In this document: positions 1 through 64,000 of the stretch, one piece after another | Position numbering within the stretch: the first letter of the stretch is position 1 | Layout: every line of letters starts with the position of its first letter | Origin: Photorhabdus heterorhabditis | GTDB lineage: Bacteria; Pseudomonadota; Gammaproteobacteria; Enterobacterales; Enterobacteriaceae | DNA length: 64,000 nucleotides | NCBI RefSeq assembly: GCF_018448905.1 | Contig: NZ_RCWA01000009.1 | Span: 86,273 to 150,272, forward strand | Direction: 5' to 3' | The notes under the pieces: generated by a model | What the model was told of the DNA's origin: nothing | What the model saw: the letters and a program-made list of their open reading frames with translations, nothing else | Databases searched by the model: none | Program-made: the position numbers and the translations under genes

Positions 1-728
1 GAACGTCTCAATATCCATCACCCGCAATTTTGTCAGAAGCCGTTAAAGCCTCCAAAGTAGAGATTGTCACGGTATCTCTTCGTAGAGAGTCAGGGAAAAA
101 TCAGGCTGGGCAAAGTTTCTGGTCATTAATTAAAGGATTGAATGTCCAGGTGCTCCCTAACACTGCGGGTTGCCATACCGTAAAAGAGGCGGTAACTACT
201 GCGCATATGGCAAGAGAGATTTTTGGCACGGATTGGATCAAGTTAGAAGTTATTGCTAATGCAGACACTTTGCAGCCTGATGTTTATGGCCTTGCAGAGG
301 CAGCAAAGATTTTATGCGAGGATGGCTTTAAAGTCTTTCCATATTGCACTGAAGATCTCTCAGTAGCAGAGAAGTTGCTACAAGTAGGTTGTGAAATCCT
401 TATGCCTTGGGGTGCTCCGATCGGTTCTGGCCGAGGATTAAATAACATCTACGGTTTAAGAACTCTCCGCGCTCATTTCCCCGATATTCCTTTGGTCATT
501 GACGCAGGAATAGGCTTGCCTTCTCATGCGGCGGCGGCAATGGAATTGGGCTATGACATGATCTTGTTAAATACTGCGGTGGCGCGTGCAGGTGACCCAA
601 TAATGATGGCTCAGGCGTTTGCTAATGCAATTGATGCTGGCCAACGTTGTTATTTGGCTAAACCAATTGAAAAGAGAGATATGGCTGAACCTTCTACGCC
701 GGTATTCGGTAAGGCTTATTTAGCATGA
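1..728 (+). CDS. thiG: Thiazole synthase ThiG, 5' end cut by window edge
   Basis: ThiG forms the thiazole phosphate moiety of thiamin from deoxyxylulose 5-phosphate, a glycine or tyrosine derived imine and ThiS thiocarboxylate. The reading frame is open to the left edge: in-frame codons before the TTG at 30 encode a ThiG-like stretch ([16 protein letters not shown]), so the TTG is not the start and the first few tens of residues lie outside the window. Family signatures visible are [35 protein letters not shown] and [19 protein letters not shown]. It is followed 74 bp later by a ThiF-type gene; the order G-F recalls the thiO-thiS-thiG-thiF operons of enterobacterial plasmids such as Erwinia pEA29 rather than chromosomal thiCEFSGH. 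Family assignment is secure; the pathway role in this locus (vitamin or antivitamin) is inferred. Confidence 0.93.
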
Positions 729-802
729 AACGAGAGCCATTTTATCCAACATGCTGATCCGTCGAGTGAAAGAGTGGCTCGCGATAACAAGAGGGCAACG
801 TA

Positions 803-1786
803 TTGAATCGCTATGATAGGCAGCAAGTGCTACAGCAAGTAGGGAAATGCGGGCAAACAAAGATTTCTAACGCTAAGGTCTTGGTTGTTGGGGCTGGTGG
901 TCTTGGTTCACCCGCACTTCAATATTTGTGCGGGGCTGGGGTTGGCACCTTGGTTGTAGTTGATCCAGATGTTGTGGAAATGACTAACTTGCATCGACAA
1001 CCTATCTACAACGAGAGTTTGGTCGGTCTGGCGAAAGTTGATGCTGCAAAGATAGTTCTAGAGAAACTTAACCCTGAGGTCGAAGTGCTTACATATGCCA
1101 CGACACTGCATCCAGATAATTCCCGTTTATTGGTGAGTAATGCCGATGTCGTTTTAGACTGCGCTGATAGCTACGCAGTTAGCTACATGTTGTCAGATGT
1201 TTGTTCGTTGCTAGGAAAGCCGCTTATCTCTGCATCCGTACTTGGTCTTAAAGGTTATGTAGGAGGATTTTGCTCATCCGCTCCTTCTTTTAGAGCTGTT
1301 TTCCCTGAAATTCCAAATAATACGGCTACTTGTGCCACGATGGGCGTCTTAGGCCCTGTAGTCGCAATGATAGGTGTTTTGCAGGCGCAAATGACACTTG
1401 GGACTTTACTGCATTTATCTCCATCACCTTTAGGGCAAATGGTAACCGCTGATTTGGATACGTATTCATTTTCAAGTTTTCGCTTTGATAATGCGGAAGA
1501 GCCAAAATCAGTCACATTCCATTTCATATCAACGTCATCACTCACTTCTAAGGATTTGATAATCGATCTTCGAGGTGAAAATGAAGCGCCTAACCCGGTT
1601 CACTCTGATGCGTTAAGGATGTCGGTTGATGCGTTCTGTGATGGCAACTTCATTCCAGAGTCAGGGCAGAGGGTTGTTTTAGCGTGTAGGACTGGCTTAC
1701 GTGCGTGGAATGCAGCGAGAAATCTTCGCAATTATTGGGATGGAGAAGTCGCACTCATGGCTATGGCAAGCCTTGAAGTTAGGTAA
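803..1786 (+). CDS. thiF: ThiF/MoeB-family adenylyltransferase fused to rhodanese domain
   Basis: An E1-like enzyme that should adenylate and help thiocarboxylate the sulfur carrier ThiS. Residues about 1-230 form the ThiF/MoeB fold: nucleotide loop VVGAGGLGSP, Asp and Arg of NLHRQ, and the conserved Cys177 in TATCATMGVLG. Residues about 245-327 are a rhodanese-like domain with IDLRGENE and an active-site loop CRTGLRA (Cys295), which could deliver sulfur directly. The CxxC pair usual in MoeB/ThiF (position of SFRAVFP here) is absent, so the structural zinc site is probably lost. Start is TTG at 803 with GAGG about 8 bases upstream; no better ATG fits the family N terminus. It is co-directional with thiG and followed by an ERIC element. 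Confidence 0.88.
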   Translation: MNRYDRQQVLQQVGKCGQTKISNAKVLVVGAGGLGSPALQYLCGAGVGTLVVVDPDVVEMTNLHRQPIYNESLVGLAKVDAAKIVLEKLNPEVEVLTYATTLHPDNSRLLVSNADVVLDCADSYAVSYMLSDVCSLLGKPLISASVLGLKGYVGGFCSSAPSFRAVFPEIPNNTATCATMGVLGPVVAMIGVLQAQMTLGTLLHLSPSPLGQMVTADLDTYSFSSFRFDNAEEPKSVTFHFISTSSLTSKDLIIDLRGENEAPNPVHSDALRMSVDAFCDGNFIPESGQRVVLACRTGLRAWNAARNLRNYWDGEVALMAMASLEVR

Positions 1787-1818
1787 GGATGAAATCTTAA
1801 ATTTAATAATATCAGTCA

Positions 1819-1955
1819 TATACCCAATGGATTTCAAGATGGATCGCGACGGCAAGGGAGCGAATCCCCGGGAGCATAGATAACTATGTCATAGAGAACT
1901 ATGTGACCGGGTGAGTGCAGCCAACAAAGAGGCAACTTGAAAGATAGCGGGTATA
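1819..1955 (+). repeat. ERIC/IRU repeat copy 1
   Basis: A 137-bp element bounded by TATACCC and GGGTATA, containing the typical ERIC core (gaatccccgggagc ... gtgaccgggtgagtgcagcc). It lies between the thiF-like gene and the Nudix gene and would be transcribed with them. The Nudix ribosome-binding AGAGG begins at its last base. Similar copies lie at 11052-11188 and 56120-56246 in inverse orientation. Confidence 0.9.
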
Positions 1956-1970
1956 GAGGTGAGTTTGATT

Positions 1971-2426
1971 ATGAGAGCAAATAAAGGCCCCAAAGCGCTA
2001 TCTGAGCCTAAAGTTGCTACGTTAGCCATTGTATATCATAACGATAAAATCTTATTGGTTAGGAGGAATAAGCAGCCTCAGCGGTTTGGTTGGGGTTTTC
2101 CTGGCGGATCAGTACTGCCTGGTGAAAGCCTACACGATGGTGTTTTACGAGAGCTTAAAGAAGAAACGCAATTAGTCGCTACAGTAGAAACAACGCTTAC
2201 TGTAGTAGAGGTAAATGAATTTGATAGTGAAGGTGTCCACCATCACTTCATTTTAGTACCACTTCTCTGTAGTTATCTATCGGGAGTTCCTGTGGCTGGA
2301 GACGATGCACTGGAATGCCGTTGGATGAGTTTCAACGATATTTATAACCAATCAGAAACATTAATTGAGCATGTTGCAACAGTGGCTCGGGAAGCTGACG
2401 CCATTATCAGAGCACGAACTCATTAA
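1971..2426 (+). CDS. Nudix hydrolase
   Basis: A small Nudix pyrophosphohydrolase of about 151 residues. The Nudix box is clear: GSVLPGE followed by seven residues and RELKEET; the usual Gly near its end is Gln. The substrate is not readable from sequence. Its position between thiamin-thiazole genes and pyrimidine-modifying genes suggests a pyrophosphorylated pyrimidine, thiamin pyrophosphate or an analogue, which is inference. GTG at 1959 is an alternative start in the same frame, but AGAGG at 1955-1959 is well spaced for the ATG at 1971. It is followed after 22 bp by the N-glycosidase gene, consistent with one operon. Confidence 0.85.
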   Translation: MRANKGPKALSEPKVATLAIVYHNDKILLVRRNKQPQRFGWGFPGGSVLPGESLHDGVLRELKEETQLVATVETTLTVVEVNEFDSEGVHHHFILVPLLCSYLSGVPVAGDDALECRWMSFNDIYNQSETLIEHVATVAREADAIIRARTH

Positions 2427-2448
2427 CGTTTGAATAAGGTCTTTATAT

Positions 2449-2916
2449 ATGAAAAAGATGTTTCTTGCTGGACCGTTTAAAGCATTAGTCGATCCTGAAA
2501 GTCATGTAATGTCACACAAAAATATCGATCAATTCCAAAGCATCATCAAATACTTTGAAGAGAGAGAATGGTCTGTGCACTGTGCTCATAAGCGTGAAAA
2601 ATGGGGGCGTGAGTTTATGACGCCTTCTCAATGCACACTTATTGATTACGAAGAAATTAGTCAGTGTGACTATTTTGTAGCTTTCCCTGGAGTCCCTGCT
2701 TCGCCTGGTACGCATATTGAAATGGGGTGGGCATCCGCTATGAAAAAGCCAGTGGTGCTTTTGCTTGAAAAGAACGAAGAATACGCTTTTTTAGTCCAAG
2801 GGCTGGGTGAAATCACTTCAGTTAAAACGTTGCGTTACAGCAAGGAAGCCGGTGTTGATATCGCCCAAATAGAGATGTTAATCGAAGAATTCGAGGGTGT
2901 TCATGAATCGCTTTGA
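2449..2916 (+). CDS. Nucleoside 2-deoxyribosyltransferase-family N-glycosidase (MilB/BcmB-like)
   Basis: 155 residues of the nucleoside 2-deoxyribosyltransferase fold: N-terminal FLAGPF, a mid DYEEISQCDYFVAF strand and the catalytic-Glu motif PGTHIEMGWA (Glu91). Family members in mildiomycin (MilB) and bacimethrin clusters hydrolyse the glycosidic bond of hydroxymethyl-CMP to free 5-hydroxymethylcytosine. The next gene, overlapping by 14 bp, is a thymidylate-synthase homologue, the same partner seen in those pathways. I infer that it releases the modified pyrimidine base. It could also be a plain nucleotide N-hydrolase of another pathway; context favours the first reading. Confidence 0.8.
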   Translation: MKKMFLAGPFKALVDPESHVMSHKNIDQFQSIIKYFEEREWSVHCAHKREKWGREFMTPSQCTLIDYEEISQCDYFVAFPGVPASPGTHIEMGWASAMKKPVVLLLEKNEEYAFLVQGLGEITSVKTLRYSKEAGVDIAQIEMLIEEFEGVHESL

Positions 2917-3868
2917 TACATTTGATCAATTGTATATCTCGACACTTGATCTGGTTAATAATAACTATGAATTTGAAAATAGACCGCGGGGGCATTCCGA
3001 ACGTGAGGTTCTTGGTTTTAGTTGTAAATTGACGAACCCGTTATCGAGATATTGTTTTCATCCCGTCAGAAAGCAAAATGTCATTTTCAACTATGCCGAA
3101 GCCTTATGGTATCTCTCAGGAAAGAATGATCTTGATTTTATATCCTGGTACGCCCCGTCTATGACCAAGTACTCAGCAGATGGGGTAACTTTGCCGGGTA
3201 CTGGCTATGGCAAGAAATTATTGCATTTCGGATCTGACGATCTGAACCAAATTGCCAGAGCTATCGACATTATCAAGAATGACGACGCTGATAGTAAGAG
3301 AGTATTCCTTCAGATATTCAGTGCGGATGAAGATATTTATAAAACTAATATAGACGTTTCATGCACTTTAGGGCTGCAATTACTCTTGCGTGAAGGAAAA
3401 CTGCACTTGGTTGCATACATGCGGGCTAACGATGCATATGTGGGTATGTTAGGCGATATTTTCTCATTCACTTTCATTCAAGAGTTCATAGCATCAATGC
3501 TTGGGTGTGAAGTGGGTCAATATACCCATAACGTGGGTTCGATTCACATATACCAGCCTAATCAAGAGAAAGTCCAAGGTATATTAGATCGTCCATTTGA
3601 AACATTTGAGCCAATATGTTCACCGCCTGTAATGCCTAAATCAGATTTTTCAGTGGTATCTAAGGTTTTGGAGTACGAGAAGAAAATTCGGCGCTCTGAA
3701 TTGTCTTTGAACGATATAAATCAGCTTCCACTAGACGAGTACTGGATAGAAATTCTCCGTCTCTTTAAAGTGAACACTTATCTCCGAAGTGGAGAGAGCG
3801 TGCCTGATATGCTGATTGAAAATATCCATCCATTTCACAAATCTTTTTTATTGAACAGGCTGAAATAG
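2903..3868 (+). CDS. Thymidylate-synthase homologue, predicted (d)CMP hydroxymethylase (MilA/BcmA-like)
   Basis: 321 residues of the thymidylate synthase superfamily. Catalytic Cys is present (Cys154 in SCTLGLQL), as are the Arg-x-x-Asp motif (YMRANDAY) and the IHIY motif equivalent to E. coli THLY. The residue equivalent to E. coli Asn177, which selects uracil, is Asp185 (GMLGDIFSF). Asp at this position is the known switch to cytosine nucleotides in T4 dCMP hydroxymethylase and related CMP hydroxymethylases, so this enzyme should add a hydroxymethyl group to CMP or dCMP and not make dTMP. ATG 2903 has GAGGG just upstream; GTG 2897 is less likely. It overlaps the N-glycosidase gene, implying translational coupling. 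Confidence 0.85.
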   Translation: MNRFDTFDQLYISTLDLVNNNYEFENRPRGHSEREVLGFSCKLTNPLSRYCFHPVRKQNVIFNYAEALWYLSGKNDLDFISWYAPSMTKYSADGVTLPGTGYGKKLLHFGSDDLNQIARAIDIIKNDDADSKRVFLQIFSADEDIYKTNIDVSCTLGLQLLLREGKLHLVAYMRANDAYVGMLGDIFSFTFIQEFIASMLGCEVGQYTHNVGSIHIYQPNQEKVQGILDRPFETFEPICSPPVMPKSDFSVVSKVLEYEKKIRRSELSLNDINQLPLDEYWIEILRLFKVNTYLRSGESVPDMLIENIHPFHKSFLLNRLK

Positions 3869-3924
3869 GTAAAATTTAGCCTTTTGGGTTATTACTATAC
3901 TAATCTAATAATATGAGATGACAA

Positions 3925-4644
3925 ATGAGCACTAACTGGATGAATGAAGATGTATCAAGATTATTCGATCAATATGATGATTATTTGGAGGAGAGACTTG
4001 GGTACACACCATTGATTGAAAACCTTAAGGAGAGCCTGGGGCAAAATATATCGGTTCTTGATTACGGTTGTGGTAGTGGGAAAGTGTCACGTCGGCTAAT
4101 TGCCAGAGACATAAAGATGGTAACGGGAGTCGATATCTCACAAACCATGGTGGATAAAGCTTCCAGCAACATCAATCGGGGCAATAGTTCTTATCATCAA
4201 ATCAGAGAGGGGGTCCTTAACTTCAATGATAATACTTTCGATGCAGCTATATGTTGTTACGTGTTCATCAATAACAGTAAAAAGTCTGATCTTTTAAAAA
4301 TTGCCAGGGAAGTTTATAGGACATTAAAACCTGGCGGCATTTTTTACGTATTGGATACCAATCCAGATTCCACTGGGATTAAGTTCAGTTCTTTTATGAG
4401 CGGTGATCCAAATAAGAAATACAGTGATGGAGACAGCAAGTCAGTGTATTTAGATCTGCCAGATGGAAGTATTTTTAATATTTTAGATACGAATTGGCAT
4501 AAAGATACATATTACAAAATATTAAGTGAGGCTGGATTCAAAACTATTGAACTTTTTGAGCATTGTGACGCCGATGCTTCAAAGGATACTGAAAGTCTAC
4601 GATATTCCCCACCGTTCGTAATGTTCAAAGCAACTAAATTCTAG
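3925..4644 (+). CDS. SAM-dependent methyltransferase (class I)
   Basis: 239 residues with Rossmann methyltransferase motif I VLDYGCGSGKVSRRL (about residues 38-52), an acidic motif II VTGVDIS, and the post-motif LKPGGIFYVLDTNP. It matches the methyltransferase_11/25 type. It lies 56 bp after the pyrimidine hydroxymethylase. In the bacimethrin pathway a SAM methyltransferase O-methylates the pyrimidine at C2, and by position this is the best candidate for that step. The substrate is inferred only from context. Confidence 0.82.
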   Translation: MSTNWMNEDVSRLFDQYDDYLEERLGYTPLIENLKESLGQNISVLDYGCGSGKVSRRLIARDIKMVTGVDISQTMVDKASSNINRGNSSYHQIREGVLNFNDNTFDAAICCYVFINNSKKSDLLKIAREVYRTLKPGGIFYVLDTNPDSTGIKFSSFMSGDPNKKYSDGDSKSVYLDLPDGSIFNILDTNWHKDTYYKILSEAGFKTIELFEHCDADASKDTESLRYSPPFVMFKATKF

Positions 4645-4722
4645 ATGCCTCATGGAATTCCTTACTTGTTACAAAAATATCAGTGAGGGATTCCACATGA
4701 CTAGTTTCGAAGGTAATTTAAG

Positions 4723-5679
4723 ATGGCATTAGTGAGTTTAAGTGGACTGAGATCCAACCGATATGTCTTCGGTTTATTGCTGGCGGTGATGGCAACCTGC
4801 CTATATTCGCTTAAAGGTATTCTTGTAAAAATAATGTACAAAAATGGCATTGATAGCATCAGTGTTATGGCGCTCAGGATGTTCTTTGTATTACCCATTT
4901 ACGTCTTTATTGGAATAAGAATTTATACCAAACTCACTCCCAAACAGGCGAACTCCATTAAGTCTAACTGGCACTGGTGTTGTTTGGTTGGGGTCGTTGG
5001 TTACTACTTATCAAGCTTCTTCGATCTGAAAAGTCTGAATTATATAAGTGCACAACTTTCCGGTTTGGTTTCGTTCACTTATCCAATATTTGTTTGTTTT
5101 ATAAACTGGTTTTTGTTTAAGGAAACGTTCAAAAAAGATATGTGGCTGACGCTTTTCTTGAGCTATAGCGGCATTATCCTGCTCTTATCGTATGAGTTCA
5201 GCTTCGGAGATACCTACAGTGTATTGTTTGGATCAGCGTATGCCATAGGAGGTTCGTTGGCCTTTGCTTGTTATATGGTCTTTAGTAAACGCCTTATGGC
5301 CAAAATGCCAGGCGCTATGTTTACTAGCATTGCTATGGGTGCAGCGAGCGTATGTGTATTTATGCATTTTCTAGCCGAGGAGGAATGGAAAGACATAACT
5401 CTAACCCTACAAATCTTGTTACTTTCTTTGACGATCGCAATAGCTTGTACTGTTGCCCCTTCTTTTATCTTGAGTGAAGCCATTAACTGCATTGGGACTA
5501 ATCAGGTTGCGGTGATGGGAGCATTTGGTCCGGCGGCAACAGCTCTTATGGCAGTTTTCATACTATCAGAGCCATTCAGTAGCTATCATTTTTTGGGAAT
5601 GACATTAGTCGTTCTATCGGTAAGTTGGTCATTTTTGATGAAATTTATAAAAACCAAATTACATTACTCAAAAGAATAA
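4723..5679 (+). CDS. EamA/DMT-family transporter
   Basis: A 318-residue membrane protein with about ten hydrophobic segments arranged as two EamA repeats (residues about 15-150 and 165-305), typical of drug/metabolite transporters of the inner membrane. Features include ATCLYSLKGILVK in the first helix and PSFILSEAINCIGTNQVAVMG in the second repeat. It sits between the methyltransferase and thiaminase genes on the same strand, so export of the modified pyrimidine (or uptake of thiamin fragments) is a reasonable inference. An imperfect inverted repeat at about 4649-4700 precedes it. Confidence 0.83.
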   Translation: MALVSLSGLRSNRYVFGLLLAVMATCLYSLKGILVKIMYKNGIDSISVMALRMFFVLPIYVFIGIRIYTKLTPKQANSIKSNWHWCCLVGVVGYYLSSFFDLKSLNYISAQLSGLVSFTYPIFVCFINWFLFKETFKKDMWLTLFLSYSGIILLLSYEFSFGDTYSVLFGSAYAIGGSLAFACYMVFSKRLMAKMPGAMFTSIAMGAASVCVFMHFLAEEEWKDITLTLQILLLSLTIAIACTVAPSFILSEAINCIGTNQVAVMGAFGPAATALMAVFILSEPFSSYHFLGMTLVVLSVSWSFLMKFIKTKLHYSKE

Positions 5680-5704
5680 TCATCTCAATTGTAAGGAGAT
5701 AGAC

Positions 5705-6940
5705 GTGAATATTTTAAAGTTCAGACAAATTAAGTATTTCATCGTATCTTGGTTTGCTTCGATCTTGGCAATTGGGTCGGCATTTGCTCAAGATATTCAT
5801 GTCGGTTTGTACCCTTGGGTACCTCGCGTAGAGCAGTTTCAGACTGAACTGACTAAAGTTTGGAAACAAAGATATCCAGATGATAACCTTATTTTTGCAG
5901 CTAAAGAAGTTTGGGATGGCGGTTACAATACAGACCCATCAGATCAATTAGATGTTTATGTATTTGATGCAATTCACATGAATTATCTCGCTAATAATGG
6001 TTGGTTGTTACCGCTCGAAAAATCGGATATTGATGATTTTGAGGATTTATTTGATTATGCAATGGATGGAGTCAAAGTTGTAGATGCGGAATCATATTGG
6101 GGAATTCCTCAATTGGGATGTACTCACATATTGTTCTATCACGCTAATGATATTGAATTGCGTATCGCTCAGACATTAACCCAACTAAAAACAACTTTAA
6201 ATTCCTGCCAATATACAGGCCAGATTCCACCAAAGAAGACGGGGTTAATGATAGATATGAGTAGTTCAATAATAAATGCTTTGTACTTGCAGGCAGTCTA
6301 TAGTCTCCATAACCAGATGCCGAAGAATCTGCCATTCAGCCCAGTGGAGTTTAATGCTGACGCAATTACAAATTTAAGATCCATTATGGAAATGTCTAGT
6401 TATGATAATTCCACTAAGAAGGCGGCTAGTTACCAACATGGTGTATGGTTTGAAGCAGGTTATGGTAGAGCGTTTGTAGGTTTCACTGAATCAATGACAG
6501 TTATGAGTAGTACAGCCTTGGATAATATCGATTTCAAAGTGATGCCATTATCGAATAATACCGAAAGCAACCCTCTCTTTTACGCTGATATTGTCGGAGT
6601 TTATCCGAAGCAAAATAGGAGTGCTGAGGAGATCTCAAAGGTCAAAGAGCTAGCGAATGTTATGGCATCAAAAGATTATATGGTTTCAAGCTCGATCCCT
6701 GTTCCGGGCGCTTTGTCGGGACCCAAATCAAACCCGCAATATCTAATGCCTGTTCGAAAATCAATTTTTGTTGAATTAGGAAATAAATATCCAATTTACA
6801 ACAAAATGCAAATGCTTGTTGAAAACAGTTCTCCAGTACTTTTTACCATGAATGAACAAAGTAAGACCTGGATAAGCGAAATGAAAGCAAGTCTTCAATC
6901 CGCGATTAAAGCTGACTTTTCATGTGAGGTTTCACCTTAG
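5705..6940 (+). CDS. Thiaminase I, exported
   Basis: Thiaminase I cleaves thiamin at the methylene bridge by base exchange with an external nucleophile. The 411-residue protein has a Sec signal peptide (residues 1-28, cut after AFA). The mature part follows the periplasmic-binding-protein fold of Bacillus thiaminolyticus thiaminase I: VGLYPWVP, LDVYVFDAI, GWLLPL, the nucleophile Cys139 in IPQLGCTH, and catalytic-base Glu262 in AFVGFTESM. PVPGALSGPKSNPQYLMPVRKSIF also matches the family. Start is GTG 5705 with a strong AAGGAG 8 bases upstream. It is the last gene of the run, 25 bp after the transporter. A pyrimidine antivitamin made beside an enzyme that destroys thiamin would be mutually reinforcing. 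Confidence 0.9.
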   Translation: MNILKFRQIKYFIVSWFASILAIGSAFAQDIHVGLYPWVPRVEQFQTELTKVWKQRYPDDNLIFAAKEVWDGGYNTDPSDQLDVYVFDAIHMNYLANNGWLLPLEKSDIDDFEDLFDYAMDGVKVVDAESYWGIPQLGCTHILFYHANDIELRIAQTLTQLKTTLNSCQYTGQIPPKKTGLMIDMSSSIINALYLQAVYSLHNQMPKNLPFSPVEFNADAITNLRSIMEMSSYDNSTKKAASYQHGVWFEAGYGRAFVGFTESMTVMSSTALDNIDFKVMPLSNNTESNPLFYADIVGVYPKQNRSAEEISKVKELANVMASKDYMVSSSIPVPGALSGPKSNPQYLMPVRKSIFVELGNKYPIYNKMQMLVENSSPVLFTMNEQSKTWISEMKASLQSAIKADFSCEVSP

Positions 6941-6959
6941 TTTAATCTGTGATTTTTTA

Positions 6960-6998
6960 AACCTCGACTGACATTTTTAGCATATGTTAGTTGAGGTT
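6960..6998 (+). terminator. Probable terminator hairpin after thiaminase gene
   Basis: Arms aacctcgactgaca and tgttagttgaggtt form a 14-bp stem with two G-U pairs around an 11-nt loop, 20 bp after the thiaminase stop. A T-rich run follows only about 13 bases later, so Rho-independent function is plausible but not certain. It lies between convergent genes. Confidence 0.5.
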
Positions 6999-7083
6999 GG
7001 GCAAGGCAGGATTTTTATTTTTTTACAATAAAATCAATAAGGTAATCCAAGTCCTGCCATGCAATACACCACGGTGTAATATC

Positions 7084-8247
7084 TCAAGTTCTACGGCGCG
7101 ATATAACTAATTTATCCTTCGGACGATCCGCCCAATCGGAGATTTGATTGCTGAAGTTATCTGCCAACAAATAAGACGGAGTTTTAGCGAACCAATCAGA
7201 GAGTGAGATATCCTGGTAGATGCCGTTATCTAGCACAACCAGCACCTTGAGATCATCATTACCCATATTTTCGATATAGTGACCAAATCCCTGTGGCACG
7301 TAACCGACGTCGGTTGGCCCAAATTTCGAGGTTTGTGCGTGTCCGTGGGAACTAAACACGGTCATACGTCCTTTGCCTGAAATGTAATATTGCCATTCGT
7401 TAGCATTCGGATGCCAATGTAGTTCACGTATTGCACCCGGTTTAACGATCTCGATGAGACCGGTGATAGTGGTAGAAATGGGAAATTCCTTCGATGATGC
7501 CCGATAAATACTTCCTGCATCGTTCTCAAAGAAGGGTTTGTTTTTCAAGAGTTCATAACGGTGGGTGAGTGGGGCATCGTTCAATCCTCCGTCGTCTATA
7601 GGTAGGGGAAGTTTTGGCGGTATGGCGCCACCGACGATGTAAGCTTCACCCTGTTTAAGTTTGGAAAAAACGGATGCTGGCATGTTAACACTTTTCTCTA
7701 GCGCTTCTTTCGGCGTATGCGTTATCCAATCAGTGATGCTGAATGTGCCAAATTCTGAGAAGTGCCCGTCGTCAAAAGTCAGAATGAAATGCGCGCCATC
7801 TTCAAGCGCTTGAATAGAATGACCATGACCTTTGGGAAAATACCATACATCACCGGGGCCAAAATCGGCTACTTCACTTTTGCCCTCTGGATCGATAATG
7901 GTAATACGTGCATGACCTTCAAGCATATATGCCCATTCAGCGGCAACAGCATGCCAATGGAGTTCACGCACACCACCCGGTTCGAGCATCATATCAACAC
8001 CGGCAATCCCTTCAGATATCGGAAATTGTTCTATTGTGGCTTCCCGTGCCCACCCATATTCAAATATACGTTTTTTGCTGTCTGTAAATTTATATTTATA
8101 CGAACTTTTGGCCCCAACGGGGGGGATATTATTACCCGTAGTGACAGTATTGTGTTGTTCATCAGCAACAGCGGATTTAATCATACTACCCATGCTAGCT
8201 GCTGCACCAATTGCGGATGCTTTCAAGATATCACGACGTGAGAACAT
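7084..8247 (-). CDS. oxdC: Bicupin, oxalate decarboxylase family, Tat-exported
   Basis: 387 residues with two cupin domains: first metal motif LHWHAVAAEWAYMLEG plus GHGHSI, second LHWHPNANEWQYYISG plus GFGHYI, each giving three His and a Glu for Mn. This is the layout of oxalate decarboxylase/oxalate oxidase bicupins. The N terminus MFSRRDILKASAIGAAASMG is a twin-arginine signal, so it should act in the periplasm. The frame extends upstream to 8331, but the ATG at 8247 has a GGAGG 7 bases upstream and starts the Tat signal. It is convergent with the thiaminase operon and probably unrelated. Exact substrate (oxalate or another acid) is not certain. Confidence 0.85.
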   Translation of the reverse strand: MFSRRDILKASAIGAAASMGSMIKSAVADEQHNTVTTGNNIPPVGAKSSYKYKFTDSKKRIFEYGWAREATIEQFPISEGIAGVDMMLEPGGVRELHWHAVAAEWAYMLEGHARITIIDPEGKSEVADFGPGDVWYFPKGHGHSIQALEDGAHFILTFDDGHFSEFGTFSITDWITHTPKEALEKSVNMPASVFSKLKQGEAYIVGGAIPPKLPLPIDDGGLNDAPLTHRYELLKNKPFFENDAGSIYRASSKEFPISTTITGLIEIVKPGAIRELHWHPNANEWQYYISGKGRMTVFSSHGHAQTSKFGPTDVGYVPQGFGHYIENMGNDDLKVLVVLDNGIYQDISLSDWFAKTPSYLLADNFSNQISDWADRPKDKLVISRRRT

Positions 8248-8414
8248 ATTTTTGCCTCCAAAAATGGTACCCGTAAGAGTGGTTGCAAGCTGATATATAT
8301 TCGTTTGGTTTTTTAAACTAATTATTGTCACTGGAATGAAAAATCAGAGGTGACTTGTTAATCATAGTAAAAAGGTGAATTTTGAATGAGGAAAAAGTGT
8401 TTATTTTTATTTTC

Positions 8415-8451
8415 GCTATTTTTGCCCATCCCCCCGATAGGGTTCAAAGTT
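8415..8451 (+). repeat. 36-37 bp inverted repeat, left copy
   Basis: The sequence starting gctatttttgcccatc and ending gatagggttcaaagtt recurs in inverse orientation at 24087-24122 with a single-base length difference in a C run. The two copies bracket the decayed otn/ygb genes, the aminocyclitol operon and the IS256 element. The sequence does not begin with GGGG as Tn3-family ends do, and no flanking target duplication is visible. Confidence 0.7.
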
Positions 8452-8481
8452 ACTTTTCAAGCCCTTCCACTGTTTATGACT

Positions 8482-8660
8482 TTAATCTGTAAATAATGTC
8501 GTCAGGTCAACCGACTTGACGAACTTATAGGGCAGAGTCCAGTTAACGGTACGGCCTTTACGGTAATTGTTAAATTTAACGTCCTTATTTTTTCGGCTGA
8601 TGATCCTTTGATTTACATGTTTTAGTTTTTCTTCAAGCTCATCTTTAAGTTCTTGCAAAG
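8482..8660 (-). pseudogene. Unidentified coding remnant, possibly transposase-derived
   Basis: Read on the - strand, a frame without a start encodes about 58 charged residues (QELKDELEEKLKHVNQRI ... WTLPYKFVKS) ending in TAA at 8482. The stretch loosely recalls the middle of DUF4158-type Tn3 transposases, whose N-terminal part is present at 10600-10971, but this is a weak, memory-based similarity. Upstream the frame is broken, merging into the damaged DeoR-family gene. Confidence 0.3.
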
Positions 8661-8699
8661 TTTGGGATATTGGTCTTTGTAATACGGGCAGATCAGGTC

Positions 8700-9290
8700 A
8701 TTCAGGACACTTTGTTTGTCGGCTTTCCACCTGTTCATAAGAATTAAGTCGTCTGTAAAACTTCGCTAAGACCCGGCGGCGGGCAGTTTTTAGTACTGCC
8801 TGTTTGACTAATATTTTCTCTTCATGTGGTGTGGAGACACCATGCTCCAGATCCCATGAACTGGTGCTAATAAAAGCAATGTCTACATTCAAGCTACGAA
8901 GTAGCATGGTTGCGGTGCGGCCAACACAAGAATGATTTCTCTTATCGACTTACCCCCCGGTATGGAACAGATTCAACTGAGGTTTATTCATCAGGTATTG
9001 GATAATGGAAAAATCATTAGTAATAATGGTGAGGTTAAAACGCTCAGCCAATACTCTGGCAATTTCAAATGTGGTGGTGCCGGCATCAAGATAAACAACT
9101 TGTCCATCTTCAACCATGGATACCGCATATTGGTCAATTTCTCGTTTATGCCGATGATTAAGTTGGGCTTTTTCATTCCAGGGTAATTCTTGGCGTAGAA
9201 CATCACTGAGTTGCACACCGCCACTGACATTAATGACTTTGCCTTCCTCTTCCAGAGTGCGGATATTAGGTTTGCCGCAAATTCAGCCAT
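8700..9290 (-). pseudogene. DeoR-family regulator pseudogene (ygbI/otnR-like)
   Basis: Fragments of a DeoR-type sugar-phosphate-responsive repressor. Recognisable pieces in order are IRTLEEEGKVINVSGG, VVYLDAGTTTFEIARVLAERF (split by neither gap nor shift), TIITNDF, FHTGG, then, after an in-frame TAA near 8950, NHSCVGRTATMLLRSLNVDIAFIS. The helix-turn-helix N terminus is missing and the C terminus runs out of frame near 8730. With a stop, a 5' truncation and a frameshift it cannot be functional. It is adjacent to remnants of the aldolase and kinase genes usually found with it. Confidence 0.8.
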
Positions 9291-9306
9291 GATGAATTCC
9301 TTTTAT

Positions 9307-9720
9307 TCAGTTTTTGGGATAACGAGTTTCAAGTTCCTGCACTTGCCCTTTATTTAAGGTGGTGAAACCGTATGGTAATAATGTCAGATATAACCGGGCA
9401 GTATCTTCCAATTCTTCCGCATTGAAAAAAGCTTGCCGTAAAGTTTTGCCACCGACAACAGGTCCGTGGTTAGAAAGCAGAATTGGATGCATGGCAACTT
9501 CTTTCGTGGGTTTGTCGCCAGATAGCCAGTTACCCTCTATATCCAGCTTGCTAAGACGATCAGCTTGCAAGTCGCCAAAACTGGAGTTGGTTGGCGTGAT
9601 GATAATTGTGCCATCATCCAGTTTGGCACTGATATTACCTGCACCGCCACTGCGATAACCTCGGTAAAACATTGAACGAGCCCATTCTACTAATTCTGTT
9701 CGTAGCGCCTGTTCACTCAT
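9307..9720 (-). pseudogene. Class II aldolase pseudogene (ygbL/otnC-like), internal deletion
   Basis: The N-terminal part (ELVEWARSMFYRGYRSGGAGNIS, PTNSSFGD, KPTKEVAMH) jumps directly to LLSNHGPVVGGKTLRQAFFNAEELE. The central section with the zinc-binding His-x-His motif is missing, leaving about 137 residues where about 210 are expected. It should be inactive. It follows directly the damaged kinase gene with overlapping reading, as in intact ygbKL/otnKC operons for four-carbon sugar acids. Confidence 0.8.
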
Positions 9721-10603
9721 GAAACATCTCCTGAGCATGCAGGAAAAAATTAATGCTAGCTTCTGATACTGAGCCACTTGTTTGTTGGTCATTACGGAGC
9801 AACTGCCGGAAAGGATCACGGTACGTCTATTCTGAGCAGGGGGTGTTGCACCTTCCGGCTGAGGTGGTGACAATAATTTTCCGGTATTTGTACTGGCAAG
9901 TGCGGCACCAAGGCCAGAACCCCCGGTTACTAATGTCAGTTCTGACACAGCACTGGCAATAGGTAGTAGATCATTCATGGACATGGCATCTACTACTGCG
10001 TAGCGAATGCCTTGTTGTTGTAATTTATTTAGCTGCTTGCGGATTGCTTGCTCTCCCTGATGAACACATGTCAGATCTACCAGACCTGTTTTTCCCTGGG
10101 CCTGTTGCTCCATCAGGCGTATTAGATTAGCGTCTTTCATGGGTGTTATTGGGGGGTGTTGCATACCACTTTTATTGACCAGTTGCCCGTTAACAAACAG
10201 ATGTCCATGCACAACGGTACGCCCATTAACCGGCAGTGCAGGGCAGATCAGCGTGATATCTGCGTTTAGTTCCCCCATCAGAGCATCTGTTACTGGCCCG
10301 ATATTACCCTTGCTGGTGGAATCAAATGTTGAGCAGTATTTGAAGAATATTCGCTGACAGCCTGCTTCTTGGCGTAACCAGCGGCAGGATTTTAGTGTTT
10401 AGTGAGTTGTTCACCGCTTCATCTACCGGGAAAGAGCGGCTTTTTAGGCTGATAACAATGGCATCAATATTTTGTGGGACGACTGTATTTTCATCAGGTG
10501 CAACCAGTAACTGAACAACCCGCCAGCCGCTTTGCACCATAAAACTTGCGATATCGGTTGCGCCGGTAAAGTCATCGGCAATAACACCCAATTTAATGGT
10601 CAT
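9720..10603 (-). pseudogene. Four-carbon acid sugar kinase pseudogene (ygbK/otnK-like)
   Basis: The start (10603) encodes KLGVIADDFTGATDIASF, the DUF1537 kinase N terminus. Near 10370 the frame is lost; the continuation (QRIFFKYCSTFDSTSKGNIG) is in another frame and joins the segment from 10278 (GELNADITLICPALPVNGRT). It ends early at about residue 300, where the C-terminal ATP-binding half is deleted and only the last codons remain in a different frame before the aldolase start. At least one frameshift and one large deletion are present. Confidence 0.82.
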
Positions 10604-10971
10604 AATTCTTTCTCCGGTAAAGTGATACCTTTAAAAGTTTTGATAACTGCGCTGTCATCCCATTGACCAAAACCTTCGTTTATATTGGCGGCAGAATGAT
10701 CAGGGAAATGGCAAGCCAGAATATAAGAGATATCCGTGATGACATCTTCCAGTGTGTAGGTAAAGAATATTTTCCTGGATTTAAAATACCCAAGTATAAG
10801 AATGAAGTTCACCCTGGAGTTAACAGACCAACCTTGCGGTATTATCTGATGTTCCGTATCGGATAAGGTGAAATAGTATTCTCGTTCCTCCAAAGTAAAT
10901 CGAGGCAGGCCAAAATAGTCCTGAATTTCAGGTTGAGTCAGTATAGTCAGGCGCTTTTTATTGGTATTCAT
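10600..10971 (-). pseudogene. N-terminal fragment of Tn3-family transposase (DUF4158)
   Basis: A 123-residue open frame resembling only the N terminus of Tn3-type TnpA: LTQPEIQDYFGLPRFTLEEREYYFTLS, then NFILILGYFKSRKIFF. Complete transposases are near 1000 residues. The frame ends where it overlaps the ygbK start by four bases, so the rest has been lost or displaced. It marks past transposon activity at the border of the decayed block. Confidence 0.6.
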
Positions 10972-11051
10972 TTTTTTAATTCTTAATATGGCAGGGTTAC
11001 ATTGAGTATGTCACTTTATCTTTTCCTTACCACCTTTAATAGACATAGATT

Positions 11052-11188
11052 TATACCCGTTATCTTTCAAGTTGCTTCTTTGTTGGCTGCACTCACCCGG
11101 TCACATCGTTCTCTATGACATAGTTATCAATGCTCCCGGGGATTCGCTCCCTTGCCGTCGCGACGCATCTTGAAATCCATAGGGTATA
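11052..11188 (-). repeat. ERIC/IRU repeat copy 2
   Basis: 137 bp bounded by TATACCC and GGGTATA, an inverse copy close in sequence to the element at 1819-1955, with the core caatgctcccggggattc. It separates the decayed block from the aminocyclitol operon promoter region. Confidence 0.9.
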
Positions 11189-11729
11189 GATCTAATTATT
11201 TAATGTATAATCTTGATTATTAAGATTAAATATATTGTCTGGTGTGTAGTTCTAATTGGCAATATTATATTTTAATTTATGGTGTTTACGTGTAATTAAT
11301 TAATTATGACGTGAATCACGATATTGAAAATTAGATTATTAATTTATTGATTTTTTTGTATGGTTTGTATTTTTATACATAGTTTAAAATAAATTATAGA
11401 TTGAGAAATTAAAAAATCAAACGAGATAATACATCTTCTATTAAGAAGCAGAATGCCAAATGTTAATATTTTTCAAATCTTACGATTTAATTTAAGTTAA
11501 ACTTAAAAATAGTGTAACACCTTGTATTAAGTGAAAGCCTATAGCTATAACTGAGTTTAAGGACTGAGTGTAGTAGTGCTATTGGTTATTTAACTTAGTA
11601 AACCGGTGGTAATTCACATAGGATATTCTATGTAAATGAAAGAGAGACATATCCCTTATAGCTTAACGATACCTATGGATTTTTCGCTGGATTAATATCA
11701 CTTCTTATTTGAAAAGGAGATTACTCATC
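11189..11729 (+). promoter_or_regulatory. AT-rich leader upstream of the aminocyclitol operon
   Basis: About 540 bp with no credible ORF and very high A+T, more extreme than the flanking genes. The operon promoter must lie here or further upstream, but I cannot single out a -10/-35 pair. AT-rich leaders of this kind are often bound by H-NS-like silencers, which is inference. AAGGAG at about 11714-11719 is the ribosome-binding site for the first gene. Confidence 0.4.
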
Positions 11730-12995
11730 GTGTCTAAACTGGCAATACATGGTGGCTCTTCCATTCGAACAATGTCTTGGCCTGGGTGGCCTACAAGTTC
11801 TCCCGAAACTGTAGATAATCTACTTTCTGTTTTAAATAGTCAGCGTTGGTCAATAAGTGGACCATACCGTGGGGTACCTTCTTTTGAACAGCGTTTTGCT
11901 GAAGCTTATGCACGTTACACGAATGCTAATTATTGTGTTCCTGCTTCCAGTGGTACTGCCAGCTTGACTATGGCTTTAGAGGCAGTAGGGGTCGGAGCGG
12001 GTGATGAAGTCATTGTACCTGGTTTATCTTGGGTCGCTTCAGCATCAGCTGTTCTTAATATTAATGCTATTCCAATGCTAACCGACGTGAATCCTCAGAC
12101 AGGGTGCTTAGATCCAAATGCGGTTGAGGAAGCAATTACTTCTCGCTGTCGTGCGATGACAGTTGTACACCTCGGTTCTGCGGTTGCAGATCTGAATGCC
12201 TTAATGCATATTGCAGAAAAAAATAATTTGCCACTCATTGAAGATTGCTCTCAAGCACACGGTGCTCGTTTTGCTGGTCAACATGTGGGGACATTTGGTA
12301 TTGCTGGAACGTTCAGCATGCAACATAGTAAGCTGTTGACCAGTGGAGAAGGTGGAGCGGTACTAACTCAAGATGAGCAAATTGCTAGACGATTAGCCCA
12401 TCTACGCGCCGATGGACGTACATTAAGCAGTGTACCACCACCGTTGGATCATATGGAGTTATTAGAAACTGCTGAGTTAATGGGTTCGAACTATTGCTTG
12501 TCTGAATTTCATGCCGCAATTTTGTTAGCTCAATTAGAAAAACTTGATACCGAGAATGCTATCCGGCGCTGTAATGCTGAATATTTGGATGAGCTGATGC
12601 TGCAAATTGGCTGTTTTCCTCAGCAAACCACTCTGGGTACCACTGAACGTGTCTATTATAGCTATGTCATTGGATTACCTGAATCTGTCTTAGAGAAGGT
12701 TTCAGTAGAAAAACTGGCAGAAGCCCTGTCAGCAGAGCTGAATTTACCTTGTAAGCCTATGTATGCCGCATTAAATCAATGTACGTTATACCAACCCGAG
12801 AGTCGGCGGCGTTTCGCATTAGGAAAAGACTTTCAGTCATCCGTTCAGCCGCAGCGTTTTAGTCTGCCAATAGCGGAGGTATTCTCCCATAGCCACATTG
12901 CCTTGCCGCATCATTTTTTACTTGCAGAAGAAACTGACATGCTTGATGTCCAGCGTGCTCTGGAGAAGGTAATGAGCCATGCCGAGCATCTGTGA
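11730..12995 (+). CDS. btrS: L-glutamine:2-deoxy-scyllo-inosose aminotransferase (BtrS-like)
   Basis: A 421-residue PLP enzyme of the DegT/StrS (sugar aminotransferase) family. It closely follows Bacillus circulans BtrS: RWSISGPYRG, PASSGTASLTMALEA, DEVIVPGLSWVASASAVLN, EDCSQAHGA, the Schiff-base Lys201 in QHSKLLTSGEGG, and SNYCLSEFHAAILLAQLE with NAIRR. BtrS converts DOI to 2-deoxy-scyllo-inosamine (DOIA) and later amino-DOI to 2-deoxystreptamine. Start is GTG 11730 behind AAGGAG; the upstream in-frame TTG at 11709 precedes that site and is unlikely. It is the first gene of the operon whose last gene is DOI synthase, which supports the specific substrate. Confidence 0.88.
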   Translation: MSKLAIHGGSSIRTMSWPGWPTSSPETVDNLLSVLNSQRWSISGPYRGVPSFEQRFAEAYARYTNANYCVPASSGTASLTMALEAVGVGAGDEVIVPGLSWVASASAVLNINAIPMLTDVNPQTGCLDPNAVEEAITSRCRAMTVVHLGSAVADLNALMHIAEKNNLPLIEDCSQAHGARFAGQHVGTFGIAGTFSMQHSKLLTSGEGGAVLTQDEQIARRLAHLRADGRTLSSVPPPLDHMELLETAELMGSNYCLSEFHAAILLAQLEKLDTENAIRRCNAEYLDELMLQIGCFPQQTTLGTTERVYYSYVIGLPESVLEKVSVEKLAEALSAELNLPCKPMYAALNQCTLYQPESRRRFALGKDFQSSVQPQRFSLPIAEVFSHSHIALPHHFLLAEETDMLDVQRALEKVMSHAEHL

Positions 12996-13016
12996 ATCTA
13001 AAAGGTCAAAACTATT

Positions 13017-13670
13017 ATGACGTCAACACATTGCCATCGTTTTGTGTTCATCCGACACGCAGAAGCAACATGCAATCTACAGGATGACCATGTGTTAATC
13101 AGTTCAGTTTTGCCTGATTCACCACTGACGGAAATGGGCCAGCAACAAGCACAATTATTAGCAGATAATTTTCCCAAGGAGTTAATCGGAGACAAGATAT
13201 TTAGCAGCCCAATGGTCCGAACAATGCAAACGGCCAAATTTCTCACTGCACGGTACAATTTACCGTTGATATCTGATGAGCGTTTGGAAGAAGTGCGTAT
13301 AGCACCTTCACTGATACCGCCATTAAGTTTGCCGGAATGGGATGCAATGCTGGAAGAACGTTTGAATAGTCCCACAATTAAAGTAAGACCTGAAGTAGAA
13401 ACTGTTATTGAACAACGAGCACGAGTGACCGATTTCTTGCGTCAACGGCACCAACAGCGTGGCCGGGAAAAGGTCACTCTGATCGTTTCCCATGCATTCA
13501 CTATAGAGTTAGCAATGTTTGTGTTGCTAGGGCTGGAAATCTCCCTATTACAACGCTGGCATATGCGTATTAGTAATACAGCATTGCACGTTATAGAGAA
13601 TGAAGAGATAGGTGGAAAATCTAGGCTTGTTCTTGTTAACGCGAAAAATCATTTGAGATTATGGCTTTAA
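13017..13670 (+). CDS. Histidine phosphatase (phosphoglycerate-mutase-like)
   Basis: 217 residues with the histidine-phosphatase signature FIRHAEA near residue 13, SPMVRTMQTA, and the second catalytic His in VSHAFTIELAM. The family removes phosphate from small molecules through a phosphohistidine. In butirosin biosynthesis a phosphoribosyl group is added and then dephosphorylated by a separate phosphatase. With a phosphoribosyltransferase two genes downstream, the same two-step ribosylation is a reasonable inference, although this phosphatase need not be of the BtrP family. 21 bp separate it from the aminotransferase. Confidence 0.82.
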   Translation: MTSTHCHRFVFIRHAEATCNLQDDHVLISSVLPDSPLTEMGQQQAQLLADNFPKELIGDKIFSSPMVRTMQTAKFLTARYNLPLISDERLEEVRIAPSLIPPLSLPEWDAMLEERLNSPTIKVRPEVETVIEQRARVTDFLRQRHQQRGREKVTLIVSHAFTIELAMFVLLGLEISLLQRWHMRISNTALHVIENEEIGGKSRLVLVNAKNHLRLWL

Positions 13671-13689
13671 AGGTAAGAAGATAAAACGT

Positions 13690-16600
13690 ATGGCTGCAAA
13701 ATTTGAACGATTACAACAACTTTCCCGGCACACTGATTTTTCAGCATTGGTTCCACCTTTAGTGGGATTTGCGGCTGATAAAGCGCTTGCCATTGTAAGA
13801 CATTATCCGCAAGCAGATACTGCGCTGCTACGCACCCTCTACAGTCAGTACATCACTGAGCACCCCGACTGGATAAAACAGGTTGAGAAAGTTTGTGGTC
13901 CTGCCCCCTGGATTATTCGCAGTGCGGGTTTGGAGGATGGTGATACTTTCGTGAATGCTGGAGGCTATGCCAGTATCATCTGTCATTGTCCGGCAGATTT
14001 TAGTGATACGCTTTCTGCGGTAGCTTTCAGTGGATTTGAACTTCAATCCATTGAACAGCAACGGTTAAGTGATCCGGGTTATCAACCGCAGCCAATCACC
14101 TGTTTTGTTCAAAAATTGATTGAAGGTACGCCATCTACAGTGGGCGCTTTACAGGCTCCGTATCTGACAGACGATGCATGTCATGATTTAAATAAAATTA
14201 TCAATCAATTACATCAATATCTCTCTGAAATTGCGTTAGACACTGAGTGGGTTTTGGAAACGGATCATGGCCTGGTTTCCGTGACCGGATTGACTTTACA
14301 TGCCTCTGAAGGTATCCGGGGAGAACTGGCGTTCGGTTTTGGTTTTGCGTCGGCACAATCCCCCGGCTCAAGGGCAAACTCTGTGGCCTATCATTGGCCA
14401 ACGTTAGCTGCACCTTTGTGGTATGGCGCTCAATTATGTCAGGTTCGCGTGGATAAGATTTGGTTAGTACAGGCACGTCCCGCTCCGGGTTATGTACTTG
14501 AGCGTCAGGTTGAACAGTTAACCACTGAAGTGAAAGAAGAGCTGGCACGTAGTATGCAGGTGGTTCCCGTAACAACATTGCTGCATCCTGCAAAGCCTAA
14601 TTTAGGCGTTTTCCTTTCGGCATCCACATTAGACGATGCTTGGTCTCGTTATTTGCGTCTTCCTTTGCCAGTGCGATCCACTCTTGTGGCTGTCTTCGTT
14701 GAATCAGGCGTTGCCAGTGAACATGCTGGCATCATGTTCCGTCAACAAAAATTGCCTGTTTTTCTTACCCAGTTAACCAATATCCCCGCAGTTCCTTTGG
14801 TCATTATTAATAGTGTGGGAGAGCAAGCCTACTTTAGTGCGCAAAAACCACTTATCGAATTGGAAACGGAAACCATTGAATCGGTTAATTTGTCCGCTGC
14901 TGTACAGCATATTTTTGACGATAGAGAATCTCTGCCCACTACGGCGCTGTCTTCTCAAGATCTTTCGGATGTTTTGCAACGTGCGCTGGCTGGCTTACCG
15001 GTATTAGAGGAAAAAATCGGTGTTTCACTCAGGCAACGTACTCTTTTTCCAATGGACACATGGTTACAGCATGGTGACATTGTCCGAAGCCCAAGTTTAA
15101 CAGGTTGGCTCCTGGCACAAGTCGGTGAGAAAGCAATGACGCTCTACCCTGCTCATTGGTCAGCAACTGACGAAACAACAGATTATCTCTGTGCTTTCAG
15201 AGCCAAAACCGATCCGCAATCGACATTACCGCACTTATGTAAGGCTATCCCAACATTGGCAGACAAGATCAGGCAACTCAATGACCTGCGCCTGCTGATG
15301 TTATTTATCAAAGCCGAATCATGGATTGAGAGAATTCCCTCAATGCCATTGGCGCAATGGATTGATGTTGCGATAACGTCCCCAAATGGGGATGGGCGTC
15401 TGCTACTGGAGTGTCTACTTCATGTGCTTGCAGATACAGACATTATTCCCATTTATGAAGATGCAGACCGGATCAACATTTTACACGCGTTAACCCAGGC
15501 AGCAGGTTCTACACTTTCTGTTCACGAACTGTTTGAAGTTATCCATCATCGCCAATTGTCACCGATTGCACTGGCGAATCTGGTTTATGCGCCCGAAGCG
15601 TTTGCTGACTATGTGGCTTTCCTGTCTCCACTTAAGCGCTTTAAAGCAGCCGCAGCACTGGCAGGAGCGAGTGAAGCTGCTGATTTGCTACAAGCTACGG
15701 ATAGCCTGATGAAAGCGTTACATCAGGCGAAATTATTCACCTTGAGGGCACTTTGTCGCATAGATTTAGTGGATACTTACGATCAGGTACTCAAGGCGGT
15801 ATTAGCCGATGTGGTTGATAGACATGAGCTGATCACGTATCAAAATTATCTAGATCTGCTCAGCGATTGGATGGAGTTTGCTCAGCTATCAACGCTTTCT
15901 GCCACAGAAAAATCGGCATTATGCGTTTTCCAGGGATGGGTAGAACATGTTCGTCATAACCCTATGCCGGATACTTTTTTTCTTGAATTAAAAGAAGATG
16001 TTGTAGAAATCTTGGGGGATGATTTCTTACGTTGGCAGGTTTTAATGCCTGTCGCCGGTAATATGACACCGGAACAGCTACCGATAGAAAATGCTCACCA
16101 GTTACACAATCTATTGCATCAGTGGATGCTGGTTCGTTTCCGGGCTGAATCGGGGCCTGATCTACCTGCGCTTTTACATAAATTGATCAATATCGCTGAT
16201 GGTTTTGGTGATGCCCGCTCTTGCCTTTTAAGGTTAACTAATAACCTCTTTGAGATTTCTCTGCCCTTTGTCGTACACAAGGCCAGTTTCCTCTTTAATG
16301 AGAAGGAGTTGGTTGTTGAGTTCTGCGAGCTTCCGAATGCCCCGGAAGAGGAGATTGGTCGCTTATATGTCTTCGATGCATTGGCTTCACGTATTTCAGA
16401 ATGGAAACCACAATGGCAGATATCATCAAATCGGGTCTGCCAATTAGGCACTTGGACACTTTTCTTACGTTTAAAGCGCGCTGATGGCTTACATTGGCAG
16501 AGACAGGATCTCGAACAACTGGTGCTTTGGTTGCGGGTGCTATTCGATACTGCTTATGATTTCTCCTATGTGCCTAATGATGAAGCTTCTCATGTATATG

Positions 16601-17370
16601 ACATGCTGGGACATTCTCCCTGGAGTGATCTATTCCACGCTTATGTTAATTACCGGGCTGTGATTGATTTTTCTGTTCAGCGTATCACAGTTTATTCGTT
16701 GCCCTTTGCCTCAACGCTCGCTGCACTCTGTCTGAATGAATCTATACGTGATGAGGTCACCAGCGCTTACCTTGCTGGTTTTGACCATGCCTGGGATGCT
16801 TTTCACCGAATTATTGAGAAGCTGGAAAAAACAGAGGATGACCAAGAACAGTGGGAATGCCTTCACACCACCGCAGGGCAGATGGGATTACTCTTTTCAG
16901 CAGTATGGCCAGAGCAGACGTTGATGCGGATGGTACAAAAACCACTCTCCCGGGTTGGGGCTGAACGGATCGCAGTCAGCTTGTTACATCGTCGTGATTT
17001 GTCGGCTACATTGCAGCGGTTGGTTACTGCTCCAGAAAATGCCGGATTGCGTAATTTAGTTTTGCACCACGTTCCTGAAATCGCGGTAAATGCAGGTTCT
17101 GCTGCCTCAATCGCAGGTGAAATCGCGATTTGGCAAAGTCAGTTTAAACGCTGCAAAGAGTACTTGCTTGCCTATCATGCAAATGTACTCTCTGAGGGCC
17201 AATGTCAACAATTTGTCAGACAACTTAGTCTTATCCCTTATGGCATCACAGAGGAAATTGAAACGTATATTCAACGTGCTCTGGCTCCCATAGCCACAGA
17301 GGGGAAAGGCCGTTTTAAATTGTCTGAAGTTGATCCGATTGCGATTATTAGCACTATGCGGACAAAATGA
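13690..17370 (+). CDS. Giant PEP-synthase-like protein with phosphohistidine domain
   Basis: 1226 residues. The N terminus (about 20-280) resembles the PEP synthase/pyruvate phosphate dikinase ATP-grasp domain: WIIRSAGLEDGDTFVNAGGY around residue 75, and the ATP-site-like HKIWLVQARPAP equivalent (KIWLVQARPAPG near 260). Residues about 300-375 look like the mobile swivelling domain with the phosphorylatable His in SEHAGIMFRQQKLPVF (about residue 346). The remaining 800 or more residues show no domain I recognise and look helical. Dikinase-type enzymes such as rifampin phosphotransferase put the ATP beta-phosphate on a small-molecule hydroxyl, so phosphorylation of the aminocyclitol (biosynthesis or self-protection) is one hypothesis. 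No PEP-synthase TIM barrel is seen. Confidence 0.6.
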   Translation: MAAKFERLQQLSRHTDFSALVPPLVGFAADKALAIVRHYPQADTALLRTLYSQYITEHPDWIKQVEKVCGPAPWIIRSAGLEDGDTFVNAGGYASIICHCPADFSDTLSAVAFSGFELQSIEQQRLSDPGYQPQPITCFVQKLIEGTPSTVGALQAPYLTDDACHDLNKIINQLHQYLSEIALDTEWVLETDHGLVSVTGLTLHASEGIRGELAFGFGFASAQSPGSRANSVAYHWPTLAAPLWYGAQLCQVRVDKIWLVQARPAPGYVLERQVEQLTTEVKEELARSMQVVPVTTLLHPAKPNLGVFLSASTLDDAWSRYLRLPLPVRSTLVAVFVESGVASEHAGIMFRQQKLPVFLTQLTNIPAVPLVIINSVGEQAYFSAQKPLIELETETIESVNLSAAVQHIFDDRESLPTTALSSQDLSDVLQRALAGLPVLEEKIGVSLRQRTLFPMDTWLQHGDIVRSPSLTGWLLAQVGEKAMTLYPAHWSATDETTDYLCAFRAKTDPQSTLPHLCKAIPTLADKIRQLNDLRLLMLFIKAESWIERIPSMPLAQWIDVAITSPNGDGRLLLECLLHVLADTDIIPIYEDADRINILHALTQAAGSTLSVHELFEVIHHRQLSPIALANLVYAPEAFADYVAFLSPLKRFKAAAALAGASEAADLLQATDSLMKALHQAKLFTLRALCRIDLVDTYDQVLKAVLADVVDRHELITYQNYLDLLSDWMEFAQLSTLSATEKSALCVFQGWVEHVRHNPMPDTFFLELKEDVVEILGDDFLRWQVLMPVAGNMTPEQLPIENAHQLHNLLHQWMLVRFRAESGPDLPALLHKLINIADGFGDARSCLLRLTNNLFEISLPFVVHKASFLFNEKELVVEFCELPNAPEEEIGRLYVFDALASRISEWKPQWQISSNRVCQLGTWTLFLRLKRADGLHWQRQDLEQLVLWLRVLFDTAYDFSYVPNDEASHVYDMLGHSPWSDLFHAYVNYRAVIDFSVQRITVYSLPFASTLAALCLNESIRDEVTSAYLAGFDHAWDAFHRIIEKLEKTEDDQEQWECLHTTAGQMGLLFSAVWPEQTLMRMVQKPLSRVGAERIAVSLLHRRDLSATLQRLVTAPENAGLRNLVLHHVPEIAVNAGSAASIAGEIAIWQSQFKRCKEYLLAYHANVLSEGQCQQFVRQLSLIPYGITEEIETYIQRALAPIATEGKGRFKLSEVDPIAIISTMRTK

Positions 17371-17377
17371 GGGCAGA

Positions 17378-19291
17378 ATGACTAAATACCTAGGCAAGGT
17401 TGCTAGAATACAGATTACCCCCTCAGAGTTAGTGGCGAAGTTATTCGCCACTGAATATGCTCAAAACGGTGATGGTTATGTATCAGCCTGCGCTCTGGGA
17501 CAAATATGGAGCGACCTAAGTCTTCTTACTGAAGTCAGTCAACAGCCGTTATCTGTCCGCCGTCAGGCCAAATGTTCTGCTACACATGCGCAACAGGCCG
17601 CTTTGTCTATCGCTGGTGGTCATAAAATCACGGCTGAAACGGAGTGTTCTCAACAAATAGGCCTTGTATTGCAAGGTCAATTTTCTCCCTGGATGGATCT
17701 ACTGACCCGTATTTTGGCACTCCCCTTGCCAGAGTGTTATGGCTATGATTTAGGGGATACCGAAGTCTGTGTGGATGATGCAATCCGTTTTGCCCGCCAG
17801 TTTGCCTCCGGGCGTTCCATCGTGGTTGTCGGTCTCCGCAGTGGTGGGAGTTTTCTTATTCCACGTTGGGTTGCAGGATTAACTCAGATTAATGGTGTGC
17901 CCCCTGCATGGCTAACACTGCGCCCTTTAAGGCATATTAACGCCTATTGTCAGTACCATCCTTCAGAGTTGGATACTCTATTTCGTCTTCTTGACGCACA
18001 ATCTGAACGTCCAGACGTCGTGATTGTTGATGATCAACCCGATACAGGCAATACCGTTGAAAAACTTGCGGAATGGTTAGCCTTCAAAGCAGAAAACATC
18101 TGGTTTGCCAGCATTGGGCATGTGAGAAAAATCACAACATCAGCTTCATGGTCAACCGTATTTGTGCGATCACCACTGATGACACGTGAACGGCGTTCAC
18201 TCTGGCAACTGTTGTTAAAAAATGATCACCGCCATTTTCTTTCTACATTGATTTCTGCGATACCAGCGTCTGATTTACTGAATTCGACAATAATAAATAA
18301 CGCGGATACACAGATCTTTATCCATTGCCCAACAATGGAAAAAAGATATGGCTTGGGTGAGGCTTGGTTGCCTTGGAACTCGCCAGCAATGGAAAAATAT
18401 GCAAGAAGGTTGATTAACCCCAAAAAAACTCCCTTGTTAGTCACGGATAAACATGAAACGCCATTGTTGCACCTGAGATTTATTGGGGAAAGCACCTATG
18501 GACTCACGGAATTCAATCGGGTGAAGCAAGCCAATACTGCCCATCCTGAGGCGTGGTTTCTTGATGGTTATCATATTGCTCAACATCTTCCGGGATTGCG
18601 GCCATTACGGGATCTTATGGCTGAAACACCTCATGAAAATCATCAAGTTTGGCTTACACAGTGCAACGCTGTTATTCAGTCTGTCAGCCAATCACCATTA
18701 ATAGATATTGTCGGCCAGCTACCTCAGATTCCAATAGGAGCAGCCATTCGTAATGCATGGGAACGCCTGCAACACAAAATGGGTAAAAGTAAATTGAGTG
18801 AACACAAATTACCTGACTTACCCATTTGGCTCGATTCACTCAATATTCCTCCTTTTGCAGGAAGTACCCGACCAATACGCTCTTCCCTTAGCTATGCCTT
18901 TGGTGATTGGCACTGGCAAGTTGACAAGGATGGGCATCTCTACCGTTTTCATCAGGAGGCTAACTGGGGAGGGATAAGCTGGCCAGAATTGGAGATAGCT
19001 GTTTTTCTGTTGGTATATCAACTGCCGCCCGCCACATTACAGCTGATGTACAACAGTAACCAGACAGAGAATGATAATTTACCAGTGATATTCACTTCCT
19101 TACCTGTTGCGCTGCTTTTGCTGCTTGACGGTTTCCGCCGGGAAGTACGTCAATTTAGCCCTATAGGTAAGATGCGATTATGTGAAGATCTCACCTTGTT
19201 ATTCCAAACTTTTATCCAGTACCACAACTTGATTATTGAAAGCATCGCGAATATGCAACCGACTGAAATATCGGGGAGTGTCTATGAGTAA
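17378..19291 (+). CDS. Two-domain protein with PRPP-type phosphoribosyltransferase domain
   Basis: 637 residues starting at ATG 17378 (GAGGG just upstream, 7 bp after the previous stop). Residues about 120-270 form a type I phosphoribosyltransferase core: SIVVVGLRSGGSFLIPRW (about 146-163) and the PRPP loop VVIVDDQPDTGNTVEKL (about 212-228). BtrL in butirosin synthesis uses PRPP to phosphoribosylate neamine, so ribosylation of an aminocyclitol here is plausible. The N-terminal 110 and C-terminal 350 residues are not recognised; the C-terminal half has TDKHETPLLHLRFIGESTYG and WFLDGYHIAQHLPG. The next gene starts inside its stop region (8-bp overlap). Confidence 0.72.
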   Translation: MTKYLGKVARIQITPSELVAKLFATEYAQNGDGYVSACALGQIWSDLSLLTEVSQQPLSVRRQAKCSATHAQQAALSIAGGHKITAETECSQQIGLVLQGQFSPWMDLLTRILALPLPECYGYDLGDTEVCVDDAIRFARQFASGRSIVVVGLRSGGSFLIPRWVAGLTQINGVPPAWLTLRPLRHINAYCQYHPSELDTLFRLLDAQSERPDVVIVDDQPDTGNTVEKLAEWLAFKAENIWFASIGHVRKITTSASWSTVFVRSPLMTRERRSLWQLLLKNDHRHFLSTLISAIPASDLLNSTIINNADTQIFIHCPTMEKRYGLGEAWLPWNSPAMEKYARRLINPKKTPLLVTDKHETPLLHLRFIGESTYGLTEFNRVKQANTAHPEAWFLDGYHIAQHLPGLRPLRDLMAETPHENHQVWLTQCNAVIQSVSQSPLIDIVGQLPQIPIGAAIRNAWERLQHKMGKSKLSEHKLPDLPIWLDSLNIPPFAGSTRPIRSSLSYAFGDWHWQVDKDGHLYRFHQEANWGGISWPELEIAVFLLVYQLPPATLQLMYNSNQTENDNLPVIFTSLPVALLLLLDGFRREVRQFSPIGKMRLCEDLTLLFQTFIQYHNLIIESIANMQPTEISGSVYE

Positions 19292-20534
19292 ACCTGAAAA
19301 AATCGCCTCTGCTGTTGGCGTACCGGCACCAAACTTACGTGCTCTATCTGCAAGTGGTGCTATCGTCAGACTGAGTGATGGAAAAGACTATATTGACCTG
19401 ATGAATGGCAAAGGTAGCATCACGTTGGGACATCATCATCCGGTAGTCACAGAAGCAATAATCTCCAGTTTAAATAATGAACAGGGGTCTTCCACCTGCT
19501 GGTCAGAGCCTTTTGAGGCTCTTGCAGAAATCATTGTTGCTGATAGTGGTATCCCAAATGGGCAAGTTGCTTTTTTCAGCTCAGGAACTGAAGCCTGCCG
19601 TGCTGTTGTCCAGTGTGCACGGAAGATAACAGGCAAAAAAATCATCGCCAGCGCAGGTTACCACGGCTGGGGGGATTTATGGGCTTCGCCTTCCCATTTT
19701 TTGCAGCCAAATGAAAGCGGCATTATCGATTTCTACTTCATCCCTGAATTACTGGCTGATGTGTTAGAAAACTATCATGGCGAAGTCGCAATGGTGATGA
19801 TTTCTCCCGACTATGTACATCTCAAACCAGAAACATTAAAAAAAATAGCTCATCTTGCCCGTGAATATGGCGTTCTATTTTGCAGTGATGAAGTCAAAAA
19901 TGGCTATCGTTCAGTGACTGGTTCTGCGTTACCACAGGTTATTGGCGAACAGGCTGATTTTTATACCTTTTCCAAAGGACTATGCAATGGGCAACGCTTA
20001 TCCTGCCTCGTCGGGCCAACTGAAATGATGCAAAAAACTAAACATATGACCTATACCGCCTATTTTGACACAGTGCCTATTGTTGCTGCTTTAGCCACAT
20101 TGAAATATATGCGTGACGAACAAGGCTACAAACGTCTGGTCACGTGTGGGTCAATGCTGGCAAACACATTACGCACACTGATTGCGCAGGCAGAGTTGCC
20201 AATAAAAGTCATGGGGGATGGGCCATTACTGCAATTTATCTGTGCAACGCCAGAATTGGATGAGGCTTTCTATACTGCTTGCGGTAAACACGGCCTGTTA
20301 CTGTATAAGTTTGATAATCAGGCTGTTTCGCTGGCAACTGAAGCCGTTTTAACGAAATTGGAGATCCACTTCAAACAGGTATTTTCAGAACTTGCTCTAC
20401 ACTTCTCTACGCAGCACCAAATCCATGTCTCTATCGAGCGACAAATGGAAGCTGCATTCAATATGATCGACGGTGCCAGTGATATTATGCCTGCTGCCGA
20501 TGCTATCCATTGGTTACAAAGGTATGCCTTATGA
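19284..20534 (+). CDS. Class III PLP aminotransferase (glutamate-semialdehyde-mutase-like)
   Basis: 416 residues of the class III aminotransferase family. Visible are GSITLGHHHP, FFSSGTEACRAVVQCARKITGK, AGYHGWGD, the Asp motif FCSDEVKNGYR and the PLP lysine in FYTFSKGLCNGQRLS (about residue 231). In butirosin and neomycin pathways a class III enzyme (BtrB/NeoN) aminates the 6' carbon of the sugar, and this may be a counterpart. Start ATG 19284 overlaps the previous stop by 8 bp; the longer frame from 19236 is unlikely. It overlaps the next gene by 4 bp (ATGA). Confidence 0.83.
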   Translation: MSKPEKIASAVGVPAPNLRALSASGAIVRLSDGKDYIDLMNGKGSITLGHHHPVVTEAIISSLNNEQGSSTCWSEPFEALAEIIVADSGIPNGQVAFFSSGTEACRAVVQCARKITGKKIIASAGYHGWGDLWASPSHFLQPNESGIIDFYFIPELLADVLENYHGEVAMVMISPDYVHLKPETLKKIAHLAREYGVLFCSDEVKNGYRSVTGSALPQVIGEQADFYTFSKGLCNGQRLSCLVGPTEMMQKTKHMTYTAYFDTVPIVAALATLKYMRDEQGYKRLVTCGSMLANTLRTLIAQAELPIKVMGDGPLLQFICATPELDEAFYTACGKHGLLLYKFDNQAVSLATEAVLTKLEIHFKQVFSELALHFSTQHQIHVSIERQMEAAFNMIDGASDIMPAADAIHWLQRYAL

Positions 20535-21304
20535 GCAGAATAAAAGACTGGTATGGTAAACGTCTGACCTTAATTGCTCCACATCCCGATGATATTGCTT
20601 ATTCGATAGGTGGTTTCGTCTCACAACTGGCGGCTGTATCCACATTAGAGGTTGTGACCGTATTTACCCAAAGTCGATGGGCGCTCCCTAAATCCCTGCG
20701 TGATGCGGGTTCCGCCGTTATCAGTAAAGTACGAGTAAAAGAAGAGCAGACTTTTTGTCAAAATTTTAAGATGAAGTTATACCCTCTTGGGCTCTCAGAT
20801 TCCAGCCTGTCCGGCTATGACGATGGGAGTGAGCGCCAATTGCAATTTACTCATGGACAACTTACTAATGACATACGAACTTCAATCGTATTGGAGAAGC
20901 TACAGCAGGTCTTGGCAGGGTCCAGCCCTGATGTTGTGATTGCGCCAGCCGCCATTGGTCATCATATCGACCATCAGATTGTCCATCACGCCATTTGTTC
21001 ACTACATAATCATCAATGGCAACTTGCTTTTTACGAAGACCTGCCCTATGCAGCTGAATTTACACTGGATATTTTGGAAAAACAGTTGGCAGAGCGAAAA
21101 TTCAGCATACTAGAAGCCATCAGTATCGATCAAACATTAGCAGATAAATATGCAGCACTATCTAATTATGCCAGCCAAACCGATCAGGAAACGATTGATG
21201 CAATTATTGTCCATGCACAACGTCTGGCACAAACATGTTTCCATACCGGGCAAGCAGTTTACCATGCAGAAAGATTTTGGGAGAAATCATGTCAATATCA
21301 GTAG
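20531..21304 (+). CDS. PIG-L/LmbE-family N-deacetylase
   Basis: 257 residues with the PIG-L zinc motif LIAPHPDD near residue 12 and the second metal motif IGHHIDHQIVHHA. Family members remove N-acetyl groups from GlcNAc-type sugars; BtrD/NeoD deacetylates 2'-N-acetylparomamine. Its presence suggests an N-acetylhexosamine or N-acetylated intermediate, although no glycosyltransferase gene is visible in this operon. ATGA overlap with the aminotransferase upstream. Confidence 0.85.
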   Translation: MSRIKDWYGKRLTLIAPHPDDIAYSIGGFVSQLAAVSTLEVVTVFTQSRWALPKSLRDAGSAVISKVRVKEEQTFCQNFKMKLYPLGLSDSSLSGYDDGSERQLQFTHGQLTNDIRTSIVLEKLQQVLAGSSPDVVIAPAAIGHHIDHQIVHHAICSLHNHQWQLAFYEDLPYAAEFTLDILEKQLAERKFSILEAISIDQTLADKYAALSNYASQTDQETIDAIIVHAQRLAQTCFHTGQAVYHAERFWEKSCQYQ

Positions 21305-21564
21305 GTTATATTCGTCAATTAATTATCAAAATCGCCTGTGAGACAACGGGAGATGACGCAGAAGAACTCATCAAGCGAGGATGGTTAGAGATCCCTGCAC
21401 GGGATGCCATTGAATTTATGGTACGTCTGGAAGCACTCCTTGACTGCACTCTGGGTTGGTCGAAATACGAACATTTGTCAATGGGAATTAATAACCTCGC
21501 AGAAATAATAAACAAGAAGCTTAATGCACAATCATCTGATGAACCAATGCCATTATCACCTTAA
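21289..21564 (+). CDS. Acyl-carrier-protein-like small protein lacking the attachment Ser
   Basis: 91 residues, start ATG 21289 overlapping the deacetylase end by 16 bp. Size and pattern resemble an acyl carrier protein: helix 1 VGYIRQLIIKIACETTG, a helix 2 like ARDAIEFMVRLEALLD, and a final segment NNLAEIINKK. In carrier proteins the pattern is D-S-L-D-A-V-E; here the aligned residues are P-A-R-D-A-I-E, so the serine that takes phosphopantetheine is alanine. It would be a structural or adaptor relic or an unrelated helical protein. The similarity is judged by eye only. Confidence 0.5.
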   Translation: MSISVGYIRQLIIKIACETTGDDAEELIKRGWLEIPARDAIEFMVRLEALLDCTLGWSKYEHLSMGINNLAEIINKKLNAQSSDEPMPLSP

Positions 21565-21578
21565 TCATAGGTAAAAAA

Positions 21579-22769
21579 ATGATAAATACCGAAAAAAATG
21601 GTATTGATATACCTTTTAATAACAATAAGTTACATGAAAAAAGCAATGTTTCATCCTGTTTACTTCAAGATAATGCGCATTCTATGCATAAAATTGAGTT
21701 GCGTTTTGAAGATGTTGCTTATCCTTTCTGGATAGGGAGCCACTGCACAGAGGAAATTTCGGCGCATTTAGCTGAGATGTCGGCGTCTTCTCTGCATATC
21801 ATTACTGACGATACCGTAAACCAGCTTCATGCTGCTCCTTTCGTACAACGGCTAACTCTAAAAACAAAGGTGCCGGTTTGGGTCTGGTCAATTCCAGAAG
21901 GAGAAGCAAATAAATCACTCAATACATTGGATTATTTGGCAAATCAATTGCTTAATACGGATGTTGATCGCAAAAGTGTTATTGTCGCGATGGGAGGGGG
22001 GGTTATCGGCAATATAGCAGGGCTGCTGGCCGCGCTACTATTTCGTGGTATTCGTTTCGTGCATATTCCCACTAGCCTGATTGCAATGAGCGATTCTGTT
22101 ATTTCTCTTAAACAAGCGGTGAACATGCCACAAGGCAAAAATCTGATGGGTTGTTTTCATACGCCAGAAGCGGTTTTTGCTGATACTGCTTTCTTGCTGA
22201 CGTTGCCGTCCCAACACTTGCGATCTGGATTATGCGAAATCATTAAAAATGTGCTGATATTAGAAACCGAAAATATCCCATTTTTAACTAGGACACTGAA
22301 TGCAGAAGCGGATTACGACGAACAAACACTTGCATGCATCGTTCAGGCGGGTGCTTTGACCAAACAAAAAGTCATGGTTAACGATAAGCGGGAGAGACAT
22401 CATGCCCTTGTATTCGAATATGGTCACACTGTAGGGCACGCTATCGAATTAAGCTGTAATGGAAGACTGACTCATGGTGAATCTGTGGCTCTTGGCATGA
22501 TAGTCGCAGCTGAAGTTTCTCACACCCTTGGTTTATTGACATCACAAGCACGTGATATGCACTACCGCCTGATTCACCTTAACGGCGTCGATATTAAGGC
22601 ACCTGTAGGAACAACCCTGGAAGCCATTATGCAGATACTGCAATCTGATAATAAACGTGGTTATCTGCGCGCGAAGCCCAATGAAATTCCGATGATTCTG
22701 TTAAATGAATTGGGAACCCCCCTTTGGAGTGGTGAAGGGCATCCTTTAACGCTTGTGCCGACCCTGTAA
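21579..22769 (+). CDS. btrC: 2-deoxy-scyllo-inosose synthase
   Basis: DOI synthase cyclises glucose 6-phosphate to DOI with NAD and a divalent metal, the committed step to 2-deoxystreptamine. The 396-residue protein belongs to the dehydroquinate synthase superfamily but matches DOI synthases (BtrC/NeoC): VAMGGGVIGNIAGLLAALLFRGI, IPTSLIAMSDSVISLKQAVN, GKNLMGCF, ELVKN-like CEIIKNVLILE, FEYGHTVGHAIEL, LTHGESVALGM and DNKRGYL. It has an N-terminal extension of about 35 residues; ATG 21684 is an alternative start. The last codon and stop (CTG TAA) coincide with the outer end of an IS256 element, so the original C terminus may have been clipped. Confidence 0.88.
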   Translation: MINTEKNGIDIPFNNNKLHEKSNVSSCLLQDNAHSMHKIELRFEDVAYPFWIGSHCTEEISAHLAEMSASSLHIITDDTVNQLHAAPFVQRLTLKTKVPVWVWSIPEGEANKSLNTLDYLANQLLNTDVDRKSVIVAMGGGVIGNIAGLLAALLFRGIRFVHIPTSLIAMSDSVISLKQAVNMPQGKNLMGCFHTPEAVFADTAFLLTLPSQHLRSGLCEIIKNVLILETENIPFLTRTLNAEADYDEQTLACIVQAGALTKQKVMVNDKRERHHALVFEYGHTVGHAIELSCNGRLTHGESVALGMIVAAEVSHTLGLLTSQARDMHYRLIHLNGVDIKAPVGTTLEAIMQILQSDNKRGYLRAKPNEIPMILLNELGTPLWSGEGHPLTLVPTL

Positions 22770-24068
22770 ATAATTCTGTGTATTTGCCTTTCATTAAATG
22801 TGGCCGTCCAGGCGGTCACCGAACTCAATAATAAAACGACTCATCGCTTGTTTCCAGTTTTGGATCGGCATGCTCCATTTTTTTGAAGCTGATTCAATCG
22901 CCAAATAGATAACTTTACGCACAGAATCTTCCGTTGGAAATACCTTACGTTTTTTAATCGCATGGCGGAGCACACTGTTGAGGGATTCTATTGCATTCGT
23001 CGTATAAATGGCTTTACGGATATCTTCGGGATAGGCAAAGAACGTGTTTAGATTCTCCCAATGGGCGTACCAACTCTTGCTGATTTGTGGATATTTGTCA
23101 TCCCACGCTTGAGCAAATTTATCGAGTGCTATCAATGCTGATGCTTCTGTTGCTGCTCGATAAATTGTTTTCAGTCCGGCGGTTACCGCTTTGTAATCTT
23201 TCCATGAGACATATTTTAAGCTATTACGCACCATATGGATGATGCATAACTGGATCTGAGTTTGTGGATAAACGCTATTTATCGCGTCAGGAAAACCTTT
23301 TAGACCATCAACACACGCAATGAGAATGTCCTGAACACCCCGATTTTTCAGCTCAGTAAGCACCGATAACCAAAATTTAGCCCCTTCATTTTCAGCTATC
23401 CACATACCGAGAAGTTCTTTATGACCGTCAGTATTAATCGCAAGTGCAAGAAAAACTGACGGGTTGATAACACTACCGTCGTGTCGCACTTTCACAACAA
23501 TACAGTCAAGATAAACAATGGGATACAGTGACTCCAGGGGGCGATTTTGCCATTCTTGAACTTGTTCTTTTACTGCATCTGTGACTTTGGAAATCAGTGT
23601 TGGAGAGACATCCGCATCGTACATCTCTTTGAACGTTGCCACGATTTCACGCGTTGTCATGCCTTTAGCATAGAGGGCGAGAATTTGGCTATCCATCTGC
23701 GTAATACGAGTTTGATTCTTCTTGATTAATTGAGGTTCAAAGCTGCCTTCACGATCCCGTGGCGTGGTCAATTCAAACTCGCCATCATCGGTCAGTAACG
23801 TTTTAGAGGAATAGCCATTACGAGTATTAGAGCCTGATTTAGCGGCATTTTTTTCATGCCCTAAATGCTCAGTCAGCTCTGCATTTAATGCAGTTTCGAC
23901 GGTAAGTTTAGTCAGCATTCGGGTGAACTGATTAAGGTCAGCTTCCGTTTTGATGCCTTTTGCAAATTCAGCTGCAAGTGCTTTAAGTTTTTTCTCGTCC
24001 ATAATATGCCTGCTTTGTTGTTGGATGTAACATATCAAAAGCAGGCAAATACACAATTTAAATTACAG
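22764..24068. mobile_element. IS256-family insertion sequence
   Basis: Imperfect terminal inverted repeats of 26 bp, ctgtaaataattctgtgt plus atttgcct at the left and the inverse of ctgtaatttaaattgtgt plus atttgcct at the right (24043-24068), flank one transposase gene. No clear 8-9 bp target duplication is visible, so the outer limits are uncertain by a few bases. The left end overlaps the stop of the DOI synthase gene. Confidence 0.8.
22794..24002 (-). CDS. IS256-family transposase (MULE/DDE type)
   Basis: 402 residues from ATG 24002 (the frame is open to 24056, but MDEKKLKAL is the normal N terminus). The family signatures are present: NTRNGYSSKTL, the first Asp in VYLDCIVVKVR, the second in IACVDGLKGFPDAI, QLCIIHMVRNSLKYV, and the Glu in TNAIESLNSVLR. 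The ORF is full length without stops, so the element may still be active. Confidence 0.92.
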   Translation of the reverse strand: MDEKKLKALAAEFAKGIKTEADLNQFTRMLTKLTVETALNAELTEHLGHEKNAAKSGSNTRNGYSSKTLLTDDGEFELTTPRDREGSFEPQLIKKNQTRITQMDSQILALYAKGMTTREIVATFKEMYDADVSPTLISKVTDAVKEQVQEWQNRPLESLYPIVYLDCIVVKVRHDGSVINPSVFLALAINTDGHKELLGMWIAENEGAKFWLSVLTELKNRGVQDILIACVDGLKGFPDAINSVYPQTQIQLCIIHMVRNSLKYVSWKDYKAVTAGLKTIYRAATEASALIALDKFAQAWDDKYPQISKSWYAHWENLNTFFAYPEDIRKAIYTTNAIESLNSVLRHAIKKRKVFPTEDSVRKVIYLAIESASKKWSMPIQNWKQAMSRFIIEFGDRLDGHI

Positions 24069-24086
24069 TCTCCATTTTTCATCATC

Positions 24087-24122
24087 AACTTTGAACCCTA
24101 TCGGGGGATGGGCAAAAATAGC
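24087..24122 (-). repeat. 36-37 bp inverted repeat, right copy
   Basis: Inverse copy of 8415-8451 (aactttgaaccctatcg ... caaaaatagc), lying 18 bp outside the IS256 right end. Apart from one base missing in the C/G run the two copies are identical, which is notable since neither is coding. Confidence 0.7.
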
Positions 24123-24208
24123 CAATACAGGAATAGTACAGTACGCTCATCCGTATTGCTTTCTCCTTCATAGGATGAGCGACTATTTTGTTACAGATTA
24201 ACTACCCA

Positions 24209-24238
24209 GGAAAAATCAGAGCGGGTCCAGATTTTTCC
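24209..24238 (-). terminator. Terminator hairpin of the siderophore operon
   Basis: On the - strand, ggaaaaatc and gatttttcc pair around a 12-nt loop, beginning about 10 bases after the stop of the last siderophore gene; the T run lies in the 3' arm. A second inverted repeat (cgctcatcc/ggatgagcg, about 24146-24182) lies beyond it. Confidence 0.55.
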
Positions 24239-24248
24239 CGCAGTGTTA

Positions 24249-27185
24249 TTAATCTTCTTTTTCGGAATAAGGGCGAACGTATTTCATAATACAGTCAAGT
24301 TTTTCGCAGGTTTCCTGCCATTCTCTTTCTGGTTTGGAATCTCTGACTAGCCCCGCGCCAGCCTGAAGCCAACAGCGTCCTTTATGTTGATAGAGAGAGC
24401 GTAATACCAGCGCGGCATCCAGTTTACCTGAGCTATCTAATAACATGACGCAACCGCTATAGAGCCGACGGGGTTCACCTTCATAGCGTGAAATTGCCTG
24501 TAAAGAAGGTTTCTTCGGTATCCCCGAAGCAGTGACTGCCGGGAATAGGACGATGAACGCATCCCAACGATTTTTGTCTGTTTGTAGTAATCCTTTTACT
24601 CGTGATGCCAAATGTTGTACCGAACCACGTTCACGAATAGCCATAAATTCTGACACACAAAGCGTTTCAGTCTGACAAATCGGCGCCAATTCTTCTAATG
24701 CCAGTTTGGCAGAAACTGCGTGTTCGGAGATTTCTTTCGGGTCAGAAAGTAAATCTGCACGTAGCTGTTGATCTTGCTCTTTGTCATGGGTCAATGCTCT
24801 GGTACCTGCCAGTGGTTGGGTGCTGACCCAACCTGAACCATCCGCCTCAACCACGGTTTCTGGACTGAAACCATAAGCAGAGAAATCTTCATCACGTAAG
24901 AAGAAAGAGCGGGCAGGCGTGTTAGCCTGACGGCCCAACCAGTAGCTATGTGTCATATCAATATTGGACCCAAGCTCTACTTTGCGTGACAGGATCACTT
25001 TTTGGTAGTGACCTTCGGCAATGTCCTTAACCGCATTCGCTACGTTAGCTTGATAATGTTTTGCCGCGTCTGATGTATTGATAATTTCCATATGTTTTGT
25101 ATATGGGAAAGCCGGTGTGCTTGATTGATCAGCTTGCATGATTTTCTCGCTCAATATAGCGATCTGATCTTCTTCAAGTGTCCGTATCAGAACCTGTCCT
25201 TGAGTTATGCGTAATTCATGCTGTGGAATAGTGATTTTAATGAGTGCTTCATCTTGTTGTTCTAATGGTAATCCATAGGTCATATGGGAAAACTCAAATA
25301 GTGTTCTTCCATAAGCACGCCAGTCTTTGATAGGGAGAGCATTAAGCGCCTGCTCAAGCTTTTGACTTAATGTATTAATATCGTATGGATGATGATTACC
25401 TTGTGAATCAATCAATTGTCCCGATGCATTTACACTTATAGTCGCGGCACAGCCCATCCCCAATGACCATTCATCTTTTGCTTCATAGAGCGTACAAGGT
25501 TGTGAATCATTATCATCTGAGAGCAAATGAGTGATGAGATCTAACGGATTACGGGTAATAGCGATAGTGTGTTCATGATATTGCTGCATTGGATAGCCAT
25601 GTTCTGCTTGTGCCATCTGTATTAATTGGCGTTTGTCGATTTTTCCTACAGTGGTTAATGGCCAATACGCCACAAACAACCATTGATCAGGGATTTTATG
25701 GCGTTGAACGCCTTTCTGATGCAAAAATGCCTGTATCTGTGCGGGTTCTGGTTGATTGCCACTCTTGAGCAGGCAGGTGCAAATGCGTTCACCCAATAGT
25801 TCATCTGGAACAGCAATGACAACCGCGTCATTAATGTCAGGATGTTGCAGCAACAATGTTTCAACTTCTTGCGTCGAAATTTTCTCCCCACTGCGGTTAA
25901 TCTGCTCTTTAATTCGACCTTCAACGATCAGGTTGCCATTTGAAGTCATACGAACCAGATCGCCGGTACGGTAGAATCCATCAGTGGTAAAAGCGACGGC
26001 ATTATGCTGTTCTGCACGATAATATCCGGTAATGGTGTAGGGGCCTCGTGTAATAAGTTCACCTACCTCACCGGGTGCAACAGGTTGCAAATTGGCATCA
26101 ACGATTTTGATCTCATCTTCTTCTGACAGCGGGCGCCCCTGGGTATTAATGATGACCTCGTGGGGATCGTCCAATCGGGTGTAACAGAGTAATCCTTCTG
26201 CTGTACCAAATACCTGTTGCAAAGGACCAAGGCGTGTCATGACCTGTTCAGCCAGTTCCGGTGTGAGCCTGCCACCACCGACTTGTAAGCAACGCAGGGA
26301 TGAAAGGTCGCTTTGTTCCCAGTCGCGGGCCTGTTCCCAGAGGCGTGCAAGAGCGGGAACTAATGCTAAATGTGTCACCTTGTGCCGTTCGATCAATGGC
26401 ATGGCTTCATCACAGCTGGCGGTATCACTCAAGAGTACACATCCCCCTTGGGAAAGGGTACCCAGAATACCGGGGCTGCCTAAGGTGAAATTATGGGCAA
26501 CAGGCAATACGGCTAAATAAACACTGTCCGTATTTATCGCACATAGACGGGCAGAGAGGACAAAATCATAGGTATAGGCGTCGTGCGTACGCGGAATTAA
26601 TTTCGGTGTACCGGTTGTTCCGCCTGAAAGTAACAAGACAGCAATATCACTATAGGTTGGTCCAGGAACATTGAGCGGTTCATCATCAATGGATGCTAAT
26701 GCGGTAAACTCCTCCGCTTCTCCATCAACGATAATGTGTTTCAGATCGGGACAAGATGCCGCCACTTCCCGCGCCATTTCCCGATAATCAAAACCATGAA
26801 TACAATCAGGGATAATGTAAGCCACCGGGCGCGCAATCTGGCAAAGCGCATGAATATCATGTGCCCGTTGTGTAGGCATTAATAACACTGGATGAGCACC
26901 CAGTCTGAACAAAGCAAAACAGGTGATGACAAAGGAGATGCGGTTAGGCAGTTGTACTATGACGTTATCACCACGACGTATTCCACGGTGAAATAATCCA
27001 CTGGCCAATCTTTCTGCGGATTGGTGCAATTCGCGGTAAGTTAGCTGTTGTTCTTGATAGATCAGCGCTGTTTTATTACCCCAGATACTAGACCAACCGG
27101 CAAGTTGTTGGTCCAGCGTTTTGCCATTCCAAAGATAGTCTGGCGTCATAGTCAGTGTTTTCCCTAGGATAGAAAAAGGTGCCAT
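24249..27185 (-). CDS. ybtE/ybtS: Fused salicyl-AMP ligase and salicylate synthase
   Basis: 978 residues joining two proteins that are separate in Yersinia. Residues 1-535 are a YbtE/DhbE-type aryl adenylating enzyme: DYLWNGKTLDQQL, the P-loop-like LLLSGGTTGTPKLIPRTH, YRTGDL and the A10 lysine in TTVGKIDKR. Residues about 540-978 are an Irp9/MbtI-type salicylate synthase: KVILSRKVEL, TQPLAGTRAL, EHAVSAKLALEELA and FPAVTASGIPKKPS. One chain would make salicylate from chorismate, adenylate it and pass it to the ArCP of Irp2. Start ATG 27185 overlaps the ybtT stop (TAATG); the frame upstream to 27296 lies inside ybtT. It is the last gene of the operon. Confidence 0.92.
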   Translation of the reverse strand: MAPFSILGKTLTMTPDYLWNGKTLDQQLAGWSSIWGNKTALIYQEQQLTYRELHQSAERLASGLFHRGIRRGDNVIVQLPNRISFVITCFALFRLGAHPVLLMPTQRAHDIHALCQIARPVAYIIPDCIHGFDYREMAREVAASCPDLKHIIVDGEAEEFTALASIDDEPLNVPGPTYSDIAVLLLSGGTTGTPKLIPRTHDAYTYDFVLSARLCAINTDSVYLAVLPVAHNFTLGSPGILGTLSQGGCVLLSDTASCDEAMPLIERHKVTHLALVPALARLWEQARDWEQSDLSSLRCLQVGGGRLTPELAEQVMTRLGPLQQVFGTAEGLLCYTRLDDPHEVIINTQGRPLSEEDEIKIVDANLQPVAPGEVGELITRGPYTITGYYRAEQHNAVAFTTDGFYRTGDLVRMTSNGNLIVEGRIKEQINRSGEKISTQEVETLLLQHPDINDAVVIAVPDELLGERICTCLLKSGNQPEPAQIQAFLHQKGVQRHKIPDQWLFVAYWPLTTVGKIDKRQLIQMAQAEHGYPMQQYHEHTIAITRNPLDLITHLLSDDNDSQPCTLYEAKDEWSLGMGCAATISVNASGQLIDSQGNHHPYDINTLSQKLEQALNALPIKDWRAYGRTLFEFSHMTYGLPLEQQDEALIKITIPQHELRITQGQVLIRTLEEDQIAILSEKIMQADQSSTPAFPYTKHMEIINTSDAAKHYQANVANAVKDIAEGHYQKVILSRKVELGSNIDMTHSYWLGRQANTPARSFFLRDEDFSAYGFSPETVVEADGSGWVSTQPLAGTRALTHDKEQDQQLRADLLSDPKEISEHAVSAKLALEELAPICQTETLCVSEFMAIRERGSVQHLASRVKGLLQTDKNRWDAFIVLFPAVTASGIPKKPSLQAISRYEGEPRRLYSGCVMLLDSSGKLDAALVLRSLYQHKGRCWLQAGAGLVRDSKPEREWQETCEKLDCIMKYVRPYSEKED

Positions 27186-27991
27186 TATGCGAACTCCTGT
27201 AAATAGACATATTGTATAAACTGTGTAACGTGACGAATAACGCTCTGAGGATCTTGAGTAATATAAAAATGGTCGCCGGCAACTTCCTGGCAGCAATACG
27301 AAAGGTTTTGCGAGTCATCTGCAAGCCAATGATGCCACTGCTGAACTTCCATAGCAGAAGCTTCTTGGTCTTCGTTGCCATAAAGCAATAGCGTTGGTGT
27401 TTGCAGTTTTACTGAATCAGGTTGAATAACATGGTGATAGTGCTCTGTAGCAAAAAAGTCAGCTCGTAGCATGGGTAAGAACAACTCAAGTAATCCGGGA
27501 TCTTCTCGTAACATCGGACTGCAACCGCCGATATCAATCAGCTGTTCAATGAATTCATGATCAGGCAATCCGCTCAGTTGGCGGTGGGATTGAAGATGGG
27601 GTGCATGACACCCCGAAAGTACTAGTGCTTTGAGAGAACAATTATGCTGTTCAAGGCGTTGGCAAGTTTCAAAGGCGACCTGAGCGCCCATGCTATGACC
27701 AAACAGTATCAAGTTCTCTCTCTGTGCAGGAGTGAATGATACGATCAGATCGGCAAGTGATTGTGCTAATGGCTCAATCCGGGTGGCAGCATGTTCATTC
27801 ATACGACTGTCATGTCCGGGGTAAATCACCAGTGAAGCCGCGATATCTGAATTTTCCAATGTGAACCATTGGCGGAATGCACTGCTACTGCCCCCGGCAA
27901 AGGGGCAGATTAGCAATGTGTATTTCGGTTTGTCGTGAGTCGTCAGGCATGGACGAATCATCGGGTGTGTAGGGAGTAGCCACGTCATCAC
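27185..27991 (-). CDS. ybtT: Type II thioesterase (YbtT-like)
   Basis: 268 residues of the alpha/beta-hydrolase thioesterase II family: LLICPFAGGSSSAFRQW, the nucleophile motif FGHSMGAQVAFE, YGNEDQEAS and the catalytic His in AGDHFYI. Such enzymes clear misprimed or stalled acyl groups from carrier domains of the siderophore synthetases. It overlaps ybtU by one base upstream and the ligase-synthase fusion by one base downstream. Confidence 0.9.
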   Translation of the reverse strand: MMTWLLPTHPMIRPCLTTHDKPKYTLLICPFAGGSSSAFRQWFTLENSDIAASLVIYPGHDSRMNEHAATRIEPLAQSLADLIVSFTPAQRENLILFGHSMGAQVAFETCQRLEQHNCSLKALVLSGCHAPHLQSHRQLSGLPDHEFIEQLIDIGGCSPMLREDPGLLELFLPMLRADFFATEHYHHVIQPDSVKLQTPTLLLYGNEDQEASAMEVQQWHHWLADDSQNLSYCCQEVAGDHFYITQDPQSVIRHVTQFIQYVYLQEFA

Positions 27992-29085
27992 TATTTTTCC
28001 TCAGTTAGCATCAATTGGGCTGGATCAATCCAGACTGGAGGTGATAAATCCTGGGTAACAGGCTCTCCCATAATGCGTAAAATTTGTTGCCATAAGTCTG
28101 CCAGCCGTAGTTGGTAGCCGTAGGCAAAAGCAGCGGGGCAGAGAGCGCCATTTAATACAGAACTTAAGGTATTGAGTAGAAACGCTACACCTTCAGCACC
28201 ATCACATTCAAATGCTGTCATCCAGTTTTTGGTTGCCGGACAAAGAATTTGTGATGTTGTCTGATGCAGATAAGCTCCATACGGCTGACTGGCATTCAGG
28301 TAAAAGCTTTGCTCATTATTTAGATGATTTGGCGCATGAAGAACTGGCGTCCAGATAACCGGTCCATAACTGGCTTCCTGCGTAAGATAACCGGCAGGCC
28401 AGATCAGCGTCATTTTATGCATGACCAGGTTATGCATGTCTGGATCACTGGGGTCCAGATAGGATTGAACGTTTAACGTTATCGTTGTATCAGCAAAGCT
28501 GAGTTCAAAGCAATGAAATGCTTTGCTCCGTTGACCGACATAAACTATCTCTATTTGTTCCGGGCAATGACATGCCTGTAATAACAGGTCGAGTGCGGAA
28601 AATAGTAACTGGCGGCTGGTTGTCAGATAGCCACTTACCGGACGTTGCTGTGATAATTGGTTGATTTGTTGTGCCGCATGTAACCAGCTTCTACCGGCAT
28701 GGCATTGACTGTAAAAGCTATTTACCCAAAACATAGCGGCATGTTGGTTGGCGGCTAACTGGTGTCTTTTGATGGCTTCGGCATCAAGCGGGTGTTCCTG
28801 AATGACAGAAATACCCCGCGTCAATAATGCCTGGGTTAATTGGTCACCTTTGCCACCAATAACCTCTGCACGTATGACCACACAGGCAATATTGATGTCG
28901 TCTGGCAGTTCATCTAATGAGCGAAATAGGGGCACATTGAAATCACGGGCAAGTTGTTGTGAACGGGTACTTCCTTGCGCCAGAATCCCAGCCAATTCCA
29001 GATCTGGCCGAGGTTGTAGAAACGCATTAAGATACAGTTCGCCAAATTTTGAACCGACAATCAGAACTCGCCGTGGCTTTATCAT
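27991..29085 (-). CDS. ybtU: Thiazolinyl imide reductase (YbtU/Irp3-like)
   Basis: 364 residues with an N-terminal NADPH-binding Rossmann motif (RVLIVGSKFGELYLNAF) and family features AGILAQGSTRSQQLARDFNVP and QEHPLDAEAI, matching Irp3/PchG. It reduces one thiazoline ring to thiazolidine on the assembly line. The ATGA overlap with irp1 points to translational coupling. Its presence predicts at least one reduced ring in the product. Confidence 0.92.
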   Translation of the reverse strand: MIKPRRVLIVGSKFGELYLNAFLQPRPDLELAGILAQGSTRSQQLARDFNVPLFRSLDELPDDINIACVVIRAEVIGGKGDQLTQALLTRGISVIQEHPLDAEAIKRHQLAANQHAAMFWVNSFYSQCHAGRSWLHAAQQINQLSQQRPVSGYLTTSRQLLFSALDLLLQACHCPEQIEIVYVGQRSKAFHCFELSFADTTITLNVQSYLDPSDPDMHNLVMHKMTLIWPAGYLTQEASYGPVIWTPVLHAPNHLNNEQSFYLNASQPYGAYLHQTTSQILCPATKNWMTAFECDGAEGVAFLLNTLSSVLNGALCPAAFAYGYQLRLADLWQQILRIMGEPVTQDLSPPVWIDPAQLMLTEEK

Positions 29086-32000
29086 ATGTTCTCCTCCTTA
29101 ACTGGCTCAATAGCTGGAACTGGATTCAGGATGTCTTTCAGACAGGTAACCAGAGAGCCGACATGTTTGTGTTGGAATAGACTGTAATGATCACCATCAA
29201 GCTGTGTCACATTAACTGGCCCGAAAGCCTGCCAGCCAAGATCCCTTGAGGTGATTGTGGTTGGATCAAGGTAATCCATAAAATCAGGTAATGCCTGTAC
29301 TGCCCGGATAAGACAGAAAGGCTGTGAAGTCTGCGGTGGACAGTAGTTAAGCAATGCACTCAGATTATGGCGCCACACCGAGTAAAGGGCCGTCAGCGAG
29401 CTATCAATTTGTGCAGATTGTGGCAAGGCTGCGTGTAGTGCTTGAAGGAATGTTTCAGTGTTAGCCGCGATAGCGCCGTTATCCAGCTCCAAATCAGGGA
29501 ATTGCCCCTGTAAATCGAGCAGGAAATGACGATGGCAGAATGCATCATTCAGAGTCAAATCAGTGCGTATATTTGGCGCGAAACTATCAATCAGGATGCA
29601 ATGAGAAACGCTTTCACCCACAGCCCGTAACTGATGCGCCATTTCATAGGCCACGAGTCCACCGAAAGACCAACCCGCCAGTGCATAAGGTCCTTTAGGC
29701 TGGAATCTACGGATTTGATTGATATAGTTAGTTGCCAGCGCAGCAACGGAAGGCTTATCGGTATTCAGGCTATCTGGCGCAAATGCTAACCCAATCATAC
29801 GTTGGGCGTTGAAATTAGCCGCCAAATGGCGGTATCCCAGTAGATGACCACCAATAGGATGTACGATAAATAAAGCAGGTTGCTCAACGTTTCCTTTGTT
29901 CAGTATCACACCCTGGCAAGAATCTTCCGGTTGATGTTCAATAAATTCAGCCAATGAATGTACGGTATCGTAAGTTTGTAGCAGGCTGAGCGGGTATTGG
30001 CGATTGAACGTCTGGTTGATTTTCACCATTAGCCGTACTGCCGCAAGGGAATCTCCGCCAAGAGTAAAGAAACTCTCATGCACGTTGATACCTTGTTGCT
30101 CTAATACCGATTCCCAAAGGCTTAATACCGCTTGTCCGGTCGCGTTGAGAATCGTTGCCGATGGCATTGAATTAACTTCTTGCGCTGCTTCAACCAGAGT
30201 AACCAATGTGCGCCTGTTGATTTTACCGTTATCTGATACGGGGATCGTATCAAGAATGATAAATCGCTGTGGACACATCCAAACCGGCAAGGTTTGTTGC
30301 AACCAGTGGGGCAGTATCGGTAAAAGCTCTGTAGATACGGGGGCGTTGTCAGTTAAACGTAAGCCCGCGACGAGTTGCAATGCGCCAGTTGACGTCGTAT
30401 GAGCAAACACTAATGCTTGCTGTATCTCAGGGTGCTCACATAAACAGTGCTCAATTTCGCCCAGCTCAATCCGGTAGCCTCGAATTTTAATCTGGTGATC
30501 ATTGCGTCCCAGAAATTCGATATTACCGTCTGGTCGCCAGCGTCCTAAGTCACCAGTGCGGTAAAGTCGCTCACCGGTTTGAGGATGTGTGATAAATGCT
30601 TGTTCAGTTTTTTCTGAATCGGCCCAATAACCCAGTGCCAGTCCTTGGCCGCCAATATAAAGTTCACCGGTTACCCAGACCGGGCAAGGTGAAAGCGCGG
30701 AATTAAGCACATAGAAAGTCTGATTAGCCAAAGGTTTACCATAGGGAATGCTACGCCAATTTGGATCAACTTGTGCGATAGGATAGGCGATAGACCATAT
30801 CGATGCTTCGGTAGCACCGCCCAAACTGAGAAGATTTAGTTCAGGGTGGAGAGCATATAATTTTGCCGGCAAATGGGTCGGTATCCAGTCACCGCTCATT
30901 AATATCCAGCGCAGACTATCCAAGGAATGTGGGTAGCTTCGGGCGTATTCCTCAAGCAGTTGCATAAATGCCGGAACAGAGTTCCAAACGGTAACCGATT
31001 CTTGTTGTAACCATGTCAGTAATTTATCGGGCTGCTTACTGTCACCAGGAGCAGGCATAACCAGTTTTGCTCCGCAACTCAGCGGGCCGAATAGGTCATA
31101 AACTGAGAGGTCAAATGTTAACTCTGAGATTGCCAGCACGCTATCGTACTCGTTGAGTGCAATGCGTTGGTTAATATCAAGGATGGTGTTGACCGCGCTC
31201 TGATGATCTATCATCACGCCTTTTGGTTTTCCGGTAGAACCTGAGGTGAAGATGACATAAGCCAAATCCCCAGGGTGTATGGATAAATTATGTTCACCGG
31301 GATTGACAGGTAAGCGGTTAAGTAATGTTTCATCCAGAGAGATGACTTGCACATTGTCAGGCCAGCTTATCTGTTGAATAAACTTAGGTTGGGTCAGTAC
31401 GGTATCAACTTCTCCTGAGGCTAATAGCTGATGGATGCGCTGTTGCGGATAACTCGCATCAATAGGCAGATAAGCTCGTCCTGCTAATAAAATCCCAATC
31501 ACCGCGACAACCTGTTCCCAGCCTTTTTCCATCACCACGCCAATCAGAGATGAAGTCTGATTTTCCTGCGCTTGCAGATGAGCCGCCAGTGTCAGGCTTT
31601 GTGACCACAAAGTGTGATAGTCGATTTGACGAGAGGCATCGACAACCGCAGTGTGTTGTGGGTAACGGTTTACTGCCTGTTCAATTAGCGAACAAAGGGT
31701 GTGTGGTGGAAATATGTTTTTTGTCGCATTGCTGTTCTGGCACAACGTGCGATCACTTGCCGGCAGCCAGTCAGGAAGTGGGGCGCTCCATTGGTAATCC
31801 GGTTCGAGCAGAGCAACGATACTGGCTTGATAATGGGCAAACATGTTTTCTGCAACTTGTGGCTGGAACAGTTGCGGCAAGATTGTCCATTTTAGGGTGA
31901 CACCCCCCTCTGTGCTGGGAATTAGCATACAATCAAGATAAACATGGGGTGTTTGTGCACCAAAAAGATTTAGTGTTCCTAACCCTGATAGCCCTTTAAC

Positions 32001-35000
32001 CGCAATACCGGTCGTATCGTTGAATACGATTGGCATTCCGGCGTTCAAGTTGTGATGATGCTGATTTTTCTCTCTGAGTACCAATTGCCCGTCAAACAGT
32101 GCATGTTGAAGATCCGATAACCACTGCCTTTGTATCCGGCTTACGGCATCACCGAAGCCTGTGATATTGCGTAAATCCACTTCCAACAATGATGTGGTAG
32201 ACAAATTGCCGACTAACATATCGCAATGTTGTGGCATTAACAGGCGGTTGCTATGCAGGACATTGATAGTGAAATGCTCGTTGTTGCTCCATACCGACAG
32301 AATATGGGCAAATAGTGTGAGCATAACTTGTGAAGGGGATACCCGGTGTTTTGCTGCACGTTGTTGCAAACGCTGCCATTGTTGTGGGCTGATATATCCT
32401 GTCAGGCACTGTTGATCGAGCTGCTGTGATTGGTGATCTTTCAGTGGTAACACCGGAGCGTCAGGAAGTGAAGGTAAGCGATCAAGCCAGTATTGCCGGC
32501 TTTGTTGCCAGGTTTCTCCGGTTTTTTCATTCTCCAGTGCTTGAATATAGTCAGCAATAGTCGCCGCTGGCGGCTCTGGCTGCCAGTGAGGTTCCTGATA
32601 CCAATGGTGTAAATCACGTAAGATTAACGTCAAACTTTTTCCATCGACCACCAGCAGGTCGATAGTCAAATGTAATAGATGTGTCCGGTCATCAGTATGG
32701 TAGAGCGTTAAGTTAAACAGCGGCCAGTTGTCGCTGTGAACCCCTTGAGTACGCAGTGTGTCGCGGGCATTACTCAACTGTGTCTCGTGCTCATTCGGCA
32801 TCATGTTACGGCAATCAATGACCGTCGGTGTATAGCAGGGCACTTCCGGCAGAATATGATATTGCCCATCTTTCACATAACCGCGTAATTGCCCATGATG
32901 GCTGATCACACGGTGCCAGGCAGTGGTGAAACGAGGCAGATCAAGCCCGTTGATAGCCAGTTCAGCGTAGAAATGGGCGATACCGTTACCAAACTGAAAC
33001 AGTTGACTTTCTCCCAACCAATAAGCGTATTGCAGTGCGGTGAGTGGCAGAGCTTGCTCTGCTGCTGGTTCAGTTTGATGTGGTGTGGCAGGTGGCGCTG
33101 AATTTGTCTCGATTATCCGCAAAGTACGGCAAAATTCACTCAACTTAGGATGTTCAAACAGTTGTTGCAGATTAGCTTGTTTATAACCTTGGCGGCGTAG
33201 TTGCACCACCATTCGGGTAGCAATTAAGCTGTCACCGCCACTTTGGAAAAAGTCACTGTGACGCTGTATGGGTTGAGAAAGCAGTGAACACCAGAGTGTG
33301 ATGACTTGCTGTTCAATATCATGGAGTTGGTCATCTTCTGTGGTTATGCTCTCTTTAGTTGTCACTATCAGCGGTAATTGCTGTTGCTGCTGAATTCTTA
33401 GGTGGATGCCATCATGTAACACGTTACCTGCCGTAATCAGGTCATAACTGGATTCAGGATGCTGTGACCAGAAATCATAACGTGTATGTCCGGCAGGTGG
33501 CGTATGAAGATCATAATGCTCTATGTGTTCAGACGGGTGGCAAATTTGTACTAAAAGCGCGTTATAAGCAGCAAACAGCGCCTCAATAACACCCGGTTCT
33601 AGCACGTCATTCATGCAATACCAGTTAAATAGCAGATTACCATCCACTTCCATGACTTGGTGATCTAGCCAGACTTGCGGAGTTTGGCTCAGAACAAAGA
33701 CCGGATCGCCCAGTAATTGAGTGATGGATTGTTTGATGGCGACCCCTTCCTGAACCATTCCTAACATACTGGTGAAAACTATGGGTGTCAGAGGTTGTCT
33801 GCTTTGAGCTTTATTATTTTGTTGGCTTTGTCGGCGGCCAAGTTCCCGCAATACTTCAACACCATTGACATGGTGATGACTCAGTCGTTGCCAGAGTAAG
33901 GCTTGGGTTTTTTCCATGCTGGCACGCAGGGAGGTTGTCTTGCGTAAATCAAAATCCATCAACATGACCGAGGTAAAATCACCAATCAGATTTTGAACTT
34001 CTGGATGAAAAGGCTGCCGGTTAAAGAATGTCAGGTTGAGGGTAAACAGCGGATGACGGCTGTACCACTCAAGTGTATGCGCAAATAGTGTCAGCAGGCC
34101 AGCAGAAGGCGTCACGCCCCATTTTTTCCAGCTTTGTTTCAGTATCTGCCAGTCAGATTGTGCCAATCGACCTTCATAAGTCGTAAATTGTGGCTGACTA
34201 CGCTGGGGCAGCTGTGGGTTCAACGGTAATCTTGGCGCTGGGGGCAGTGAAGGTAATTGTTCCTGCCAGTATGCCCACGATGCCCGCCACTCTTTACTTG
34301 CACGTTGCGCTTGTTCTGCCATCACATAGTCGCGGAAAGTAAATGCTTGTGGAGCCAATGGTTGCTGGCGATAGGCAAGTTGTAGATCGTCCATCATGAT
34401 CCGGAAACTCTGTACGTCAAACTGCAACAGGTCCAAGTTCATATGTAAGCGACAATGTTCATTCGGTAGCAGCGAAACAGAGACTTCAAACAATGGCCAC
34501 TGTTCGGCAGGTGGTACGTGATAGGACAGGGTATGGCGACGCTGAGCCAGTGTTTGTTCGCAAGCGGTGTTGCTCAGTGTACGCAAATCATCCTGTGATA
34601 AAGCATACCAGGGCGTTTCAGGCAAAATCCTTTGTTGCCCATCTTCATCCACGACCATGCGCAACATGCCATGACGCTGAATTAAAGCATTCCATGCTTT
34701 TTCAAAACGCGGGATATCAAAACTATCCAGTGCCAGATCCCATTCAAATAAGACGTGACAAGCTACACCACCAAAATCAATGGCCTGAGTACGACCAATC
34801 CAGTAAGCGTGCTGAATTGGCGTCAGAGGGAATGGTGCATGACGCTGGGAACTGTCAATCATGATTTTAGGTTGAGAAGAGCCTACTGGCTGTTCAGGCA
34901 ATGCGTCGCCAATCAGCTCATTCAGCCCTTTCAGCGTCATATTCTGATAAGCCACTCCAGCGGTTAATCTAAAGCCAAATTGCTGGTGGATGACCGCATT

Positions 35001-38000
35001 CAGCTCCAGGAACAGCAGGGAGTCTAAACCGAATTGCAATAAATCCTGTTGTGGTTCCAAACGTTCAGGCTGTTCTAAGCGCAATAATGTTGCGACACGT
35101 TGACGCAACCAATTGAGCCGTTGTTCACTGTCCTGATATAGCGTGTTATCAGTAGAGCGTGCAGGAGGAGACTTATCAGCCGTCTGGGTAATATCAGCCT
35201 GTAAGCGGCGCAAAATATCAGGATGATGTTCATCCAATCGCATTGCCAGATAGCAAGGGAATGCGGTACGCAGAGACTGATTGAAATGCCAGATACCTTC
35301 ATTTGCGCTGAACGGTAACATGCCATCTTGCGCCAGTTTTTCTACTAATCGTCGGTCGCTAGCCATACCAATACCACCCCAAACGCCCCAAACCAACGCT
35401 TTTACCGTCAATTGATTTGATGCTGTCAGTGCTAAAGATTCCAAACAAGCGTTGGTGATTGCATAAGCACCTTGTCCCTGAGCACCTAGCATTGATGCGG
35501 CAGAAGCGTGAAGCAGTAGATATTGTGCATGATGTTGTTGGAGCGCCGCTTGCAACGTCGATGCACTCTGAGCTTTGACGGATAACATCTGTGACAGACG
35601 TGGACGCTCAAGTTCTGCCAGCCGGGTATGATCCGCTATTCCTACCGCATGAATCGCACCGGCGATACGATCTTCTTGTGCCAGCGTTTGTATTGCGTTT
35701 AACAGGGTTGGTGTATCAGTGACATCAACGTGAACCCAACGTATTTCACATTCGGTACTCAGTGACAACTCTTGTACAAAAGCATCCCAGTCTGCATTTT
35801 GACGACGGGCAAACACAGCTATTTTACGGGCGCCTTGCGTTAGTAACCAACGGATAGAAATCTGACCGATACCGCCCATACCACCTGTAACAATGTGCCA
35901 ACCTTGATGGGGAATCGACATCGGTTTTTGTGATAACGGTGATTGTTGTGATAACGGTAATGGTTGACGTTGTAAAACAGGTACAGAGACTTGATTCCCG
36001 CGTACTCTCAGCCAGCGGTTGTGTTTATTCAAATAGCCGAGTGCCAATGACAAGGAGTTAACATTGTTGATATCAGCAATATCAATCGCCTGAATATGAC
36101 GATGGGGATACTCTTCAACCGCGACACGTAGCAACGCCCAGACAGCATATTGAGCTGGGTTGATATCCTCTTTTGATAAGGTGGTTTCCGGTTGAGCGCG
36201 GCAGGTTACAACGGTTAACGGTGCTGTTTCGTTGTCTTTTAATGCACTAATAACCTGATCACATAATTCAATAACATCATTGCCTTCGAGCAGTAATAAC
36301 GTATTTCCGCTTTCAGGCTGTAAATTAATACCTGCCTGACGCCAGTGATTAATAATCTCGCCATTTGCAATTGAGGAACGGAGGGTATATGCCGTTGAAG
36401 ATTGCTGTTTATCCGCCGTGTTTATTGTACGCCAATGCAGGGCATAATGAGTCTCAGGGCATGGCTGTGGTGCAGGGAGCCATGATTTTGTCATGGATCG
36501 TGTTGCCACAAATTGGCAGGAAAGATCGGCACGATCACTCAACAGCGCGAATAAGCGTTCGCCAGCATAAATCAATGCGGGGAAAGTCGCGAGTAAACTC
36601 GCCTCCAATGACCGGCGTTTGGCATACGGCAGGGCATTGTGAGGACGATACATTTTACTTGTCGTTGGTCCGGTAACTTCCCGGTAATAATCTTGCTGGA
36701 CACAATAAGTCAATAATTGTTCCAGCAAAGGACGCCAGCAAGGTTGCAGCCGGCCTGCCCGAATCGTGTCGATGGCACTGAAACCTTGTTCTGCATTACG
36801 CCCGATGCATTGATATACCAATGCATCGGTATACAGTGCTTGTAGGGTTGCCGCATCGGCGTTTTGCTCAATGGCAGGATCGAGCAGGGAATTGGCATCA
36901 AGCCCGGTATTGATATTGGCTGCGAGCGGCACAGATTCAGCCACAGGGAAGCTGTAATGCTGTTCATCAAATGGATAGAGTGGCGCATGGCATTTTTCCC
37001 CGGTGAGCGGGAAAAGGTGCTGCCAATCAAGATGTGCACCGGCACAGTAAAGTTGCATCAGTGCTGTTTGCTGAGCGGTCTCAGGGGAACGTTGACGCTG
37101 TGTACCAGCAACCCAAGTTTCTCGTGGCAGACTGACACGCCGCCCGATGCCCGTTAACTGGGCATCAGCACCAAACTCGACGAATAATGCAACACCTTGC
37201 TGGCGGGCAAATTCAACTGCTTGATAATAGCGCACAGTCTGGCGCATATGGTTACGCCAGTAGTCTGGTGAACCTAATTGTTCAGAAGTTGCAATATTCG
37301 CTGTCAGGGTGGAAATCAGCGGAATTTCTCCCGATATCGGCTGTAAGCCGTTACAGCGCTGGGAAAATGCATCCAGAACTGAATCAAGCATGGCTGAATG
37401 TGCTGCACAGGCAACGTTAAGACGCTGGCAGCGGATCTGCTGTTGTTCCAGACGTTGTGCCAGAATATCAATTTCCACCTTTGTACCGGCCCAAACCCAG
37501 TGTTGCGGGCCATTGCAAACCGCCAGATCCAATGCCAGTGAATGGGTAAAGGGAAGAATATCTTCTTCGTTGGCAAAAACTGCCAGCATTGCTCCCCCCT
37601 GAGAGCATTTTTGCATCAGTTTGCCCCGTACCGCGACTAGGGGCATCACTTGTTCAGGCGTGAAAATCCCGGCAACAGCCGCAGCGGCAAATTCTCCGAC
37701 GGAGTGTCCCAGTACGTAATCAGGCTTTAATCCAAGCGCTTGCCAATGTACCGCCAGCGCAATTTGATGCGCCACAATTGCCGGTTGTGCGTATTCGGTG
37801 GTGGCTAATGCGGCATCATGCTCTCCGAACATCACTGCTTTTAATGGTAATGCCAACTCGGATGTACAGGCCGCACAACAACGATCCAACATAGCCGAGA
37901 AAACAGGAGAGCTGGCATACATGGCTTTTCCCATGCCAGACCATTGACAGCCTTGGCCGCTGAATTGCCAGAGTTGTTTACTTTCGCTATTAACTTGCCC

Positions 38001-39578
38001 GCTAAAAATGTTTGGCGTTGGGTTATTGTTCGCAAAGGTGGACAGGCTTGCCGCACTTTGTGGGGTCAATGTCAGTGCTAAGCGCCAAGGGAGTGAAAGG
38101 TCGCGCCCCTGCAATGCGGTCCAGGCCAAATCTGCATGATGCTCTGGCGCATCATTGAGTGCCGTCGCGTAACGTTGTGCCAATTGACGCAACGAGGATT
38201 CAGAAGCAGCAGAGAGCAGTAACGGCGAAGTTTGTGAATTATGGGCACGGCGCCGCTGTAATTCTTCGGGCAATGATTGCACCACAATATGACAGTTAGT
38301 GCCGCCAATACCGAATGAAGAAACCCCTGCGGTACGCAATTCTTGCGTCCAGCGCTGTCCTTGAGTTGCCAGTCTGAACGGACTTTGTTCCAGCCGTAAT
38401 GCCGGATTTGGTTGCTGTACATTGATAGTTGGCGGAATGTAACCATGCCAGACAGACAGAACCGCTTTAATCAAGCTGGCAATGCCTGCGGCAGTATCAA
38501 GATGGCCTATGTTGCTTTTTACTGAGCCAAGGTAACAGGGCGATACTGCCACACTACGATCAGCGAATATGCTACGTAATGCGTCAACTTCGATGGGATC
38601 GCCAAGAGGTGTGCCTGTACCGTGTGCTTCAATCATGCCAACATCATCAATGTTGACATCGGCCAGTTGTAATGCTTCGGTAATAACGCTGCGCTGACCA
38701 TTAACCGAAGGTGCAGTAAAGCCAACTTTTTCGTTGCCATCGTTATTAATTGCACTGCCGCGTAATACCGCCATGATGGGATCACCGTCGCGTAATGCAT
38801 CACTCAGACGTTTTAGCGTGACAACACCAACACCATTGCCGCCATAGGTGCCATTTGCTTGGCTATCAAAGGGGCGGCAATGTCCATCAGGTGAGAAGAT
38901 CATTCCGGGTTGATATAAATAACCACTTTCTTGTGGGAAAGAAACGGCCACACCACCAGCCAGTGCCATGTCACACTCACCGGCGCGCAGGTTCTCACAA
39001 GCCGTATGCACGGCAACCAGTGAACTTGAACACGCTGTTTGTACCGTGAGTGCAGGACCTTTCAGGTTTAATTTATAGGCAGTACGCGTCGCAAGATAAT
39101 CTTTATCGTTGCTGATTAGTGCCTGAAGCCCTTTAACTTTGCCGACATCGGTCATCGTAAATTGTGACCATGAAGGCCAGGTGCTAACCCGGCTACTACC
39201 GAAAACGCCGGTTTTCAGGTGTATATTACGCGGCGCATAACCTGCATGTTCAAGGGCATGCCAGGCTGTTTGCAGGAATAGACGCTGTTGAGGATCGAGC
39301 ATCTCTGCTTCCTGACGCGAATAGCCAAACAGCGTGGCGTCAAATTGTTCCGCGTTCTCCAGTATCGCGGCCTGATTGACAAAGTTTTCACTATCAATGA
39401 CTTCAGGAGGAATACCTGCATCTAATAATGTTTGACGGGAGAGTGCGGCAGTACACTCAACCCCATGTTGCAGGTTATGCCAGAAAGCATGGCTATCTGG
39501 TGCCCGAGGAAAGCGGCAGGCAAGGCCAATCACTGCGACGGGATCACAATTATCGTAGTGAGGCGTTAAATCAGTCAT
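29082..39578 (-). CDS. irp1: HMWP1-like PKS/NRPS with extra Cy-A-PCP module, no methyltransferases
   Basis: 3498 residues. Domains in order: KS (active Cys about 180, QTACSSSLVA), AT (Ser about 625, LGHSVGEFAA), a 390-residue linker/structural region without SAM motifs, KR (GGMGGIGQ about 1232), ACP (Ser about 1518, GLDSL), Cy (from about 1588, PLTPIQHAYWIGR), PCP (Ser about 2115, GGDSLIATR), second Cy (from about 2176), adenylation domain (SGSTGKPKG about 2780), PCP (Ser about 3176, GGDSLAAVR) and thioesterase (GWSFGGLVAYE about 3303). Yersinia HMWP1 is 3163 residues, KS-AT-MT-KR-ACP-Cy-MT-PCP-TE, so both methyltransferases are absent and a Cy-A-PCP module is added. The A-domain pocket reads D-L-Y-N-L-S-L-I-W by motif position, a cysteine code. 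Overlaps irp2 and ybtU by 4 bp. Confidence 0.93.
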   Translation of the reverse strand: MTDLTPHYDNCDPVAVIGLACRFPRAPDSHAFWHNLQHGVECTAALSRQTLLDAGIPPEVIDSENFVNQAAILENAEQFDATLFGYSRQEAEMLDPQQRLFLQTAWHALEHAGYAPRNIHLKTGVFGSSRVSTWPSWSQFTMTDVGKVKGLQALISNDKDYLATRTAYKLNLKGPALTVQTACSSSLVAVHTACENLRAGECDMALAGGVAVSFPQESGYLYQPGMIFSPDGHCRPFDSQANGTYGGNGVGVVTLKRLSDALRDGDPIMAVLRGSAINNDGNEKVGFTAPSVNGQRSVITEALQLADVNIDDVGMIEAHGTGTPLGDPIEVDALRSIFADRSVAVSPCYLGSVKSNIGHLDTAAGIASLIKAVLSVWHGYIPPTINVQQPNPALRLEQSPFRLATQGQRWTQELRTAGVSSFGIGGTNCHIVVQSLPEELQRRRAHNSQTSPLLLSAASESSLRQLAQRYATALNDAPEHHADLAWTALQGRDLSLPWRLALTLTPQSAASLSTFANNNPTPNIFSGQVNSESKQLWQFSGQGCQWSGMGKAMYASSPVFSAMLDRCCAACTSELALPLKAVMFGEHDAALATTEYAQPAIVAHQIALAVHWQALGLKPDYVLGHSVGEFAAAAVAGIFTPEQVMPLVAVRGKLMQKCSQGGAMLAVFANEEDILPFTHSLALDLAVCNGPQHWVWAGTKVEIDILAQRLEQQQIRCQRLNVACAAHSAMLDSVLDAFSQRCNGLQPISGEIPLISTLTANIATSEQLGSPDYWRNHMRQTVRYYQAVEFARQQGVALFVEFGADAQLTGIGRRVSLPRETWVAGTQRQRSPETAQQTALMQLYCAGAHLDWQHLFPLTGEKCHAPLYPFDEQHYSFPVAESVPLAANINTGLDANSLLDPAIEQNADAATLQALYTDALVYQCIGRNAEQGFSAIDTIRAGRLQPCWRPLLEQLLTYCVQQDYYREVTGPTTSKMYRPHNALPYAKRRSLEASLLATFPALIYAGERLFALLSDRADLSCQFVATRSMTKSWLPAPQPCPETHYALHWRTINTADKQQSSTAYTLRSSIANGEIINHWRQAGINLQPESGNTLLLLEGNDVIELCDQVISALKDNETAPLTVVTCRAQPETTLSKEDINPAQYAVWALLRVAVEEYPHRHIQAIDIADINNVNSLSLALGYLNKHNRWLRVRGNQVSVPVLQRQPLPLSQQSPLSQKPMSIPHQGWHIVTGGMGGIGQISIRWLLTQGARKIAVFARRQNADWDAFVQELSLSTECEIRWVHVDVTDTPTLLNAIQTLAQEDRIAGAIHAVGIADHTRLAELERPRLSQMLSVKAQSASTLQAALQQHHAQYLLLHASAASMLGAQGQGAYAITNACLESLALTASNQLTVKALVWGVWGGIGMASDRRLVEKLAQDGMLPFSANEGIWHFNQSLRTAFPCYLAMRLDEHHPDILRRLQADITQTADKSPPARSTDNTLYQDSEQRLNWLRQRVATLLRLEQPERLEPQQDLLQFGLDSLLFLELNAVIHQQFGFRLTAGVAYQNMTLKGLNELIGDALPEQPVGSSQPKIMIDSSQRHAPFPLTPIQHAYWIGRTQAIDFGGVACHVLFEWDLALDSFDIPRFEKAWNALIQRHGMLRMVVDEDGQQRILPETPWYALSQDDLRTLSNTACEQTLAQRRHTLSYHVPPAEQWPLFEVSVSLLPNEHCRLHMNLDLLQFDVQSFRIMMDDLQLAYRQQPLAPQAFTFRDYVMAEQAQRASKEWRASWAYWQEQLPSLPPAPRLPLNPQLPQRSQPQFTTYEGRLAQSDWQILKQSWKKWGVTPSAGLLTLFAHTLEWYSRHPLFTLNLTFFNRQPFHPEVQNLIGDFTSVMLMDFDLRKTTSLRASMEKTQALLWQRLSHHHVNGVEVLRELGRRQSQQNNKAQSRQPLTPIVFTSMLGMVQEGVAIKQSITQLLGDPVFVLSQTPQVWLDHQVMEVDGNLLFNWYCMNDVLEPGVIEALFAAYNALLVQICHPSEHIEHYDLHTPPAGHTRYDFWSQHPESSYDLITAGNVLHDGIHLRIQQQQQLPLIVTTKESITTEDDQLHDIEQQVITLWCSLLSQPIQRHSDFFQSGGDSLIATRMVVQLRRQGYKQANLQQLFEHPKLSEFCRTLRIIETNSAPPATPHQTEPAAEQALPLTALQYAYWLGESQLFQFGNGIAHFYAELAINGLDLPRFTTAWHRVISHHGQLRGYVKDGQYHILPEVPCYTPTVIDCRNMMPNEHETQLSNARDTLRTQGVHSDNWPLFNLTLYHTDDRTHLLHLTIDLLVVDGKSLTLILRDLHHWYQEPHWQPEPPAATIADYIQALENEKTGETWQQSRQYWLDRLPSLPDAPVLPLKDHQSQQLDQQCLTGYISPQQWQRLQQRAAKHRVSPSQVMLTLFAHILSVWSNNEHFTINVLHSNRLLMPQHCDMLVGNLSTTSLLEVDLRNITGFGDAVSRIQRQWLSDLQHALFDGQLVLREKNQHHHNLNAGMPIVFNDTTGIAVKGLSGLGTLNLFGAQTPHVYLDCMLIPSTEGGVTLKWTILPQLFQPQVAENMFAHYQASIVALLEPDYQWSAPLPDWLPASDRTLCQNSNATKNIFPPHTLCSLIEQAVNRYPQHTAVVDASRQIDYHTLWSQSLTLAAHLQAQENQTSSLIGVVMEKGWEQVVAVIGILLAGRAYLPIDASYPQQRIHQLLASGEVDTVLTQPKFIQQISWPDNVQVISLDETLLNRLPVNPGEHNLSIHPGDLAYVIFTSGSTGKPKGVMIDHQSAVNTILDINQRIALNEYDSVLAISELTFDLSVYDLFGPLSCGAKLVMPAPGDSKQPDKLLTWLQQESVTVWNSVPAFMQLLEEYARSYPHSLDSLRWILMSGDWIPTHLPAKLYALHPELNLLSLGGATEASIWSIAYPIAQVDPNWRSIPYGKPLANQTFYVLNSALSPCPVWVTGELYIGGQGLALGYWADSEKTEQAFITHPQTGERLYRTGDLGRWRPDGNIEFLGRNDHQIKIRGYRIELGEIEHCLCEHPEIQQALVFAHTTSTGALQLVAGLRLTDNAPVSTELLPILPHWLQQTLPVWMCPQRFIILDTIPVSDNGKINRRTLVTLVEAAQEVNSMPSATILNATGQAVLSLWESVLEQQGINVHESFFTLGGDSLAAVRLMVKINQTFNRQYPLSLLQTYDTVHSLAEFIEHQPEDSCQGVILNKGNVEQPALFIVHPIGGHLLGYRHLAANFNAQRMIGLAFAPDSLNTDKPSVAALATNYINQIRRFQPKGPYALAGWSFGGLVAYEMAHQLRAVGESVSHCILIDSFAPNIRTDLTLNDAFCHRHFLLDLQGQFPDLELDNGAIAANTETFLQALHAALPQSAQIDSSLTALYSVWRHNLSALLNYCPPQTSQPFCLIRAVQALPDFMDYLDPTTITSRDLGWQAFGPVNVTQLDGDHYSLFQHKHVGSLVTCLKDILNPVPAIEPVKEENI

Positions 39579-42500
39579 TGTGCAGCTCCTTTATGACGTT
39601 TTTCCCGTTGTTGCAGACGCTTTTGTTGTTGACGCTGACGAGGGGTAATCGACTGGCGATTTCCGTCGTAGGCATCCTTTCGGCAGCGCAAACTGAGCGT
39701 CTCTGGTGTTGGATAAGCAAATAAATCAGTCACGGCAAGGTGATGGAAACCCGCCTGTTGTAATTTACCGTGCAATTGAATGAGCTGTAGCGAGTTGGCT
39801 CCTGCCTCAAAAAAGTTTTGTTGTGCATTAATAGGATGATTTGTTACCGATAAAAACAGGTGTTGAATTTCACTGCATATTTGGGGATCGAGTCCTTCTG
39901 AACGCGGTGATGATGCAGTAACAACAGTAGCGTTATCTGCAACCATTGGGCATTGCTGGCGTGGCATCAGTTGTTCCAACGTTGAATGCCAACTTTCTGG
40001 TTGTGACGCGAGGGTACGCAATAGCGTCATATAGCTGTTGAACATGTTTTGTAACTGATGCGGCTCAAATAATTCTTCGACAGCATCCCAGTTTAGGCAA
40101 AGCTCATTGTCAGATTCGTAAACCTGATGATCCAGCCAGATTTGTGGCGTTTGTGAGATACCCCAAACCGGTTTCATCCATGATGAACGTGAAAGGAATT
40201 GTCCTTCATGTGTTCCCAATGCACTGGTGAAAACGACTGGCATAATGGCAGCATCGGGACCACGGCTCTGTGCCAGTTCACGCATCACTCTGATAGCAGA
40301 AATATGCTGGTGATCCAGATCCTGCCATAACTGTTGTTGCAGTCGCCGTGTACTTGATAACCAATTGTTTTCAGGATGCCAGGCCAGTAGTGACAGTGAA
40401 GTGAAATCACCCAGAATGTGATTGATGTCCTCGTGCCAGCGCGGACGATCGAAAAGGGTAAGATTGAGAGTTAACTCCGGTTTGGTGCTGAATGCGGACA
40501 AAACAGCCGCATAAGCCGCAATTAAGAGCGCAGAAGGGGTTATCTGATGGGGAGCAGCGTGTTGCTTTAACTGATTCCACTCATGTGCAGATAACCGATC
40601 GCTATAGCGTACAAAGCGCGGGGATTGAACACTTTCCGGTGCAATACGTAATGGTAATTGCGGGGCCAGTGGCAATGTTTTCACTTGCTCCTGCCAATAT
40701 TGCAGTGAGCTATGATTTATCGGCGTTTGTTGCTGACGTAACACACAATCCCGAAATGTGACTTTCAGTGGCGGCAATTCGTGCTGTTCGTCGAGATAGA
40801 GCTGTTCTAATTCAGCCAGCAATATCTGCATGCTCAATCCGTCTAGTAACAAATTATCCAGGCTGACAAATAGCCGGGAGACAAGGCGGTTGTCTTGTGC
40901 AAGTTGGAAATCGAACACCGGCCAGTGACTGGCATCTAAGACCTGATGTGACAGACGTTCACGTAATGTATTTGCCTCAGTAATGTCAGTAAATTGGTGT
41001 TGTTTAACTGAGAACGTCGGGACATCTTTCAATATCTTTTGCTGTCCATTAGTCACAACAGTTCTAAGCACCGGATGACGCTGGATCAAGAGATTTAATA
41101 CCCGGTTTAAACGTTGAACATCTAACTGCTCTATCCGATATTCGATAAAGAAATGGGCACCAACACCACTTAGGGCAAAACCAGGATGGCGTCCAACCAG
41201 ATAAGCTTGCTGAACTTCGGTTAATGGGAAAGGTTGATATTGATCTTGTTCTTCTGGGATTGAATAGGTTTCTGATGCAGTTTCAGACAGAGGAGCAAGT
41301 GTGGCAGCAAACGCCGCCAATTGCGGGTTATGGAAAAGATGACCAAGTTCGCTTTTGAAGCCTTGTTGTGTCAGTTCAACAATCAAACGTGTAGCCAGAA
41401 GACTATCACCGCCAAGTTGGAAAAAGTCACTATTGCGGCTTAACTGCTCGGTATTTAACAGACGTTGCCAAATGTTGGCAACGGTTTGTTCCACCGGATT
41501 CAACAAGGTCATTTCATTCTGGTGTGACACGGCTGTTTTTGTCGTGGATTGCAGGGTTTGTGATAACGCCTTACGATCGATTTTGCCGTTAGGTGTCAAG
41601 GGCAGATGCGGAATAACATGTAAACGTTGTGGGATCATATATCCCGGCAAATGTTGTGCCAGTACGGATTTAATTTTTTCCTGATCAGGAATGGTGACGT
41701 TGTCACTTGTTTGCATCAACAACACACTAAGATTGCCAATGGTAATAGGTGTTTCCGCGGGTAGTGGTAAAAGAGGCTGCCACTGTGACGCAGAGCGTAG
41801 CTGAATACCGTGAGGTGAGAGCAATTCCGTTGTCATCAGAGAGAGAGACGAAGCTTGTTGCAACTCCATTGCCAACACCAACGCACCGGGTTGTGCCAGG
41901 GGCATCAACGCTTTGATACAATTTGCTGGATCTTGCTCGCGGTGTAACACATTGTTTAGCAGGATGATATCTGCCTGATGCTGTAGCGACTCTGGAATTT
42001 GTTCTGACCCGCATTTTTTTGACCAATATTGTACTGACGCATGCCTGTGATCACGTAACCGTATTTGCATCTGGTTGAGCAGTGCTTGAGAACGTTCAAA
42101 ACCGAGATAAGACAGATGTTGGTCAGTGATATGTTCTGCCAGCCATTGAGCGCAAAGACCACTGCGGGCGTCGAACTCCATCAAAGTAACAGGGCGTTGT
42201 AACCGTTGGGAAAGGGCAATGATGACCTGTTTCAATCCTGCTAACCCTTGCTGGGTTTCTGGTAGTACAAACAGCTGTTGTTCCGGTGCGAATTGCGGAT
42301 CATCAAGTAATGTGACGGCTGACTGTTGCCCGGTAAGAATGCCACGTAGCATAGAATGCCAGCGTTCAGGGATGCATTCTGTTTCATTATTGAATGTCTT
42401 GGCTGACAATACGGCCTGATAGATATGATGTGTCGATTCAGCTAATTGATTGCATTGACAAAGATATGCCAGCATTCGGGCAAACCAGTCATGATATTCC

Positions 42501-45500
42501 GGCAGTGGCTGATAGTATTTCAGACAATCGGTGAGCGATTGAGGTGAAGTAAACGTAATACCGTGACGAGACAAATGTTCTAACAGAAATATGGCAACTT
42601 GAGGTTCACGGTTATCATCAGTTATTGCCTGAGCGGAGGGAAACAGATCACGGTAGCTTATGGGTAATTGCGGCGCACGATTTACGCGTTGGCATAAAGT
42701 ATCGCCTTCCAATTCAAGGAATGCCACCAGCGATTTCTCTTTTTCGCCACTAGCTAAAGTGACCCCTTTACTGATTCCGGTTACCTGATTGAGGGCAGCA
42801 TCAATTTCTCCTAACTCAATTCGGTATCCACCAATTTTCACCTGGCTATCACGACGTCCCATAAACTCAAGCCAGCCTGCGGGGTGGTAACAGCCCAGAT
42901 CACCAGTGCGGTACCAGCGTTCTCCTTGATTGACGACGAATTGGGCAGAAGTACGCTCTTCATCATTAAAATAGCCTAATGCTACACCGGCACCACCAAT
43001 CCAAAGCTCACCGACAACCCAGTCAGGACAATCACGACCATCTTCACCAACGACACGGTAACGCTGGTTAGCCAAAGGATAACCGTAAGGAATAGAGCAC
43101 CACTGTGCGTCAACTTGTTTGACGATATATTCATTCGACCAGATAGCGGCTTCCGTTGCGCCACCCATAGCACTTAATACACCATCAGGATTGAATACAC
43201 GGTAACGCTCAGGCAGTGATAAACCGATCCAGTCTCCAGACAGCATCACAGTACGAAGAGCTTTCGGCGCATCTACCTCCATCCCTTCACAATAGGTCAG
43301 CAACATATCGAACAGCGCCGGTACACTGTTCCACAACGTAACGCTATGGTGCTCGATCAGCATTTCCCAAGTTGATGGGTCGCGGCGTTGTGCTTCATTA
43401 ATTAATACCAGCGCGCCTCCTGCGCTGAGAATGCCAAAAATGTCATAGACAGAGAGGTCGAAATGCAGGGCAGAAAGCGCCAGTAACCGGTCACTACTTT
43501 GGACTTGATGACGGCGATTGATGTCCAGACAGGTATTGAGTGCGCTTTGGTGGCTGATAACCACACCTTTGGGCATCCCGGTTGAACCAGAGGTATAGAT
43601 GATATAGGCCGGATCAGTCACCGCACACTTGCACATGTTTGCTAAAGGAGATAATTGTTCATCCTGATGCCAGGACATGCAGTGTATATCTTGTGACCAA
43701 ACATCATTCTGATGTTCAGCGTCAATAATAACGATATTGATCCCGGCACTTTCACAGATTGCCCGACGTCGGTTTAATGGTTGATCAACAGGAACTGGAA
43801 CGTAGACACCGCCAGCGTAAAGTATGGCTAATACGGCGACAATTTGTCCGATACCTTTTCCCATGCTAATAGCAACTCGGTCTCCTGGCATAACTGGCAT
43901 TTTTTGCAGCACGGCGGCTAACCGGCGAGCTGCCAGACTTAATTCGCCATAACTCATTTTTTTATTATGAGTCACTAAAGCAACAGCATTGGGTGTACGT
44001 TCTGCTTGTATGAACACTGCCTCATGCAGCAGGGCGTTTGGTAGTGGTTCAGCCGTGTTATTGATTTGATGTCGCAGATGGTATTGCGACTCAGGCATCA
44101 AATCCGGTAGCTTTTCGTTCCACTGCGCGGCATTTTCCGTCAGATTCTCAATCAGTCCCTGATAAGCCGTGAATAAGGTATCCATTAAACCATCAGGGAA
44201 CAGTTCATCGTTACTATCCCACTGAATATTGAGAGCATTTTCATGTTCAAAGGCAACGAAATCCAGCCATACCTGAGGTGTTTGTGATATTCCCCAACTT
44301 GGTTTTCCCAGAACATCACGGGTATTTTCACCATATAAAGGCCGACCTAAATTGCTGGTAAATACAATTGGCGCGCCATGTGGGTGGCTACCACGTTTCT
44401 TGAGTTCACGTAAAACTTCTACACCAGACCAGTGACGATGCTCGTAAGCTTCGGCAAAGGTTGCTTGTGCATCCTGAGCCAGTTGGCAGAACGGTAAATT
44501 ATCACCGGGAATGTCCAACAGCAGAATGTTGGTAAAATCGGCTAGCATGTTGTCAATTGCGGTATGCAGTGGCGCTCTGTCAAATAGCGTCAGGTTAAAT
44601 AACAGGCGGGTTGCGTTGTTCCAGCGGCATAATAAAGCGGCAAATGCGGTCGCGAGTGCCATGGTTGGCGTAACACCATTTTGTTGCGCAAGTTGCTTAA
44701 AACGTTCCCAATGTTCAGGCGTTAAACGGAAACATCTGCGTTGAATCCGAATGTTTTTTATTAAGGAAGGTTCCCTGGCTAACGGAAGTTGCGGAGCAGA
44801 GGGGAGGGCATCTAACCGGTTACGCCAAAATATTTCTGCTTCTTGCCGAGCCTGTTTAAATTGGGCCTGATACTGTGTTAGATAACTGCAAAAATCATAG
44901 TCGGAACAAATAGCGGGCAGGTTGCGTTTGGTAATTAATGCTGCTAGTTCAGTAAAGAACAGACTGAAACTGGCGGCATCCATGATCAGTAGATCGATAT
45001 TGGCATGTAGCCGATGTTGATTGTCACCAAACAGGCTAAGCTGAATATCGAAAGTTTCCCCTTTTTCAACCTGTAATACCCGATGGTCCAGTTGTTCACG
45101 TATGTTATTCAACGCTTGTTGTTGTTCATTTGTTGTCAAGTTGCGCAGGTCATGAACCGTTAATTTTTTCCAGTAAGCATTGGGCATACCTTGCTGGCGA
45201 CCCTCTGACAAAAACCGTACGCGCAACATCGGATGCCGCTGAATCAGTGCATGAATCGCTGCCTCCAATTGGTCAGGTTCCAGCCCAACACCATCAAATT
45301 CTTGATATAAATGGCAACCAACCCCCCCCAAGGTTTGTTCCGGTGAACGTCCAACAAAATAAGCATGTTGTACTGCTGTCAATGGGAATGGGTGAGCATC
45401 TGCAATCAGTGGCTGTGGCGTTGCATTTTGGGACACTGCGTGAGCGGCAGGGACGTGGCGTTGTAGAAGCTGGCTCCAGGCATGCAGTGTTGGTTTTTGG

Positions 45501-45685
45501 TAAAGTTCGCGCAGAGTGACGCGATGTCCCTGACGTCTAAACTGGTTTAGCAATGCCATTATTTGCATTGAATCCAGCCCATTGCGAATTAAATCGTCGT
45601 TATCGTCCACCAAAATATTTTTTTGATTAAACAGTCCAGATACGAGCTGGCGCAGCGAATCTGGAGAGAGAAGGTCCGTATGCAT
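39575..45685 (-). CDS. irp2: HMWP2-like NRPS
   Basis: 2036 residues, the size of Yersinia HMWP2 (2035). Order: aryl carrier domain (Ser about 36, NGLDSMQIM), Cy1 (from about 100, PLTAVQHAYFVGR), adenylation domain (YTSGSTGMPKG about 700) with a pocket reading D-L-Y-N-M-S-M-I-W, the cysteine code of HMWP2, an inserted methyltransferase/epimerase-like domain (about 1130-1290, degenerate SAM motif EFDARSG), PCP1 (Ser about 1427, GGDSLLATR), Cy2 (from about 1490) and PCP2 (Ser about 1963, AGANSLQLIQ). It would build salicyl-thiazoline-thiazoline and pass it to Irp1. It starts 52 bp after the ABC exporter gene, with AGGA as ribosome site. Confidence 0.93.
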   Translation of the reverse strand: MHTDLLSPDSLRQLVSGLFNQKNILVDDNDDLIRNGLDSMQIMALLNQFRRQGHRVTLRELYQKPTLHAWSQLLQRHVPAAHAVSQNATPQPLIADAHPFPLTAVQHAYFVGRSPEQTLGGVGCHLYQEFDGVGLEPDQLEAAIHALIQRHPMLRVRFLSEGRQQGMPNAYWKKLTVHDLRNLTTNEQQQALNNIREQLDHRVLQVEKGETFDIQLSLFGDNQHRLHANIDLLIMDAASFSLFFTELAALITKRNLPAICSDYDFCSYLTQYQAQFKQARQEAEIFWRNRLDALPSAPQLPLAREPSLIKNIRIQRRCFRLTPEHWERFKQLAQQNGVTPTMALATAFAALLCRWNNATRLLFNLTLFDRAPLHTAIDNMLADFTNILLLDIPGDNLPFCQLAQDAQATFAEAYEHRHWSGVEVLRELKKRGSHPHGAPIVFTSNLGRPLYGENTRDVLGKPSWGISQTPQVWLDFVAFEHENALNIQWDSNDELFPDGLMDTLFTAYQGLIENLTENAAQWNEKLPDLMPESQYHLRHQINNTAEPLPNALLHEAVFIQAERTPNAVALVTHNKKMSYGELSLAARRLAAVLQKMPVMPGDRVAISMGKGIGQIVAVLAILYAGGVYVPVPVDQPLNRRRAICESAGINIVIIDAEHQNDVWSQDIHCMSWHQDEQLSPLANMCKCAVTDPAYIIYTSGSTGMPKGVVISHQSALNTCLDINRRHQVQSSDRLLALSALHFDLSVYDIFGILSAGGALVLINEAQRRDPSTWEMLIEHHSVTLWNSVPALFDMLLTYCEGMEVDAPKALRTVMLSGDWIGLSLPERYRVFNPDGVLSAMGGATEAAIWSNEYIVKQVDAQWCSIPYGYPLANQRYRVVGEDGRDCPDWVVGELWIGGAGVALGYFNDEERTSAQFVVNQGERWYRTGDLGCYHPAGWLEFMGRRDSQVKIGGYRIELGEIDAALNQVTGISKGVTLASGEKEKSLVAFLELEGDTLCQRVNRAPQLPISYRDLFPSAQAITDDNREPQVAIFLLEHLSRHGITFTSPQSLTDCLKYYQPLPEYHDWFARMLAYLCQCNQLAESTHHIYQAVLSAKTFNNETECIPERWHSMLRGILTGQQSAVTLLDDPQFAPEQQLFVLPETQQGLAGLKQVIIALSQRLQRPVTLMEFDARSGLCAQWLAEHITDQHLSYLGFERSQALLNQMQIRLRDHRHASVQYWSKKCGSEQIPESLQHQADIILLNNVLHREQDPANCIKALMPLAQPGALVLAMELQQASSLSLMTTELLSPHGIQLRSASQWQPLLPLPAETPITIGNLSVLLMQTSDNVTIPDQEKIKSVLAQHLPGYMIPQRLHVIPHLPLTPNGKIDRKALSQTLQSTTKTAVSHQNEMTLLNPVEQTVANIWQRLLNTEQLSRNSDFFQLGGDSLLATRLIVELTQQGFKSELGHLFHNPQLAAFAATLAPLSETASETYSIPEEQDQYQPFPLTEVQQAYLVGRHPGFALSGVGAHFFIEYRIEQLDVQRLNRVLNLLIQRHPVLRTVVTNGQQKILKDVPTFSVKQHQFTDITEANTLRERLSHQVLDASHWPVFDFQLAQDNRLVSRLFVSLDNLLLDGLSMQILLAELEQLYLDEQHELPPLKVTFRDCVLRQQQTPINHSSLQYWQEQVKTLPLAPQLPLRIAPESVQSPRFVRYSDRLSAHEWNQLKQHAAPHQITPSALLIAAYAAVLSAFSTKPELTLNLTLFDRPRWHEDINHILGDFTSLSLLAWHPENNWLSSTRRLQQQLWQDLDHQHISAIRVMRELAQSRGPDAAIMPVVFTSALGTHEGQFLSRSSWMKPVWGISQTPQIWLDHQVYESDNELCLNWDAVEELFEPHQLQNMFNSYMTLLRTLASQPESWHSTLEQLMPRQQCPMVADNATVVTASSPRSEGLDPQICSEIQHLFLSVTNHPINAQQNFFEAGANSLQLIQLHGKLQQAGFHHLAVTDLFAYPTPETLSLRCRKDAYDGNRQSITPRQRQQQKRLQQREKRHKGAAQ

Positions 45686-45737
45686 GAAGACATCCTATAA
45701 AAATGACAATTGCGTAATAAATTAGATAGTGGGTGGG

Positions 45738-47489
45738 TTACACCTTATGCGGGTGTAAATGCCAATGCTCTTCTGAGCCAAGGTGATTTTCCCAAAGGGA
45801 TTGATAAAACAGGCAACGTCTTAGTAATTCGTCATGGGTACCGCTATCACAAAGGGTTCCATGATCCATCACCAATATTTGATCAGCGCGGGTTATCGTG
45901 CTTAGCCGATGAGCAATGACAAAGACGGTTTTATTTTGAGTAAGAGAATCAAACGCTTCTTGTATCAACTGCTCATTCTCGGGGTCCAGCGAAGCCGTGG
46001 CTTCGTCCAGGAATAAAACGGGAGATTGTTTTAGAATCGCCCGGGCAATGGCAAGCCGCTGGCGCTCACCACCAGACAGCGTACTGCCATCCACACCCAA
46101 CGGTGTCTCGTATCCTTGCGGTAATGCCATAATCGTATCGTGGATATTGGCAAGGCGGGCGGCTTGTTCCAGTTGTAACTGAGTCGCATTGGGATCACCC
46201 AAACGGAGATTATTAGCGACAGTATCCTGAAATAGTGCGGTTTCCTGGAACACCATGGTGACGGTGTCATACAGTGCTTGAGTCTGGTAATGATGGATAT
46301 GATTCCCACCCAGACGAATTTCACCTTTATCCAGTTGATAGAAAGAGAGCAATAAATAGGCCAGAGTGGATTTACCACTGCCGCTTGGTCCCACAATGGC
46401 GGTTATACTGCCTTGGGGGGCATAAAATGAAACGTTTTGGATGGCTGGTTGACGAGTACCTGGGTAGCTAAATGAGATGTTATTAACTTCAACATCATAT
46501 TTGGTTGGCGCTGCTAATGGCCCAGAGACTTGCGTAGCAACAGTTTCTATCTCTGCAATATGGGTTTCACCGACTTGCGTCAATGCAGTTATATTGAGCA
46601 GAGGAATGATCCCGCGTAAAGGGGTAATAGTGGCGAACAACAACAGAATAGTGATAAGCATTTCCGAAAGTGTTAATGCTTCTGGTGAATTAAAGCGCAG
46701 GGCGCCTGCCAGAATGCCAACGACCACGCTGGTATCAATAATGATGTAAAACAAACTCAATAGCGGAATACTTCTGAACACTCCGCGGCGGAATGCAACA
46801 CGTAATTGGTCGATTTCGCGGTCAAAACGCTGTTCTACCGTTGTGGTCGCTGCCGCAGCACGAATAAAGGACATACCTTGGGCGTACTCTACAATTGCTT
46901 CGGATGCATTAGCCATCATAACGGCTCGCTGGCGCAATATTTCATTCAGTTTTTTGCGGATGGCCCCCAGGATCAGCATGCCAACCATCAGCACCAGTAA
47001 TGCACTACCGGCAACAACCCAATCGAACCAGAATAAAGCCAGATAGATGAGAGCCAGCATCATCACCTGACAGGCGATTTGCGGTGTGGTATAGGCTGAC
47101 TGGTTTTCCTGCCATTGCACATCTTCAGATAACGTTAACGCTACTTTTCCGGCACTCAATCCCCGAATTGTGGCTACCGACATACTGACCAGCCGTTGTA
47201 GCAAAGAGCGGCGGATTTCTATACCCAGTCCATAAGCAGCAATGGTGAGTTTACGTAATGCGCGGGCCATAAAGGCGAACCGGAGCAACAGTAAAATAGC
47301 CAATAACGTCAGAATGATCAGTGGCAGCATGTTGTTGCTACTTTCTTCCAAATGAGTGATAGCCCAGGCAGCAATAGCAAGTTGAGCCATAATCGCAACG
47401 GTATCAAGCTGCTTATATAACAATCCGCTGAACCAAACCCGTTGCAGTTTTGGTGACAAATGTTGCTGGAGACGATTAAATAGCCCCAT
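45738..47489 (-). CDS. ybtQ: ABC transporter, membrane plus ATPase half (YbtQ-like)
   Basis: 583 residues: an N-terminal six-helix exporter-type membrane domain (about 1-320) and a C-terminal ATPase with Walker A GPSGSGKST, signature LSGGERQRLAIARA, Walker B PVLFLDEATASLD and switch His in VIAHRLST. YbtP and YbtQ form a heterodimer of exporter fold which in Yersinia imports ferric yersiniabactin through the inner membrane. Start ATG 47489 has AGGAG upstream; it overlaps ybtP by 14 bp. The frame upstream to 47546 lies in ybtP. Confidence 0.9.
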   Translation of the reverse strand: MGLFNRLQQHLSPKLQRVWFSGLLYKQLDTVAIMAQLAIAAWAITHLEESSNNMLPLIILTLLAILLLLRFAFMARALRKLTIAAYGLGIEIRRSLLQRLVSMSVATIRGLSAGKVALTLSEDVQWQENQSAYTTPQIACQVMMLALIYLALFWFDWVVAGSALLVLMVGMLILGAIRKKLNEILRQRAVMMANASEAIVEYAQGMSFIRAAAATTTVEQRFDREIDQLRVAFRRGVFRSIPLLSLFYIIIDTSVVVGILAGALRFNSPEALTLSEMLITILLLFATITPLRGIIPLLNITALTQVGETHIAEIETVATQVSGPLAAPTKYDVEVNNISFSYPGTRQPAIQNVSFYAPQGSITAIVGPSGSGKSTLAYLLLSFYQLDKGEIRLGGNHIHHYQTQALYDTVTMVFQETALFQDTVANNLRLGDPNATQLQLEQAARLANIHDTIMALPQGYETPLGVDGSTLSGGERQRLAIARAILKQSPVLFLDEATASLDPENEQLIQEAFDSLTQNKTVFVIAHRLSTITRADQILVMDHGTLCDSGTHDELLRRCLFYQSLWENHLGSEEHWHLHPHKV

Positions 47490-49308
47490 GATAATTTGCT
47501 CCTGTCCCGGTATTTTCTCTCCGCCAGGCAGACCACTGTCTGGCATATGCGCCTTGCTGTGCGACTAGTTCATCATGAGTGCCTTGTTCAATGATTTGTC
47601 CTTTATCCAGGACCAGTATTTGATCAAAATGGCGGATAGTCGGCAGGCGGTGGGCAATAACAATCACTGTTTTATTGCGACACAAGGCATTGAGTGCTTG
47701 TTGCATCTCTTTTTCACATTCTGGATCGGCATAGGCTGTGGCTTCATCCAATACAAGAATAGGGGCGTTTTTCAGGATAGCGGCGGCAACAGCGATACGT
47801 TGTTTTTCTCCGACAGACAAGCTGATACCGTGGTTAAGCACCGTGTTGTAGCCTTGTGGTAACTGTTGGATAAATTGATGCGCTTGTGCTGCGGCGGCAG
47901 CGGCTTCAACTTCAGCTTGTGAAGCATCAGGGCGGGCGAGTCGTATGTTATTGGCTATCGTATCGTTGAACAGAAATACCCGCTGGAAAACAAAAGAGAG
48001 GTTATTACGCAGAGTTGGCTCATCCATATTGCGGATATCCACCCCACCAACAGTAATCTGACCTTGTTGAGGGTCCCAAAGACGAGCAATCAGGTTTGCT
48101 ATCGTGGATTTACCAGAACCACTGGCGCCGGTTAAGGCTAATGAACTGCCGGCAGGTATGGAAAAAGAGATGTTATTTAACGCGTTATCCTGTGCATCTT
48201 GATAGGAGAAACTGACATTATGCAAAGTAACACTATGATCTACAGGAACACTATGATCTACAGGGATGGGATCGGCAGGTGTTTGACTCTGAGTGCATGG
48301 TGCCAGTTCAGGCTGATTCATTAACCAGCGATAGCGTGTGATCAGCGCCTCTTGTTGTTGCAGACGTGTCATCACCGCGAACATGGATGAAGCAATATTA
48401 CCGAATGCCATTGCAGCCAGAATAAAGAAAGTGAATTCAAATAAAGAGATTTCTTGTCGGTTGAATAGCCAAACTGCCAAAGGGAGAACAAACAACAGAT
48501 TGGCGCTGGATAGCACGAAAAACCGGCTGGATTTGACCTGCACTTTCTCAACCCAAACATCGATAATCCGGGTCAGAGCGGTAAACGCCCCTTCAGCGCG
48601 TTGGAGTGCAACATTACCGCCTGAATAAGTTTTTACTACGGGAATGGCGTTGATAACTTCACCCATTGTCGAAGCAATACGATTTTGGGCTGCGTAAAAG
48701 CGCTGAGTAGTGGTTTGAACTTTTATCTGAATGTAGATGAATAATAAACAGGCGCCTAAAGTTGGCGCAAATGCCGCCAATGCTAACCGCCAATCGATGA
48801 CCAACATGACACTCAATGCGATCAGTGGACTGAACAAAGTTGCTGACATCTCTGGAATGATATGGGCAATACCATCCTCAAGTTGTTCTACGTCATCTAA
48901 CATCATCTTCTTTATTTCGGTGCTGTCAGTCAGCATGAAGAAGCCTAAAGGAACGGACTTCAACTTACTGCTGATGTTACGACGAACATCAGCCTGAACA
49001 TCGGCAGCGATCAAATGAGAAACGAACGTTGAACCACTAAAAGTCAACATAGCGGCAAAAGTGGAGCTTAATAACATGATGCCGTAACTCAGTAGCGTGT
49101 CATATTGCTCGTCATAGATAGATTGGGTGATCAGCCCGGCAATCGCCGCCGGTAGTATTTGCAGACCAGCGGAAACGATGGCAAGCACAATAGCAACGTA
49201 ACTCAGAGTGCGGTATGGGCGCATCATATTCCACAGCTCTTGAATGACACCGGCATCAGCGGCGCGTTGCTCTGGCGAGTTCTGAACAGAAGAGTCATTA
49301 TTGAGCAT
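47476..49308 (-). CDS. ybtP: ABC transporter, membrane plus ATPase half (YbtP-like)
   Basis: 610 residues with an exporter-type membrane domain and an ATPase domain: Walker A GASGSGKST, Walker B APILVLDEATAYADPE, switch His VIAHRLPT. The signature region reads LSVGEKQRIAVAAA (SVGE in place of SGGQ), as often seen in one partner of heterodimeric pairs. Start ATG 49308 has AGGAG close upstream; it overlaps the MFS gene by 11 bp. The linker before the ATPase carries an in-frame tandem duplication of six residues (PVDHSV). Confidence 0.9.
   Translation of the reverse strand: MLNNDSSVQNSPEQRAADAGVIQELWNMMRPYRTLSYVAIVLAIVSAGLQILPAAIAGLITQSIYDEQYDTLLSYGIMLLSSTFAAMLTFSGSTFVSHLIAADVQADVRRNISSKLKSVPLGFFMLTDSTEIKKMMLDDVEQLEDGIAHIIPEMSATLFSPLIALSVMLVIDWRLALAAFAPTLGACLLFIYIQIKVQTTTQRFYAAQNRIASTMGEVINAIPVVKTYSGGNVALQRAEGAFTALTRIIDVWVEKVQVKSSRFFVLSSANLLFVLPLAVWLFNRQEISLFEFTFFILAAMAFGNIASSMFAVMTRLQQQEALITRYRWLMNQPELAPCTQSQTPADPIPVDHSVPVDHSVTLHNVSFSYQDAQDNALNNISFSIPAGSSLALTGASGSGKSTIANLIARLWDPQQGQITVGGVDIRNMDEPTLRNNLSFVFQRVFLFNDTIANNIRLARPDASQAEVEAAAAAAQAHQFIQQLPQGYNTVLNHGISLSVGEKQRIAVAAAILKNAPILVLDEATAYADPECEKEMQQALNALCRNKTVIVIAHRLPTIRHFDQILVLDKGQIIEQGTHDELVAQQGAYARQWSAWRRENTGTGANYHGAI
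48229..48264. repeat. 18-bp tandem duplication inside ybtP
   Basis: The unit aacactatgatctacagg occurs twice in a row without change. It adds six residues to the interdomain linker and keeps the frame, so it is probably a recent slippage event. Confidence 0.9.
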
Positions 49309-50545
49309 GTAGGTTCTCCTTTTGGGAATTACGGAACTTGCGTAATGTCCAGAACAGGCCAGAAAGGGTGAAGAGTGACGCAAGAGCGAAAAGGGCAGCG
49401 TAGCCTGCGTTAGTTACAACCAGCCCGCCTAGCATTGAACAGATGATCGCAATGCTCATATCTGCGGATTGCATCAAGGCAAAATCCACGCCAGACTGCG
49501 AGCCTGCTGCCAGAGACATCATCTGGGTATACAAAGCAACAAATTTGGCCGCAGTGATTAATGTGATGAAAACGTATGCAACGGAAAGTAGGGCTAGTGG
49601 GGTTTTTGGTTGTTGAGCAAGCCAGAAAATACTGACTAACACTATACATTCAAACAACATCAGACCTAATAATGTTTGAATGGCGCCTAACTTACGTACA
49701 ATGATGCCGCTAAGCAGAACACCGGATAACCCGGCTAATGCGCCGCCACTGGCAGCAATGATGCCAAGTTGGGTTAAATCCACTCCGCGATCTATCAAAA
49801 ACGGGGAGAGCATACCCAATGAAAGGCGTGTGCCAATCATACATAGCAGTATTAACATTAATGCCTGTTTAACCGGAGTACGGTGTAATGCACTCTTTAG
49901 TGATGGTGTTACCGGAGTCTTTAAAACATTTGATTCTTTCTTTCCCTGTGTTTTTCGGATGAACAAAACAGGCAATGACATCAGTAAAATCACTATGGTT
50001 AACACGCCAACACCAATGTGCCAGCCGTACAGTGAGGTCAGATATAAAAATAGCCCACTGCCTATCATGGACCCCAGATAACTGCCCCCAACCTGCATGA
50101 CGTTGCTCCAGGGACGATACTGTGGTGATAACCGGTCGATAGCATGACCATCGGTGGTGGTATCTATCACGGTCAGGCAAAGGGTGATCAGAAACAGACC
50201 AATGATAATCAGTGGCATATGTTCGGCGGGTTTTGCCAATGACATTGAACAAAAAAGCAGTGTAATTAACAGGTTACCGTAGAGCATGATACGCCGGGGA
50301 TGGGTATCTCCAGAACCTGATTTACGATAGCGTTCTATAACGGGAGCCCAGAGGAATTTGAACGCCCAGGGTAACATCAACAGATAAAGCAACCCTATTT
50401 TATCTGGAGTAACACCGTGGCTGCGCAAAAATGCTGGCATGCTTTGTAACGTTAACATACCGATGGTACTTTGGATGGTATAAACACCAGCCAAAATCAG
50501 AAGTAGCAATGAGACATGACGGGGATGTGAGATATTGTGCGTCAT
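49298..50545 (-). CDS. ybtX: MFS transporter (YbtX-like)
   Basis: 415 residues with about 12 hydrophobic segments, of the major facilitator/AmpG-like group found in yersiniabactin loci: MLPWAFKFLWAPVIERY, VIDTTTDGHAID and RPWSNVMQVGGSYLGSMIGSG. It is likely to act in siderophore trafficking at the inner membrane; its exact role in Yersinia is also unsettled. ATGA overlap with the receptor gene. Confidence 0.87.
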   Translation of the reverse strand: MTHNISHPRHVSLLLLILAGVYTIQSTIGMLTLQSMPAFLRSHGVTPDKIGLLYLLMLPWAFKFLWAPVIERYRKSGSGDTHPRRIMLYGNLLITLLFCSMSLAKPAEHMPLIIIGLFLITLCLTVIDTTTDGHAIDRLSPQYRPWSNVMQVGGSYLGSMIGSGLFLYLTSLYGWHIGVGVLTIVILLMSLPVLFIRKTQGKKESNVLKTPVTPSLKSALHRTPVKQALMLILLCMIGTRLSLGMLSPFLIDRGVDLTQLGIIAASGGALAGLSGVLLSGIIVRKLGAIQTLLGLMLFECIVLVSIFWLAQQPKTPLALLSVAYVFITLITAAKFVALYTQMMSLAAGSQSGVDFALMQSADMSIAIICSMLGGLVVTNAGYAALFALASLFTLSGLFWTLRKFRNSQKENLHAQ

Positions 50546-52548
50546 AGTGTAACACTCACATCCAGCCCAATATTCAAGCCCTTATTTATCATACTGAGCG
50601 TACTGTTTCCTTGTTGGAAACTAGAGACCCGGTACTTTTTGTTGCCTAAGTTTTCGCCATAAAGTTTGACGTTGATACCATGGGCCATTTCTAAACTTAA
50701 TGAAGTGTCGTAGAGCGTATATCCCCCTTGTTCAAGGGTATTTGCTTCATTAAAGTAGCTTTTTGAATAGTAGCGTGCACTGGCATTGAAATAGAGATTA
50801 CCTGGTAGCAAGGTTTGATCGATCATATAGTCGAAGCTTGCATTGAGCATGACATCTGGCGCATAAGGCAGACGTTTGCCGTTATAACTCACGCCAGTTG
50901 TTGTATCGGTTGCATCCGTGAAATTTGATTTACCTACACTACCGCCAAGAGAAAATTTAACTCCTTGCATTGGTTTGATCTGACTATTCAGTTCAATACC
51001 TTTACTTTCCGCTTTTCCGGCATTGCGAATAGACTGCATACCAACCGGTCCAACATAGATCTGTTTATCTTTCGAACGGATGTAGTAGACAGCACTATCT
51101 AATGTTATTGCGTTATTAAAGAACGACGTGTGCCAGCCAAGTTCATAATTGGCTGAGGTTTCAGTATCGTAAGGCTTTCTATCATTGGCGGAGGAAACAA
51201 TATTATTGAATCCGCCGGGTTTATAACCTTTAGTTGCAGAAACATAGAAACGGGTATCGGGTGTCAATTGCCAGCCCAGAGCCGCCTTAGGTGTGAATTC
51301 ATTATTGGAAACTTGGTTATCGAAAGCCTCGACTGCCATCTTGCCAGAACGACCGGCATAGTCTATCTGCGATTTTTCGTGTGACAAACGACCGCCAAGA
51401 GTCAAATCCCATTGAGCAGCAATCGGTAGTTTAACTTCGCCAAACAGCGCTAGTGATTCTGCTTTGATCGTGTTAAAGGCAGCACCATAGTAGCCGGGAT
51501 AGGCACTGGTATGATGTTTGTTACTCTCATCTGAGAACCAACCGCCAAGAACACTGCTAATCCCATTTGAATAGTTGGAGTTTAAACGCAGTTCTTGGGT
51601 TGTGGCGTGGTGTTTCTCTTTCCATTTACCTCCGATGAAATCACGGAAAATATCGCGATCCTGATAGGAGGTAACACTGGTTAATACACTGTTGCCAAAA
51701 TCATATTCAACCTTGAATGCATAACTGTTGACTCGTCTTGTCAGCTCAGGGATAGAGCCTTCATATTTCTTTTGGCGGAATTGCTCGTCGGTTAAATAAA
51801 GTTCTTCATGTGAATCGAGATCTTCATGAGCAAAGCTAAGTTCAGCGCTGAAAGGGGAGTCTTCTGGCGCAAATGTCAGTTGCCCTTTACCTAGCCAGGT
51901 TTTGCTGGAGTCAATATTTTTATCACCACGACTTGGTATATCGATTTGTCCAGGCTCTTTTACCCAGCGCAGGCTGGCACTGCCGTAAAGAACATCCTCG
52001 ATAAGAGGCATTGATCCGCTGAAGGAACCGCCTTGTTTCAACTTAGAATAGTTACCAGAAAGGTTAAGCCAGGGACCTTCTTTTGGCGAACGGGTGATAA
52101 TATTGATAACACCCGCTTGGGCATTTCCGCCATATAAAGTGCCTTGGGGGCCGCGTAATAATTCTACACGTTCTACATTGATTAACTCTTGTGTAAGAAA
52201 CTGGTGATCCTGAGGAACGCCACCAACATAAATCCGAATAGAAGGTGAATAAAAATCGGGTGAACTGATACCCCGAATTGTGGTTGCCGAATAAGTTCGG
52301 TTACCACGTGAACGAATTTGTAAACTTGGGAAAACACGCTCAAGATCTTGCACTTGAGTAATACCCGCTTGCTCAAGTTCTTCGCCTGTTTTAACCAAAA
52401 CGCTGCCATCAACTTTATTTAATGCTTCTTCCCGTTTGTTAGCCGTCACAATCAAAGCATCTTCTATCGTTTCAGGCGAATGTTCTGCCCAGGCTACAGA
52501 TGAAATCAGGCAATATAAGATAGACGCTTTAGCATATTTTTTTTTCAT
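50542..52548 (-). CDS. fyuA: TonB-dependent siderophore receptor (FyuA/FrpA-like)
   Basis: 668 residues, close to FyuA (673). A signal peptide (residues about 1-20, cut after VAWA) is followed by a TonB box-like EDALIVTA, a plug domain (TTIRGISSPDFYSPSIRIYVGGVPQ, VERVELLRGPQGTLYGGNAQAGVINI) and a 22-strand barrel ending with an aromatic-poor VSVTL. FYVSATKGYKPGGFNN and GPVGMQSIRNAGKAESKG also match FyuA. It takes up the ferric siderophore through the outer membrane. Start ATG 52548 opens the signal peptide; the frame upstream to 52677 covers the promoter. Unlike Yersinia, where fyuA is last, it is the first gene of the operon. Confidence 0.92.
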   Translation of the reverse strand: MKKKYAKASILYCLISSVAWAEHSPETIEDALIVTANKREEALNKVDGSVLVKTGEELEQAGITQVQDLERVFPSLQIRSRGNRTYSATTIRGISSPDFYSPSIRIYVGGVPQDHQFLTQELINVERVELLRGPQGTLYGGNAQAGVINIITRSPKEGPWLNLSGNYSKLKQGGSFSGSMPLIEDVLYGSASLRWVKEPGQIDIPSRGDKNIDSSKTWLGKGQLTFAPEDSPFSAELSFAHEDLDSHEELYLTDEQFRQKKYEGSIPELTRRVNSYAFKVEYDFGNSVLTSVTSYQDRDIFRDFIGGKWKEKHHATTQELRLNSNYSNGISSVLGGWFSDESNKHHTSAYPGYYGAAFNTIKAESLALFGEVKLPIAAQWDLTLGGRLSHEKSQIDYAGRSGKMAVEAFDNQVSNNEFTPKAALGWQLTPDTRFYVSATKGYKPGGFNNIVSSANDRKPYDTETSANYELGWHTSFFNNAITLDSAVYYIRSKDKQIYVGPVGMQSIRNAGKAESKGIELNSQIKPMQGVKFSLGGSVGKSNFTDATDTTTGVSYNGKRLPYAPDVMLNASFDYMIDQTLLPGNLYFNASARYYSKSYFNEANTLEQGGYTLYDTSLSLEMAHGINVKLYGENLGNKKYRVSSFQQGNSTLSMINKGLNIGLDVSVTL

Positions 52549-52688
52549 ATAAATGCCTTTATGTTCTTTTAAATCATGTTTTACAAAAAGTAAGTGTGAT
52601 AAAACAAAAAAACATACAGGGAGACTAACGGGAAATAGTAAAGTAGAGCTAACGGGATAGGGACAAAAATAGCGCATTGCGGACTATT

Positions 52689-52707
52689 GATAGTGATTAT
52701 CATTATA
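52689..52707. promoter_or_regulatory. Fur box in the fyuA-araC divergent region
   Basis: gatagtgattatcattata matches the 19-bp Fur consensus at 16 positions by eye. It lies 141 bp upstream of the receptor start and 201 bp upstream of the AraC-family start, where both divergent transcripts could be repressed in iron-replete cells. Confidence 0.75.
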
Positions 52708-52907
52708 TGGAGATATATTGCCTATGTATATTATAAAAGCATAATATCCTGATGTGCACATAAAATACGGTTCTTAGTACCGCAGTAGTAGAAACCGAAA
52801 TCTGTATTTTTCTGATGCTCACGACTCTGAAAAACCATGTATATGGAAGAGACTCGCTTTGCTTAAATTTTGAAATGATGTCTGATGCTAATTTTACAGG
52901 GGATCTC

Positions 52908-53888
52908 ATGAAGACGATCTATAACAAAAAATTGGAAGTTTTCACTGCTGACTATTGCAATGGTATGCACTTACAGGTAGAGGAAAACAACACAAATCCT
53001 CCGTTGTTAACTGAGAAATTATCTGACGGAATTCACATAAACCGAATTCGTTTTGAGCTTAACAAAGATTTCACAGAATATTGTGAGGAGCCGCCAAACG
53101 TATCAATTGCTTTTATTCTAAGTGGGAAGGGGAAAATGGCGATTGAGAACAGTGATGTTTTGGATATTAATCCGGGAACAATGGTATTTTTCTATTCACC
53201 TAAGATGACGCGTGGCATGAGTTTCTTTAACCGTGGAACGTGGCATATTCTCGATATCCGTTTTTCTCTGAAAGAAATTGAAGCTCAGGAGTTGCCCTGT
53301 TTTACCAAATTAACTGCGGGTTTTGAGAAAAATGCTAGCTACAGTGATGTCTTGATGATGGCTCGTCCTATCTATCCCCCCTTTATGCAGATAGTCAATC
53401 AAATAGAAGAATGTCAATTAAATGGTAATGTCAGGAAGGTTTATTTAAAGGCGAAGGCGTTAGAGATACTCGCTTGTGTGACGGCTCAAATTTATGATTG
53501 TCAATATAATGTGATTAACGGTTTGCAGCGTCGAGCTGTTTATAATGCAATAAAAATAATTAACAGCGATTATCATTACCCTTGGACAATAAAATCATTA
53601 TCGAAAGCAGTTGGTTTGAATGAGCGGAAATTAAAAGAAGGATTTCGTGCTGTTGTTTTCCGTACTTTCCATCAATATCTGGAAAACGTTCGTATGATCA
53701 CGGCGGAAGATTTATTGAAAAAAGGGATGAGTGTGATTGAGGTTTCCACTGCGGTGGGTTATTCCAGTCCAAGTCATTTTTCTAAACGTTTCCGGCAACA
53801 TTATTTGATCAACCCCAAAGCATGGCAGGCGAAATATGCTGTGAGCCACACATTATTGGCAGAACATATTGCCGCGGAAAGTAAGTAG
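52908..53888 (+). CDS. ybtA: AraC-family activator (YbtA-like)
   Basis: 326 residues with an N-terminal ligand-binding half (PPNVSIAFILSGKGKMAIEN, a cupin-like pattern) and a C-terminal double helix-turn-helix (about 225-315: WTIKSLSKAVGLNERKLKEGF, VIEVSTAVGYSSPSHFSKRFRQ). YbtA activates siderophore operons on binding the siderophore, and the divergent position supports that. Start ATG 52908 has AGGGG upstream; the frame from 52815 includes 31 unlikely residues. It is transcribed away from the receptor. Confidence 0.9.
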   Translation: MKTIYNKKLEVFTADYCNGMHLQVEENNTNPPLLTEKLSDGIHINRIRFELNKDFTEYCEEPPNVSIAFILSGKGKMAIENSDVLDINPGTMVFFYSPKMTRGMSFFNRGTWHILDIRFSLKEIEAQELPCFTKLTAGFEKNASYSDVLMMARPIYPPFMQIVNQIEECQLNGNVRKVYLKAKALEILACVTAQIYDCQYNVINGLQRRAVYNAIKIINSDYHYPWTIKSLSKAVGLNERKLKEGFRAVVFRTFHQYLENVRMITAEDLLKKGMSVIEVSTAVGYSSPSHFSKRFRQHYLINPKAWQAKYAVSHTLLAEHIAAESK

Positions 53889-53931
53889 AAGTTTCTATTT
53901 TATCGTTGAAGATTAAGGGAATTCTCAAAAG

Positions 53932-53952
53932 GTGGCCATTTTTTATGGCCAC
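53932..53952. terminator. Bidirectional hairpin between convergent genes
   Basis: gtggccat and atggccac form a perfect 8-bp stem around a 5-T loop, 44 bp after the AraC gene and 33 bp after the lipase gene, which converge here. No long T run follows on either side. Confidence 0.6.
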
Positions 53953-53984
53953 TCTATGGATAGGGATATCGCATGATTTTTATG

Positions 53985-55838
53985 TTATGCCAGTATTATA
54001 TTATCTGCGGATAGACTATCCATGCTGACGCCAACCAAAGTGACGGAGTTTTGACCGAAGGTAAACACCAGATTATTGTCTACTATAGAGGCGTGATCCA
54101 GATAACTACTTTCATCACTGCTACCTTTGGTACCCAGGAACACCAGTTTGTCGGTTTTGTTGTAACCATAGATGATATCTTGTCCAAATTCACCGTTGAA
54201 CAGGAAGGTATTGTTATTGCCTTGGCTTTTCAGCACATCGTTACCTTCACCGCCAACAAAGACATTATTGTTACCGAAGCCGATCAGAGTATCGTCACCA
54301 TCCAGACCGAATAACCAAGAGCCGGAGGTTTTTGCTGTAAGAGTATTATCCCCGTCGTTGCCGGTTACTGAATTAGAGTATTTCGTTAACCCCTTATTGG
54401 AGGAGTACAAACCGTCGTTTCTGACTTGAGAATCTACTTCTTTGGTGAAAAACAGCCAGGTACTTTCTTTGCTTCTTATTGTGGAGATATCGGTGGCAAT
54501 GGTGATACCACCTTGTGCATCGCGCAGATACAATGTACCCGCTTTGTCATAGGCTATTTCCGCACCTTTTAACGACTTCTGTAAGTCAAAGGTATTATGG
54601 CCTTTCCCGCCGGCAATAATGTTAAATCCGCCATCATCACGGAATATATCATTCCCGTCGCGTCCTTCCAGATAATCGTTTCCTTTACTTCCTTTAATTA
54701 GGTCGTTGCCGTCGGTACCGATAATAAAAGTACTGCCAGTGTGTTTCTCAGCATTTCGGTTTAAATCCTGTACCCAGGTATTTACACGAGAGACGTTGGA
54801 AAGATTGCTGACAACAATAGTCGAATCTTTATGAGTTAGGTCGTAAAATACTGAATCCATAATGCGCTGCATGCCGCTCTGGTAAAACGGAGTTACATGC
54901 GAAACCCAGGTTGATGGGTTAGCAATAGAGAAAGGCAATACATTCCACCAGTTTGAAGCATAGTGATCATTAAAGTTAACAATATTATTTGTCGCAGAAT
55001 CCTTTGGTGCATCATGTACGCCGGGTGATGACGAAGTGACGCTGGTACCCGTCAATACGCGGAATACGGGATCATTTTCATATCCCACGTTCAACACCTT
55101 GCCATCCTTCTCATACTGTGATGGTGAAGCGAAAGTTATGTAGTTAGACTGGGAGTAGAATCCACCCCATTTTTCATTACTGGCTTCCGCCATACTGTTC
55201 GTCGCTAATCCTCCCAAACTATGACCGCTGACCACAATGTCACTGCCAGTCAGGCCATTAGCTTTAGCGTAATTAGCCACATGATCCAACAACCGACCAA
55301 AAGCGTTTGGTGTATAGTTATTCGAATATTCTGTCTTTCCTAAGCCGACCAACACATTGTTGATAATGTCACCGAATGTATCGGTGATTATTGTTTCCCG
55401 TGGGCCGCTGGTGCCACGAAATGCAATGCCAATAGAAATCAAATTGCCGTCGGCATCATATTTCCCCATCACTTCCGCTTGGGCTGTGGAGTGACTTGAT
55501 TTTTCGCCATAAAAGGTACCGCGGGCATCTGTTTTACCCTGATAGCCTAACTCGTCAGCACTGATAGTAAACCATCCGGCTTCGTTAAGGTTATCTCGTG
55601 CTTGTTTTTCCGAATCTGGGTTCCAGGGCAATTTAGGCGTGATGCCTTGTGAGGTTGTACTGCCGATAATGGCCTTCAATAACGTTAATGGCATCCCTAA
55701 GCCAAAACCGTAATTGTAATATCCCTCGGCAAATCCACTCCCCAGATTATGATAAGCATACCCGGAAATAGCTTTAGCGTCGGAAAATAACTCTTTTGAA
55801 GTAGTGTCATCAAAATCTTTATACTGAAAAACACCCAT
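53985..55838 (-). CDS. lipA: RTX lipase, type I secreted (Serratia LipA-like, family I.3)
   Basis: 617 residues, close to Serratia LipA (613). The N-terminal catalytic domain (about 1-370) has the nucleophile Ser206 in VSGHSLGGLA and IAFRGTSGPRE. Calcium-binding nonapeptide repeats follow (GTDGNDLIKGSKGNDYLEG near 375, GLDGDDTLIG, GGEGNDVLK near 520), and the extreme C terminus (DSLSADNIILA) is a type I secretion signal without a cleavable N-terminal signal peptide. The ABC/membrane-fusion exporter is not in this window. AAGGA precedes the ATG. Confidence 0.92.
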   Translation of the reverse strand: MGVFQYKDFDDTTSKELFSDAKAISGYAYHNLGSGFAEGYYNYGFGLGMPLTLLKAIIGSTTSQGITPKLPWNPDSEKQARDNLNEAGWFTISADELGYQGKTDARGTFYGEKSSHSTAQAEVMGKYDADGNLISIGIAFRGTSGPRETIITDTFGDIINNVLVGLGKTEYSNNYTPNAFGRLLDHVANYAKANGLTGSDIVVSGHSLGGLATNSMAEASNEKWGGFYSQSNYITFASPSQYEKDGKVLNVGYENDPVFRVLTGTSVTSSSPGVHDAPKDSATNNIVNFNDHYASNWWNVLPFSIANPSTWVSHVTPFYQSGMQRIMDSVFYDLTHKDSTIVVSNLSNVSRVNTWVQDLNRNAEKHTGSTFIIGTDGNDLIKGSKGNDYLEGRDGNDIFRDDGGFNIIAGGKGHNTFDLQKSLKGAEIAYDKAGTLYLRDAQGGITIATDISTIRSKESTWLFFTKEVDSQVRNDGLYSSNKGLTKYSNSVTGNDGDNTLTAKTSGSWLFGLDGDDTLIGFGNNNVFVGGEGNDVLKSQGNNNTFLFNGEFGQDIIYGYNKTDKLVFLGTKGSSDESSYLDHASIVDNNLVFTFGQNSVTLVGVSMDSLSADNIILA

Positions 55839-56119
55839 GATGCATATCCTTGTAAGGTTAAAATAAGGTTAAAAGAGTGTTCTAAAAATATTAACGAACT
55901 AGGTAAGTATAGATTGCTACAGTTGATTTAAAGTTTAATTATCTGATAATTTATAAATTAGTGAGCCATCATGAAGATTTGATATTTTTGTGTAACTTAT
56001 GTTGAATAAATGTTGCAGCAGTGCTAGGGAGCTGGAGAACAAGATTAAAAATGGAGTAAATGATGGATGGCAATAGTTCATGCCACTATAAAGGGGATTT
56101 ATTAATTTGATTTAGTATT

Positions 56120-56246
56120 TATACCCTTCATCTTTCAAGCTGCGGCTTTGTTGGCTGCGTTCACTTACCCCAGTCACATCGTTATCTATGCTCTTGGGGA
56201 TGCATTCTCTTGCCGACGCGCTGCAAATTGAAATCTATTGGGTATA
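56120..56246 (-). repeat. ERIC/IRU repeat copy 3
   Basis: A 127-bp element, the canonical ERIC length, bounded by tataccc-like (ttataccc) and gggtata ends. It is more diverged from copies 1 and 2 (core ctcttggggatgcattc). It abuts directly the IS110-type end at 56247. Confidence 0.85.
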
Positions 56247-56378
56247 TAAAAATCTATGGTCACCCTCGTTTTTGCAACACTCATTTTGATGAATTTTGGG
56301 CTTGCTTAAATCTATCCGGCGTCACTATAGGCAAGGAACCTGCGCCTCGATGAGTTCCGCGCCTGATGAACCTTAAAA
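56247..56378 (+). repeat. Detached 132-bp 5' end of an IS110-family element
   Basis: Identical to 58911-59042 over 132 bp, including the first 13 bases of the transposase gene (atgaaccttaaaa), then diverges abruptly. It is the left end of the same IS cut at codon 5, followed by a different IS110-family remnant. Confidence 0.85.
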
Positions 56379-56510
56379 GTGTGCCAGCTTCAAGGAGCCA
56401 ATTTTTATGCCAGGTTTCTCATCAGGCCGGTAGGCCGTTCATGTCATCAATTATCAGTCTTCGCAAAACCAGTGGGGTAATCGTTAAATAGATTCACAAT
56501 GACGTCAGTT

Positions 56511-57164
56511 TCAGGCAACAAATACCGTGTGTTGTATCGTAATAGCCCAGGCTATCCGGGCGAGTTTATTAGCCAACGCACAGGCCACGAGATTAGAATG
56601 CTTTCGTTCAAGTTGCTGCTTAACCCAGTCAGCCAGTTTGCCTTTTCTATGCTCGATATGCAGTATGAACGTTCGGGCACATAGCACTAACAGTTGCCGG
56701 AGTGTCTTGTTACCCCGTTTACTGATCCCCAATAAGGTTGTCTTTCCCCCAGTACTGTACTGGCGGGGAACCAATCCCGTCGAGGCTGCAAAATCCCGGC
56801 TGTGTGCGTATTGCTTCCCATCGCCCAGTTGTGAGGAAAGCACACTCGCCGTGATAGGGCCAATGCCGGGGATCGTCATCAGCCGTTGTCCGGTATCATC
56901 CTGAGCAATCTCCTGTGACAGGGCGGTTTCAATCTCGGTGATTTGTTTAACCAGATAGTGATAATGCGCCTGTAACCGCAGTAATACCTGTACCAGATAA
57001 GGGGGAAGTTCATGTTCACCCAACACAGTGGAGAGCTGTTTTATCACAGCAATTCCCTTGGGCATACTGATGCCAAACTCAAGCAGGAAAGCCTGCATCT
57101 GGTTAGTGGTTTTCACTTTATCCCGGACCAGCGATTCCCGGGCAACAATCATGCAGTCAGACAA
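56511..57164 (-). pseudogene. IS110-family transposase, 5'-truncated
   Basis: 217 residues covering only the C-terminal half: IPGIGPITASVLSSQLGDG, DFAASTGLVPRQYSTGGKT, LGISKRGNKTLRQLLV and the end of the transposase_20 domain. The N-terminal DEDD/RuvC-like half that holds most catalytic acidic residues is missing, so it should be inactive. Its sequence differs from the IS110 transposase at 59030. Confidence 0.82.
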
Positions 57165-57433
57165 CCATCAAGGGATTAAGCCCGTTAATGAGCTCATTAG
57201 TGTGGGGCACTTTTTTAACTCACTATAAATTAAGCAATTAAGCGTGCTTATCAGATAGCAGTGAGAACCACTCAATCGCCACAATTCCCCGTAACCTGAG
57301 TGGTTAAACTATTTTATCCAGCTTTCATCGAATCCATGCCCCACATTTTTTTACGCTCTCACTGGATTGCCGACAGTAACGTAATATTCCGGTGAACTCA
57401 CCTTGCGTTGTCAGATAACAACAAAATGGGATG
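57165..57433. other. Non-coding stretch between IS remnants
   Basis: No credible gene. The sequence includes an inverted repeat around about 57265-57315 (ccactcaat ... gagtggtt) and reads as mosaic IS debris. Confidence 0.4.
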
Positions 57434-57487
57434 TTAACTGAAGGGATTCTCAGGCCAAGGCAGCAGCTCATTCAACCGATTGTTCGG
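57434..57487 (-). pseudogene. Possible C-terminal tail of an IS66-type transposase
   Basis: On the - strand one frame encodes PNNRLNELLPWPENPFS and a stop, resembling IS66 transposase C termini. It overlaps the 3' end of the following pRiA4b-like gene in another frame, so that gene may have acquired a new end. Too short to be certain. Confidence 0.35.
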
Positions 57488-58001
57488 CCTGGAAGGGGTA
57501 GTGACCGGGTAGCCCGGTCACTACCCCTTCCAGTGGACGGATCTCTCCAACCGTTGTCGAATCATCGGCATGAATAATTACGTCAAGCAATGCCAGTGTT
57601 TTATCAGATTCATCGCCTAACGTCGCGTCGGGCATTCTATTTCCGGCCAAACAAAATGGGGACGCTAAATTAGAATTTTCGAGAACCGTTTCAATACGGA
57701 TATCATGAATCCAGTGTTCGAAAAAGTTGTACTCGTAGGTAAAACGGTCACCGGCATCAAATTCAAAATCATTCAGCATGATTTTGTAAGGATTGTCAGG
57801 AAACCCGATCCCACCGGAGTAGGAAATATCGTAATTTTTGCCATAAATACGGAATTGATGCAGATGATCATCCTGCCATCCCAGCGCGATCTGAATGATA
57901 TAGTGCAAAGCCGCTAAAGAAGTCTCGCCTGACAATCTGAATCGGCGCCAGACCATTGGACTGATACCTCGGAGGGCGACTTTCACAATATAAGTTTTCA
58001 T
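57468..58001 (-). CDS. Plasmid pRiA4b ORF-3-like protein
   Basis: 177 residues of the pRiA4b_ORF3 family, of unknown biochemical function and commonly found with mobile elements. Signatures are VALRGISPMVWRRF near residue 8, LAALHYIIQIALGWQDDHLHQF, and FTYEYNFFEHWIHDIRIE. The C-terminal end may be altered by IS debris. There is no clear operon partner. Confidence 0.8.
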   Translation of the reverse strand: MKTYIVKVALRGISPMVWRRFRLSGETSLAALHYIIQIALGWQDDHLHQFRIYGKNYDISYSGGIGFPDNPYKIMLNDFEFDAGDRFTYEYNFFEHWIHDIRIETVLENSNLASPFCLAGNRMPDATLGDESDKTLALLDVIIHADDSTTVGEIRPLEGVVTGLPGHYPFQAEQSVE

Positions 58002-58117
58002 GGTAGAGAGTCTGATGAAACACGTACTTAATTGCTCATTCTATCGTCGATTTACACAGTACCCCACAGATTTTTATGCTCTCTTTGCCCCTCGTTTCAA
58101 AGCAGGGGCATATGAGC

Positions 58118-58456
58118 TTACCCGCTATGTGCCAAGATTAAATGCCCAGTCTCGGCGGTGGTCGGCTTGACGGTGATCTCAATGTCGCAGCCCAGCCGGT
58201 TCAGACACGCCATCAACTTACGCTCTGACAGGTTGGAGAAGTCGCCCCGGAACAGATGAGACACCTTCGCCTGACTGATCCCCATACGTTCGCCAGCAGT
58301 GGTTTGTGTCAGCCCCAGCCGCCGGATAGATTTGATGATCTCAACGGCCAGGCCAGATTTGATTTTTTGTTTTTCGGCATCAGCGAAGCCCAGATCGGCA
58401 AACACGTTACCGGAGCTGATTTCAACCTCTATGCCATTAATGGTTTTCTCTTTCAT
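58118..58456 (-). CDS. higA: XRE-family antitoxin (HigA-like)
   Basis: 112 residues with a helix-turn-helix of the XRE type (RLGLTQTTAGERMGISQAKVSHLFRG, about 46-71) and an N-terminal region matching HigA-type antitoxins. It follows and overlaps the toxin gene by 20 bp, the toxin-first order usual in HigBA. It should neutralise the toxin and repress the operon via the operators at 58825-58872. Confidence 0.87.
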   Translation of the reverse strand: MKEKTINGIEVEISSGNVFADLGFADAEKQKIKSGLAVEIIKSIRRLGLTQTTAGERMGISQAKVSHLFRGDFSNLSERKLMACLNRLGCDIEITVKPTTAETGHLILAHSG

Positions 58457-58817
58457 TTTTCATCTCCTGGGCCATGACAGCAGCCACTTTCAGTCGATTG
58501 CGGATGATGTCCATTTCTTCTTTCGGTGTCGCTATGCCGCGTTTACTCTTCTTCTGGAACGCATGCAGCACAAAGACCGCCTCGTCAAATTTCACCGTGT
58601 AAACGGCCCGGTAGGTACCGCCTATATCATCCTCGACCACTTCAAGAACGCCGGCGCCACCAAACCCTTTCATTACCTTCACCGCATCATGCTTTTCGCC
58701 ACGCTGCGCAAAGTCCAGTGTAAAACCAAAGAAGCGCTGCACGTCCTTCGGCAAATCCAGCAAATCTTTCTTGCTGCTGCCAATCCACACTAGCGGCTTT
58801 TCACCTTGTTGCCCCAT
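58437..58817 (-). CDS. higB: RelE/HigB-like toxin (phage Gp49-like family)
   Basis: 126 residues of the Gp49-like/HigB family: KPLVWIGSSKKDLLDLPKDV, GGTYRAVYTVKF, VFVLHAFQKKSKRGIATPKEE. Members cleave mRNA at the ribosome. ATG 58817 is the only sensible start, but it follows a TATAAT only a few bases upstream and has a weak ribosome site. Confidence 0.87.
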   Translation of the reverse strand: MGQQGEKPLVWIGSSKKDLLDLPKDVQRFFGFTLDFAQRGEKHDAVKVMKGFGGAGVLEVVEDDIGGTYRAVYTVKFDEAVFVLHAFQKKSKRGIATPKEEMDIIRNRLKVAAVMAQEMKNERENH

Positions 58818-58824
58818 CCTGATT

Positions 58825-58840
58825 ATACCTTTTCTGGTAT
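58825..58840. promoter_or_regulatory. Operator 1 of the higBA operon
   Basis: Inverted repeat atacc-ttttct-ggtat, 8 bp upstream of the toxin start, overlapping the TATAAT-like -10 on the - strand. The arms match operator 2, suggesting binding of the antitoxin dimer. Confidence 0.6.
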
Positions 58841-58854
58841 GGCGTAAATTACAC

Positions 58855-58872
58855 TATACCATAAATGGTATA
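58855..58872. promoter_or_regulatory. Operator 2 of the higBA operon
   Basis: A near-perfect palindrome tatacca-taaa-tggtata sharing the tacc/ggta arms of operator 1, 30 bp centre to centre, so the two would lie on the same face of the helix. Confidence 0.6.
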
Positions 58873-58910
58873 TTCTGCAACTCCCTCAACCATCCAGTTA
58901 CAGGAGAGCG

Positions 58911-59029
58911 TAAAAATCTATGGTCACCCTCGTTTTTGCAACACTCATTTTGATGAATTTTGGGCTTGCTTAAATCTATCCGGCGTCACTATAGGCAAGG
59001 AACCTGCGCCTCGATGAGTTCCGCGCCTG

Positions 59030-59042
<13 letters not shown>
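58911..59042 (+). repeat. 5' end of IS110-family element (second 132-bp copy)
   Basis: Identical to 56247-56378. It runs directly into the transposase gene that starts at 59030 and so marks the intact left end of this IS. Confidence 0.85.
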
Positions 59043-59914
<872 letters not shown>

Positions 59915-59946
59915 TGGTCATTCTCAATGCAATGATAAAAACAAAT

Positions 59947-59977
59947 AAACCGTGGGATGAATCATTCCACACGGTTT
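59947..59977 (+). terminator. Hairpin at the 3' end of the IS110 element
   Basis: aaaccgtg and cacggttt pair around an imperfect inner stem. It may be a terminator or part of the IS right end. From here to 60221 (about 240 bp) I see no gene; the stretch should contain the promoter of the beta-lactamase gene. Confidence 0.45.
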
Positions 59978-60221
59978 AAAGTGAAAGACAGTTGCTCATT
60001 AGTGTGAATTATGGTGGAAAAACTTTATCGTTGATTCACTCATTCAATTGAGTAAGTCCATGAAATTTTTATTGATTCCATACAAGTTACAGTAAATAAC
60101 ATCTCCATTTAAGCAGAAAAGGAGTATTTTATCGTGAATTGGCATGCTGTTTTAATGTTTTTATCTCTATAATGAGCCTTTCTTCATGTAGTTCTACTAT
60201 TTTATTTTGCGAGATCCAGAT

Positions 60222-61106
60222 ATGAAGCATTCTCCATTGCGGCGTTCATTGTTATTGGCTGGTATTACTCTTCCATTGGTCAACTTTGCTTTTCCCGCTT
60301 GGGCAGGTGCGATTCCTTCATCATTGCATAAACAACTTGCTGAGTTGGAAAATAGTGCGAAAGGCCGTTTGGGGGTGACGCTGATCAATACTGTAAATGG
60401 TCAGGCGATCCAGTATCGGGGGGATGAACGCTTCCCTTTCTGTAGTACTTTCAAGCTGATAGTTGCTGCTGCGGTGCTGCACAAAAGTATGTCTCAATCG
60501 GACTTGCTGGCAAAACATATCAATTACAGCGAGGTGGACTTGCTGTCTTATGCGCCTATTGCTCGCAAGCATCTGGATCAGGGGATGAGCATCACGCAAT
60601 TATGTGCTGCAACATTGCAATACAGCGACAACACGGCAGCCAATCTGTTAATTAAAGAATTAGGTGGGGTGGCGGCTATTAACCATTTTACCCAAAGCCT
60701 TGGTGACCATACATTCCGGCTTGACCGTTGGGAACCTGATTTGAACAGCGCCATTCCTGATGATCCCAGAGATACAACAACACCGGCAGCAATGGCGGCC
60801 AGTGTGAATAAAATCGCATTTGGGGCGGTTCTGGCTGCATCACAACGAGACCAGTTGATCGACTGGCTCAAAGGAAATACCACTGGAGATGCGAGTATTC
60901 GTGCTGGTGCTCCGGCAGGTTGGGTAGTGGGAGACAAAACTGGCGGTGGTGATTACGGTACCACTAACGATGTAGCCATACTTTGGCCGCCAAAGGGAGC
61001 ACCTGTGATTCTGGCAGTTTACTTCACCCAATTTCAGCAAGATGCCGAATCACGTCGTGATGTGCTGGCTTCGGCTACGCGGTTGGTGATGGAGCATTTG
61101 GCTTAA
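60222..61106 (+). CDS. bla: Class A beta-lactamase
   Basis: 294 residues, a serine beta-lactamase exported to the periplasm. The signal region [25 protein letters not shown] carries a paired-Arg motif that could be Tat or Sec. All four class A motifs are present: S-x-x-K in CSTFKL, SDN in YSDNTAAN, the Glu166 motif WEPDLN, and KTG in [16 protein letters not shown]. It resembles chromosomal enterobacterial extended-spectrum-related enzymes by general pattern; the spectrum cannot be read here. ATG 60222 opens the signal peptide; a TTG at 60207 is in frame but less likely. An antitoxin fragment follows at its stop codon. Confidence 0.93.
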
Positions 61107-61236
61107 CCAAGATGTTAGCAGGGCAAAGAAGGCGGCTAAAAACGGCCCTGTGTTTATCACAGATCGCGGTAAGCCAGCGCATGTCTTGCTAACTTTTGAA
61201 GAGTACCAACGAATCACCAAGCTTTTTATGATATGA
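61105..61236 (+). pseudogene. Phd/YefM-type antitoxin fragment
   Basis: The frame starting at the last bases of the beta-lactamase stop encodes [24 protein letters not shown] and EEYQRITKLFMI, typical of Phd-family antitoxins, but lacks their first residues and a start codon. No toxin gene follows. It is a relic joined to the lactamase gene by a deletion. Confidence 0.75.
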
Positions 61237-61301
61237 CTGTTGTCACACGAAATATCATTGATTTTGAGTTGACTGACGTACCAATATTAAATCCTTGGGT
61301 T

Positions 61302-61412
61302 TAAAGATGATGAAATTTGAACGATTCTTATCGGCGCTTAAATGGTTATTATCCACTGAACCTTATCGTATTCCTGACGATATTTATCCCTGACAGTAGA
61401 ACGGCAACGGTC
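61302..61412 (-). pseudogene. Scrambled CdiA pre-toxin remnant
   Basis: On the - strand CRSTVRDKYRQEYDKVQ is followed, in a different frame, by DNNHLSADKNRS. Both match pieces of the intact cassette at 62878-63702 (CRSAVRDKYRQEYDKVQ and DNNHLSVEKNQS) but in the opposite order, so this is rearranged debris of another cassette. Confidence 0.6.
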
Positions 61413-61652
61413 TTAATTCTCACGATTTCCTTTCAAACGGGATAAGATCCAGATTCCTATTCCAGTCGGTATACCTGTCACTACCCCTTTTTTTACTGAA
61501 AAAACAACATCATCATGCCAACTAAAGATGAATGTTTCGTTTTTCAAATAAACTAAAATCGCAGCACACAGGCATCCTGATAAGACCACCATAATCATAA
61601 TAATTGTGCAGAATAACAGAAGAATCAGTAATGACTTAAAATGAGTTATCAT
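61413..61652 (-). CDS. Small membrane protein, candidate immunity protein
   Basis: 79 residues with two hydrophobic segments (about 6-38 and 55-70) and a charged end. It is not a family I recognise. It overlaps the 3' end of the CdiA-CT gene by 4 bp (ATGA), the position of a cognate immunity gene. A membrane location would suit protection against a membrane-acting toxin, which is inference. Confidence 0.6.
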   Translation of the reverse strand: MITHFKSLLILLLFCTIIMIMVVLSGCLCAAILVYLKNETFIFSWHDDVVFSVKKGVVTGIPTGIGIWILSRLKGNREN

Positions 61653-62305
61653 TTCGCTCCTCCTGATTTATCCAGCTTATCCTCAACTTTACTGCCTGTA
61701 ACTTCACTGGCTATAGCACCACCAATAGCTCCGATAGTACTTGCCGTTTTATCCGATACTATAGGGAAATATTTATTTCCAACGTCGATTACTTTTCCTC
61801 CAGCAGTACCTACAACATTACCAACTGCTGCACCTACTGCCGGTGCAAGTGGATTTTTATCTTGCAATTTTGCCCCAACATAAGCACCCGTTATACTCGC
61901 CACTTCTGTAAACCAAAAGCCTTTGCCTTGTGTTACCGCTCCTGTTCCCGTGGCTATCAATGCGTCAGTCATGTTCACTGGGCCATTTGTCAATTGATTA
62001 CTAACATTAGCGGTTCCACTGATTATACCTCCAGCAAAAATACTTCTCACTGTTGCTCCTGATGGTAGTAACAGTGGTGCTGCTACCGTGGACATTCCTG
62101 CTCCCCAAGCGACTAATAATCCTCTTACCGGATCTTGTCCTTCCGGGTGATCGCCTTTGGCATGTTTTGACAATGCTGCCGAAATCTCTTGAGGGGATTT
62201 ACCTTCATTTAACATAGCGGTAGCCAGACTTGATGCTGACCGACCATAATCCGCCATGCCTTTGGGTAAGCTCAGGGCATTATTATCCGCAACAACGCAT
62301 TCCAT
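61649..62305 (-). CDS. Orphan CdiA C-terminal toxin cassette (Gly/Ala-rich)
   Basis: 218 residues starting MECVVADNNALS, a variant of the VENN junction that separates the CdiA stalk from the toxin. The following part has the pre-toxin pattern (ATAMLNEGKSPQEISAALSKHAKGD). The C-terminal half is rich in Gly, Ala and Val with long hydrophobic runs (AVGAAVGNVVGTAGG, TIGAIGGAIASEVTG) and shows no known nuclease motif; a membrane-active toxin is possible. It has no secretion domain, so it would have to recombine onto a full-length cdiA or act after lysis. Confidence 0.65.
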   Translation of the reverse strand: MECVVADNNALSLPKGMADYGRSASSLATAMLNEGKSPQEISAALSKHAKGDHPEGQDPVRGLLVAWGAGMSTVAAPLLLPSGATVRSIFAGGIISGTANVSNQLTNGPVNMTDALIATGTGAVTQGKGFWFTEVASITGAYVGAKLQDKNPLAPAVGAAVGNVVGTAGGKVIDVGNKYFPIVSDKTASTIGAIGGAIASEVTGSKVEDKLDKSGGAK

Positions 62306-62518
62306 TGCGAAGTTGATTACCGAACTCCGATTTCCCCAATGCCCTCAGTCAGTTACAATCCGTTTTTTCCCGTGCGGTTTGGTCGCCGAACCCAAAACTT
62401 CCTGACGCGACTTTTCAGCCCGATAAGCCATTTTGTCCGGCATAATGAACTTCACCTTTAGAGCTAGATGGTTGCCCAACATTTTGGGGTATAGTTCACA
62501 ACGGCTAGGATTTCTACT
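62306..62518 (-). repeat. Inter-cassette spacer repeat, copy 1
   Basis: About 210 bp upstream of the ATG of the first cassette, homologous along its length to 63703-63915 upstream of the second (shared cagtcagttaca, cccaatg, aatgaact, ttggggta and gggattt-like blocks). It suggests cassette duplication by homologous exchange. No ORF is supported within it. Confidence 0.7.
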
Positions 62519-62881
62519 TTACTTGTTAGGATAGTTATAATGCTCAGGCACCTGATAATTTTCTGGTATATTCGGCCACTCTGAATTTTTTAAGAAAGTA
62601 TCAGAATCATCTTTTATATCCTCAAAAAAACCGGACAATCTCATTGAATGCACTCTAATGTAAACTAATGCGGCTTGCATGGTAATTTTATCATCAATAA
62701 GCTGTGCTTTTTGTAATAAACAAATTGCCTCTTTTAGCCTATGCATATCCAGCAAATACATTTCATTTAAATCACTTTCATAATCAATCAATAAGTTATC
62801 AGTGACATTACTTTCAGAGATTTCTTTCGAAAGTTGATGATAACTATCATTTAACATTTCAAAGAAAAGATCTTTAATCAT
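62519..62881 (-). CDS. Candidate immunity protein of the second cassette
   Basis: 120 residues, acidic and helical, with no family I recognise. The start overlaps the toxin stop by 4 bp (ATGA), so it is translationally coupled and most likely the cognate immunity protein. Confidence 0.65.
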   Translation of the reverse strand: MIKDLFFEMLNDSYHQLSKEISESNVTDNLLIDYESDLNEMYLLDMHRLKEAICLLQKAQLIDDKITMQAALVYIRVHSMRLSGFFEDIKDDSDTFLKNSEWPNIPENYQVPEHYNYPNK

Positions 62882-63702
62882 TTTGGGAGTCTCCTTCCTT
62901 CAGCTGCTGCTGCCTTAGTTTTATCTAAATTAATCGAACCATCCAAATTCAACACATGAATAAAGTTTCCTCTCTTATCAAAAACTTCCAAGTGGTTCTT
63001 ATGACGGCCATCTAAATAGAATTGATCGCCTGTACGGATATTATCACTTATATCATTTGATGCTTTGTAGACACTCTGTCCTTGGTAAATCTTACTAGTT
63101 TTTTGTGAGTTTCCTTTCGCTTGGTTACCAAATCCTTTCTGTTTAAAGAATTCTTTCATATTCCCAACCGCTCCCTGATTCGGTTGATACGATTGCTTGT
63201 CTTTTCCAACATCTCCACCGCTTTTTGCTCCAGCTTTACTGACCCCTCCGGCCACTCCCGCAGACGCAGCAATTCCCGTCTGCCCCATAATCTTCACGAT
63301 TTCCTGGGTTGTCTCTTCTGAGCCCCCGGTGACTTGGGCACGATGGAGCACTAAATTCCGTGATGCGTCAATATTCGACATGGCACCGCGTAAATCTGCC
63401 CATTCCCGTACTTCTGCCGGTGTGAGGGAATCCAGCCCCTGCATTCTGGCTTTTTCCTGAATTTCACTTATCCGAGCACTGTAGTCACCTTGCAATGCCC
63501 GCAACTCTTTGGCAACAGCAACGCACTGGTCAGCGCCTGAACACGTTGCTATCCGCTCCTGAACCTTGTCATATTCCTGCCGATATTTATCCCTAACGGC
63601 AGAACGGCAGCTGGTATCACCCTGACAGTTGACCAGTTCCTCACTGCGCGATTGATTCTTCTCCACGCTTAGGTGGTTGTTGTCCACAACAACGCATTCC
63701 AT
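62878..63702 (-). CDS. Orphan CdiA C-terminal toxin cassette, colicin-E3-like end
   Basis: 274 residues. The start MECVVVDNNHLSVEKNQS is a VENN-type junction, followed by a Cys-containing pre-toxin region (CQGDTSCRSAVRDKYRQEYD, CSGADQCVAVAKEL). The last 50 residues (QFYLDGRHKNHLEVFDKR to LNLDGSINL) have a D-x-x-H then Glu spacing and G-N-F-I-H-V-L pattern that recall the cytotoxic RNase domain of colicin E3. If so, it would cut 16S rRNA. This is an eye judgement. The next gene is the immunity candidate. Confidence 0.65.
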   Translation of the reverse strand: MECVVVDNNHLSVEKNQSRSEELVNCQGDTSCRSAVRDKYRQEYDKVQERIATCSGADQCVAVAKELRALQGDYSARISEIQEKARMQGLDSLTPAEVREWADLRGAMSNIDASRNLVLHRAQVTGGSEETTQEIVKIMGQTGIAASAGVAGGVSKAGAKSGGDVGKDKQSYQPNQGAVGNMKEFFKQKGFGNQAKGNSQKTSKIYQGQSVYKASNDISDNIRTGDQFYLDGRHKNHLEVFDKRGNFIHVLNLDGSINLDKTKAAAAEGRRLPK

Positions 63703-63915
63703 TGCGAATCTGACTGCCGGACTCTGACTTTCCCAATGTACTCAGTCAGTTACAACCAATTTTTCCAGTGCGGCTTTGCCGCCGAATCCAAAAACCCCCG
63801 ACGCAACTTTTTAGCCTGCAAGCAACTTTTCTTAGACGTAATGAACTGCACCGTTTAAATGTCGGATGATTGTCTAACATTTGGGGTACAGCTCACATCG
63901 ACTGGGATTTTTACT
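63703..63915 (-). repeat. Inter-cassette spacer repeat, copy 2
   Basis: Homologous to 62306-62518; lies between the second cassette and the end of the next immunity-like gene. Its presence supports a tandem array continuing beyond the window. Confidence 0.7.
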
Positions 63916-63933
63916 CCAACTTACTTATATGCA

Positions 63934-64000
63934 TTAGATTTTTTTAAATTCTGGTAGTTGTTCGATAACATTTTTGACGGTATTTTTCTCAAAATGTTTT
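63934..64000 (-). CDS. Partial gene at the right edge, probable immunity gene of a third cassette
   Basis: Only the last 22 codons are in the window (ending NVIEQLPEFKKI, TAA at 63934). By spacing from the spacer repeat it takes the place of an immunity gene in the next cassette. Nothing more can be said. Confidence 0.45.
   Translation of the reverse strand, partial: KHFEKNTVKNVIEQLPEFKKI

Follow-up and report, generated by a model that had tools for sequence, protein, structure and literature searches.

The operon considered here raises the question of whether eight adjacent genes in a Photorhabdus strain make up an aminocyclitol pathway of their own or are what remains of a longer one. The window, a stretch of 64,000 nucleotides from Photorhabdus heterorhabditis, carries these genes on one strand between positions 11730 and 22769, with spacing that runs from overlap to about 20 bp in the ORFs of the window (Table 1), and the eight closely spaced genes described in the initial annotation are thus real. 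We consider it highly probable that these genes represent the 5' half of a neomycin-type (4,5-disubstituted 2-deoxystreptamine) aminoglycoside cluster, which in this strain has been truncated by 3' loss beside an IS256 element.

Table 1. Features of the operon and of the adjoining break, with the evidence for each assignment
Feature	Position	Strand	Evidence
DOI aminotransferase (BtrS/RbmB/NeoS type)	11730..12995	+	Best PDB match RbmB 5w70
Histidine phosphatase	13017..13670	+	Pfam His_Phos_1, 1.9e-27
g3, 1226-aa protein, candidate for the NeoA slot	13690..17370	+	Slot by size only
g4, probable type I phosphoribosyltransferase (NeoL/BtrL role), long extension at the C-terminus	17378..19291	+	PRPP motif
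Class III aminotransferase, aminoglycoside 6'-aminotransferase type, NeoB role	19284..20534	+	PDB matches
PIG-L family deacetylase, NeoD/BtrD role	20531..21304	+	Pfam PIG-L, 3.4e-14
DUF6137 small protein, NeoX slot guessed	21289..21564	+	Pfam, 8.7e-38
2-deoxy-scyllo-inosose (DOI) synthase, C-terminally shortened	21579..22769	+	BtrC match
IS256-family element at the break	22777..24055	-	NCBIfam transpos_IS256, 1.1e-126; transposase frame 22794-24056

Enzymes encoded by the operon

The last gene had been called a DOI synthase, and the protein is of the BtrC type both by score and by conserved residues. It matched BtrC at 244 bits, and of the 15 remaining PDB matches the highest, a dehydroquinate synthase, reached 166 bits, which places BtrC at least 78 bits ahead of them all. 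K141 and E243 of BtrC, which we take to be active-site residues of this type, are conserved in the alignment as K178 and E280, and the FEYGHT motif (containing E243) and the KQ pair are those of BtrC where 3okf has LNLGHT and KT. That the protein is instead a paralogue of dehydroquinate synthase, in a cluster for some other cyclitol or saccharide, could be argued from NCBIfam, in which its top model is aroB (268 bits, under the cut-off of 305), and from an identity of 34% to dehydroquinate synthase vs 37% to BtrC. However, the lead in score and the BtrC-like motifs speak against this reading, as do the RbmB-type aminotransferase next to it, the BtrN homologue found in relatives (see below) and another gene of the DHQ/DOI synthase family elsewhere in the genome, which is presumably aroB and is 32% identical to the window synthase; we give it almost no credence.

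The DegT/StrS aminotransferase, for which GTG was taken as the start (TTG at 11709 is the alternative), is of the DOI aminotransferase type proposed at first, though nearer to RbmB (5w70; 506 bits, 234/417 identical, 56%) than to BtrS (292 bits). Matches viewed in a plasmid search with this protein included one region each of Streptomyces and Pseudonocardia, and neither of the two has an annotated DOI synthase. For the class III aminotransferase, the best eight of 21 PDB matches are aminoglycoside enzymes (6cbk, 218 bits) and the best non-aminoglycoside match reaches 82 bits; since its nearest relatives are aminoglycoside 6'-aminotransferases, its expected substrate is a sugar ring rather than the cyclitol. 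The DUF6137 protein looks by eye like a carrier protein in the alignment and lacks the attachment serine, and among 369 genomes of the class the window's own copy was the only one found.

It is probable, judging from motif and family, that g4 and the histidine phosphatase form a PRPP-dependent ribosylation pair, the phosphatase being given, by analogy, the NeoP/BtrP role of taking off the ribose 5-phosphate. The PRPP motif of g4 is clear (VVIVDDQPDTGNTV), with D219, D220, D223, T224, G225 and T227 invariant as far as Sodalis; the Pfam PRTase match is sub-threshold (E 0.003), and a PDB profile search gave no relevant match. The g4 gene occurs in seven named genomes at 85-98% identity and in Sodalis at 53-54%, Sodalis being also its only match in the plasmid search. 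An assignment of g4 to the Ter-system (TRSP) proteins was rejected, no such Pfam match being listed at E up to 10. The ribosylation originally proposed thus stands as a probable pair of activities, but the operon as a self-contained ribosyl-DOI pathway does not, because intact relatives carry nine more genes.

At E 0.01, g3 belongs to no family in Pfam or NCBIfam, its only Pfam match being PPDK_N at E 0.25. Its N-terminal 360 aa contain PEP-synthase-like motifs in an order common to PpsA proteins. A first motif pattern, fitted to g3, missed PpsA; a wider one, hand-written to fit both g3 and PpsA, missed the second PPDK_N group (L057, L058) and matched 0 of 100,000 shuffles in what was a post hoc test of a pattern fitted to both. 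Comparison of g3 with PpsA by hhalign was not significant, so that the likeness is a hint at motif level and g3 was rejected as a proven dikinase; a PDB profile search likewise gave no relevant match, and a plasmid search found Sodalis only. In size, g3 (1226 aa) and g4 (638 aa) are close to the minimum sizes of NeoA (1241 aa) and NeoL (640 aa) in a published mutation table.

Complete and reduced clusters in related bacteria

Comparison of the locus across Photorhabdus and Xenorhabdus revealed an apparently complete 17-gene form, shared by Xenorhabdus szentirmaii and three other Photorhabdus, in which the same eight genes are followed by nine more: a NeoN-like radical SAM enzyme (rSAM1), a glycosyltransferase (GT1), a BtrN-like dehydrogenase, a second glycosyltransferase (GT2), a GMC oxidase, an ABC exporter (three genes) and an alkaline phosphatase. 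Eight of these keep the same order among the relatives, and the alkaline phosphatase is present in addition; the latter occurs in 5 of the 16 genomes examined, which are the five in which 3' genes were seen, and is adjacent to the cluster every time. The dehydrogenase is of the BtrN and not the NeoE type (205 bits, 98/235 identical, 42%). As candidates for the steps to paromamine, a GT4 enzyme accompanies the PIG-L deacetylase (both at family level), GT2 scores under the cut-offs of the glycosyltransferase models it matches, and the GMC oxidoreductase, assigned by family, completes with the class III aminotransferase the gene set for 6'-amination.

Judged by this gene content, the window operon is the 5' half (8 of 17 genes) of a longer cluster. 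The initial annotation identified the enzyme classes correctly; what it read as a self-contained operon leading to a phosphoribosylated or ribosylated DOI-derived aminocyclitol is half of a cluster. All eight frames are open, and DOI synthase, aminotransferase, PRTase and phosphatase would be enough for a ribosylated inosamine; yet the synthase has no natural end, in five relatives the dehydrogenase and glycosyltransferase genes follow it directly, and the class III aminotransferase and the PIG-L protein would have no evident substrate unless the sugar added by GT1 were present. Moreover, P. bodei and P. thracensis, two other carriers without the 3' half, have broken genes. We regard a complete eight-gene pathway as improbable.

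The Sodalis praecaptivus megaplasmid bears a 12-gene version without the GMC enzyme, class III aminotransferase, rSAM1, GT2 and phosphatase, and the best GMC match in that genome is only 33%. Since the genes assigned to 6-amination, the fourth ring and epimerisation are missing there, ribosyl-paromamine is the predicted product.

With regard to rSAM1, 9 of the 16 named NeoN residues are present in the CRCIA-P01 protein when a single constant offset is applied; in the C-terminal part the chosen offset retains 3 of 7, and other offsets up to 2. At the position of Cys249, the hydrogen donor of NeoN, both Xenorhabdus proteins compared have Cys and all three Photorhabdus proteins compared have Ser. 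NCBIfam returned radical SAM models, viperin first, far under cut-off, and PADLOC viperin models scored 36 and 26 bits, which we took as general radical SAM similarity, rejecting viperin as an identity.

The break beside the IS256 element

The window synthase lacks the last 16 residues of its 410-aa relatives; homology stops at 22760, and 16 bp of unrelated sequence separate this point from the IS256 element. The element has inverted repeats TGTGTATTTGCCT/AGGCAAATACACA, and the 8 bp on its two sides (AATAATTC and ATTTAAAT) differ, so that there is no target duplication. As the window genome is a draft of 226 contigs and assemblies often break at IS elements, the truncation might be an assembly artefact, with the full cluster present in the strain. 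Against this, when 8.1 kb of the 3' half were searched against this genome (stated assembly completeness 100), the sole match was 182 bp long at 69%, and the GMC protein had no match in the assembly. The nearest other IS256 copy in the genome is only 84% identical, so that the two could hardly be confused; the 16 bp of unrelated sequence also tell against an artefact, and identical IS copies were not joined at the break. We judge this explanation very improbable. On these sequence grounds, the window strain has lost the 3' half of the cluster beside the element and should therefore make 2-deoxy-scyllo-inosamine at most, stopping there if the shortened synthase works.

The P. bodei cluster does not merely stop at a contig edge, a reading that was rejected, its homology breaking off within DUF6137 at a point 459 bases short of the contig end. 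The window would seem to have caught a cluster in the process of loss.

Proposed pathway, product and relation to known systems

Gene content, homology, breaks and co-occurrence are the direct results of this analysis, and from them we infer the reactions, the product and the protection scheme. In the complete form, the synthase would convert glucose 6-phosphate to DOI, and 2-deoxystreptamine would arise by two actions of the RbmB-type aminotransferase with the BtrN-type radical SAM dehydrogenase between them. GT1 may then add N-acetylglucosamine, which PIG-L would deacetylate to give paromamine; 6'-oxidation by the GMC enzyme and amination by the class III aminotransferase would yield neamine, and phosphoribosylation at C5 by the PRTase followed by dephosphorylation would yield ribostamycin. 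A fourth sugar would be attached by GT2, again deacetylated, oxidised and aminated, and in Xenorhabdus epimerised at C5''' by the NeoN-like enzyme. The ABC transporter would export the product, and the dedicated alkaline phosphatase probably strips a protective phosphate outside the cytoplasm.

The neo cluster of Streptomyces fradiae shares the enzyme types for 2-deoxystreptamine, paromamine, ribosylation, 6-amination, second glycosylation and epimerisation, as well as NeoA- and NeoL-sized proteins and an ABC transporter. It differs in having NeoE where the relatives' clusters have a BtrN-type radical SAM enzyme, in gene order, and in the donor Cys of NeoN, which is Ser in Photorhabdus; the relatives' clusters also have a PhoA-like phosphatase and no linked APH-family gene that we found, and the window copy lacks the 3' half. 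At the sequence level, comparison with neo, rbm and par proteins extended to those present in the PDB, and the correspondences to NeoA, NeoL, NeoX, NeoF, NeoM, NeoP, NeoQ and NeoD are by size, family or place. The rbm cluster of S. ribosidificus has the closest aminotransferase (RbmB, 56%), whereas the complete Photorhabdus and Xenorhabdus forms add a second glycosyltransferase and the NeoN-like enzyme. With btr of Bacillus circulans they share the BtrC-like synthase and BtrN-like dehydrogenase (42%); in contrast, no side-chain (AHBA) genes were recognised among the 17, in a survey that did not seek them one by one, and the aminotransferase is nearer RbmB than BtrS.

It is possible, though we lean against it, that the complete cluster makes a different 2-deoxystreptamine compound, such as ribostamycin or a pseudotetrasaccharide with a non-neomycin fourth ring. 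The weak matches of GT2 to glycosyltransferase models, compatible with more than one donor, the Ser at the Cys249 position in all three Photorhabdus rSAM1 and the lack of GT2 in Sodalis are consistent with such a product. However, all 13 neo genes listed from E to A (PMC10991966) have a candidate counterpart, mostly by family, size or place and with BtrN replacing NeoE, and rSAM1 keeps the Cys in both Xenorhabdus, which argues for the neomycin type.

An aphA resistance gene within the cluster has been called general to the neomycin family (PMC11405602), and none is reported for the lividomycin and butirosin clusters (PMC6804068). Our search for APH-family genes gave no match on the cluster contigs of the three Photorhabdus (two of them short), nor in X. 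szentirmaii up to 350 kb from the cluster, a result that counts against the neomycin-type reading.

For clusters of the neomycin family, the published descriptions concern actinomycetes and Bacillus (PMC11405602). The locus is, as first noted, unusual for a Gram-negative bacterium, and the insect-associated relatives belong to a group that is not known to produce antibiotics of this type. The literature searched gave no description of a Gram-negative cluster of neomycin type, an antiSMASH count and automatic annotation being all that turned up; "undescribed" thus holds within that literature, with the exception of antiSMASH counts and the automatic NCBI label of the Sodalis gene. A small-molecule antibiotic operon is known from P. 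luminescens, that for 3'-amino-3'-deoxyguanosine (PMC9239236), but its genes adgA-E are puromycin-like and unrelated to the window locus, and it was rejected as the same locus.

A broader proposal, which we offer tentatively and think rather unlikely in its entirety, is that Enterobacterales associated with insects produce neomycin-class aminoglycosides through a third version of the pathway that was put together independently. In it, g3, as a PEP-synthase-like kinase of NeoA type, would phosphorylate the drug inside the cell, and after ABC export the periplasmic alkaline phosphatase would activate it; the Ser-bearing NeoN-like enzyme of Photorhabdus would no longer epimerise, giving a new fourth ring, and Sodalis would stop at ribosyl-paromamine.

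The complete set in Photorhabdus and Xenorhabdus and the reduced set carried by the Sodalis megaplasmid would together make up the first source among Gram-negative bacteria that we know of. They would also pose the problem of self-resistance in a Gram-negative producer whose cluster has no linked phosphotransferase. The natural Cys/Ser pair makes the mechanism of the NeoN-like enzyme directly testable, and the natural series of pathway lengths would let gene roles be tested, including that of the NeoA-sized protein.

The operon and its extension in relatives

The initial annotation had described an eight-gene operon with a 2-deoxy-scyllo-inosose (DOI) synthase and a DOI aminotransferase, and this was confirmed. 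The interval is filled by eight genes, all on the forward strand and all with open frames, which by Pfam and NCBIfam encode, in order, a DegT/StrS aminotransferase, a histidine phosphatase, a 1226-residue protein matching no family in either database (g3), a phosphoribosyltransferase (PRTase)-like protein of 638 residues (g4), a class III aminotransferase, a PIG-L deacetylase, a DUF6137 protein and a DHQ/DOI synthase. The DegT/StrS aminotransferase is 56% identical (234/417, 506 bits) to RbmB of ribostamycin biosynthesis and scored 292 bits with the butirosin protein BtrS. The synthase scored 244 bits with BtrC and 166 bits with the best DHQ synthase, although by percentage identity the gap is narrower (37%, 126/339, to BtrC; 34%, 102/298, to DHQ synthase 3okf). 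In the alignment, K141 and E243 of BtrC, presumed active-site residues, are kept as K178 and E280, together with the FEYGHT and KQ contexts, where 3okf has LNLGHT and KT. For the class III aminotransferase, the best eight of 21 PDB matches were all aminoglycoside enzymes (6cbk, named neamine transaminase, 218 bits), the best others being a mycosubtilin synthase domain (82 bits) and glutamate-1-semialdehyde aminomutase (79 bits). The PRPP-binding motif of g4 is present, with key positions unchanged in Sodalis; its PRTase match in Pfam was weak and below cut-off, and nothing relevant was among the matches of a PDB profile search.

In Photorhabdus sp. CRCIA-P01 these eight genes run on, without a change of direction, into genes for a 303-residue radical SAM protein (rSAM1), a GT4 glycosyltransferase (GT1), a 235-residue radical SAM/SPASM protein which is BtrN-like (205 bits, 98/235 identical), a weakly matching second glycosyltransferase (GT2), a GMC oxidoreductase, an ABC ATPase and two ABC-2 permeases, and the cluster ends with a convergent alkaline phosphatase gene. 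The window operon is half of a longer cluster. Comparison of the locus across Photorhabdus and Xenorhabdus, a check named beforehand, went against the eight genes as the whole cluster, which in its complete form has 17 genes. The enzyme classes proposed initially held; a self-contained ribosyl-DOI pathway did not, as the same genes in relatives run on into the BtrN-like gene and glycosyltransferases.

Proposed neomycin counterparts and predicted products

PMC11405602 describes the neomycin family, known from Streptomyces, Micromonospora and Bacillus, as paromamine with ribose on C5 and with variable 6'- and 6'''-amination, an additional glucosamine and epimerisation at 5'''. PMC10991966 gives the S. 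fradiae neo genes as E S C M Q N P X F D L B A, followed by R G H I; the positions of the mutations it lists imply 640 residues or more for NeoL and 1241 or more for NeoA, near the sizes of g4 (638) and g3 (1226). 2-Deoxystreptamine would be formed by the synthase (NeoC) and the DegT/StrS aminotransferase (NeoS), with the BtrN type replacing NeoE, and paromamine by GT1 (NeoM) and PIG-L (NeoD). The GMC protein (NeoQ) and class III aminotransferase (NeoB) would carry out 6-amination, g4 (NeoL) and the histidine phosphatase (NeoP) ribosylation, and GT2 (NeoF) and rSAM1 (NeoN) addition of the fourth ring and epimerisation; g3 may correspond to NeoA and, as a guess, DUF6137 to NeoX. The roles of individual neo genes behind this scheme are in part our assumption. 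The NeoS, NeoC, BtrN-type and NeoB counterparts are putatively assigned by alignment with a solved relative and that of NeoN by named residues, and we assign the others by family, size or place.

For rSAM1, 16 NeoN residues were taken from PMC10991966. CRCIA-P01 has nine of them at a constant offset of 10, from residues 26 to 251; the register is less secure for the seven C-terminal residues, where offset 10 gave three matches and any other at most two. At the position of Cys249, the reported hydrogen donor, Ser is found in all three Photorhabdus compared (L028, L029, L030) and Cys in both Xenorhabdus (L031, L033). The substitution affects a catalytic residue and is a natural one; in the alignment of these five sequences Xenorhabdus keeps ten of the 16. 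From the Cys/Ser difference, the Xenorhabdus rSAM1 is predicted to epimerise and that of Photorhabdus not to.

The Sodalis cluster, a 12-gene form with every frame open, lacks the GMC, class III aminotransferase, GT2 and rSAM1 genes and also the cluster phosphatase; a search for the GMC and phosphatase elsewhere in that genome returned only the ordinary chromosomal phosphatase and, on the megaplasmid, a GMC match at 33%. The four missing biosynthetic genes are the ones to which 6-amination, addition of the fourth ring and epimerisation were assigned, so the scheme is modular and ribosyl-paromamine is the predicted Sodalis product.

Proposed export and protection, and g3

One ordinary alkaline phosphatase gene, which in some cases contains an internal stop, is present in each of 13 Photorhabdus. 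A second is found only in the three Photorhabdus with complete clusters, directly adjoining them; these extra copies are 96% identical among themselves and about 68% to the ordinary copy. X. szentirmaii and X. beddingii have two each, one adjoining the cluster (on the opposite side in X. beddingii), and Sodalis has one. The extra copy thus occurs in 5 of 16 genomes, the five where 3' genes were seen, and its N-terminus looks by eye like a signal peptide. The resistance search covered the APH family: no match was found on the contigs that carry the cluster in the three complete Photorhabdus, nor within 350 kb of it in X. szentirmaii, nor on the Sodalis megaplasmid, and P. thracensis, with a broken cluster, has a match with an internal stop about 44 kb off. 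Streptomycin is exported in a phosphorylated form and activated outside the cell. A phosphorylated form of the drug may likewise be exported here and then activated outside.

g3 is a candidate kinase for the protective phosphate: its N-terminal 360 residues contain, in the same order, the PEP synthase motifs RS..ED, F..AG, EW, Q.RP and HA.I..R, unchanged down to Sodalis. Among 215 open frames of at least 400 codons in the sequences compared, many of them repeats of one another, this pattern matched only g3 orthologues and PpsA; fitted by hand, it matched none of 100,000 shuffles and missed a second PPDK_N group. Profile methods gave no support for the likeness of g3 to PEP synthase.

Distribution and decay of the cluster

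Of 59 genomes searched, seven (counting the window's own) have the g4 gene, among them 6 of the 13 Photorhabdus. Scanning genome contigs for two conserved peptides produced 76 candidate stretches, seven of which encode the PRTase (P. bodei, CRCIA-P01, P. tasmaniensis, P. australis, P. thracensis, X. szentirmaii and X. beddingii); it is not exhaustive, because it missed Sodalis, whose protein has both peptides. Plasmid records identify the Sodalis hit of the 59-genome search as Sodalis praecaptivus pHS1, bringing the carriers to nine genomes, the window's included. Judged by tblastn against CRCIA-P01 proteins, all 17 genes are open, save for stops in the last six codons, in CRCIA-P01, P. tasmaniensis, P. 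australis and X. szentirmaii. In X. beddingii, judged on the genes other than the permeases, the reading frames of the aminotransferase and GT1 are broken and the BtrN-like gene contains a stop. In P. thracensis an insertion interrupts g3, the frame of the class III aminotransferase is broken and rSAM1 stops after residue 143; no further cluster gene was found within the next 12 kb, and the genome lacks GMC. In P. bodei part of the aminotransferase is deleted, homology ends within DUF6137, and GMC is likewise missing from the genome. The 3' half has therefore been lost at three different points in three carriers, the window strain, P. thracensis and P. bodei. A three-protein tree pairs P. thracensis with X. 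beddingii (support 1.0), apart from other Photorhabdus, which suggests transfer of the cluster between the genera.

Coordinates of features at the cluster and in comparison sequences
Feature	Location	Strand	Remarks
Eight-gene operon	window 11730-22769	+
First scar-like open frame	window 9307-10278	-	sugar-binding domain joined to class II aldolase
Second scar-like open frame	window 10600-10971	-	Tn3-transposase-like N-terminus joined to L-threonate dehydrogenase tail
End of synthase homology	window 22760		16 codons short of the end in 410-residue relatives
IS256 element	window 22777-24055		13-bp inverted repeats; flanks without matching 8-bp target duplication
Yersiniabactin-like siderophore cluster	window, about 24249-52677	-	contains the fused frame
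Fused frame, 1015 residues	window 24249-27296	-	AMP-ligase and chorismate-binding (salicylate synthase type) domains
Second remnant, contig C6 of the window's genome	L013:5248-5899		aminotransferase and synthase fragments
Insertion in P. thracensis g3	L032:5220-6448		about 1.2 kb with 369-residue open frame
Extra alkaline phosphatase	L034:775-2268	+	beside cluster
Extra alkaline phosphatase	L033:2027-3466	-	beside cluster
Extra alkaline phosphatase	L071:4156-5577	-	beside cluster

In the window, the end of synthase homology is followed by 16 unrelated bases, the IS256 element and, beyond it, the siderophore cluster on the opposite strand. The closest other IS copy in the genome is only 84% identical, which makes an erroneous join between identical repeats unlikely. 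An 8.1-kb query of the missing 3' half found in the whole assembly a best match of 182 bp at 69% and nothing else; GMC had no match there, and the Sodalis GT1 and BtrN-like proteins gave only 35% and 31% matches in the genome. The broken remnant on C6, 74% (aminotransferase) and 88% (synthase) identical to the window's genes, precedes genes that look conjugation-like by eye and is nearest, among four compared, to X. szentirmaii (76% and 91%). As all eight frames are still open, the loss in the window strain looks recent. Without the dehydrogenase and GT1, 2-deoxy-scyllo-inosamine would be the furthest point the strain can reach, if the shortened synthase works at all, and its PIG-L, class III aminotransferase, PRTase and phosphatase would have none of their proposed substrates to act on unless intermediates came from another source.

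PMC9491552 tabulates antiSMASH 'Amglyccycl' regions, without discussing them in the same section: one each for P. thracensis, P. tasmaniensis and P. australis, and two for P. cinerea. The NCBI label of the Sodalis gene is 2-deoxy-scyllo-inosose synthase. The literature matches listed, a scope with subscription journals mostly outside it, include no account of a 2-deoxystreptamine cluster from Photorhabdus, Xenorhabdus or Sodalis. The window operon is a decaying member of a Gram-negative branch of neomycin-type clusters, a branch apparently unreported so far.
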